Translations under genes and position numbers: made by a program
Source of the DNA: Candidatus Syntrophosphaera sp.
GTDB taxonomy: Bacteria > Cloacimonadota > Cloacimonadia > Cloacimonadales > Cloacimonadaceae
DNA length: 36,518 nucleotides
Direction of reading: 5' to 3'
Assembly (NCBI GenBank): GCA_019429425.1
Contig: JAHYIU010000011.1
Coordinates: forward strand, 1-36,518
Shown here: positions 1-36,518 of the stretch, piece after piece
Numbering within the stretch: position 1 is the first letter of the stretch
Layout: every line of letters starts with the position of its first letter
Notes under the pieces: generated by a model
What the model was told of the DNA's origin: nothing
Seen by the model: only the letters and a program-made list of their open reading frames with translations
The model's database searches: none

Positions 1-121
1 GGTAGATTATCGAACGGGTCGTTCCGCTTCCGGCTCCGGCCAGGACCAGCAGGGGGCCCTCAGTTTCGGTTACCACCCTGAACTGTTGGTCATTCAGCTC
101 TTTGCGAAAATCTGGGTGCAT
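1..121 (-). CDS. UvrD/PcrA-type ATP-dependent DNA helicase, N-terminal fragment
   Basis: Only the first 40 codons are inside the window; the gene runs off the left edge. The start [17 protein letters not shown] is the Q-motif region of superfamily 1A helicases. It is followed by [15 protein letters not shown], the Walker A segment. UvrD and PcrA normally read GAGSGKTR here, so the ATP-binding lysine is replaced by Thr (codon ACG, one base from AAG). The ATG at 121 lies 11 nt after the stop of the upstream lipoprotein gene, on the same strand. No clear Shine-Dalgarno sequence precedes it. Family assignment is from the motif. Whether the helicase is active, or the Lys-to-Thr change is a sequence error, cannot be told from this fragment. 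Confidence 0.8.
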
Positions 122-132
122 TACAAACTGGC

Positions 133-546
133 TTAGGGCAGGACCCTGACGAAGATGGGATCGCAAGCCCTGCCTTCCAGATCCCCATCGGCATAGCTTA
201 TGTAGGCCGCCACCCTGTACCAATAGTCACCCTGCCTAACGTCTTCCACGTGGTTGAAAGACGTGGTGGTCACCTCGCCCACCACCTCATACTTGGAAAA
301 ATAGGCGTTGCTGCGATAGACCTTGAAGCCGTAGGGCAGGTCGCTGATGGGCGGGTCCCAGCTCCATTGCAGATAGACGTATTTTTGGGGAGCCCCAGCC
401 GGAGAAGTGTTGTAGGCCAGGTTGGTGACGGTTTTTGGCACTTCGATATCGGGATTTCCCAAGGGATCGAGGGGATTGTTTCTTTTCAATCCGCAGCCCA
501 CAAGCAGCGCCAAGATGAGTAATAGTGACAGTAGCGGTATCTTCAT
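133..546 (-). CDS. Fibronectin type III-like lipoprotein
   Basis: This gene encodes 137 residues. The N-terminus [18 protein letters not shown] is a lipoprotein signal with a good lipobox (LVGC), so Cys18 should be lipidated and the protein anchored in the envelope. After a linker with NPLDP, residues 38-137 resemble a single fibronectin type III beta-sandwich: [34 protein letters not shown]. Such domains usually mediate protein contacts; no catalytic motif is seen. It is the second-to-last gene of the minus-strand train and lies 9 nt after the DUF5683-type gene. Specific function is unknown. Confidence 0.75.
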
Positions 547-555
547 TATCGATCC

Positions 556-1140
556 CTAAAACTTGAGCTGCAAGCCGTCCGGGCCCATGGTGAGGGTCTT
601 TTTCCCATATTTATCCACAATTTCCTGCCAGACCTGGGCGTTGTATTCATCGGTGGTGAGGATCACGTCGAAGATGTTGTAGGCCCAGATCACCGCGCCC
701 AGGCCAAGGAAGAGCATGGAGTACTGGCGTGGATTCTGCGCCGCGCTGTAGTATTCCTGGATCTCGTCCACCTGGGTGGCGTCCAGGTACTTATTATAAT
801 AGAAGCGGCTGCGGTCCCAAAAATAGAGCGATGCGCCCAAGGCCAGCAATTCGCTGCTCAGGATGACCGTGCCTTTGGTCCCGGCCTTGCTGGAGATCTG
901 GCCAAAACCGGGTACCATCACTGATTTGAGGATGGTGGTGCGAATCGGGCTGGACTCGATCTCATACATGTGGAGAAGCTGCTGGCGGTCCAGAAGCTCT
1001 TCCCTGTATGCGCTGCGGTCGCGCCAATCCTGCCAGCCGTATTTGGTGCTGTCGGAAAAGGCCTGGATGTCAAACTGGATCTGGGCGGCAAGGCCAAAGC
1101 TGATCAGGAGGAAAAGGAGGAGCGGGATGATTCTGGGCAT
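556..1140 (-). CDS. DUF5683-type membrane/secreted protein
   Basis: This gene encodes 194 residues from the ATG at 1140. A longer reading to 1212 exists, but the 1140 start gives a proper signal peptide (MPRIIPLLLFLLISFGLAAQ) and is preceded by GAGG at a good distance, just after the TPR gene stops at 1143. The segment SVMVPGFGQ, followed by a hydrophobic stretch, an aromatic FWDRSRFYYNKY segment and a second hydrophobic helix (MLFLGLGAVIWAYNIFDVI), is typical of the DUF5683 family of small envelope proteins. Family function is not established. The position between TPR and FN3 lipoprotein genes suggests an envelope role. Confidence 0.7.
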   Translation of the reverse strand: MPRIIPLLLFLLISFGLAAQIQFDIQAFSDSTKYGWQDWRDRSAYREELLDRQQLLHMYEIESSPIRTTILKSVMVPGFGQISSKAGTKGTVILSSELLALGASLYFWDRSRFYYNKYLDATQVDEIQEYYSAAQNPRQYSMLFLGLGAVIWAYNIFDVILTTDEYNAQVWQEIVDKYGKKTLTMGPDGLQLKF

Positions 1141-1142
1141 GG

Positions 1143-2552
1143 TTACCTCATCACATTTTCGGAAAGCTTGTTCAGAGGCAGTATGACCCGGTCGCGGAGA
1201 TTGACCTGCCAAAGGAAATAATGGGAAAGTGTGGGAGTGACCAGGTCGTAGCGGGCTTCATACTTGTATTGGCCGGCGGACATCATGATCTTCCAGCCCG
1301 AATCGCGGATCTCATTGGGATTGTGGATCCTGAGCAATTCATTTTTATGCTGTTGGATGCGGGTGTTCAGCAAACCGCCGCGATATTCGTTGACGATGCG
1401 TTGGGCGAAGGCCACTGGATTGGCCTGGGCCTGCACGAGGTTTTGCATCTGGAAGACCTTGTTACGGTATTGCTGAACGTTGTCAAGGTTGCTGGCCTGT
1501 TGATAGAGGTCCAGGGCTTCGGAGAATTTGCCGGAGGTTTCCGCCTTTTCGGCTTCCCGATAGATCTCGGCGGCCCGGGCGATGTTTGCCCTGGTGGCGT
1601 TCAAACGTGATATGGCCTGGGTCGCCAGGCTGTATTCCGGGATGATGTCGAATGTTTTCTGGTAGTGGAGGAGCGCGTTCTCAAAATCACGCTGGGCGGC
1701 GAGTTCGTTGCCCCGCTGGATGAACAGGGATGCCACCTGTTCCAGGCGCCGGTTGACCTCGTCCCGTTTGGAGGGGTCGTATTGCACGGCAATGCGGAAG
1801 AACCTGTCCGCCTCGAGGTAATTTTCGCCCTTCAGGAAACTCTCCGCCTGGTTGATGTAGGCTTCGCTGATCATCCTGTTGTTGGTCTCCCCTTCCACGA
1901 CAGGGTATTTTCCCAGCTCAAAGAGGATGCGCAGTCCTTCGCTGTAGTAGCCCGTGGTATAGAGCTGGCGGGCGTATTCCACCTTGGCGGGCACGATGCG
2001 CATGACCAGTTTGCGGGCCGCGACCTCCCAGACATTGTTGGGATACCCGTCAAAGAGGGCCATGTAATCCTGCCAGGCCGCCTCGTGGTCGATGAAGGTG
2101 TCCAGCCTGAAGCCTATCCTCCGGTGCAGCATCTCAGCTCTGAGCACCGAACCGGGGATCTCCCTGATGATGGCATTCACATATTCCAGGGACAGGCGTT
2201 GGTTTTTTTCTTTCAAAGCCTTGTCTGCCAGTGTCTTGTAGACGTTGCCCAAGGCTTGGTCGGCCTCGGTGGAATTGGAGAGCTTGAGAAAGCGGATGGC
2301 CAGGTCCCAGCTTTCCCGTTGCAGCGCCATCAAGCCCAGTTCATAGTAGGATTGGGCGCGCAGCATCTCGCTGCGGGTGACGAGAGCGCCGTTCCGGCCG
2401 GTTCTGATATAGGCGTCCAGTTCCTCGATAGCCGCGGCGTAGCGTTTGTTCCGATAGTGGTCTTCGGCACTTCTGAGTTTATTGATCTCGCAGGCGCCCT
2501 GGGCCAGGGCCACGATCAGAATGAGAACCAGTTTTATTCTTGCTTTTTTCAT
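1143..2552 (-). CDS. TPR-repeat lipoprotein
   Basis: This gene encodes 469 residues. The N-terminus MKKARIKLVLILIVALAQGAC is a signal sequence ending in a weak lipobox (QGAC), so it may be a lipoprotein; Cys21 is the candidate lipidated residue. The rest is alpha-helical with repeated TPR-like pairs, such as AEDHYRNKRYAAAIEELDAY (about 29-48), AEIYREAEKAETSGKFSEAL and ALDLYQQASNL. Such repeats act as protein-binding scaffolds. The start codon overlaps the stop of the metallo-beta-lactamase gene (TGATG at 2550-2554), so the two are probably translationally coupled. The exact partner is unknown. Confidence 0.8.
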   Translation of the reverse strand: MKKARIKLVLILIVALAQGACEINKLRSAEDHYRNKRYAAAIEELDAYIRTGRNGALVTRSEMLRAQSYYELGLMALQRESWDLAIRFLKLSNSTEADQALGNVYKTLADKALKEKNQRLSLEYVNAIIREIPGSVLRAEMLHRRIGFRLDTFIDHEAAWQDYMALFDGYPNNVWEVAARKLVMRIVPAKVEYARQLYTTGYYSEGLRILFELGKYPVVEGETNNRMISEAYINQAESFLKGENYLEADRFFRIAVQYDPSKRDEVNRRLEQVASLFIQRGNELAAQRDFENALLHYQKTFDIIPEYSLATQAISRLNATRANIARAAEIYREAEKAETSGKFSEALDLYQQASNLDNVQQYRNKVFQMQNLVQAQANPVAFAQRIVNEYRGGLLNTRIQQHKNELLRIHNPNEIRDSGWKIMMSAGQYKYEARYDLVTPTLSHYFLWQVNLRDRVILPLNKLSENVMR

Positions 2553-3292
2553 CAGGGAATGCTGTAGATATTGTCTTCCAGGGCTGGCTGCATGAGTTCC
2601 TGGGGATTTTCCGCCAGCTGGGCTTGCAGGGATTCCGAGATCCCATGCGTGAGCAGGATGCGCGTTATCCCGGCATAGCTCAGCTTGAAGATCTGCGCGG
2701 GCTCAGGATGCAATGCGTCGACGATCACCGTGTGGCAGTCCCTCAGGAATAGCTGGATGCAGTCTGTGGTGGCGATGTCTGATGTATAGGCCAGATCTCC
2801 AGCGGGAGAACTGATCCGGAAGGCGTAGGAATTCATCTGGTTGGCGAGCTGACTGGCCGCGATGAATTCTTCATAGCCGCGCAAATGGTCTGTCAGAGCG
2901 ATGGTCACGTCATCATGATGGAGCTCGGCTTCGCGGCAATCCAGGATCTGCAGCGGGAAAGGGAAGCGTTGGGGAAAGGTGTAGAAAAACTGGAAGGTTT
3001 CCATCATCCCGCCCGGTCGCTCGGGAAGAAAGAGCTGGAGCGGTTTCTGCCTTTTCTGCAGGTAGAGCATCTGCAAAACCATGAACAATCCGGACACATG
3101 GTCGGGATGATAATGGCTGATGAATATAGCGTCCAAAACATCTCCGGCCAGGCCGTGCCTGAGCAACTGCCATGAGGTTCCCTCGCCGCAATCGAACAGC
3201 AGGTGCTTGCCTTCGCTGTTCACATACAGGCTGCTCAGATGGCTGCCCTGTTCCGGCAATCCGGAACCTGTTCCCAGAAGGATGAATCTCAT
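2552..3292 (-). CDS. RNase Z-like metallo-beta-lactamase fold hydrolase
   Basis: This gene encodes 246 residues. The metal-binding signature SHYHPDHVSG (His60, His62, Asp64, His65) fits the beta-lactamase-fold HxHxDH motif. N-terminal LLGTGSGLPEQGSHLSSLYV and LLFDCGEGT match the RNase Z / arylsulfatase-like group. Further family landmarks are TSDIATTD (metal-ligand Asp region) and ILLTHGIS near the C-terminus. Members process tRNA 3' ends or hydrolyse small substrates; which applies here is not shown. It lacks a recognisable long exosite arm, and the second half is short for a canonical 300-residue RNase Z. It overlaps both neighbours by a few bases, consistent with one operon. Confidence 0.8.
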   Translation of the reverse strand: MRFILLGTGSGLPEQGSHLSSLYVNSEGKHLLFDCGEGTSWQLLRHGLAGDVLDAIFISHYHPDHVSGLFMVLQMLYLQKRQKPLQLFLPERPGGMMETFQFFYTFPQRFPFPLQILDCREAELHHDDVTIALTDHLRGYEEFIAASQLANQMNSYAFRISSPAGDLAYTSDIATTDCIQLFLRDCHTVIVDALHPEPAQIFKLSYAGITRILLTHGISESLQAQLAENPQELMQPALEDNIYSIP

Positions 3293-4392
3293 TGCCCAAC
3301 CTTGTTTTTTTTCTGCTGGTTATGCGGCACCACGATGGGGATCTGGTCCAGCTTGCTGCCCATGACCAGAAAGAAGATCGCGAACATCAGGGTCGTGGCC
3401 AGCAGCAGGATCCTGTTGCCGGTGATGAAGATGATGATGGTGGTCAGCACGATCAGGATGTTGATCGCGTAAACTATCAGGGCAGTGATCTTTATGGAAC
3501 CGAGGGCGGTGTTTATGCGATGGGTGGAATGATCCCTGCCGCCCTGCATCACGTGCCGTCCGTCCCGTTTGCGGGTATAGCTCACCAGCGAGATGTCGAA
3601 GATGGCGTAGCTGAGCAGGAGCACAGGCAACAGGTAAAACATGTTGTCTTCCCTGGTCAGGACAGCGTAACGCGCCATCAGGATCCCCATCGAGGAGAGG
3701 AAATAACCGATGAACATCGATCCGGCATCGCCCAGGAAGATCTTGGCGGGATTGAAATTGTAAGGCAGGAAACCAAAGGTGGAGCCCGCGAAGCTCAATG
3801 AGATCAAGCCGATGAAGGCCATCTCGCTGCCGTTGGAACTGGTGGTATTGGTGAGGCTGAAAGCGAAGAAGCCCAAACCCAGGATCCCGGCCATGCCGCT
3901 GATGATGCCGTCCATGTTGTCCAGGAAGTTCAGGGCGTTCATCAGGCCCACCATCCAGAGCACCATGATGGGCAGGGAAACATAGACCGATCCAAACATG
4001 TCCTGCAATTCCGGAAGCTGGAAATTGCTCAGGATGAAGACCAGGCTGACCGTCAACTGGCCCAGCAGCTTAACGGCGGGATTCATGCCCCTGAGGTCGT
4101 CGAGCAGGCCGAGGCAGACGATGATCACTGTCCCCAGCAGATAGCCGATCATGGCTGTGTCGAAATAGCGGGCTGGAGATATCGTAACGTCGTAGAGGCA
4201 AAGCAGGATGAAACCGATGAAGACGCTCAGCCCACCCAGCAGGGGAGTGCTGCTCAGGTGGATCTTCCGCGCTTCCGGCTTATCCACGAAGTTCAGCGCG
4301 CGCGCCATCCTGATGATGAACGGCGTCAGACTGTACACGAGCAACCAGGACATAATGAACACACTAGCGTATTCCCATGTCCGATCTTCCAT
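3289..4392 (-). CDS. WecA/MraY-family undecaprenyl-phosphate glycosyl-1-phosphate transferase
   Basis: This gene encodes 367 residues and a polytopic membrane protein of about ten hydrophobic helices. It has the landmarks of the family that transfers a sugar-1-phosphate from UDP-sugar to undecaprenyl phosphate: PEARKIHLSSTPLLGG, the LGLLDDLRG Asp pair (Asp98, Asp99), NALNFLDNMDG (Asp158, Asp161), NPAKIFLGDAGS (Asp222) and a late GGRDHSTHR. These fit WecA/TagO/RfbE-like enzymes better than MraY, so it probably starts an O-antigen- or cell-surface-polymer pathway. The substrate sugar cannot be read from the sequence. A 143-bp gap separates it from lpxA upstream; it contains a TTGACA box at 4444-4449 (minus) but no convincing -10. 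Confidence 0.85.
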   Translation of the reverse strand: MEDRTWEYASVFIMSWLLVYSLTPFIIRMARALNFVDKPEARKIHLSSTPLLGGLSVFIGFILLCLYDVTISPARYFDTAMIGYLLGTVIIVCLGLLDDLRGMNPAVKLLGQLTVSLVFILSNFQLPELQDMFGSVYVSLPIMVLWMVGLMNALNFLDNMDGIISGMAGILGLGFFAFSLTNTTSSNGSEMAFIGLISLSFAGSTFGFLPYNFNPAKIFLGDAGSMFIGYFLSSMGILMARYAVLTREDNMFYLLPVLLLSYAIFDISLVSYTRKRDGRHVMQGGRDHSTHRINTALGSIKITALIVYAINILIVLTTIIIFITGNRILLLATTLMFAIFFLVMGSKLDQIPIVVPHNQQKKNKVGQ

Positions 4393-4535
4393 AACGATAC
4401 TCCAGTTGATAGTTTAGGCAAAACTCGCGGCTGCCGGTTTTTTGTCAATGCAAAAAGGGCTGCGGTCCGAACGGGATAAGTTTTTATGGATCGCATCCAT
4501 CTTCCATCCTGCACCAAGCGAAACCTGTGCCGCGA

Positions 4536-5309
4536 TCAGGTGGATAGGCCCCGCTCCGCGTTGCGGACGAAATCGGCAAACACCTTTTGCTCCGGGGTCA
4601 GTTCTCCCAGCGAGTCCACGGCTTCCAGGGCCTGGGAGGTGTTCAATCCCTCTCGGTAAAAGAGGTTGTAGATCCTCTTGATGGCGGCGATGGATTCGTT
4701 GGAAAAGCCTTTGCGCATCAATCCCACGCTGTTCAGGCCGACCGTTTTATAGGGATTTCCCTGGCCGCGGGTGTAGGGGGCGATATCTTTTTTGATCGCG
4801 GATGCCCCTCCCACAAAGGCGTGCGTCCCAATATGCACAAACTGGTGGATGGCAGTAGCGCCTCCGATCGTTACGTGGTCTGAGATCACCAGATGGCCCG
4901 CCATTTGGACCGTGTTGGCGATCACACAAAACGAGCCGATTTGGCAATTGTGGGCCACGTGGACGTATTCCATCAGGAGGTTGTTATCCCCAACGACGGT
5001 GTCTTCCGCGGCCTGGTTGGAGCGGTTGATGGTCACGAACTCCCGGATGGTGTTTCTGCTGCCGATGCGCAGGCCGGTGAGTTCGCCTGTGAATTTCAGG
5101 TCCTGGGGTTCGGTGCCGATCACGGCATAGGCGAAAAACCTGTTGTCGAGGCCGATCTGGGTCTGGCCGGAGACGATGACGTTGGAGACAAGGGTGTTTC
5201 GGGCTCCCAGTATGACTTCTGGGCCGATCTGGCAATAGGGTCCGATGACGCAATCATCGCCGATGACGGCCCCTGCCTCGATGATCGCGGTGGGGTGGAT
5301 GCGGGTCAT
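4536..5309 (-). CDS. lpxA: UDP-N-acetylglucosamine O-acyltransferase (LpxA)
   Basis: This gene encodes 257 residues, close to the E. coli length of 262. The enzyme transfers a 3-hydroxyacyl chain from ACP to the 3-OH of UDP-GlcNAc, the first step of lipid A synthesis in the cytoplasm. The sequence has left-handed parallel beta-helix hexapeptide repeats from residue 5 on, such as HPTAIIEAGAVIGDDCVIG. The catalytic His motif is VHVAHNCQIG (His120). GGATAIHQFVHIG and GLMRKGFS are conserved LpxA landmarks. The start overlaps the lpxC-fabZ stop by 4 nt, so translation is coupled. Acyl-chain length preference is not evident. Confidence 0.95.
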   Translation of the reverse strand: MTRIHPTAIIEAGAVIGDDCVIGPYCQIGPEVILGARNTLVSNVIVSGQTQIGLDNRFFAYAVIGTEPQDLKFTGELTGLRIGSRNTIREFVTINRSNQAAEDTVVGDNNLLMEYVHVAHNCQIGSFCVIANTVQMAGHLVISDHVTIGGATAIHQFVHIGTHAFVGGASAIKKDIAPYTRGQGNPYKTVGLNSVGLMRKGFSNESIAAIKRIYNLFYREGLNTSQALEAVDSLGELTPEQKVFADFVRNAERGLST

Positions 5310-6703
5310 TTGTTCTTCTCCTGGAGCATGGCCATGAAATCGCCTTCGGCCACCTTTTCCGAGCCGACAAAGGCTTCGCCGTGCATTTTTGAGATCGTCT
5401 TCTTCAGCGAGATCACTTTCATCTCGTAGCGCAAAGTATCGCCGGGCAGAACGGGTTTGCGGAACTTGACGTTGTCGATGGAGGCGAAATAGGCCACATA
5501 TTGGGACGGGTCAGCGAGTTGATTGAGCAAGATAATGCCTCCTGTCTGCGCCATTCCTTCGATGATGAGCACTCCGGGCATGATCGGATGGCCGGGGAAA
5601 TGGCCCTGGAAGAAGGGTTCGTTGATGGTGACGTTCTTGATGCCGATGATGGATTCAGAGGGTTTGAGGTCGATGATCTTATCCACCAGCAGGAAGGGAT
5701 AGCGATGGGGTATGATGCGCATGATGGCATTGATGTCGAACACCACGTCCTTGGCGTCGGTTTTTTGGTATTGCTTCTTAAGCTCCTGCTTGAGCTGGAT
5801 CTTGCGCAGCTTTTTCACCAGTTCCACATTGGTCTTGTGGCCGCTGCGGGCAGCCAGGATGTGGCCCCGGATGGGCATTCCCAGCAGGGCGATATCGCCC
5901 AGGAGATCAACCACCTTGTGGCGCACGAATTCATTGTGATAGCGCAGGGGATGGTTGTTCAGGATCCCTTCCGGGGAGACGGTGACCGGTTCATGGTAGC
6001 CAAAAACGTCCTGCAAGTGCTTCAGTTCGGCGTCGGTCATGTCCGGCTCCGCGATCACGAGGGCGTTTTCCAGCGAACCGCCTTTGATCAGGCCCATTTC
6101 CTTGAGCTGCAGGATCTCGTTGATGAAACAGAAGGTGCGGGCACCGGCGAATTCCTTTTCGAAGTGCTTGATGCTTGGCAGCCAGGTATATTGGGTGCCC
6201 AGATAGGGATGCTTGTAATCGATCATGAAGGTGACCTTCAGTTCGTTGGAGGGCACGATCACGATATCCACGTTCTCTTCCCCGGCTGAAAAACTGATCG
6301 CTTCGTCAAATTCGAAATAGACCCGCTCGGAATCCTGCTGCACCAGGCCGGCTTTGCGCAGAAGATTCAGGAAAACGATTGGCGAGCCGTCCGCCACCGG
6401 AGCTTCCGGGCCGTCGATCTCGATGCGGATGTTGTCGATCGCCAGGCCTTTGATGGCGGAAAGGACGTGCTCGATCGTTCCCACGGTGGCGCTTTTGAGG
6501 CCGATCGTGGTCCCGCGTGATATATCCACCACGTGGTCGATGTCCGCGGGGATCTCCGGTTTGTCGGGCAGGTCGACCCGGACGAAAACAATGCCTTCGT
6601 CCTTCTGGGCTGGTTTGAAGCGGATCGTGGAGATCTCGCCGGAATGGAGTCCGATCCCGGTGTAGGATACTTCTGAACGGATCGTATGTTTAAACTCTGT
6701 CAT
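5306..6703 (-). CDS. lpxC/fabZ: Bifunctional UDP-3-O-acyl-GlcNAc deacetylase / 3-hydroxyacyl-ACP dehydratase (LpxC-FabZ fusion)
   Basis: This gene encodes 465 residues and two fused enzymes. Residues 1-305 are LpxC, the zinc deacetylase that commits carbon to lipid A. Zinc ligands are His79 ([11 protein letters not shown]) and His262 and Asp266 ([10 protein letters not shown]), and the general-acid His289 lies in SGHKTN. Residues 320-465 are FabZ, which dehydrates 3-hydroxyacyl-ACP in fatty acid elongation. It has HRYPFLLVD and the catalytic His368/Glu382 pair in [20 protein letters not shown]. The fusion is known from Bacteroidetes and some other phyla. It may balance use of the shared 3-hydroxyacyl-ACP pool. 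It lies between lpxD (3-nt gap) and lpxA (4-nt overlap). Confidence 0.95.
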
Positions 6704-6706
6704 GGC

Positions 6707-7750
6707 TCAGTCCTTGTCGGGGTGGTTTTTTTGCTGTTTGATGAAATTCCTGTATATCTCCGGCAGGTGCTTCTGGGCGACGAAGTTGCGTTTGAAGGTG
6801 TTGGCATCCACGGCGGGAGATCCCAGGTAACGGCCGTCCGCCGGGATGTCTGAAGTGACGCCAGCCTGGGCTCCGATCATGGCCCTGTCGCCGATGGTCA
6901 GATGTCCTGCCGCGCCCACCTGTCCGGCGAGATAAACGTAATCGCCCAAAATCGTGCTTCCAGCCAGGCCAACATGGGCGCAGAGGATGCAGTGCCTGCC
7001 AATGCGGCAATTATGGCCGATCTGGACATGGTTGTCGATCTTGGTGCCGTCTCCCACCAGCGTGGTGCTGAGCGTGCCGCGGTCGATGGCTGTGTTGGCG
7101 CCGATCTCCACGTTGTTGCCAATCCGCACGTTGCCGATCTGGGGGATCTTGTGCTGCATCCCGTCCATGAGGATGAAGCCAAAGCCGTCCGCCCCGATCA
7201 CCGCACCGCTATGGATGATGGTATCACTGCCGACCTCGCATTCTGGGTATACGACAACATTGGGGTAGAGCCTGGTTCCCGCGCCGATGGTGACATCATC
7301 CCCAAGCACGCAATTGGCGCCGATACAGACGCCAGCGCCGATCCGGCAATTCCTGCCGACTACGGAGTTGGCCCCCAGGCTGACACCTTCTCCCACATCT
7401 GCCGAGGGATCCATCACCGCGGAGGGATGGATGCCCGGCTGGGGCTTGTCTGAACACTTTTCCAGCCACCAACTGACCAGACGCATCAACCCGAAATAGG
7501 GCTTGGGATGCAGGATCAGATTGCGGCCAGGCAGCTTTGAAGCTCCTTCCGGAGTGCAGAATATCAAGCCCGCGGATGAGTTCTGAACCACGGCCAGATA
7601 TTTTTCCTGCTCCCAGAAGATGATGCTGGCCGGATCGGCCTCGGCGGGATCGGCAACGCTTTGCAGCAGGAGGTCTTCACTGCCGCGATACTCCCCTCCG
7701 CAAACCGCCAATATCTCCGCGGGTTTGAGGGCCTGAGCGAATTTCTTCAT
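6707..7750 (-). CDS. lpxD: UDP-3-O-acylglucosamine N-acyltransferase (LpxD)
   Basis: This gene encodes 347 residues. LpxD adds the second 3-hydroxyacyl chain to the 2-amino group made by LpxC. The N-terminal 105 residues form the uridine-binding domain (SVADPAEADPASIIFWEQEKY). They are followed by hexapeptide repeats from IHPSAVMDPSADVGEGVSLG on. NHVQIGHNCRIG carries the expected catalytic His (His246). YLGSPAVD and a helical C-terminus complete the usual fold. The start overlaps the ompH-like stop by 4 nt, and the stop is 3 nt from lpxC-fabZ. The order skp, lpxD, lpxC/fabZ, lpxA is a common envelope operon pattern. Confidence 0.95.
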   Translation of the reverse strand: MKKFAQALKPAEILAVCGGEYRGSEDLLLQSVADPAEADPASIIFWEQEKYLAVVQNSSAGLIFCTPEGASKLPGRNLILHPKPYFGLMRLVSWWLEKCSDKPQPGIHPSAVMDPSADVGEGVSLGANSVVGRNCRIGAGVCIGANCVLGDDVTIGAGTRLYPNVVVYPECEVGSDTIIHSGAVIGADGFGFILMDGMQHKIPQIGNVRIGNNVEIGANTAIDRGTLSTTLVGDGTKIDNHVQIGHNCRIGRHCILCAHVGLAGSTILGDYVYLAGQVGAAGHLTIGDRAMIGAQAGVTSDIPADGRYLGSPAVDANTFKRNFVAQKHLPEIYRNFIKQQKNHPDKD

Positions 7751-8373
7751 GGTTTGTCGGGTTTGAACTCGTCTCTGAACATGTCTTCGGGTTTGGTCTC
7801 TCCGCCAATGGGGAACTGCTGTTCCTCAGGCTTGAAATCGTCGTCGGTGGGCCTCACGGTGTCTTTGTTGAGCTCAAGCAGGATCTGGTCCGTCAGGTCC
7901 AGAGAAGGCAGGGCGTAGAGGACGGTGCCCATACTGACGTCGAAGATCATCGTGTATTTCTCGTCCTCAGCGGTCTTCTTGATCAGATTGTGGATCTTGA
8001 GGGTGAGGGGGTCGATCAGTTCGCGGTAGCGTTGTTCCGCTCTTCCGCCTTCGCCGAAGTATTCCTCCAGCATCCTGCCGGCCTCGGCCTTCCGGGCGTC
8101 GATCTTGGACTGGGCTTCGCGCTTGGCGGCCTCGGTCTTGGTGAGTTTATCGATCTCGAAATTGCGTTCCATCTGCTTGATCTGTTCGTCAAGCTGGCGG
8201 ATCTGGTTGGTCCAGTTTTGCTTGTCCAGATTGAACAGGCGCGAGATCTCGGCCGCTTCATTGCTTTCCAGAAGCAGGCGGTCGGTATTCACATAGCCCA
8301 GCTTGGCTGCCTGGGAAAATCCCAGGGAAACCAGTCCCAAGCCCAACAGGATGAGTATCAGGGTCTTTTTCAT
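7747..8373 (-). CDS. OmpH/Skp-family periplasmic chaperone
   Basis: This gene encodes 208 residues. Signal peptide MKKTLILILLGLGLVSLGFSQA is followed by KLGYVNTDRLLLESNEA, the typical start of OmpH/Skp proteins. A long charged coiled coil at about residues 50-110 (DEQIKQMERNFE, RKAEAGRMLEEYF) forms the tentacles that hold unfolded outer-membrane proteins in Skp. The end AEDEKYTMIFDVSMGTVLY is the conserved body beta-strand region. AGGAG lies just upstream of the start. The context next to lpxD is as in many diderms. A Pro/Glu-rich tail of about 40 residues is longer than in E. coli Skp. Confidence 0.85.
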   Translation of the reverse strand: MKKTLILILLGLGLVSLGFSQAAKLGYVNTDRLLLESNEAAEISRLFNLDKQNWTNQIRQLDEQIKQMERNFEIDKLTKTEAAKREAQSKIDARKAEAGRMLEEYFGEGGRAEQRYRELIDPLTLKIHNLIKKTAEDEKYTMIFDVSMGTVLYALPSLDLTDQILLELNKDTVRPTDDDFKPEEQQFPIGGETKPEDMFRDEFKPDKP

Positions 8374-8414
8374 TGTATCTCCTAAATCTTTATCGGTTCA
8401 AGCTTTCCGCCGGA

Positions 8415-9869
8415 TCAGTCCGGGAGCGGAAAGAGGGGGTCGAGCACTTTTACGGCGCGAACGTCATCCACCCTGCGCACCGGCGTGGTGAGCGGCGCTT
8501 CATGCAGCAGTTCCGGATTTTCCCGGCATTCCCGCGCGATCCCGATCATGGCATCAGCAAAGGAATCCAGGGATTCTTTGCTTTCGGTTTCGGTGGGCTC
8601 CACCATCAGCGCCTCCGGCACGATCAGGGGAAAATAGATCGTGGGCGCGTGGAAGCCCTTGTCCAGCAACCGCTTGGCGATATCCAGGGTGCTGATCCCA
8701 AATTCCTTTTTCTGCCACTGGCCATCCGCCACAAACTCGTGCATGCAATGTTCCGGATATTGGATATGGTAATAGTCCTTGAGCAGGGCCTTCAGATAGT
8801 TGGCATTGATCACGGCGTTTTCTGATACGCGCCTGATCCCTTGCGGGCCCAGCATCTTGATGTAGACATAGGCGCGCAGGTTGACAGCGAAGTTGCCGTA
8901 GAAGCTGTGCACCTTGCCGATGGAGCTGGCTGCGTGAGCGTAATCCAGGAAATAGCCATCCCCGCCTTTGGCTACGAGGGGCACGGGCAGATAGGGGACC
9001 AGTTTTTCCACCACTCCGACCGGCCCGCTGCCGGGCCCGCCGCCGCCATGAGGCGTGGTGAAGGTCTTGTGCAGATTGAAGTGCATCACGTCGAAGCCGA
9101 TCTTGCCGGGCTGGACTATTCCCATGATGGCGTTCAGGTTCGCCCCGTCCATGTAGATGAGGCCGTCCACGGCGTGGATGATGGAGGCGATCTCCTCGAT
9201 CTGGTCTTCGAACAGGCCCAGGGTGTTGGGATTGGTGAGCATGAATCCGGCGGTGCGGTCATCCACCAGGCTTTTCAGGTGCTGGATATCGCAGCGGCCG
9301 CGGGCGTCGGATTTGAGTTCCACGACCTCGTAACCGACCAGGGAGCAGGTGGCCGGATTGGTGCCGTGCGCTGAATCGGGGATGATGATCCTGGTCTTGT
9401 GCTGGTTGCCTTTGGCCTTGTGGTAGGCGGCGACGATCTTGATGCCAGTAAATTCGCCCTGCGCGCCGGCCACGGGCTGCAGCGTCACCTGGCTCATGCC
9501 GGAGATCTCCGCCAGAGCACTCTGCAATTCGTAAAGGATCTCCAAAGACCCTTGCAGCGTGCCTTCCGGCTGGTAGGGATGGAGGTTGTTGAAGCCGGAA
9601 TGGCGGATCAGGGATTCATGCAGCTTGGGATTGTATTTCATGGTGCAGCTGCCCAGGGGATAGAGTCCCTTTTCGATGAAGTGGTTCTTGTGGGAAAGCG
9701 CGATGTAGTGGCGCATGACGTCCAGTTCGCTCACTTCGGGCAGGCGTGCTTTTTTCTGCCTGAGGTTTTCCGCGGGGATGAGGCTTTCCAGGGGGGTGTC
9801 GATCTCGCGGGCCGGAAGGGTCACGCCCCGCCTGCCTTTGACGCTGTATTCAAAGATGGTCTTACTCAT
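8415..9869 (-). CDS. gcvPB: Glycine dehydrogenase (aminomethyl-transferring) subunit 2
   Basis: This gene encodes 484 residues. It is the PLP-carrying half of the split P-protein of the glycine cleavage system, which decarboxylates glycine and passes aminomethyl to the lipoyl H-protein. The PLP lysine is in HFNLHKTFTTPHGGGGPGSG (Lys268), followed by the glycine-rich phosphate-binding loop. PLGSCTMKYNPK, HPYQPEG and DSAHGTNPA are family landmarks. The start overlaps gcvPA by 8 nt, so the subunits are co-translated. The gene ends 41 nt before the ompH-like start with no terminator seen, so the envelope genes may be read from the same transcript. gcvT and gcvH are not in the window. Confidence 0.95.
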   Translation of the reverse strand: MSKTIFEYSVKGRRGVTLPAREIDTPLESLIPAENLRQKKARLPEVSELDVMRHYIALSHKNHFIEKGLYPLGSCTMKYNPKLHESLIRHSGFNNLHPYQPEGTLQGSLEILYELQSALAEISGMSQVTLQPVAGAQGEFTGIKIVAAYHKAKGNQHKTRIIIPDSAHGTNPATCSLVGYEVVELKSDARGRCDIQHLKSLVDDRTAGFMLTNPNTLGLFEDQIEEIASIIHAVDGLIYMDGANLNAIMGIVQPGKIGFDVMHFNLHKTFTTPHGGGGPGSGPVGVVEKLVPYLPVPLVAKGGDGYFLDYAHAASSIGKVHSFYGNFAVNLRAYVYIKMLGPQGIRRVSENAVINANYLKALLKDYYHIQYPEHCMHEFVADGQWQKKEFGISTLDIAKRLLDKGFHAPTIYFPLIVPEALMVEPTETESKESLDSFADAMIGIARECRENPELLHEAPLTTPVRRVDDVRAVKVLDPLFPLPD

Positions 9870-11208
9870 GGTTCAACTCCCGCATTGCCGCTACGAATTC
9901 ATCGATCCTGGCCTTGGTCTTCTTTTCCGTGACCGCGATCAGCAGTTCATTCTGATGCCCGAAGCGCTGCAGGTCCACTCCGGGATAGATGGATTGATCC
10001 AGCATTTCGGAAATGATCCGCTCCGCCGGGAGCTTGGTTTTAAGGACAAATTCCTTGAAAAAGGGTGCGGAGGGGTAGGCCAGCCCGCAGCCGGGGACCT
10101 TGGCCAGTTCCGAGGCCAGGTAATGCGCTTTCTGGGCGCTCTGGGTGGCCGCTTCCACCAAACATTCGCGTCCCATCAGGCTCAGATAGACCGTGGCGGC
10201 CAGAGTGCAGAGGGACTGGTTGGAACAGATGTTCGAGGTCGCCTTGGCCCGCCGGATATGTTGTTCCCTGGCCTGGAGGGTGAGAGCGTAGGCCCGCTTT
10301 CCTTCTTTGTCCAAAGTTCCGCCGACGATCCGGCCCGGCATCATGCGCGCCATGTCCAGCTTGGTGGCGAAAAAGCCGAACAGCGGCCCGCCCATGTACA
10401 TGCTGTTTCCCAGGGCCTGGCCTTCGCCCACGGCTATATCAGCCCCGTAAACAGCAGGTGGAGTGAGTATCGCCAGGGAAATGGGATCCACGGCCGCGAT
10501 CAGCAGGCATTTGGGGTTGGAATGAACGATGCCGTCCAGAGCCTGAACGGGCTCGATATTGCCATAAAAATTGGGGGTTTGCACCACCACGCTGCCGACG
10601 CTCTCATCCATCATGCCCCTGAGGGCTGCGATATCCAGAACTCCGTCTTTGGCAGGGCAGGTGAGCAGTTCCACGCCGATCCCCTCGGTGTAGATGCTGA
10701 TCACTTTGACGTATTCGGGATGCAGGGTGGCGGGGAGGATCGCCTTCAGCAGCTTGTTTTTGCGCGCCGCCATGAGGATCGCTTCCGCGATGGCCGAAGC
10801 CCCGTCATACATCGAGGCGTTGGCGATCTCCATTCCGGTGAGCTCGCAGATCATGGTCTGGTACTCATAGATGAATTGCAAAGTGCCCTGGCTCACCTCG
10901 GCCTGATAGGGGGTGTAGGCCGTGAAAAATTCCGGGCGGGAAACGATCGTGTCCACGGCGGCGGGGATGAAATGGTCATAGACGCCGGCCCCGAGGAAGG
11001 AATTGGCGCTTTGCGCGCAGAAGTTTCCGGAGACCCGTTCATTGATCAATCTGGTGATCTCCAGCTCCGATAACGGCTCATCCAGGGCCAGAGGCTGTTT
11101 CAGGCGCAGTTTTTCCGGGATCGAGGCGATCAGCTCTTCAAACGAGCTCACTCCGATCCGGCCGAGCATCTCGCGCCGTTCCGCGTCGGTATTGGATATG
11201 TAGGGCAT
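9862..11208 (-). CDS. gcvPA: Glycine dehydrogenase (aminomethyl-transferring) subunit 1
   Basis: This gene encodes 448 residues. It is the non-PLP subunit of the two-part P-protein. Family landmarks are MPYISNTDAERREMLG at the start, FLGAGVYDHFIPAAVD, FFTAYTPYQAEVSQG and YEYQTMICELTGMEIANAS. Together with GcvPB it forms the alpha2-beta2 enzyme. GGAGAG lies 5 nt before the ATG at 11208. A TTGACA box lies on the minus strand at 11276-11281, but no good -10 follows at 16-18 nt. I see no glycine riboswitch in the upstream 360 bp. The context suggests use of glycine, or one-carbon supply, in an amino-acid fermenter. Confidence 0.95.
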   Translation of the reverse strand: MPYISNTDAERREMLGRIGVSSFEELIASIPEKLRLKQPLALDEPLSELEITRLINERVSGNFCAQSANSFLGAGVYDHFIPAAVDTIVSRPEFFTAYTPYQAEVSQGTLQFIYEYQTMICELTGMEIANASMYDGASAIAEAILMAARKNKLLKAILPATLHPEYVKVISIYTEGIGVELLTCPAKDGVLDIAALRGMMDESVGSVVVQTPNFYGNIEPVQALDGIVHSNPKCLLIAAVDPISLAILTPPAVYGADIAVGEGQALGNSMYMGGPLFGFFATKLDMARMMPGRIVGGTLDKEGKRAYALTLQAREQHIRRAKATSNICSNQSLCTLAATVYLSLMGRECLVEAATQSAQKAHYLASELAKVPGCGLAYPSAPFFKEFVLKTKLPAERIISEMLDQSIYPGVDLQRFGHQNELLIAVTEKKTKARIDEFVAAMRELNHE

Positions 11209-11364
11209 TATCTCTCCTTGCTGACAGCTTATGCCGAAAGTATGATTTTTATCACTTTTCTGGATGCGCGGATTATGTCAATTGTAAATTTGAAAAACCA
11301 GTTCTGAGCGACAGGGCTGCTGTTTTTCAAGGTTGCCTTTTTCCCCCTTTTTTCTGGCTCACCC

Positions 11365-11406
11365 GCCACTCACTTATCTCCCGCCGAGTACCCGCCAAGC
11401 CGGCGG
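11365..11406 (+). repeat. 42-bp inverted repeat, left copy (flanks rnf operon)
   Basis: The sequence 11365-11406 (starting GCCACTCACTTATCTCCCGC and ending GCCGGCGG) is the reverse complement of 17110-17151 with a single mismatch in 42 positions. The two copies sit outside the rnfCDGEAB operon, facing each other. Each contains the GC-rich palindrome CCGCC-AAGCC-GGCGG. No target-site duplication or transposase is visible. Confidence 0.85.
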
Positions 11407-11514
11407 GTGGTTAACGGGAGGCGGGCAAGAGGCGGGTGAGCCGGAGATAAGGGCGGAAAAGCAAGGGAAATGCGGGTAACCAGGATATCCAGGGAACGAT
11501 TCAGGGGCAATGAT

Positions 11515-11541
11515 AACAAAAGGGACGGCGCGGGCCGTCCC
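11515..11541 (-). terminator. Rho-independent terminator of the rnf operon
   Basis: On the minus strand an 8-bp perfect GC-rich stem (GGGACGGC / GCCGTCCC at 11522-11541, 4-nt loop) is followed by TTTTGTTAT. It lies 30 nt after the rnfB stop. This should end the rnf transcript before gcvPA. Confidence 0.8.
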
Positions 11542-11570
11542 ATCTGGTAACAATAATTGGCAGCAGAGGG

Positions 11571-12605
11571 TCAGTCAACCATCCTGATCGCCTGCTTGGG
11601 GCATTTCTGCACGCAGATCTCGCAGCCGACGCATTTATCCCGGTCGATCTTGTGCAGCTGCTTCACTTCCCCTGTAATGGCCTGCACGGGGCAGTTTTTG
11701 GCGCAGATGGTGCAGCCGATGCAGAGTTCGTCGATGATCCCGGCTTTTTTCCGGGCGCAGCAGAGCAGGTCGAGGATCGCCCCTGTGGGGCAAACCGTGG
11801 CGCAGAGGCCGCAGTTGATGCAGACGGAGTAATCGATCCGGGCCAGGTTGTTTTCGATGGTGATGGCCTGGACCGGGCATTTCTTGGAGCAGATCCCGCA
11901 GCCGATACAGGGATGGCCGCTGCCGCATAATTGTTTGGCCAGCGGGCCTTTATCCTGGGAGGAGCAGTTGATGTGCACGTTGCGGTTGACCGGCACGAGG
12001 TCGATGAGGCCGCGGGGGCAGGCTTTGACGCAAGCGCCGCAGCCGGTGCATTTTTCGGGGTCGATGACGCGCATTCCACTGGCATCGATGGAGATCGCGT
12101 CGAACTTGCAGGCCCTGAGGCAGTCGTTGTAGCCCACGCAGCCCCAGGCGCAGGCGTTGGGCCCTCCGGCGATGTTCACGGCCGATTTGCAGCTTTCAAT
12201 GCCGCGGTAGGCGTATCTCCGGTTGGTGTTCTCGTAGCCGCCTGAGGAGCAATGGATCACGGCGATCTTGGGGATGGCGGATCCGGCCTCCATGCCCATG
12301 ATCCTGGCTATGGCTGCCGCGGCGGCTGCTCCGCCCGGGGCGCAGAGGTTGATCTCCAAACCCTCGTGGACGATCGCGTCCGCGTAGCCCGCGCAGCCTG
12401 CTTTGGCGCAGCCTCCGCAGTTGGCTCCGGGCAGGGCGGCGATGATCTGTTCCACTCTCGGATCGACCTGCACTTCAAAGATCTTGGAGGCGAAGGCCAG
12501 GATCAATCCAAAGACCAGGCCCATCGCGCCGACGATGATCACCGGAAGCCCGATCTGGGAGACGATTCCAGCCGCGAGGGGAAGGGATATCAAAGCAAAA
12601 GTCAT
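11571..12605 (-). CDS. rnfB: Rnf electron transport complex subunit B (polyferredoxin)
   Basis: This gene encodes 344 residues. RnfB takes electrons from reduced ferredoxin into the membrane Rnf complex (ferredoxin:NAD+ oxidoreductase coupled to Na+ or H+ export). It has an N-terminal membrane helix (about 17-41), then a four-Cys cluster motif ([10 protein letters not shown] with a later Cys at NLC). Three pairs of [4Fe-4S] motifs follow: [15 protein letters not shown] + [24 protein letters not shown] + [12 protein letters not shown], and [12 protein letters not shown] + [12 protein letters not shown]. That predicts seven clusters, well above the three of the short E. coli RsxB type. It is the last gene of the operon and is followed by a terminator. 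Confidence 0.95.
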
Positions 12606-12617
12606 CTCACCCTCCCT

Positions 12618-13220
12618 TTAGATCTTCAGGCCCATGAAGCCGTAAAACGCCAAAGCCATGATCCCCGCGAGGATCAACCCGCTGGGCATGCCGCGCATGC
12701 TTTTGGGCATATCCACCAGTTCCAGGCGCTCGCGGATCCCCGCCATGGCCAGCAGCACCAGGGTGAAGCCCACCCCGGAGAAGAAGCCGTTGAGGATGGC
12801 AAAGAGGAAGTTGTAGCTCGATCCGTCGGCCAGGGGCGTCACGTTGAGGATGGCCACGCCCAGAACGGCGCAATTGGTGGTGATCAGGGGCAGATACACT
12901 CCCAGCGAGCGATACAGGGCCGGGGCGTTCTTTTGGATCACCATTTCCACAAACTGCACCAGAGAGGCGATGGTGAGGATGAAGGCCAGGGTGCGCAGAT
13001 ACTCTATATTATAAGGAAGGAGCAGATATTTGTAGATCAGGAAAGTGATCGCCGAGGCCAGGGTCATCACGAAGATCACGGCCATGCCCATGCCAAAGGC
13101 GGAATCCAGCTTTTTGGAGACACCCAGGTAGGGGCAGAGGCCCAAAAACCTTGCCAGAACGAAGTTTTGGATGAAGATGGCGGTTATCGCCAGCACGAAG
13201 ATTTGTCCGAGGGTACCCAT
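12618..13220 (-). CDS. rnfA: Rnf electron transport complex subunit A
   Basis: This gene encodes 200 residues and an integral membrane protein with six predicted helices. FIQNFVLARFLGLCPYLGVS and LITTNCAVLG are the signature segments of RnfA/NqrE, including the Cys residues that bind the intramembrane iron-sulfur centre with RnfE. It is homologous to RnfE in inverted topology. The start overlaps the rnfE stop by one base. Gene order rnfC-D-G-E-A-B is the standard one. Confidence 0.95.
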   Translation of the reverse strand: MGTLGQIFVLAITAIFIQNFVLARFLGLCPYLGVSKKLDSAFGMGMAVIFVMTLASAITFLIYKYLLLPYNIEYLRTLAFILTIASLVQFVEMVIQKNAPALYRSLGVYLPLITTNCAVLGVAILNVTPLADGSSYNFLFAILNGFFSGVGFTLVLLAMAGIRERLELVDMPKSMRGMPSGLILAGIMALAFYGFMGLKI

Positions 13221-13810
13221 TATTTCTTCTCCTTCAGCATGTTCATGGCGGCCATCAGAAAGCCCAGCGTGATGAAAGCGCCGGGCGCCAGAATGGCCAT
13301 CAGCATCGGATCGTAGGCATTGGGCATGACCCTGATGTTCAGCCAGGTGCCGTTGCCCAGGATCTCGCGGAAAGTTGCAACCACCACCAGCGCCAGGGTG
13401 AAGCCCAGCCCCATGCCGATCCCGTCGGCCAGGGAATTGAGCACGTTGTTTTTGCTGGCAAAAGCCTCCGCCCGGCCCAGGATGATGCAGTTCACCACGA
13501 TCAGCGGGATGAACAGGCCCAGCGATCTATGCAGGTCCGGCACGTAGGCGGCCATCATCATGTCCACGATGGTCACGAAGGAGGCGATCACCACGATGTA
13601 GACCGGGATGCGGATCTTGGCCGGGGTCACGTTCTTGATCAGGGAGATGATGAGGTTGGAGCAGACAAGCACGAAGGTGGCCGCGGCGCCCATGCCGATG
13701 GCGTTGTTCACGGAGGTCGAGACGGCCAGGGTGGGGCACAATCCCAAAACGATCACGAAGATCGGGTTTTCCTTGATGATGCCTTTGGTGAGTTGAGCCA
13801 TGAATTTCAT
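13220..13810 (-). CDS. rnfE: Rnf electron transport complex subunit E
   Basis: This gene encodes 196 residues and six membrane helices. IVLGLCPTLAVSTSVNNAIG and LIVVNCIILGRAEAFASKN are RnfE/NqrD signatures; the two Cys residues pair with those of RnfA. MKFMAQLTKGIIKENPIFV is the usual cytoplasmic start. The start overlaps the rnfG stop by 4 nt, so translation is coupled. Confidence 0.95.
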   Translation of the reverse strand: MKFMAQLTKGIIKENPIFVIVLGLCPTLAVSTSVNNAIGMGAAATFVLVCSNLIISLIKNVTPAKIRIPVYIVVIASFVTIVDMMMAAYVPDLHRSLGLFIPLIVVNCIILGRAEAFASKNNVLNSLADGIGMGLGFTLALVVVATFREILGNGTWLNIRVMPNAYDPMLMAILAPGAFITLGFLMAAMNMLKEKK

Positions 13811-14382
13811 CGTATAACCTCCCTTTCTGCCAGTTTGGCCTCGACGTCCTTTTGCACAGCGAGGATCTGTTCCTTAAGCGAACTGGCGATGGCCCGCGAG
13901 GTGATCGTCGCGCCCGTCAGGGAAGCGATCCCGCCGCCGTCTTTGTCCACCAGGACCTGGTCAATTGCCAGGCCTTTGAATTTGCCGGTGAATTCCGGTT
14001 TGGTGCAGTTCGCGCCCAGCCCGGGGGTTTCGGCTTGTTCCACGATCTGGATGTTGATCACGTTAAAATCATTGTCCACGGCGGCCATGGTCTTCACCGT
14101 GCTGCTGTAGCCGGCTTTGGCGGCCGTGAAGGTATAGCCTTTGATCTGGTTGGTCTCCGGATTGCGGGCGATGAAATAGACCAGGGAATCCGCGTCGGCG
14201 ACGTAAGCGGCCACCCGGTCGAATTCCGCGCCGGGGATCAAGAACTGGCGGGCCTCCATTTCCTGTTTCGCCTTGAGCTGGTCGATCCTGGGCCTGGTGA
14301 TGGAATTCACATAGGCCAGGATGCCGGTTGCAACGGCGCAAAAGAGCAAAAGGATGAGGCCGAGTTTGAGGTAGTATCTCAT
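13807..14382 (-). CDS. rnfG: Rnf electron transport complex subunit G (flavoprotein)
   Basis: This gene encodes 191 residues from the ATG at 14382. The longer reading to 14721 overlaps rnfD and has no family similarity, so it was dropped. One N-terminal membrane helix (about 7-26) anchors a periplasmic FMN-binding domain. The motif SLTGATITS carries the expected flavinylated Thr (Thr159), to which FMN is attached by an ApbE/Ftp enzyme (not in the window). ETPGLGA is also conserved. The start overlaps the rnfD stop by 4 nt. Confidence 0.93.
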   Translation of the reverse strand: MRYYLKLGLILLLFCAVATGILAYVNSITRPRIDQLKAKQEMEARQFLIPGAEFDRVAAYVADADSLVYFIARNPETNQIKGYTFTAAKAGYSSTVKTMAAVDNDFNVINIQIVEQAETPGLGANCTKPEFTGKFKGLAIDQVLVDKDGGGIASLTGATITSRAIASSLKEQILAVQKDVEAKLAEREVIR

Positions 14383-15500
14383 TTCTTCACCTTCCCGAAA
14401 GCTTTTGGCATGGTTATCTTGTCGATCAGGGGCGTCATCACGTTCATGAACAGGATCGAATAGGAAACGCCTTCCGGATAGCCTCCCACCAGGCGGATCA
14501 CCACAGTGAGCACTCCGCAGCCGATGGCAAAGACGATCCTGCCGTTCTTGGTCAGCGGGCTGGTCGTGTAGTCCGTGGCCATGAAAAAGGCCCCCAGCAT
14601 CAAACCGCCTGAGAAGATATGGAAGAAGGGCAGCATGACCGAATAGCCAGTTCCCGGGATACTCCCGAACAGGAAGGTGAGGATAAACACCGTTCCAATG
14701 TAGAACAGCGGGATGCGCCATTCGATGATGTTCTTCCAGAGCAGGTAGAGAGCGCCCAAAAGGAGCGCGAAAGCGGAAACCTCGCCGATGCAGCCGCCGA
14801 TATTGCCCCAGAACAGCGATTTGAGCGTGCCCAGGTCGAAGAGGCTGTTGAAGATCTTGTTGCCGAGGTCGGAATTGAGGGCGGGATCGCTGGTCATGGT
14901 GTTCACAAAGCTGGTGTCACGCAGGGTCTGGGCCACTTTCAGGGGCGTGGAGCCGGTCACCAGGTCGTAGGCCTTGGTGGAAAGTGCCTGCAGGTTGGGA
15001 TGGATCAGGTTCAGATTCGTGATCCCGTTGATGGAGGCTTCATTCAGGCCGCGCTTGAGCGTTGGCACCCAGCAGTTCCCCGTCATCAGCGAGGGCCAGG
15101 AAGCCAGCAGGAAAGCCCGGCCCAGGAGGGCGGGATTCACGGGATTGTTGCCCAGCCCGCCAAAGACCTGTTTGCCCACGGCGATGGCGAAAACGGAGCC
15201 CATGACGGGCAGCCACCAGGGCGAGCCGGCGGAGATGTTGTAGGTGAGCAGCATGCCGGTGAGGACGGCGGAACCGTCATAAACAGTGACCGGCACCTTG
15301 CGCAGTTTCTGGATCAAAGCTTCGGTGAGCACCGCGGCGGCGACCCCGATCAGGGTGAGCCAGAGGGTGCGGAAGCCCCAGTAATAAACGGAAAACAGCA
15401 GCGCCGGGAGCAGCGCGAGCACCACGTTCCACATCACGTTCGGGATGCTGGTGCGGTCGTGCAGATGGGGCGCGGGGGAGACAGTGTATCTATCTTTCAT
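14379..15500 (-). CDS. rnfD: Rnf electron transport complex subunit D
   Basis: This gene encodes 373 residues from MKDRYTVSPAPHLHD at 15500. A longer in-frame start at 15596 would lie inside rnfC and adds unrelated sequence. RnfD is a multi-helix membrane protein (NqrB family) forming part of the ion channel. DGSAVLTGMLLTYN and FGGLGNNPVNPALLGRAF are conserved. VTGSTPLK holds the likely FMN-linked Thr (Thr185) in a slightly variant motif (TGST instead of SGAT). It lies 10 nt after rnfC. Confidence 0.93.
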   Translation of the reverse strand: MKDRYTVSPAPHLHDRTSIPNVMWNVVLALLPALLFSVYYWGFRTLWLTLIGVAAAVLTEALIQKLRKVPVTVYDGSAVLTGMLLTYNISAGSPWWLPVMGSVFAIAVGKQVFGGLGNNPVNPALLGRAFLLASWPSLMTGNCWVPTLKRGLNEASINGITNLNLIHPNLQALSTKAYDLVTGSTPLKVAQTLRDTSFVNTMTSDPALNSDLGNKIFNSLFDLGTLKSLFWGNIGGCIGEVSAFALLLGALYLLWKNIIEWRIPLFYIGTVFILTFLFGSIPGTGYSVMLPFFHIFSGGLMLGAFFMATDYTTSPLTKNGRIVFAIGCGVLTVVIRLVGGYPEGVSYSILFMNVMTPLIDKITMPKAFGKVKK

Positions 15501-15510
15501 CGTCAAACCT

Positions 15511-16833
15511 CTATTTCCTGGCCCGCAGGCGTTCGGCCTGGCGGATCTTGCCGGTGTCGATCCATTGCACCAATCTGATGTGCGCGGGGCAGACATAGGC
15601 GCAGCTTCCGCATTTCATGCAGTCTTCGAGCCCGCTTTGGACGGCCAGGTCCAGGTCCGCGCCTTTCACCGCCTGGGCGATCAGGCTGGGCAGCAGGTTC
15701 ATTGGGCAGACGTCCACGCAGCGGGCGCAGCGCAGGCAATTCCGTTCCTCGATCTCGCCGGCTTCCTTTTGGCCCATCAGCACCAAGCCGCTGCTTCCCT
15801 TGCCCATCGGGGCTTCCAGGCCGGGCAGGGCAAAGCCCATCATCGGGCCGCCGGAGATCGCCTTGCCGATTTCCGCGGTGGTGCCGCCGCAAAATTCCAC
15901 CAAATCGGCCAGGGGTGTGCCGATCCGCGCCATGAGGTTCTTGGGGTTTTTGACGATGCTGCCGGTGATGGAGATGACCCTTTCCACCAGGGGCTTCTTA
16001 TAGCGGACGGCCTCATAGATCGCGCGGGCGGTACCCACGTTTTGCACCACCACGCCCACAGCCATGGGCAATCCGCCGGCCGGAACCTTGCGCTTCGTAG
16101 CGGCGTAGATGAGCTGCTTTTCCGCGCCCTGGGGATATTGCAGTTTCAGGGGCACAACGTTGATCTTGCTTTCCCCGGCGAGCAGCTTGCCCAGCAGTTC
16201 GATGGCGTCGGGCTTGTTCGCCTCGATGCCGATGCTGCCTTGGGTCGCGCCCAAAACCTTCATCAGGATCTTCAGGCCGCTGATGATCTCCTCCGGCTTT
16301 TCCAGCATCAGCCGGTAATCCGAGGTCAGATAGGGCTCGCATTCCACCCCATTGAGGATCACCGTGTTGATCGGTTTGTCCTCGGGCGGGGAAAGCTTCA
16401 CGAAGGTGGGAAATCCGGCCCCGCCCATGCCGCAGATGCCCGCGTCGGCGATCCGCTGCTTCATCTCGGCGGCGGGAAGTTCCAGAAAACCAGGATTGTC
16501 AGTCATTTCCACCCAGCTGTCCAGTCCGTCGCCGGTGATCTCGATCGCTTTCATCATCGCTCCCGCGGGATGGGGGAAGATATCGATTTTGGTGACCTTG
16601 CCGCTGATGCTGGCGTGCTGGGGAATGGATACGAACCCCGCGGCCTCGGCGATCAGCTGGCCGGTTTTCACCTCATCGCCAACCTTGACGACAGGGCTGG
16701 AAGGCCCTCCGATATGCTGGGAAAGGGGGATCACCACCCGCGGGGGCAGAGGCGCCGGCTCGATCCCGGCCGAGGCGGAAAAATGCTTGTAGTCATGGGG
16801 ATGGACACCCCCGGGGAAGGTTTTTAGCTTCAT
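15511..16833 (-). CDS. rnfC: Rnf electron transport complex subunit C
   Basis: This gene encodes 440 residues from the ATG at 16833, chosen because MKLKTFPGGVHPHDYKHF is the usual RnfC start and GGGAG precedes it by 7 nt. The extension to 16926 looks non-coding. RnfC is the peripheral NADH-binding subunit. It has an N-terminal SLBB/barrel-like domain (QHIGGPSSPVVKVGDEVKTG), an NqrF/NuoF-like FMN/NADH domain (NGVECEPYLTSDYRLM, GGPMMGFALPG) and two [4Fe-4S] motifs, CLRCARCVDVCP and CMKCGSCAYVCP. It is the first gene of the operon. Confidence 0.95.
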   Translation of the reverse strand: MKLKTFPGGVHPHDYKHFSASAGIEPAPLPPRVVIPLSQHIGGPSSPVVKVGDEVKTGQLIAEAAGFVSIPQHASISGKVTKIDIFPHPAGAMMKAIEITGDGLDSWVEMTDNPGFLELPAAEMKQRIADAGICGMGGAGFPTFVKLSPPEDKPINTVILNGVECEPYLTSDYRLMLEKPEEIISGLKILMKVLGATQGSIGIEANKPDAIELLGKLLAGESKINVVPLKLQYPQGAEKQLIYAATKRKVPAGGLPMAVGVVVQNVGTARAIYEAVRYKKPLVERVISITGSIVKNPKNLMARIGTPLADLVEFCGGTTAEIGKAISGGPMMGFALPGLEAPMGKGSSGLVLMGQKEAGEIEERNCLRCARCVDVCPMNLLPSLIAQAVKGADLDLAVQSGLEDCMKCGSCAYVCPAHIRLVQWIDTGKIRQAERLRARK

Positions 16834-17013
16834 TAACGCTCCCTTGGTCTCTTGCGAGTCTGGAATTTTTTTTTGTGTCCCACATTTTGAACCTGTCCAT
16901 ATCAGGCAAGTTTTTTTTTGGGCCACGGCCTCAGCAAGCCCTCCCGCACTTTTTGCCAGCGGAAAATCGGAGGATGATCACAAACACGGAGACGCAGAGG
17001 GTGGAACGCCCCA

Positions 17014-17069
17014 CTCTTAACTCTTAACTCTTAACTCTTAACTCTTAACTCTTCACTCTTCACTCTTAA
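17014..17069 (+). repeat. Tandem heptamer array (CTCTTAA)x8
   Basis: Eight consecutive 7-bp units occupy 17014-17069. Units 1-5 and 8 are CTCTTAA; units 6 and 7 are CTCTTCA. The array is too short and uniform to be CRISPR and lies in the intergenic repeat region. Confidence 0.95.
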
Positions 17070-17109
17070 CTCCAATTCCCCCGCCACCAATCCGCCACCC
17101 GCCGACCAA

Positions 17110-17151
17110 CCGCCGGCTTGGCGGGAACTCGGCGGGAGATAAGTGAGTGGC
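17110..17151 (-). repeat. 42-bp inverted repeat, right copy (flanks rnf operon)
   Basis: This is the partner of 11365-11406 in opposite orientation, with 41 of 42 positions matching. It lies about 280 bp upstream of rnfC. Outside the arms the two loci differ, so the shared unit is confined to this block. Confidence 0.85.
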
Positions 17152-17278
17152 AGGCGGGTCGCGTATCAGAAACATACAACTCCGTCAATTGTGGGTTACC
17201 CATTTTTCCTACTGATTCCGTGGATCAAACGGATTGGACGGAGATTGAGGTTTCCCGCAGATTGGGTGGGATCCGTCC

Positions 17279-17314
17279 ACGAATTACACGAATTACACGA
17301 ATTACGCGAATTGG
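17279..17314 (+). repeat. Tandem nonamer array (ACGAATTAC)x3 plus a degenerate fourth unit
   Basis: Three exact 9-bp units run from 17279 to 17305, and a diverged unit GCGAATTGG follows to 17314. Just upstream (17220-17250) a decayed GGATTGGACGGAGATT-type stretch looks like another short repeat of the same kind. Confidence 0.85.
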
Positions 17315-17352
17315 CAGGATGGAAGGGTGCGCGGGTTCGCATGGCCTTTCCG

Positions 17353-17448
17353 GGAAAATGGATTCACAACCAGGAAATGGATTCACAAGGACATGTGAAT
17401 CTGTTATCTGCATGTATGCCAATGTGATATGCAAATGGATTCACAAAA
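17353..17448 (+). repeat. Cluster of three ATGGATTCACAA units
   Basis: The 12-mer ATGGATTCACAA occurs three times, beginning near 17357, 17380 and 17435. It recurs in both orientations at 18450-18498. One unit here is followed by GGACATGTGAATC, which matches the reverse of the 18.46-kb hairpin. Confidence 0.75.
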
Positions 17449-17534
17449 AACGGAGCCTGTATGCCCCCCCCCAACGGGCATTCAGACCTGAAGAGGCGGA
17501 TGATCATAGGCGGTGTGTGAAGCGGCCTTGGGGA

Positions 17535-17679
17535 GCGAAACCCCCGTAATGGTGGGGCGAATAATCATGGCAAGCCCCGCAGGGGCGGCAGAGCATAGGC
17601 GGGAGGTGAAGCGAAGCGAAACCCCCGTAACGGTAAGGCGAATAATCATGGCAAGCCCCGCAGGGGCGGAAGAGCATAG
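17535..17679 (+). repeat. Two 64-bp direct repeats with REP-like palindromes
   Basis: 17535-17598 and 17616-17679 are near-identical 64-bp units with an 81-bp period. Each starts GCGAAACCCCCGTAA, contains CGAATAATCATGGCAAG and then the palindrome GCCCCGCAGGGGC, and ends AGAGCATAG. They differ at a few positions, mainly in the GG-rich part after GTAA. Confidence 0.85.
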
Positions 17680-17941
17680 CCCAGGGTGGCAACCCTGGGA
17701 GTATGAGGCGTTGATTCGAAATATTTGTCAAAGCCCCACCCCACCCTTGTCCGCGGCTCTTGTTGAGACGCGGACAGGGGTGGGGGTGGGGAATCCGGAT
17801 TGGGGTACGTGATCCTTCCAAAACCCAGGGTTGCCACCCTGGGCTAAGATCTGCCGCCCCTGCGGGGCTTATCCTGACATTTCGGGTATCCAGCGCCCCA
17901 GGGTTGCCACCCTGGGCCAAGATCTGCCGCCCCTGCGGGGC
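17680..17941. repeat. Array of REP-like palindromes (CCCAGGG..CCCTGGG and GCCCC..GGGGC types)
   Basis: CCCAGGGTTGCCACCCTGGG or its reverse occurs at 17680-17699, 17824-17843 and 17897-17916. CCGCCCCTGCGGGGC occurs at 17854-17868 and 17927-17941, again at 18184-18198, and inverted at 17574-17588 and 17655-17669. They form a mirrored arrangement around 17734-17791, which is itself a long stem. This is typical of REP/BIME-type ssDNA elements; no transposase is in the window. Confidence 0.8.
17734..17791. repeat. Long clamped stem-loop (first of three)
   Basis: The left arm 17734-17755 (CCCCACCCCACCCTTG then TCCGCG) pairs with the right arm 17769-17791 (CGCGGACAGGGG then TGGGGGTGGGG) around a 13-nt loop. 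There is one mismatch and one extra base. The C-rich outer clamp is shared with 18037-18088 and 36154-36210, but the inner stem sequence is different. Confidence 0.8.
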
Positions 17942-18175
17942 TCAGTCTGTAGGCAAACCGGTTTCAACCGGTGCAGGACAATAGGCCCGGGATTCATCCC
18001 GGGTATTTATGGAGGGATCGTTTGTTTCCCCAAATTCCCCACCCCCACCCCAAACACAGTTGCAACTGTGTTTGGGTAGAGGGTGGGGCCAGCAACAACG
18101 AACACACCAGCTTTTAATACGACGGCTAAAGCCGCCGCCTATATTCCTTCACCCCACCTGCGGCGGGGTTGGTCA
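17941..18175 (+). repeat. Composite palindrome array, copy A
   Basis: Five hairpin units stand in fixed order. H1 is ACCGGT-TTCA-ACCGGT (17957-17972). H2 is CCCGGG-ATTCAT-CCCGGG (17986-18003). H3 is a clamp around a perfect 28-bp palindrome (18049-18076, clamps 18037-18044 and 18081-18088). H4 is CGGCT-AA-AGCCG (18123-18134). H5 is the CCCCACC..GGCGGGG stem (18151-18169). The same order with diverged sequence occurs at 36061-36296. Confidence 0.85.
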
Positions 18176-18447
18176 ACGAGCTGCCGCCCCTGCGGGGCTT
18201 ATCTTAGACATAACCGGCATCCCTGCACAAGGGGGGGGGCAATCCTGTGGGTATGCCTCCCATCCAGGGTTTGTAGAATAAAGTAATATATAAAAATAAA
18301 ATTATATAATATATAAATATATCTATATACATATAGAGATAGCATTAATGCAGCATAGTTCTTATCCCAGCACCTCTGCCAAGCAGCTGGCGCACAGCCT
18401 GGGAAATCTGTGAATCGGTTTGCGTAACTGTATGGCCTGTATGACAA

Positions 18448-18498
18448 AAATGGATTCACATGTCCTTGTGAATCCATTTGTTGCTTGTGAATCCATTT
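18448..18498. repeat. 13-bp perfect hairpin plus a third ATGGATTCACA unit
   Basis: AAATGGATTCACA (18448-18460) and TGTGAATCCATTT (18467-18479) form a perfect inverted repeat with a 6-nt loop. A further TTGTGAATCCATTT follows at 18485-18498. These are the same units as at 17353-17448. Confidence 0.85.
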
Positions 18499-18666
18499 GG
18501 AGCTGGCCTCAGCACTGGCCAGGACGAATCATTCCCAGCGCGTTCCGAGGCGCTTCACTCAAGTAAGCGGGAAGTGACAGGCGGGCAGGAGCTTAGAGTT
18601 GACAATGGCATAACGGCCTGATTGGCGGTGAGTTAGGGAACATATTCAAAAAAAGCAAATTATCCT

Positions 18667-18697
18667 TTGACAAAATCCGGGCGTTGGCAAATCTATC
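18667..18697 (+). promoter_or_regulatory. Possible dnaE promoter (-35 TTGACA; weak -10)
   Basis: TTGACA at 18667-18672 lies 50 nt before the dnaE start. The best -10-like hexamer, TCTATC at 18692-18697, is 19 nt away and poor. The position supports the 18723 start and argues against a longer N-terminus from 18684. Confidence 0.35.
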
Positions 18698-18722
18698 CTT
18701 TAAGAGAAGGGAGAGACCAAAG

Positions 18723-21700
18723 ATGTCTTTTGTACATTTGCATAACCATACGCAATACAGCCTTTTGGACGGCGCCTGCCGGGTGGACAGGATGGTGAAA
18801 CTGGCTGTGGAATACGGCATGCCGGCGGTGGCGATCACGGACCATGGCAACCTCTATGGCGTGATCGATTTCTATAAGTGCGCCAGCAAGGCCGGGATCA
18901 AGCCGATCATCGGCATCGAGGCCTATGTCATCAACGGCGAGCTGGACAGCGAGCACCACAAGAGCGACATCCGGCAGCATCTCGTTCTCCTGGCCAAGGA
19001 TTTCCAGGGCTACAAGAACCTGATGAAGCTCTCCTCGATCTCTTTCATCGAAGGTTTTTACTACAAACCGCGGATCAGCAAGAGCCTCCTGGAGAAATAC
19101 AGCGAAGGCCTGATCTGCCTCAGCGCCTGCGTCAAGGGCGAGATCCCCGCGCTGCTTCTGAACGGCAGGGCAGAGGAGGCCCGGGAAGCGATCAGCTGGT
19201 ACCAAAGAGTGTTTGGCGACCGTTTTTACCTCGAGATCCAAAACCACGGCCTGGACTCCGAAAAGGAGGTGATGCCGGTCCTCATCGCCCTGGCCAGGGA
19301 AATGGGCCAGCAGCTTGTGGTGACCAACGATTGCCACTACCTGCACAAGGAAGACTACGAGGCCCACGACATCCTGCTTTGCATCCAGACCGGCAAGGGC
19401 TTGAGCGAGCAGAACCGCCTGCACTACAACACCGACCAGCTCTATTTCAAGACCGAGGAGGAAATGCGGGAGCTTTTCCCCGACGTGCCGGAGGCTTATG
19501 AGAACACTCTGAAGATCGCGGAGCTGATCGACCTGGAGCTGGGGTATGACAAGTTTCTGCTGCCGGAGATCGAGACTCCGCCGGAATTTGAAGACATGGG
19601 CGCTTATCTCCGGGCCCTATGTGAAGAGGGGGCCAGGGAAAAATATCCCGAAATCTCTGATGAGGTCCGCTCCCGGATCGAATTTGAACTCGATGTGATC
19701 CATAGAATGGGCTTTGACGGCTATTACCTGGTGGTGAAGGACCTGATCGACAACGCCCGCAAGCAGGGGGTGCCCGTGGGGCCGGGACGCGGTTCCGGAG
19801 CTGGCAGCATCGTGGCCTATCTGCTGAACATCACCCAGATCGACCCGATCCGCTACGGGCTGATGTTTGAGCGCTTCCTCAACCCGGACCGGATCAGCAT
19901 GCCGGATTTCGACATCGATTTCTGCGCCCAGGGCCGGGGCAAGGTGATCGACTACGTGGTCCAGAAATACGGCCGCAACAGCGTTACGCAGATCATCACC
20001 TTCAGCACGCTGGGCGCCAAATCAGTGATCAAGGACGTGGCCAGGGTGCTGATGGTGCCAGCCAGCGAAGCGAATAACATCACCAAGACCATCCCCTACG
20101 GCAAAAACCTGGAGGAAGCCTATAAGGAATCCCCGGATTTCAAGCATCTGATCGACAACAACGAGCTCTATCAAAGCATCTACAAACACAGCCTGGTTTT
20201 GGAAGGATTGATCCGCCAGACCGGGATCCACGCGGCGGGACTGGTGATCGCGCCCGGCGACCTGACCGAATACATCCCCCTGACCTGCAGCACCCAGAAG
20301 GATGCCGACAACAACATCCTGGTCCAGTATGAAGGCAAATGGCTGGACGAACTGAAGTTTCTCAAAATGGACATCCTGGGGCTCAAGACCCTCACCTTGA
20401 TCCAGAAGACGGTGGACCTGGTGAAGCAGGCGCACAACATTGGCCTGGACGTGGAAAACCTGGACCTGACGGACAAGAAGGTCTATCAGCTGCTGGGGAA
20501 AGGGGAGACGGACGGCGTCTTCCAGTTCGAATCCGACGGCATGCGCAAATACCTGATGGAACTAAGGCCCAACATGTTTGAGGACCTGATCGCCATGGTC
20601 GCCCTGTTCCGGCCCGGCCCGATGCGCTTCATTCCGAACTACATCGCGCGCAAGCATAAAAAGGAAAAGGTCGAATACGACCATCCCATCATGGAGAACA
20701 GCCTGAGGGAAACCTATGGGGTCACGGTCTACCAGGAACAGGTGATGCAGATATCCCGGGAGATGGCTAATTTCACAGGCGGAGAGGCCGATTCGCTGCG
20801 CAAGGCCATGGGCAAAAAGAACCATGAGCTCTTGATGCGTTTCAAGCAGAAATTCGTCGAGGGAGCGACTGCCAACCAGGTGACCGAAAGGGTGGCGGAC
20901 AAGATCTGGCAGGATTGGGAGAAATTCGCTCAATACGCCTTCAACAAATCCCACGCCACCTGTTACGCTTTGGTGGCCTACCGCACGGCCTGGCTCAAAG
21001 CTCATTATCCGGTGGAATTCATGGCCGCCCTGCTTTCCCTGGAGGACGACCCCGCGGCAGTGCCGGTCAAGATCGAGGTCTGCAAGTCCATGGGGATCAA
21101 GATCCTGCCTCCCAACATCAACCGCAGCGACAAGGAATTCAGCGTGCGCGGCAAAGAGGTGCGGTTTGGCCTGAAGGCGATCAAGAACCTGGGCGAGGCG
21201 GCGATCAACGCCATCGTGGAAGACCGCGTGAAGAACGGCACCTACGGCAACATCTTCAATTTCTGCTCCCGGCTGGACAGCAGCGCGATCAACAAAACCG
21301 TGCTGGAAAGCCTGATCGCCAGTGGCTCGATGGATGAACTGGAGGGAACCAGGGCGCAGAAATGGGCCGTGATCGAACTGGCCCTATCTTTCAATACGGG
21401 AGCGCAAAGGGACAGGCGGATCGGGCAGACCTCGCTGTTTGACCTGATCACCTCAGACGAGTCCACCGAAGAGTATTATCCGCCTCTGCCAATCGAGGAT
21501 CCCTGGAGCTATGCCTACCAATTGGAAAAAGAAAAGGAAGTGCTGGGTTTCTACATGGGCGGGCATCCGCTCTATGAATACCGCAGCCTGATCCGGCACC
21601 TTACCAACGCCGACGCCAAGAGCGGCAAGGGCAAGGCGAACCAGGACCTGGTCTTGGCGGGGATCGTGACCGCCATTTCCCGCAAACGCGACGCCAAGGG

Positions 21701-22163
21701 TAATCCAATCGCCTTTGTGGAGTTCGAAGACCTGGCCGGCAGGTATGAAGTTGCGCTGTTCAACCACGACTACCAGACCCATTATCCCAAGCTGGCCGCC
21801 GGGAGCATCTTCTTTGTGTTCGGCACCAAATCCGGTTTCAACGGCAACGACGACAACCTGCTGCGGATCGTGCCTGCGAACCTGATCGCCCTGGAAGAAC
21901 TGCCCCAAATCCTGAAAGGTGAGATCCGGCTGAATATCAAACAGGAAAAGATCTCCCCAGAGTTGGTGGACGCGTTGGACCGCCTGACCCGCAAAGCGCG
22001 GGGTGGATTCACCCTCAAAACCAGCATCAGCAATGAAAACGGCGATGCCTACTTGCTGGAAGCCCAGAAAAAGATCTTTCCCCATAACGCCCTGCTTGAG
22101 TGGATGGAAGAGGAAAAGCTGGATTTCAGCCTCAAATTGAGCAGCGATGAGAAGAGCAATTAA
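18723..22163 (+). CDS. dnaE: DNA polymerase III alpha subunit
   Basis: This gene encodes 1146 residues from the ATG at 18723, with GGGAG upstream. A start at 18684 would add 13 residues with no family match and run through the -35 box. It is the replicative DNA polymerase catalytic subunit (DnaE1 type). The PHP domain at 1-270 has LHNHTQYSLLDG, AITDHGNLYG, IIGIEAYV, IQNHG and VTNDCHY. The polymerase core has GPGRGSGAGSIVAYLL (353-368) and the catalytic PDFDIDF (Asp397, Asp399). GIHAAGLVIAP and LFRPGPMRFIPNYI are conserved. The C-terminal part has helix-hairpin-helix and OB-fold regions. All PHP metal-ligand motifs look present, unlike in E. coli. It is followed by two overlapping GWxTD genes. 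Confidence 0.97.
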   Translation: MSFVHLHNHTQYSLLDGACRVDRMVKLAVEYGMPAVAITDHGNLYGVIDFYKCASKAGIKPIIGIEAYVINGELDSEHHKSDIRQHLVLLAKDFQGYKNLMKLSSISFIEGFYYKPRISKSLLEKYSEGLICLSACVKGEIPALLLNGRAEEAREAISWYQRVFGDRFYLEIQNHGLDSEKEVMPVLIALAREMGQQLVVTNDCHYLHKEDYEAHDILLCIQTGKGLSEQNRLHYNTDQLYFKTEEEMRELFPDVPEAYENTLKIAELIDLELGYDKFLLPEIETPPEFEDMGAYLRALCEEGAREKYPEISDEVRSRIEFELDVIHRMGFDGYYLVVKDLIDNARKQGVPVGPGRGSGAGSIVAYLLNITQIDPIRYGLMFERFLNPDRISMPDFDIDFCAQGRGKVIDYVVQKYGRNSVTQIITFSTLGAKSVIKDVARVLMVPASEANNITKTIPYGKNLEEAYKESPDFKHLIDNNELYQSIYKHSLVLEGLIRQTGIHAAGLVIAPGDLTEYIPLTCSTQKDADNNILVQYEGKWLDELKFLKMDILGLKTLTLIQKTVDLVKQAHNIGLDVENLDLTDKKVYQLLGKGETDGVFQFESDGMRKYLMELRPNMFEDLIAMVALFRPGPMRFIPNYIARKHKKEKVEYDHPIMENSLRETYGVTVYQEQVMQISREMANFTGGEADSLRKAMGKKNHELLMRFKQKFVEGATANQVTERVADKIWQDWEKFAQYAFNKSHATCYALVAYRTAWLKAHYPVEFMAALLSLEDDPAAVPVKIEVCKSMGIKILPPNINRSDKEFSVRGKEVRFGLKAIKNLGEAAINAIVEDRVKNGTYGNIFNFCSRLDSSAINKTVLESLIASGSMDELEGTRAQKWAVIELALSFNTGAQRDRRIGQTSLFDLITSDESTEEYYPPLPIEDPWSYAYQLEKEKEVLGFYMGGHPLYEYRSLIRHLTNADAKSGKGKANQDLVLAGIVTAISRKRDAKGNPIAFVEFEDLAGRYEVALFNHDYQTHYPKLAAGSIFFVFGTKSGFNGNDDNLLRIVPANLIALEELPQILKGEIRLNIKQEKISPELVDALDRLTRKARGGFTLKTSISNENGDAYLLEAQKKIFPHNALLEWMEEEKLDFSLKLSSDEKSN

Positions 22164-23262
22164 ACTTTCCCTGTTGCTTCTGCTGGCCTGCGCGGCACTG
22201 GGCGGGCAGGAACTGATCTACGAAAAGTATCCGGAGGGGGTGGACCTCTGGGTGCTGATACCCTATAATTCCCTGCTATTCAGGCAGGACGCGGACGCGG
22301 TCGAGTATCAGCTGACGCTCGAGATAAAAAACCAGGCGACCAGGCAGACCTGGAATTTCGAGCAAGTCATCCCCGTGCTGAAGAGGGATTGGCTGCAGAA
22401 CACCGCCCTGCCTGTGTACTTCCAGGCGGAGCTGGACCCCGGCAAGCATCAGGCCCTCCTGCGCTTGAAGAATCTGGCCACGGGCGGCAAAACCGACCTG
22501 AAACGGACATTCTCGGTGGGCGAGGCTTTCACTGAGATCGGCCAGCCCTATCTGCTGGTTTTGAAAGAGGGGATATCCTTCATTCCCTCCGATCTGGGCA
22601 AGCTGCCGGTCCCTGTGGAGAACTGCGGCATCAGGCAGAAATTCAGCGCGGCGATCGACAGCGTTCACATCACGCTGCGAGACAGCCTGCTCTATATTCT
22701 GAATCCCGAACGCGAGATCCGGAGCGACCTGACCCGGTTTGTCAACAACGACTCGGCCGGGAACCTTGCCATCAGCTTCTTTGAAGGGAATATCCGCTAC
22801 AACATGGCGCCCTTCCTCTTCAACCAGTGGTTCACCTACAACGCCCGCTACAGCTATAAGGAACAGATCCAGCAACTGCGCTACATCGCCAACCAGAACG
22901 AATGGAAGAGCATTCGCTCCGTTCCGGAGGACATGTATCAAGAGGTGATAGACCGGTTCTGGCAAGTGCATGATCCCAGCCCCGGAACGCTGCGCAACGA
23001 AGCCCGCGAAAGTTTCTACCAAAGGGTGATCACGGCCGATGAGCGGTTCACCGTCCACAAAAGATTGAAGGGTTGGAGCTCCGACCGCGGTAGAATATAT
23101 ATCAAGTACGGTGAACCGGACGAAATTTACAGTGAGGTCCATCCCATCGACCTGTATCCGTTCATAATCTGGTACTATTACGGCCAGAATCTGGAATTTG
23201 TGTTTTCCGACACGGGCGGATTCGGCCAATTCAGACTGAGGAACAAAGATGAGGAATATTAG
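22147..23262 (+). CDS. Secreted GWxTD-domain protein (first of two)
   Basis: This gene encodes 371 residues. Signal peptide MRRAIKLSLLLLLACAALG points to export; the Cys is not in a clear lipobox. The middle (about 30-230) is beta-rich. The C-terminus has the GWxTD-domain signature in variant form, GWSSDRGRIYIKYGEPDEIY, followed by WYYYGQNLEFVFSD. GWxTD domains are known from Bacteroidetes, Fibrobacteres and related phyla; their role is not established. The ATG lies inside the 3' end of dnaE (17-nt overlap) with only a weak ribosome-binding site, which suggests translational coupling. Function unknown. Confidence 0.85.
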   Translation: MRRAIKLSLLLLLACAALGGQELIYEKYPEGVDLWVLIPYNSLLFRQDADAVEYQLTLEIKNQATRQTWNFEQVIPVLKRDWLQNTALPVYFQAELDPGKHQALLRLKNLATGGKTDLKRTFSVGEAFTEIGQPYLLVLKEGISFIPSDLGKLPVPVENCGIRQKFSAAIDSVHITLRDSLLYILNPEREIRSDLTRFVNNDSAGNLAISFFEGNIRYNMAPFLFNQWFTYNARYSYKEQIQQLRYIANQNEWKSIRSVPEDMYQEVIDRFWQVHDPSPGTLRNEARESFYQRVITADERFTVHKRLKGWSSDRGRIYIKYGEPDEIYSEVHPIDLYPFIIWYYYGQNLEFVFSDTGGFGQFRLRNKDEEY

Positions 23263-24586
23263 ACGCGCTTTGCCGGCCATCCTGCTCTGCCTGGCCGGAG
23301 GACTGTTTGCCAACCAGCTGATCAACCTGCACGTGAGCTCGCAGCGCTTCCTGGACAGGGATGGCAACACGGTCATTCATATCGATTACCAGATACCCTA
23401 TGGCAATCTGGTCTTCCTGGCCCATAAGGGCGGCTATTTCGCGGAAGTGGACGTGACCGTGGATGTGGCTCGGGGCGACAGCGTCCTGTTCAGCCAGGCC
23501 ATCCGCGACAACATCGGGATCACCAACAAGGACGACGCTGGCTCGGGCAAATCTTACCTGAACCGGGTGAGCTATATGCTTGACAGGGAAAGCCCCTACC
23601 TTTTCCGGATGACCGCGACCGACCTCAACTCCCAAAGAACCGCAGCCTGGATGTTCTCAGCCAACAGCCTCGAACCCGATGCCGCGCTAAGCGATCTGGA
23701 ACTCTGCAGCCGGGTCTATCCGGACAGCAGCTCCTACCTGGGCAAGTTCCACCGGGGCAAGATGCTGTATCAAACCCAGCCTTCCCGGATCTTCGACAAG
23801 AATGTAAGCGACAACCTTTCCCTGTTCTTTGAGATCTACACGGCCCCGGACAAGCTGGGAGAATCAGCTTTACTGGTCCTGACCGTTGCCAAGGACAGCG
23901 TGCTGGTGCTGGACGATTTCATAGATTACACGCCCCAAAGCGAGGTGGAAGGGGTCACGCTCAAGATCCCCCTGATCGACCTGGCCCCGGGAAAATACCT
24001 TGGCTCATTGGAATACCAGCTGGATGAGGTCGCCACGGCCAGGGAGTTTGAGTTCTTTGTGACCGAGCCCCGCCAGGAAGTGAATTTTCTCTTCACGCAG
24101 CCTGACGATGATTATCAGCTGCTGAAGTATTTCCTGGGCGGCAGCGTCACCTCGGACTGGAAAAACTACGACGAGGCGACCAAGCGCAGGTATGTCAGCC
24201 AGCTGTGGAGAAGCCTCGCCAATTCCAGGTCCATGGGCATCCAGGACTTGATCGAGTTGGTCCGCGAACGGGTCGAATACGCCAACCGCTACTACGGCCA
24301 TTTCAATCCCGGCTGGACCTCCGACATGGGCAGGATCCACATCCGCAACGGCAAACCGGATGAGATCGACAAAGATACCACATCAGACGATACCCGCTAC
24401 GTGCGAAAGGATTACCAGATCTGGAAGTACAGGGGCAGGCTCAACGCTGTGTATTTGTTCGTGGACATCCAAATGAACGGGAACTACAGGTTGGTCTACG
24501 TCAAAAACGACGAAAGCGAAAATTCCAATCCCGATTACCTGAGATATTTGGGAAGTGACTTTGACACTTCAATTTTGGGCAATTAA
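23249..24586 (+). CDS. Secreted GWxTD-domain protein (second of two)
   Basis: This gene encodes 445 residues. Signal peptide MRNIRRALPAILLCLAGGLFA is followed by a beta-rich segment (FRMTATDLNSQRTAAWMFSA, FFEIYTAPDKLGESALLVLT). The C-terminal GWxTD motif is GWTSDMGRIHIRNGKPDEI, with QIWKYRGRLNAVYLFVD after it. It starts 14 nt inside the preceding GWxTD gene. The two proteins share the same domain layout but little sequence outside the motif, so they look like old paralogues that may act as a pair. Function unknown. The 96-bp gap after it shows no clear terminator. Confidence 0.85.
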   Translation: MRNIRRALPAILLCLAGGLFANQLINLHVSSQRFLDRDGNTVIHIDYQIPYGNLVFLAHKGGYFAEVDVTVDVARGDSVLFSQAIRDNIGITNKDDAGSGKSYLNRVSYMLDRESPYLFRMTATDLNSQRTAAWMFSANSLEPDAALSDLELCSRVYPDSSSYLGKFHRGKMLYQTQPSRIFDKNVSDNLSLFFEIYTAPDKLGESALLVLTVAKDSVLVLDDFIDYTPQSEVEGVTLKIPLIDLAPGKYLGSLEYQLDEVATAREFEFFVTEPRQEVNFLFTQPDDDYQLLKYFLGGSVTSDWKNYDEATKRRYVSQLWRSLANSRSMGIQDLIELVRERVEYANRYYGHFNPGWTSDMGRIHIRNGKPDEIDKDTTSDDTRYVRKDYQIWKYRGRLNAVYLFVDIQMNGNYRLVYVKNDESENSNPDYLRYLGSDFDTSILGN

Positions 24587-24682
24587 CGGACCTGAAGAAT
24601 TATTTAGGCTTGATTTGAAGTATTATATGTGATATTGGATTACAAAGAAGATGAACAAAACTTGCGGATCTGGCCAGAATTT

Positions 24683-25063
24683 CTATAGCACCGGCACGAA
24701 CGCATCTTCAAGGTGCTCAAGCTTATATGTGTCGGTGTCGCCAAAATACAACAAAATAATGATGTCGAAACGTATCTTTGGCTTGACATATTCAGGGTGC
24801 AAAATAATATATCTTTGAGCAGTGGTTGAGATACGCCTTTGCTTGGTGTATCCAATATTCATCAATGCTTGTCTTATAGAGTGTTTGGAACGTGTTTTGA
24901 CCTCAACGAACACTAGGTTTTCTTCGTTTTGAGCGACAATGTCGATCTCACCTGTATCTGCGCGGAAGTTCCTGTGCAGTATTGCGTAACCCTTGCTGAT
25001 CAAATACTTTGCTGCGAGGTCTTCTCCAGTATGAAAGAGTTCCGTTGATTTTTGCTTTTGCAT
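24683..25063 (-). CDS. UPF0102 (YraN) family nuclease-fold protein
   Basis: This gene encodes 126 residues. The signature TGEIDIVAQNEENLVFVEVKTR is the conserved core of UPF0102/YraN. It resembles the PD-(D/E)xK nuclease fold: Glu and Asp in GEID, then ExK in EVKTR. The start HTGEDLAAKYLISKGY and RNFRADTGEIDI are family landmarks. The length is as expected. The gene is clearly AT-richer than its neighbours, and stands alone between a plus-strand operon and a divergent outer-membrane protein gene. Role not established; some relatives bind Holliday-junction-like DNA only by inference. Confidence 0.9.
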   Translation of the reverse strand: MQKQKSTELFHTGEDLAAKYLISKGYAILHRNFRADTGEIDIVAQNEENLVFVEVKTRSKHSIRQALMNIGYTKQRRISTTAQRYIILHPEYVKPKIRFDIIILLYFGDTDTYKLEHLEDAFVPVL

Positions 25064-25078
25064 GGAGCAAAAAAAAGC

Positions 25079-25106
25079 TTGACGGAAAATATGTCAATGT
25101 TATTAT
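25079..25106 (+). promoter_or_regulatory. Sigma-70-like promoter for the outer-membrane protein gene
   Basis: TTGACG (25079-25084) and TATTAT (25101-25106) are spaced by 16 nt, 38 nt before the start codon. The -35 box is part of TTGAC-N9-GTCAA (25079-25097), whose other arm is a minus-strand TTGAC. This could serve the divergent YraN gene or be a chance inverted repeat. Confidence 0.55.
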
Positions 25107-25144
25107 GCCCTGAGATTAAAATGCACCGAAAGGTGGAGGGAAGT

Positions 25145-26245
25145 ATGAAAAGATTAGTTTTGAGCGTTATAGTTCTGGCAGCCACCTTTGGCTTGATGGA
25201 AGCCGCTCCGTTCCAGACTCTTGGACTGCTGCGGACGCCAGACGCGTATGTTTTACCCCACAAAGCGGCTGAATTGGTATTGGTAGGCTATTACCGCAAT
25301 GTTGAGGCCCCCAGTTACGTAGGTGACGAATACAACGGCTTCATTCCCTACGGCATGATCGGCGTGGGAATCCTGGACCGGGTCGAACTGGGATTCTTCG
25401 GGGGAGACGATGTCTATTTCATGAACGCCAAGCTGAAAGTTATCCAGGAGAGCGGCACCCTTCCCCAGATCTCTGTCGGCATGGACAACATATTCTCCCC
25501 GGTTAACAAGCACAGGGCGCAGGATTACAATCCTGATGATTATCCTGACATTGAATGGGCCGACCACCCGGACAAGGTTGACTACGAATACTACTCTCCC
25601 TATGTGGTGGCGTCCAAGCAGGCCGTGTTTGGGGGCTTGTCCTGGATGTTCAATCTGGGCTGGGGCCAAAACCGCTACACCGGCCAGGTTGCCCGTTCCA
25701 GGATCTTCAACGGCTTGTTCAGTTCCATCGAGATCTCGCCCTTCAAGGATTTTGCCATCCAGGGAGAATACGACGGCAAGGATTTCAACGCCGGATTGAA
25801 GTACACGGTCAAGAATTTCACTTTCCGGCTGGGCGGAGAAGCCCTTGAGGACCTGGCCAAAGGTTCTGAGGGAAATGGCTACGAGAAAAATCTCCGGCTT
25901 GCTTTTGGGGTTTCATACCTTTTTGACAAGTATGCCGAAGCGAAGCGTAGACCGGAACTTCGCCGCTATGCCCAGGATACGGACATGGACGGCACCAAGA
26001 TCGTGACCGGCGGAGAGATTCCCGTTGGCGTCACGGAATCTGGCACCTCTGTGTCCATTCTAACTCCCGGTACTTCTTTGCAGTCTCCTGGCATAGTTGA
26101 ATCAAGCTCATACAAGGAACTTTCTCCTGAAGTAAAGGACTTGCTGGCAGAACTGAGAAATCTTCGTGAAGAACGCCAAAAGGCGCAGAAAGCTCTTGAA
26201 GATCTGCGCAAGTGGTTGCAAGAGCTGCAGGAACAAAACAACTAG
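25145..26245 (+). CDS. Predicted outer-membrane beta-barrel protein with C-terminal coiled coil
   Basis: This gene encodes 366 residues from the ATG at 25145, with GGAGGG just upstream. A reading from 25052 begins before the promoter and was dropped. Signal peptide: MKRLVLSVIVLAATFGLMEA. Residues 20-290 show alternating beta-strand patterns typical of outer-membrane barrels: TLGLLRTPDAYVLPHKAAEL, AELVLVGYY, GILDRVELGFFGG, FAIQGEYDGKDFNAGLKY, FTFRLGGEAL, LRLAFGVSYLF. The end (about 325-366, LAELRNLREERQKAQKALED) is a coiled coil. The barrel start recalls YjbH-like proteins, but I cannot name a family. It lies upstream of the TPR/ExbB/ExbD block on the same strand; a hairpin and 152 bp separate them. 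Confidence 0.7.
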   Translation: MKRLVLSVIVLAATFGLMEAAPFQTLGLLRTPDAYVLPHKAAELVLVGYYRNVEAPSYVGDEYNGFIPYGMIGVGILDRVELGFFGGDDVYFMNAKLKVIQESGTLPQISVGMDNIFSPVNKHRAQDYNPDDYPDIEWADHPDKVDYEYYSPYVVASKQAVFGGLSWMFNLGWGQNRYTGQVARSRIFNGLFSSIEISPFKDFAIQGEYDGKDFNAGLKYTVKNFTFRLGGEALEDLAKGSEGNGYEKNLRLAFGVSYLFDKYAEAKRRPELRRYAQDTDMDGTKIVTGGEIPVGVTESGTSVSILTPGTSLQSPGIVESSSYKELSPEVKDLLAELRNLREERQKAQKALEDLRKWLQELQEQNN

Positions 26246-26253
26246 CCAAGTGT

Positions 26254-26346
26254 TCAATCACCCGTTGATTGATGTTGGTGGCCAATACGTTCATACTTCC
26301 CTTGAACAGGAAAGAGATCAGGATGCATCCCCGGCTGCATCCTGAT
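26254..26346. other. Two hairpins between the barrel protein and the large TPR gene
   Basis: An 11-bp perfect stem, ATCAGGATGCA / TGCATCCTGAT (26317-26327 and 26336-26346, 8-nt loop), and a weaker 7-bp stem (26254-26260 / 26266-26272) lie in the gap. Neither is followed by a T run, so they are not typical intrinsic terminators. They may attenuate or process the transcript, or bind a regulator. Confidence 0.5.
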
Positions 26347-26397
26347 ATCATAATAGCACGTGGTTGTTTCAACTTAGGACGATAAGTGAGCGGGGTT

Positions 26398-29300
26398 ATG
26401 AAAAATTACATAAAACTGTGTCTATTGCTAGTTTTGGCAGTGATGTCCATTGCTTTGACGCACGCCCAAACCAGTTATGAAACTGTCAGCACCCGAAGGG
26501 CCATTTATTCGGATCCCAAGGTCTGGGAAGCAATAGACTTTCTGAAGAACAGACTTCCACAAATGGTGGCTGAGGACAAGAACCAGGCCATAGAAGAGTA
26601 TTTGACCCATTTCGATGCTTTGAACAACCTTGACGAGCGGGATGTTCTTTATCTCGTTGGCCATGTGTACTCGGTTGTTGATGAACCAATAAAGGCGATT
26701 CCCTATTTTGAGATGTTGATCAACGACACCAGATTGGGGGAAGATGCCAGGCGCATGCTCAACCTTCTGCTTTACTATCGTTCAGTCTACCATCTTCTGA
26801 GTGAGGACAAAACAACAGCCAAGAGATTCCTGGAGGACGTGATAAACCTTTTTCCCACAGGCAGATATTACCCCACCTATCTGTTCCTGTGGGCGGATCT
26901 GATCTCAGAAAGTGAAGATCACGCAGAAGTAGCCAAATACATAGAAAACTATAATGCCAACCGTGACTGGATACAAAACACCTTCAAACCCCGCAAGGCC
27001 GCCATCGTTGATCGGATCGGCAATCTTGACCTGAACAGGTATTATCAGAATGTCAGCCTGGCGGAGTATTATGTGTTGGAAAGCTCCATCAATGCCATTC
27101 AAGCGGATCTGCAAACTCTGTACAACGAATTGAAGGCGATTCCCGGCCTGTTGACAGCCGAATCCCTGGAAAGGATAGCATCCGAAGAGTTCAGCCTCTT
27201 GGAGGAACTCAAAAAACAGCTTAGGTCTTATTCGTCTCCGCCGCCTTTGGATCTGGAAGCACTGGCTTCCGCCGATTTTCAGGACACGGACATGATCGTC
27301 TACAGCCAGTATCGGCAGGGAGCGATCCTCTTGCAACAGTTGAAAGGCACGGCGGAGTATTACGGGCTGGTGCTGGATATCATGGACCGGATCTTTGAAC
27401 AGCGGTATGAGCTGTTTGTGAAGGAAGATCCCTCCGTGGTCGGCAAAGGCTTCAGCGACATGGAGATGAAGCGGTTGTTCGACATAGAGCGCAACATCAA
27501 TCTGTATGTCCATGTCATCAGATCCATCGACGAGGTCATGGCAGATCCGGACTATGCTTCCCTGAACGTCGATATGCGTCCGGAGCGCCAGGAATACGTG
27601 GAGAAACTGGCCGACCTTCAGAACCGCAAGGACCGTTACCTGGCGTATCGCAAGCATCAGGACAGCGTGGAAGAGGCGGTATTCAACGAGCTTCTGGAAG
27701 AGTACTATGCCCTGAACCGGGAGAAGAATACTTTTGACGATCTATTGCCCCAGATCGAAGATATCATGGTCGCCATGATCAGGCAAAATTACCCCAGGGA
27801 GCAGCAGAGACTGATAACGGGCCAGCTAACCCTCACTGGGAATGTGATTGCCAGCAATCTGTCCGATGACAACCTCAATTCATTCCTGGCAAATCTCGAT
27901 TTCATCCATCTGCAGCTTGATTACCGTAACCTCCGTTATCGCGAGCAGCAGCGCCAGGCTTTGGCCGGGACGATCAGCGAGGAGGAAGCCCAGCAGCTCT
28001 ACAGTGAGATTTCGGCTGATAAAGCCATCCTGCTATCCCGGCACCAGGATTTCGTGGCCCAGAACCCCTACTTCCAAGCCTTGGAACAGCCCAGCGGCGG
28101 ATACCTGCTCAACAACGCCATCATCTACTACAACATGGCGGAGCTGCAACATGCCGTTGACCTGGACAATCCGGATCTGGCCCTGGACTATTACCGCAGG
28201 GTATTGCAGATCGATCCGGATTTCTTCCTGCGTGATTTTACCCTTTACAACGTTGCCTATCTCTCCAGCGAATCGGTTAAAGACAAACTGGACATTCAGA
28301 TCTCAGATTACAGGACCCAATACCCGAACAGAGACCGTCCGGAGAATCTCAAATACCGGGCCGCCATTTTTCAGGAAGCCCTGGACGCCTATACTGAACT
28401 GGCGGATTCCGGCAAATACGATGCTTCGCCCCTCCATGATGAAGCCGTGTTCCGGCTTGGTGTTTTGAACTTCCTGATCGGTTCGGATGCTGCGGAGCCG
28501 ATCGTATATTACACTGAGGCGATCGATCGGTTTGAAACGCTGGTCAACGAGCCGGACAGCGAATACAATTTTGAAGCCCTCTATCAAAGAGGCTGGGTCA
28601 ACATGAACAAGGGGGATGAGGCTTCGTTAAAAACCGCGATGTCCGATTTCGTTACCCTGATCAAGGCCGTTGACGAAGAGAGCATCGCCAATCAATACCT
28701 ATCCACGGATTTCAAGAACAACTCCATAGACAACATAGCCTATTCGTTAATAGCCTTGGACGGAGTGGATTTCAGGACCGAATCAAAGGGCGTGGAGGAG
28801 ATCCAGCTTGCCTTGGCCGACTATCAGGACCTGAAGGTCAAGACCAGGATCCTGGACAAGGCCGCCCTGCTCAAGGCGGACATGCAGGCGCCCCTGCAAG
28901 CAATCGACTTTCTGGAGCTGAGACTGCAGACGACACCTCTGGACCTGATCAATCCGACCATTGTTGATTCCATAATCAAGCTGTACCACACCCCCCGGCT
29001 GCAGCTGCGCCCCGGCTCCAACCTTGCGGCCATCCGCACTGAGAAGTACCAATACATAAAGGATCATTATCACAACGGTTCCCAATGGTATGAGCGGAAC
29101 ATCTGGAACAGGGACCTGACTTCTCAGATGGTTCAAGATCAGCTGGCGGTGATCAGGACCGCCTATGAAGAGATCAGGGTCCGCCGCTATAACAACCTGA
29201 TCACTACTGCCACCCAACTTGCGCTGGATGAGTATAAAGCGCATCTGGCTGATTTCGCTTCCTACCGTGAACTGTTTGGGGACGAATACGAGCAGTGGCT

Positions 29301-32289
29301 GGCAGACAATGAAAAGGCGGAAAATCTTCTCGTTACCGTGATGGCCGAAAAGAATGACTCAACTGTGGATTACATGCGGGCTGTGAACCGTTTGAAGGCG
29401 TTCAATGACGCCAATCCGGACAATCCTGATTTCTTCAATGATGAGGGTTTGGCCTACAAATACACTCAAAACATCTTCGAAATCATGACTCCCGCCTTTG
29501 CGGATCCTGGCTACGCTCCCGGGCCTGGATTGCCGGCCGATCGGGATGAACTGTATGAATTTTACCGCGATGGATCGCTGAGGTTTTACAATGTGCTGAA
29601 TTCGCCGGCTTACAGTTCAACGGCAAACCAGCAAAACTCGGCCCAGATCATGATGGACCTGGCTGAGATTGAAGTCGGCAGAGGCATGGCGGCCGAGGCC
29701 AGAACGCGCTTCTATACTATCCTTGAGAACGAAACCCAGCTGGACAGGGCCACCCTGCGCAGCGTTTACATCAGCCTGGCCAATATCGAAGAATCAGCCC
29801 GCAACTATACCCAGGCCGAAAAATGGTATCGTGAAGCTCTCAAATTCGCAAACAATACCAAGGACGCTGAGGAGATCGACTATCAGATCAAACTCCAGAT
29901 CCAAAACAATTATGAAATGGCCGAAGACAGCGGCAATTATGCTTTGGTGGCGAGTGAGTTTCTCCGCTTGGCGGATGAATATCAAAATGATCCTGACAAA
30001 TATGTGGGATACCGCTATCAGGCCTCAGAAGCTTACAAGAAGGCCAGTCTGTTCCAGGAGGCGATCGATCTTAAACTCGAAATGGCGGAAGCGAAAAATT
30101 CAATGGACGAAAAGTACTTCCTCTATTATGAAAGCTGGACGATTGCGGAATCATCATTGCGCGACGCTGACCAAGCCACCAGGCTCAAGAGCGATTTCAT
30201 TGCCATGTATCCCTCCAGCCGTTACGCTTTCAATCTGAGGGTGGAGGCGATAGAAAAACTGAAATCCGATCCCGTCCAGCGGGAGCCCGCGGCAAGGATG
30301 TACATCGACCTGCATGATGAGGTCAGGGCAGGCAGGATCGACAGCGGCGAGGTTGCCACCGAGGATATCTATCTTTGGGCGATCGAGATCTATCGCGAAG
30401 AGAAGAACCAGGACAAGATCGTCGAATTGCTGACCTATTTCACCCAAACATATCCTGATCACCCTCAGAACGTCAGTTTTCTGACCCTGCTGGCGGATGA
30501 ATATCTGGCCAGGGGCGATGAGGAGCGATTTGAATACTACTCGCGTGAAATTTACAGGAAGGATGGCAGCCAATCTGACCGCTATCTGACAACCGCAAGG
30601 CAAAACCTGGGCAGGATCGCCATCGAATTTGACGCTGCCTATGAGGATAAAAATTGGGATCTTGCCTTTGCCAAAAGGGACGAGTTCAAAAGGGTGGAAG
30701 CTCAATACATCAGTGAAGGCCTGTCGCTTGACAACTCACCCGCCTATGCGGCGTTTGCCTTTGCGGAGCAGGAATACAAGGAATATCAGGACAAACTTGC
30801 CTTCCTGCGGAACTTTGACCGCCAGCTGCGGGCGATAGAGCAGGGCGGTTTTTTGAGAAGCACACCCAACCAGTTGGTCATGGTCAACCCCAACACCACC
30901 TGGCAGAAGCATCTTTTTGGCGGAAAGCCCAACCGGATCCCCGGGCTCAGGGCCAAAGTTGAAGCCGAGTATAAAAAGGTCCTGGACCTTCTGGACCAGC
31001 CTGGATCGCACTATCTTGACAATGGCCGCCGCTTGAAAGCCTTATTGCTGATCGTCCGGATCAACGAATATGCAGCCGAGGTCATTGAAACCCAGGTCAG
31101 CAAGTACATCCAGGTTAGCAATGAAATCTACCCCTTCAAGGACAGAAGGCAGTTTACCCTGGCGCAGTACGAAGACCTGGTCAACAACCAGTTGCTGCCG
31201 TATGCCCAGGAATACAAAGACCTGTACTATGCCACCGCCAACGGCATCTATCTGGATATCTTCAAGAGCTATGCCTTGGGCGGCTATACGGACCAATACA
31301 CGGACCAGGCCGTAAGTGTGCTCAGGGCCAGGAACATATTGCCCAGCTTCGTTGAGGAGAGCGCTGCCCTGGATTCGAATTGGGAGCTGAGCCTGACGTC
31401 TCCCCAGGGTAATTTACGGAAAGTGAATTCTGGCATCTCGGCCACCACTTCGCCCCAAGGACAGACTTTATCGGTTTGTTCCATTCCCGCGGGTAATACC
31501 CTGACCTTGGAACGAGAGTTTACATTCAATGCCTCTCCAGAATTCGCGTTCCTGCATCTGGTCTATCCGTACGATCCTGAGATCTATGTAAATGGCAGCA
31601 AGATCGACCCGGTCTATATCCCGGTGGATACTCTGGTTGCCGGAAAGGCATCTTCAACCCGGTTCGCAGTCCGCCTGGGCGGCGATGTCTGGAGAGAAGG
31701 CCGCAATTCCTTCAAGGGCGTTTTTGCAAACAAAGCGGATGAACCATTGAACCTGCATTTCCACGCCAGCTTGTTCTACGACCCCGTGAAACTGGCTGAA
31801 AGCAGGTCCTATGAGACGACCAGTCTTTATTCCAACACCGATTGGATGGTGGTCACACAAGATACTGAGACTGGTGCGGAGATCAGGTCTGAAGCCATTC
31901 CAGCTGAGTTCTTCGACGTTCCCATCAGCACCCTGGAGTATATGACCAATTCAGCCGCTCAGGCCATCTGGGCAACCGAATCGCCCACAGAACTGCAAAC
32001 TGAAGTCACATTTGAAGTTACATTCCGGGCTGATGCCCAATACCGCAACGCCCTGCTGGATTTCATAGCTCCCGACAACGCGACCCTGTATCTGAATGGA
32101 ACGGAGTTTGCTTCCAATAGGCCCATGCAGTACGACACGGATCCCTTTGTGATCTATCCGACCCGGGTGGAACTGCCCAGGGATCTGGTCGTTAGCGGTC
32201 AAAACGTATTGCGGATCGTGGTTCAGAACATATCCCCCTACCGGGGTATGCTGGCCGAACTCAGCATCAACAAATACATCAAGGAGTAA
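26398..32289 (+). CDS. Very large periplasmic TPR protein with C-terminal beta-sandwich domains
   Basis: This gene encodes 1963 residues from the ATG at 26398; the GTG at 26386 is less likely. Signal peptide MKNYIKLCLLLVLAVMSIALTHA suggests export by Sec. Most of the chain is alpha-helical TPR-like repeat, for example LDYYRRVLQIDPDF, YQRGWVNMNKGD and ARNYTQAEKWYREALKFANN, with spectrin-like helical stretches between. The last 300 residues hold two jelly-roll-like beta-sandwiches with matching motifs, PEIYVNGSKIDP and ATLYLNGTEF, like galactose-binding or CBM domains. It is followed at 6-33 nt spacing or overlap by the ExbB/ExbD genes, so it is probably the load or scaffold moved by that motor. 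Function inferred only from context. Confidence 0.85.
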   Translation: MKNYIKLCLLLVLAVMSIALTHAQTSYETVSTRRAIYSDPKVWEAIDFLKNRLPQMVAEDKNQAIEEYLTHFDALNNLDERDVLYLVGHVYSVVDEPIKAIPYFEMLINDTRLGEDARRMLNLLLYYRSVYHLLSEDKTTAKRFLEDVINLFPTGRYYPTYLFLWADLISESEDHAEVAKYIENYNANRDWIQNTFKPRKAAIVDRIGNLDLNRYYQNVSLAEYYVLESSINAIQADLQTLYNELKAIPGLLTAESLERIASEEFSLLEELKKQLRSYSSPPPLDLEALASADFQDTDMIVYSQYRQGAILLQQLKGTAEYYGLVLDIMDRIFEQRYELFVKEDPSVVGKGFSDMEMKRLFDIERNINLYVHVIRSIDEVMADPDYASLNVDMRPERQEYVEKLADLQNRKDRYLAYRKHQDSVEEAVFNELLEEYYALNREKNTFDDLLPQIEDIMVAMIRQNYPREQQRLITGQLTLTGNVIASNLSDDNLNSFLANLDFIHLQLDYRNLRYREQQRQALAGTISEEEAQQLYSEISADKAILLSRHQDFVAQNPYFQALEQPSGGYLLNNAIIYYNMAELQHAVDLDNPDLALDYYRRVLQIDPDFFLRDFTLYNVAYLSSESVKDKLDIQISDYRTQYPNRDRPENLKYRAAIFQEALDAYTELADSGKYDASPLHDEAVFRLGVLNFLIGSDAAEPIVYYTEAIDRFETLVNEPDSEYNFEALYQRGWVNMNKGDEASLKTAMSDFVTLIKAVDEESIANQYLSTDFKNNSIDNIAYSLIALDGVDFRTESKGVEEIQLALADYQDLKVKTRILDKAALLKADMQAPLQAIDFLELRLQTTPLDLINPTIVDSIIKLYHTPRLQLRPGSNLAAIRTEKYQYIKDHYHNGSQWYERNIWNRDLTSQMVQDQLAVIRTAYEEIRVRRYNNLITTATQLALDEYKAHLADFASYRELFGDEYEQWLADNEKAENLLVTVMAEKNDSTVDYMRAVNRLKAFNDANPDNPDFFNDEGLAYKYTQNIFEIMTPAFADPGYAPGPGLPADRDELYEFYRDGSLRFYNVLNSPAYSSTANQQNSAQIMMDLAEIEVGRGMAAEARTRFYTILENETQLDRATLRSVYISLANIEESARNYTQAEKWYREALKFANNTKDAEEIDYQIKLQIQNNYEMAEDSGNYALVASEFLRLADEYQNDPDKYVGYRYQASEAYKKASLFQEAIDLKLEMAEAKNSMDEKYFLYYESWTIAESSLRDADQATRLKSDFIAMYPSSRYAFNLRVEAIEKLKSDPVQREPAARMYIDLHDEVRAGRIDSGEVATEDIYLWAIEIYREEKNQDKIVELLTYFTQTYPDHPQNVSFLTLLADEYLARGDEERFEYYSREIYRKDGSQSDRYLTTARQNLGRIAIEFDAAYEDKNWDLAFAKRDEFKRVEAQYISEGLSLDNSPAYAAFAFAEQEYKEYQDKLAFLRNFDRQLRAIEQGGFLRSTPNQLVMVNPNTTWQKHLFGGKPNRIPGLRAKVEAEYKKVLDLLDQPGSHYLDNGRRLKALLLIVRINEYAAEVIETQVSKYIQVSNEIYPFKDRRQFTLAQYEDLVNNQLLPYAQEYKDLYYATANGIYLDIFKSYALGGYTDQYTDQAVSVLRARNILPSFVEESAALDSNWELSLTSPQGNLRKVNSGISATTSPQGQTLSVCSIPAGNTLTLEREFTFNASPEFAFLHLVYPYDPEIYVNGSKIDPVYIPVDTLVAGKASSTRFAVRLGGDVWREGRNSFKGVFANKADEPLNLHFHASLFYDPVKLAESRSYETTSLYSNTDWMVVTQDTETGAEIRSEAIPAEFFDVPISTLEYMTNSAAQAIWATESPTELQTEVTFEVTFRADAQYRNALLDFIAPDNATLYLNGTEFASNRPMQYDTDPFVIYPTRVELPRDLVVSGQNVLRIVVQNISPYRGMLAELSINKYIKE

Positions 32290-32295
32290 CCGGAA

Positions 32296-32598
32296 ATGAA
32301 GCATACAGTTTTAATCATCCTGCTCCTTCTGGGATTGGCACAAATTCATGCCCAGGTGATGGACGCCCCGCGCGTGGGATTTGAGGATGTCCAACTATCC
32401 CGCGCGCCTCAAGAACTGGAGATCCAGATCAAAGCAATGATCCCGGATATCAGCGTGATCCAGATCAAAACAGACACCTACGCTAAACCCGGAGACTATA
32501 AATACTCCATCAATCTTGCTGTGATCCAGTCAGAAAGCGGAAGACAGCTCACAAATTGGCAAAATGAAATAAATAAATGGCTTGAGGAGTCAAAATGA
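32296..32598 (+). CDS. Small secreted protein of the ExbB/ExbD cluster
   Basis: This gene encodes 100 residues. Signal peptide: MKHTVLIILLLLGLAQIHAQ. The mature part of about 80 residues (APQELEIQIKAMIPDISVIQ, KPGDYKYSINLAVIQSESG) has no motif I recognise. The stop overlaps the exbB start (ATGA at 32595-32598), so the two are translationally coupled. It may be a periplasmic accessory of the motor. The sequence looks coding and complete. Confidence 0.65.
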   Translation: MKHTVLIILLLLGLAQIHAQVMDAPRVGFEDVQLSRAPQELEIQIKAMIPDISVIQIKTDTYAKPGDYKYSINLAVIQSESGRQLTNWQNEINKWLEESK

Positions 32599-33356
32599 AA
32601 GCTAAACATATCGTTCTCGTAATAATGGTTCTGTTGATCAGCATGGGCGCCCTGTACGCACAGGCAGACCTGGCTGGCGCAGAGAAAGTGAACCTTTTCA
32701 CGATCTTCCGGGATAGTAATGCCAATGGATTCTTCGGATACCTGATCCTGCTGACCTTCATCGTCGGCATCGTCTACGCGGCGATCCGCTATTTCCAACT
32801 GTACCAAAGGGAAAAGGTCAACGCCGGCAATCTATACAAAAACCTCAAAGGTTACATCAAGAATGACCAGATCGACGAGGCCATCAGGATCACGGACCAA
32901 CTCAAGGAAACCACCCTCGGATTCATCTTCTGGAGCGGCCTGTCGGTCTATCGCGATGTCCGCAAGAATGCCCGGGGCGAGGAATTGAACACCCAGGTGC
33001 AGAACGCGTTTGACGAAGCGGTCCTGCAAAAGGTCTACAAGCTCGATGCCGGGTTGTTCTGGTTCGATACCCTGGCCCAAGTCTGCACATATCTCGGCCT
33101 CCTGGGCACGATCTGGGGGCTCTTGTATGCCTTCGCGGCCTTGAGCAGTCCCGAGATCCTGGACAGCGAAAAGAACATCAGGCTTTCCGCCGGCATCAAG
33201 ATCGCCATCGGCACCACCGCGCTCGGTTTGATGGCGGCCATCCCGCTCACCCTCATCAAGGGCGGGCTGCTGTCCAAAGCTCAGCGCATCATCAACGAAA
33301 TCGACGAATACAGCGTAAAACTGATCAACTTCATCAATATCTCAGCAAAAGGATAA
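32595..33356 (+). CDS. ExbB/TolQ/MotA-family proton channel protein with N-terminal signal extension
   Basis: This gene encodes 253 residues. The N-terminus MKAKHIVLVIMVLLISMGALYA looks like a signal sequence, followed by a short periplasmic stretch. Three membrane helices follow: about 48-67 (YLILLTFIVGIVYAAIRYF), about 158-182 (VCTYLGLLGTIWGLLYAFAA) and about 200-224 (IKIAIGTTALGLMAAIPLTL). LLGTIWGLLYAF and TTALGLMAAIP are the ExbB/TolQ signatures. Such proteins form pentameric channels around two ExbD helices and convert proton motive force to mechanical work on the outer membrane or periplasm. The two exbD-like genes follow directly. Confidence 0.92.
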   Translation: MKAKHIVLVIMVLLISMGALYAQADLAGAEKVNLFTIFRDSNANGFFGYLILLTFIVGIVYAAIRYFQLYQREKVNAGNLYKNLKGYIKNDQIDEAIRITDQLKETTLGFIFWSGLSVYRDVRKNARGEELNTQVQNAFDEAVLQKVYKLDAGLFWFDTLAQVCTYLGLLGTIWGLLYAFAALSSPEILDSEKNIRLSAGIKIAIGTTALGLMAAIPLTLIKGGLLSKAQRIINEIDEYSVKLINFINISAKG

Positions 33357-33360
33357 TACC

Positions 33361-33894
33361 ATGGCATACCGTCCTTCAGCCGGAAGGAACCAAATGGCCT
33401 CATCGGTCCCCAAGATACCGAATCTGGTGCCGATCATGAACCTGTTTCTCACCATCATACCGTTCCTGATCCTGATGCTGGTGATCACCCAGGTGGCATT
33501 GGTCGCCTTCAACTTCTCCGAAGGCACCACCGTCGATCCAGATCGGGCCGGTGGCGGTGGCGGATTGAAGAAAGAATACCCGGAAATAACTGTGATCATC
33601 ATGGCCTCAGAAAACTCCATGCGGACCACATTCCCAGGATTTGAGATACGTGAACCGGGTAATCCGCCTGATTCTTTGGGTTTGATCCGGGGCCAATACG
33701 ATTACGTTAGGCTCGACCAGACCCTCAAGCTCATCAAGGATCGGTTTCCCGGCTTGAAGGATATCAGTGTCGCTGCCTATGATGACGTTCTCTATGAAAA
33801 CCTCATCAAAACCATAGATATTTGCAGGAGCAACGATTTCTCCAGCATCCACTATAAAGCGCCTCAGGTCAGATATTACAGCAGGGGGGTCTAA
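33361..33894 (+). CDS. ExbD/TolR-family protein lacking the membrane Asp (first of two)
   Basis: This gene encodes 177 residues. One membrane helix (about 24-50) starts VPIMNLFLTIIPFLILMLV. In ExbD, TolR and MotB the position after this Pro carries the proton-binding Asp (typically PFIDVMLVLL); here it is Asn27. A Gly-rich linker (DPDRAGGGGGLKKEYPE) leads to a periplasmic domain (YDYVRLDQTLKLIKDRFPGL, ISVAAYDDVLYENLIKTIDI) of the ExbD type. AAAGGA precedes the start. It overlaps the second exbD by one base. It is probably a structural partner that does not carry protons itself. Confidence 0.85.
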   Translation: MAYRPSAGRNQMASSVPKIPNLVPIMNLFLTIIPFLILMLVITQVALVAFNFSEGTTVDPDRAGGGGGLKKEYPEITVIIMASENSMRTTFPGFEIREPGNPPDSLGLIRGQYDYVRLDQTLKLIKDRFPGLKDISVAAYDDVLYENLIKTIDICRSNDFSSIHYKAPQVRYYSRGV

Positions 33895-34448
33895 TGAGCC
33901 ATCTGATGAACTCCAAAACCATGAATCGCCGGGTCCGCAGGAAGCTGGAGACCACGGCGGAATTGTCCATCATCTCCCTGGTGGACATTCTGACCATCCT
34001 CCTGGTTTTCCTGATCAAGAACGTCTCCATGGAAGCGCAGAAGTATACAATGCCCAACAACATGACCTTTCCGGTCACCATGCAAAAGCACGACCTGCTG
34101 GAGAACAAAGGCACCACCGTGATCCAGGTTTACACGGACAAGATCCTGGTGGGCGAGGAAGGTTTGTATTTTGGCTCGCTGGAGGAGTTTGCGGCGGATG
34201 ACGTCAAACGCGACGAGATCCTTCGCTACCTGCAAGTCACAGCCCAGGAAATCATCAGGGACACGGATGAGACCGGACGCCCCAAAACCCCTGCGGCCTT
34301 GTTGATCCAAGCCGACAGATCCATACCCTGCTGGTACATCACTGAATTGGTCAAACTCGGTACCAGCTCGTATCACGAATACATTTATTTTGCCACTCTC
34401 CTGGAATCAGATTGGCTTCAGCGAAGTAGATCAGCGTCCAGCGGGTAA
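33894..34448 (+). CDS. ExbD/TolR-family protein with the membrane Asp (second of two)
   Basis: This gene encodes 184 residues. A basic N-terminus (NRRVRRKLE) precedes a membrane helix (about 25-42) with SLVDILTILLVFLI; Asp31 is the expected proton-binding residue. The periplasmic part has TVIQVYTDKILVGEEGLYFG and AALLIQADRSIPCWYITELV, the ExbD fold (QAD motif), and ends with a variable tail. The start codon shares a base with the previous stop (TAATG). With the Asn-bearing first ExbD it could form a heterodimer in the ExbB channel. Confidence 0.88.
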   Translation: MSHLMNSKTMNRRVRRKLETTAELSIISLVDILTILLVFLIKNVSMEAQKYTMPNNMTFPVTMQKHDLLENKGTTVIQVYTDKILVGEEGLYFGSLEEFAADDVKRDEILRYLQVTAQEIIRDTDETGRPKTPAALLIQADRSIPCWYITELVKLGTSSYHEYIYFATLLESDWLQRSRSASSG

Positions 34449-34458
34449 AGGAGGTATG

Positions 34459-35915
34459 ATGGCAAATAAAATTCTCAACCTGAAACTGAGCTACCGGGGA
34501 AAACAGCTGGATACCATCAAACAAGGCTCGGACTTTGTCAAGAAATGGTATATCGGCAGGGATAAACGCATCTTCTGGCACGTGCTGGATGACTCGAACA
34601 CCTTCCCGCCCAAGCATCAGTTGCTGGTAAAACGCGGCAGTGACTATTACCTCCAGCTACCCGCAGGATCAAGTATCAGCTGCAGCAAAGACAACAACCC
34701 CGTGGATGCGGCATTCCTGCAGCAAAACGGCATCCTGCAGGGAACGCAACTCAAACTGCGCAACGATATGGGCGGCACCGTCCAACTGCACCCGGACTAC
34801 GCCGTGGAGTTTGGATACACGGATCAGGTCTTGCCAGTTCTGGGCCTCAAGGAACAGGCCATTGTGGCTGATTGTGCCCAAGCGCCCTCCCTTTCCACCG
34901 TGGAACGCACCAACCGGGGACTCATCCTGCTGTTTCTGATCCTCGGCCTGGCCTTTATCCTGATCTACGATATCGTCCTCAAACCCCAGTCCACTGCGGA
35001 AAGGTCGCTTTCGGAAATGCTGGCCCAAATGGAACGGGCACATCGGATCGTGCCCCAATTTGGCGAGCAATCCCAGGATGTTGTGGAACCCTTTCAGAAT
35101 GATGTGCAGGAACCCCAAACCTATACAACTGGCCAAGCGGCCAGGAGAACCACCGCGGAGCCGTCCAGGCCCCGTTCGGCCCAGGCCGTTTTTGGCGATC
35201 TGGCCACTCCCGGCACTGCGGGACGGGACCGCGGCGCCTACCAGGCGACTGTCCTGAACGAATTTGTGACAGCCAGGCCCGGCAGCAGGGGGGGGGGAAC
35301 GGGACCGGTTTTTCCACTGGCGGACCGGGTGGTGAATACACACCCAGCGCCGGAGCCGGTTATGCCGGGACCTTTGACCCCGCCGCGACAGCGGGTTATA
35401 CACAAACGGAGCTTGGCCAGGTGGTCACCGGCAGAACACCCACCGGCGGGACCACCGTCAGGCCAAACATACCGGTGGAATCATTCACCGGCGACGCGGC
35501 CAAATTGCGCCAGCTCGCTCCGGAAAACGTGCCCATTGCCCAGACGCCCCAGATAGAAAGGATCAAACGCAGTTTCCAGGCCCAGGAAGTGACCACCCTC
35601 TCCGAGGCCAGCATCGCCGGTTCTGCCGCTGCCCGGGGTACGGACATAGACAACATCTATGAGCAGCTGAACCACCGCAAGGGGCAGATCAAGCAATCCT
35701 ACATCAGAAACTCAGCCATCCAGGCCTCCTCCGGCTCCATCACCGTCATCATGTACATAGACGGCGACGGCAGCGTCGTGGCCGACATCATCCCCAACAG
35801 CGCCACCTTCACCCAAAGCTTCCTCCAGGAAGTGAAGACCATCGTGGAGAACTGGCGTTTCAACGTTAGCAAGAAAACCAAATACCAATTCCAAATGCGC
35901 CTCAGCCAAAGCTAA
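34459..35915 (+). CDS. FHA-like/TonB-type protein with AgmX/PglI C-terminal domain, frame-interrupted in a G10 tract
   Basis: If rejoined the product is about 485 residues; the start at 34459 has GGAGG 5 nt upstream. Residues 1-130 look like a cytoplasmic FHA-like beta-sandwich (WYIGRDKRIFWHVLDD, KHQLLVKRG, YYLQLPAG). A membrane helix spans 154-174. Then a Pro/Gly/Thr-rich periplasmic linker leads to a TonB-like AgmX/PglI domain: HRKGQIKQSYIRNS, GSITVIMYIDGDGSVV, VKTIVENWRF. Upstream and downstream parts are in different frames. The switch (-1) falls in the G tract 35288-35297, and both sides look coding. Read straight through, the first frame would end at 35556 without the TonB domain. It may be phase variation, slippage or an assembly error. 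Confidence 0.85.
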
Positions 35916-35939
35916 ACGACATTTGCAAGAACAATAGGG

Positions 35940-35970
35940 GCCCCGTTCATCAGGACGGGGCTTTTTTTTT
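35940..35970 (+). terminator. Rho-independent terminator after the TonB-like gene
   Basis: A 7-bp GC stem (GCCCCGT / ACGGGGC, 8-nt loop) is followed directly by nine Ts, 24 nt after the stop codon. It closes the plus-strand block that starts at 25145 or 26398. Confidence 0.92.
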
Positions 35971-36021
35971 GTTCTCTTTCGAACCACGTGGGTCAGATAG
36001 TCAGAGGCAGATTGAAGGGGT

Positions 36022-36386
36022 GGCAAATTCCGCTTTGCCACAGCGGTCACAGAACGCTCAGCCTGTAGACAAACCAGTTTCAACCGGTGCAGGACAAGAG
36101 GCGGGGGGGGATTTACCCCGGGTATTGTATGGTGCACAGGTCTCTTGGCAAACATCCCCCATCCCTTCTCCAAACTCAGATCAAATCGGAGTTTGGAGAG
36201 GGTGCGGGGTCATGAAACTTGGATGTCTTCTTTTTAAAGTACGACGGCTGAAGCCGCTGCCTATTGTCCTTCACCCCACCTGTGGCGGGGTTTGTCAGTT
36301 GCGACAGCTGTCAGAGAAGTCTTCTGAATCCAGCAAGGTTGCCTTCAGGATCGGTCTCTGACCGCAGTGGCAAAGAGGAATTTGCC
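36022..36386. mobile_element. 365-bp MITE-like or REP-composite unit with 32-nt inverted ends
   Basis: 36022-36053 and 36355-36386 are inverted repeats matching at 29 of 32 positions. Each end is itself a small palindrome (GGCAAA..TTTGCC). Composite palindrome array copy B (36061-36296) lies between them. There is no open frame or transposase, so any mobility would be in trans. I did not find a clear target-site duplication. Confidence 0.55.
36061..36296 (+). repeat. Composite palindrome array, copy B
   Basis: The hairpin order is the same as in copy A. H1 is ACCAGT-TTCA-ACCGGT (36073-36088). H2 is a degenerate GGGG..CCCC unit with an 8-G run (36103-36122). H3 is a stem TCTCCAAACTC / GAGTTTGGAGA (36167-36177 / 36189-36199) with weak C/G clamps. 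H4 is CGGCT-GA-AGCCG (36245-36256). H5 is CCCCACC-TGT-GGCGGGG (36274-36290). Confidence 0.8.
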
Positions 36387-36450
36387 TTGTAACTGATCTT
36401 TCCCACATGTCTAATCTTCTGGGACACAGGAAGATAGTTAAAAATAGTTC

Positions 36451-36515
36451 TTGACAAAAGAACCTCGTATTATATTGTGGCACAATATTATACAAGCCAA
36501 ATACAAACGAGGTTC
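36451..36515 (+). promoter_or_regulatory. Promoter with two nested palindromes, pointing out of the window
   Basis: TTGACA (36451-36456), a 16-nt spacer and TATTGT (36473-36478) form a sigma-70-like promoter. A palindrome ATATTGTG-G-CACAATAT (36472-36488) covers the -10 region. An outer 9-bp inverted repeat GAACCTCGT / ACGAGGTTC lies at 36460-36468 and 36507-36515. These look like operator sites, or a 5' UTR stem, for the next gene. Confidence 0.55.
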
Positions 36516-36518
36516 AAA

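Follow-up and report, generated by a model that had tools for sequence, protein, structure and literature searches.

A probable Cloacimonadota operon genetically tying a giant exported TPR protein to an Agl-Glt-type ExbB/ExbD/ExbD/TonB-like motor

What machine is encoded when the gene of a giant exported TPR protein lies close before the genes of an ExbB/ExbD-type motor is the question raised by a 36,518-nucleotide stretch (the window) of a Candidatus Syntrophosphaera genome (contig JAHYIU010000011.1). An earlier sequence-only reading had placed the TPR giant, a small secreted protein, ExbB, two ExbDs and an FHA-TM-TonB protein in one closely spaced block ended by a strong terminator. The spacing (intergenic distances of 6, -4, 4, -1 and 7 nt from TPR giant to transducer) and the terminator (13-pair stem followed by nine T; MFE -27 kcal/mol for 60 nt, z -6.5) bear this out, as does the extent from the TPR gene to the terminator; the start had to be revised, the block reaching upstream to a YjbH-like gene. 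The seven genes at 25145-35915, namely YjbH-like, TPR giant, small secreted, ExbB, ExbD1, ExbD2 and FHA-TM-TonB, probably form an operon, with the following features:

25079..25106, + strand: promoter-like site 5' of the first gene (TTGACG-16-TATTAT, TG before the second hexamer; consensus match only)
25145..26245, + strand: YjbH-like protein, 366 aa, first gene of the probable operon (Pfam YjbH, E=3.5e-5)
26317..26346, no strand assigned: 11-bp inverted repeat within the 152 nt that precede the TPR gene, without a T-run on the + strand
26398..32289, + strand: TPR giant, 1963 aa, with signal peptide (TPR_12, E=5.7e-9)
31351..32286, + strand: two predicted C-terminal jelly-roll (galactose-binding/CBM-like) domains of the TPR giant (aa ~1652-1794 and ~1805-1960)
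32296..32598, + strand: small secreted protein, 100 aa (signal sequence by inspection)
32595..33356, + strand: ExbB/TolQ-like motor pentamer subunit, 253 aa (Pfam MotA_ExbB, E=9.5e-20)
33361..33894, + strand: ExbD1, 177 aa (Pfam ExbD, E=2.7e-4), with Asn27 (codon 33439-33441)
33894..34448, + strand: ExbD2, 184 aa (Pfam ExbD, E=2e-6), with Asp31 (codon 33984-33986)
34459..35915, + strand: FHA-TM-(Gly-rich linker)-TonB/AgmX-CTD transducer, GltG-like, by predicted fold (ATG at 34456 or 34459)
35288..35297, + strand: 10-G run with frame change in the transducer gene
35936..35965, + strand: intrinsic terminator at the operon end

The proposed survey of gene order in relatives gave a clear result: TPR-ExbB-ExbD-ExbD-FHA is kept in 39 of 39 testable Cloacimonadota loci, against the main refuting condition set earlier. 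This conservation across the phylum excludes chance association and lends good support to the claim that the TPR giant is genetically linked to an ExbB/ExbD/ExbD/TonB-like motor of its own. The YjbH-like gene lies immediately 5' of the TPR gene in 36/37 Cloacimonadota loci, and an ORF of 70-168 aa with a signal-like start separates TPR and ExbB in all 56 loci. Beyond the phylum, Fermentibacterota have the full order YjbH-TPR-small-ExbB-ExbD-ExbD-FHA, the YjbH-like gene again directly preceding the TPR gene in three loci (L113, L124, L140), while Myxococcota and Fibrobacterota carry close versions of the block, among them a Myxococcota genome (L172) with the order TPR-small-ExbB-ExbD-ExbD-FHA/TonB. 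Roughly one third of the phylum's genomes are without a strong ExbD1 match, and the system is therefore not universal. A TonB-receptor operon elsewhere in the source genome (contig C8) encodes another ExbB, a further pair of ExbDs and a TonB, so that the block is not the housekeeping Ton system.

The Pfam matches listed above confirm the proposed ExbB and pair of ExbDs, and three ExbB residues of the pore region (T172, T207, T208) are invariant in the alignment (A7). The two ExbDs differ at the position of the proton-binding transmembrane Asp: ExbD2 retains it in 41/41 Cloacimonadota sequences and in all 62 ExbD2 of the collected loci (61 counted automatically and one, L127, read by eye), while in ExbD1 it is Asn in 41/41. 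The collected loci were retrieved by an ExbD1 pattern, [ND]LxPIMNLF, which itself forces the Asn. As a control for this bias, matches in nine outside genomes were collected starting from ExbB; four paired operons missed by the pattern (L149, L151, L152, L153) each combine one Asp-less ExbD (Asn/Cys) with one Asp ExbD, and the single ExbDs in these genomes retain the Asp. Counterparts of ExbD1 in other phyla carry Asn or Cys, the same asymmetry recurs in Fibrobacterota and Myxococcota relatives, and both ExbDs of the source genome's own TonB operon have the Asp. In the ExbB tree, 25 ExbBs of related operons from several phyla group together (96/99), separately from ExbBs of the TonB type; the Fibrobacterota clade neighbours that of Cloacimonadota (88/85). 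It may be, at somewhat below an even chance in our estimation, that this clade of Cloacimonadota, Fermentibacterota, Fibrobacterota and some Myxococcota is dedicated to TPR/FHA/TonB surface machines and has an obligately asymmetric axle, one Asp and one Asp-less ExbD in an ExbB pentamer (5:1:1), so that each axle would have just one proton relay and the step cycle would be unlike that of the symmetric 5:2 motors.

The domain order earlier read for the transducer is upheld by an orthologue model, while its description as a single ORF fails in the window, where the frame changes at the 10-G run and the halves (34459-35556 and 35421-35915) are out of frame with each other. In relatives, G-runs in this gene reach at most six, and a single ORF contains both halves in 48/54 and 36/39 loci; the frame change may be an assembly error or slippage. 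At the N-terminus, no Pfam FHA match was obtained for the window protein or 36 orthologue rows, and the AlphaFold model of an orthologue matches FHA structures 5a8i and 3po8 (probability 1.00), which points to a predicted FHA fold too divergent for Pfam. A TM helix follows (145-172), and the predicted C-terminal fold matches the TonB CTD 9dc4_T (probability 1.00) as well as 5lw8. The AgmX/PglI model matches 29/36 transducer members at E<=0.01, with the matches listed lying below cut-off. The AgmX-type C-terminus had been likened to GltJ, an identity that we reject: the NCBIfam GltJ model gives a single weak match, and the architecture (FHA-TM-TonB) resembles GltG/PglI. A vWA domain is absent from the transducer, its C-terminus being TonB-like.

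The 1963-residue exported TPR protein was correctly called, and comparison with relatives shows it, at the sequence level, to be two exported TPR proteins fused into one: other families of the phylum have the halves as separate genes of about 670 and 1450 aa, both products beginning with signal sequences, and the junction falls near model position 490 of 1910. Of the sugar-binding-like ends ascribed to it, only the C-terminal one holds. The AlphaFold model of aa 1500-1963 (mean pLDDT 90) shows the two jelly-rolls, whose Foldseek PDB matches are carbohydrate-active enzymes and CBM/jelly-roll proteins (probability ~1.0, low whole-chain TM); they are predicted to be sugar-binding-like, a fold that does not by itself prove sugar binding. 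The small secreted protein is likewise present as described, and has a conserved 'VKVEIRKPDN'-like strand. The YjbH-like protein has a signal sequence and a C-terminal heptad-like (coiled-coil) tail; its Pfam YjbH similarity falls just below the Pfam cut-off, is found in 9/18 homologues and also rests on an alignment (A5), and the protein is a putative outer-membrane beta-barrel.

That no named system has this combination, as had been supposed, proves half right, since its parts have been described together as the Agl-Glt core complex (Group B: aglR, aglQ, aglS, gltC, gltD, gltE, gltG; Luciano et al. 2011, PMC3169522), which is the closest known system. In that work, AglR binds GltG in two-hybrid tests, and TPR proteins, GltG and AglRQS share one locus outside Deltaproteobacteria, Fibrobacter among them, no function having been assigned beyond Myxococcus (PMC3169522). 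The Cloacimonadota block likewise unites in a single locus an ExbB-type channel gene, two adjacent ExbD-type genes, a GltG-type transducer (FHA, one TM helix and TonB-like CTD, by predicted fold) and exported TPR proteins, two in number when split, that may correspond to GltC/GltD/GltE. The M. xanthus G1 order gltD (TPR), gltE (TPR), gltF (small exported), gltG (FHA-TonB) parallels TPR-A, TPR-B, small and FHA-TonB in Cloacimonadota, where the motor genes stand before the last. Unlike Agl-Glt, the window's block has its TPR pair fused with two predicted jelly-rolls at the end and a YjbH-like protein before it, and its ExbD1 has Asn, whereas both M. xanthus ExbD-type subunits (AglQ/AglS) reportedly have the Asp (PMC9389320), a feature that we do not count as defining Group B.

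Three further systems are comparable. In Fibrobacter succinogenes, FSU_2400-2403 (ExbB, two ExbDs, TonB), part of FSU_2396-2403, increase on cellulose together with TPR/OmpA proteins encoded nearby (PMC6851124). The Fibrobacterota relatives L138 and L175 show the order TPR-ExbB-ExbD(Asn)-ExbD(Asp)-TonB/AgmX. This system has a shorter transducer without FHA, and OmpA plus another outer-membrane protein in place of the YjbH-like gene. On M. xanthus spores, Agl drives movement of glycan-bound Nfs, AglRQS and the GltG paralogue NfsG by description moving a complex bound to surface glycan (PMC3858216); this machine differs in being sporulation-specific and not encoded in one operon. The TPR-TolQ-TolR-TolR-vWA loci of PVC bacteria (PMC12204202) also place a TPR gene before an ExbB/TolQ-like gene, two heterologous ExbD/TolR-like genes and a transducer of TM-linker-globular layout, but the latter ends in vWA rather than TonB, and no FHA is reported.

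On balance, we regard it as rather probable that the block encodes a dedicated PMF-driven machine that spans the envelope on the Agl-Glt core plan and exerts force on an outer-membrane, possibly glycan-bound complex. ExbB would form an inner-membrane pentamer around an axle of two different ExbDs, of which ExbD2 alone carries the proton-binding Asp, and motor work would pass to the adjacent single-helix transducer, whose cytoplasmic FHA domain may serve as signal or scaffold input. In the periplasm, a long, presumably disordered Gly-rich arm would lead to the TonB-like domain, which would touch partners there and in the outer membrane: a TonB-box-like docking peptide could come from the small secreted protein, a scaffold from the TPR giant, and the YjbH-like protein would be the outer-membrane partner. 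Instead of nutrient import, the machine's likeliest task would be the handling of surface glycans or adhesins as in Nfs/Glt, by pulling or shifting an outer-membrane complex bound to them.

Nutrient import through a TonB-type system, in which the substrate would pass along the YjbH-like or small protein and sugars would be bound by the TPR/jelly-roll domains, could draw on the ExbB/ExbD/TonB-like parts, on the predicted sugar-binding-like domains and on the cellodextrin import that the Fibrobacter authors proposed for FSU_2400-2403 (PMC6851124). We nevertheless hold it to be quite improbable: the operon is without a TonB-dependent receptor Plug, which was matched only on contigs C8, C9 and C54, that on C8 adjoining the separate ExbB-ExbD-ExbD-TonB set, and a cytoplasmic FHA and a TPR giant are atypical of Ton systems. 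A true gliding motor like Myxococcus Agl-Glt, to which we give just as little weight, would suit the core parts and layout, which correspond to those of Group B in the gliding machinery (PMC3169522), but according to Luciano et al. the core is unlikely to power motility by itself (PMC3169522). By Pfam models MglB (Robl_LC7) is absent from the genome; the models used found no MglA-like small GTPase, their sole match lying inside an 883-aa frame; and a TonB is the only second protein with an AgmX tail. Our literature search found no report of gliding in Cloacimonadota, and the cell-surface movement suggested earlier gains no support.

An unlikely reading, if one with something in its favour, is that the operon, in a phylum lacking Tol-Pal, takes the place of that system as a device that uses its motor to tether or constrict the outer membrane. 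TolB_N is absent from the source's 99.7%-complete genome and weak in 3/125 phylum genomes, the motor operon is widespread in the phylum, and the ExbB profile fits solved TolQ (E=1.7e-21) slightly better than ExbB (E=1.7e-17). A divergent TolB could, however, escape the TolB_N search, many genomes have neither TolB nor the motor operon, and Tol-Pal features no FHA, YjbH or giant TPR part.

What the Agl-Glt core complex does outside myxobacteria has been asked since 2011, and the complete single-operon version conserved across most of the phylum supplies defined candidate parts for every envelope layer. The fixed Asp/Asn difference between the paired ExbDs departs from the model of a symmetric 5:2 motor in a way that can be tested directly.

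Among possible control elements, the inverted repeat at 26317-26346 could be a regulatory hairpin; promoter-like consensus matches across the region number 11 against 8.9 expected by chance, and no known RNA family was matched in the region. Upstream of the block, GWxTD genes and DnaE are conserved neighbours, excluded from the operon because 550 nt containing a separate promoter-like site follow them.

The block that the sequence-only reading had described as a giant exported TPR protein wired to a dedicated motor is present in the window, contig C11 of a genome of 2.38 Mb and 99.7% completeness, with the claimed genes at their coordinates, spaced by only 6, -4, 4, -1 and 7 nt from the TPR giant to the transducer (the FHA-TM-TonB protein), and the strong terminator is likewise borne out:

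25145-26245, + strand: YjbH-like gene, an addition to the claimed block, upstream of the TPR giant, with a promoter-like site just 5'
26398-32289, + strand: TPR giant, 1963 aa, with signal peptide
32296-32598, + strand: small secreted protein
32595-33356, + strand: ExbB
33361-33894, + strand: ExbD1
33894-34448, + strand: ExbD2
34456 or 34459 to 35915, + strand: transducer
35936-35965, + strand: terminator downstream of the transducer, 13-pair hairpin plus nine T

The 152-nt gap between the YjbH-like gene and the TPR giant has no clear + strand terminator; its hairpin, an 11-bp inverted repeat (26317-26346, ATCAGGATGCA...TGCATCCTGAT) that lacks a coding-strand T-run, may have a regulatory role.

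The proposed gene order holds in relatives. Among 57 Cloacimonadota loci from a genome scan, TPR-ExbB-ExbD1-ExbD2-FHA is kept in all 39 with enough sequence and YjbH lies directly 5' of TPR in 36/37. With Fermentibacterota counted in, 56/56 loci have a small gene between TPR and ExbB whose start is signal-like. ExbD1 is matched in 81 of the 125 phylum-set genomes by a single-sequence search and in 90/125 (about 80 strongly) by a profile. Beyond the phylum, YjbH-TPR-small-ExbB-ExbD1-ExbD2-FHA recurs at three Fermentibacterota loci, a Myxococcota genome (L172) has TPR-small-ExbB-ExbD-ExbD-FHA/TonB, two further genomes (L173, L174) have TPR-TPR-small-ExbB-ExbD-ExbD-TonB, whole or partial, and Fibrobacterota (L175) have OmpA-OMP-TPR-ExbB-ExbD-ExbD-TonB, without FHA. 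One genome (G117) has two operon copies, L061 and L062; the L062 type, also at L071 and L076, is a paralogue that has diverged and brings a YjbH gene and split TPR genes of its own.

A distinctive feature of the motor is an asymmetry between its ExbDs: the transmembrane Asp of ExbD2 (41/41 sequences) is replaced by Asn at the equivalent ExbD1 position (41/41). As the scan pattern itself required Asn in ExbD1, nine genomes outside the phylum were searched ExbB-first; paired-ExbD operons seen only in this way are Asn/Asp (L149, L152) or Cys/Asp (L151, L153), and single-ExbD systems of the outside genomes retain Asp. The window's own genome has a separate TonB-receptor operon on contig C8 (L177, G000:C8:18000-33000), with genes for a Plug-containing receptor, ExbB, two ExbDs and TonB, followed by those for a secreted protein of 1024 aa and a PorV-like one; both of its ExbDs carry Asp (SMSDIAFLL). 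ExbB has invariant pore-region motifs (LGLLGTI, GTTA), and its profile hits both solved TolQ and solved ExbB. The ExbBs of asymmetric operons group in a single clade (96/99), from which the TonB-type ExbB of the window's genome is separate. The D28N change in AglQ of M. xanthus does away with both proton conductance and motility (PMC3858216), and AglQ and AglS are both said to carry Asp (PMC9389320).

The claimed FHA-TM-TonB protein is a single ORF in relatives, with its halves joined in 48/54 and 36/39 loci, but in this assembly its frame breaks at a ten-G run (35288-35297), through either assembly error or slippage; the longest G-run in relatives' transducer genes is six. G or C homopolymers of 8-10 occur at several contig sites (17464, 18231, 35288, 36103). 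An AlphaFold model of the intact 475-aa orthologue from L129 predicts a beta domain, a TM helix (145-172), a disordered arm (about 196-340) and a C-terminal alpha/beta domain, both terminal domains at pLDDT >90. In PDB structure comparison the beta domain resembles FHA domains (5a8i, 3po8, 2lc1 and dozens more, prob 1.00) and the C-terminus TonB C-terminal domains (9dc4_T, 5lw8). The FHA assignment stands on predicted fold, with no match from sequence models; for the tail, AgmX/PglI models agree weakly (29/36 members at E<=0.01), with the window transducer and L129 under the curated cut-off.

The exported giant, too, needs a correction: it is a fusion, and other families of the phylum have two adjacent genes for proteins of about 670 and 1450 aa, both starting with a signal sequence; the junction lies near position 490 of a 1910-position profile. 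Its last 464 residues are modelled (pLDDT 90) as a helical stretch and two jelly-rolls. Most of the PDB structures near these jelly-rolls are carbohydrate-active enzymes or carbohydrate-binding modules; the sugar-binding likeness is one of predicted fold only. The YjbH-like protein, with a heptad-like C-terminal tail, matches the Pfam YjbH model just below its cut-off; 9/18 homologues match that model. A short strand-like motif is conserved in the small protein: many loci have a VKVEIRKPDN-type version, Fermentibacterota have EEITIRGELRTPQ and L172 has VEGRIQKPQAF. We infer that this motif could act like a TonB box.

By analogy with Tol, Ton and Agl systems (PMC5349195), protons passing through ExbB/ExbD would power a cycle of contacts of the TonB-like domain with outer-membrane partners, for which the small secreted protein, the YjbH-like protein and the TPR giant are candidates. 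As to the load, there is precedent in the glycan-bound Nfs complex moved by Agl on spores (PMC3858216) and in Fibrobacter relatives, whose abundance is cellulose-induced (PMC6851124); the similarity to YjbH and the jelly-roll ends agree with these, and surface glycan or adhesin handling is therefore the favoured task. A true gliding motor, and with it the cell-surface movement suggested earlier, is not supported, because the models used found neither MglB nor an MglA-like protein. Substitution for Tol-Pal is a live rival to glycan or adhesin handling, since TolB is all but missing in Cloacimonadota (weak matches in 3/125 phylum-set genomes), which suggests that they lack a standard Tol-Pal system. 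The system is built like the Agl-Glt core complex (Luciano et al. 2011) and would work like it. New are a complete version in one operon, seen in Cloacimonadota and Fermentibacterota, a TPR giant that is fused and tipped with jelly-rolls, a linked gene for a YjbH-like protein, and an ExbD pair fixed as Asp-less/Asp.

Elsewhere in the window, two GWxTD-domain proteins (22147-24586, +; TIGR04514 E=6e-29 and 1.5e-17) lie directly 3' of DnaE (18684-22163) and keep their place next to the motor operon in many Cloacimonadota. Two minus-strand stretches (11571-16926 and 8415-11208) hold an Rnf/Nqr electron-transport set (RnfC, RnfD/E-like, FMN-binding, Rnf-Nqr membrane subunit and Fe-S protein) and a two-subunit glycine dehydrogenase.
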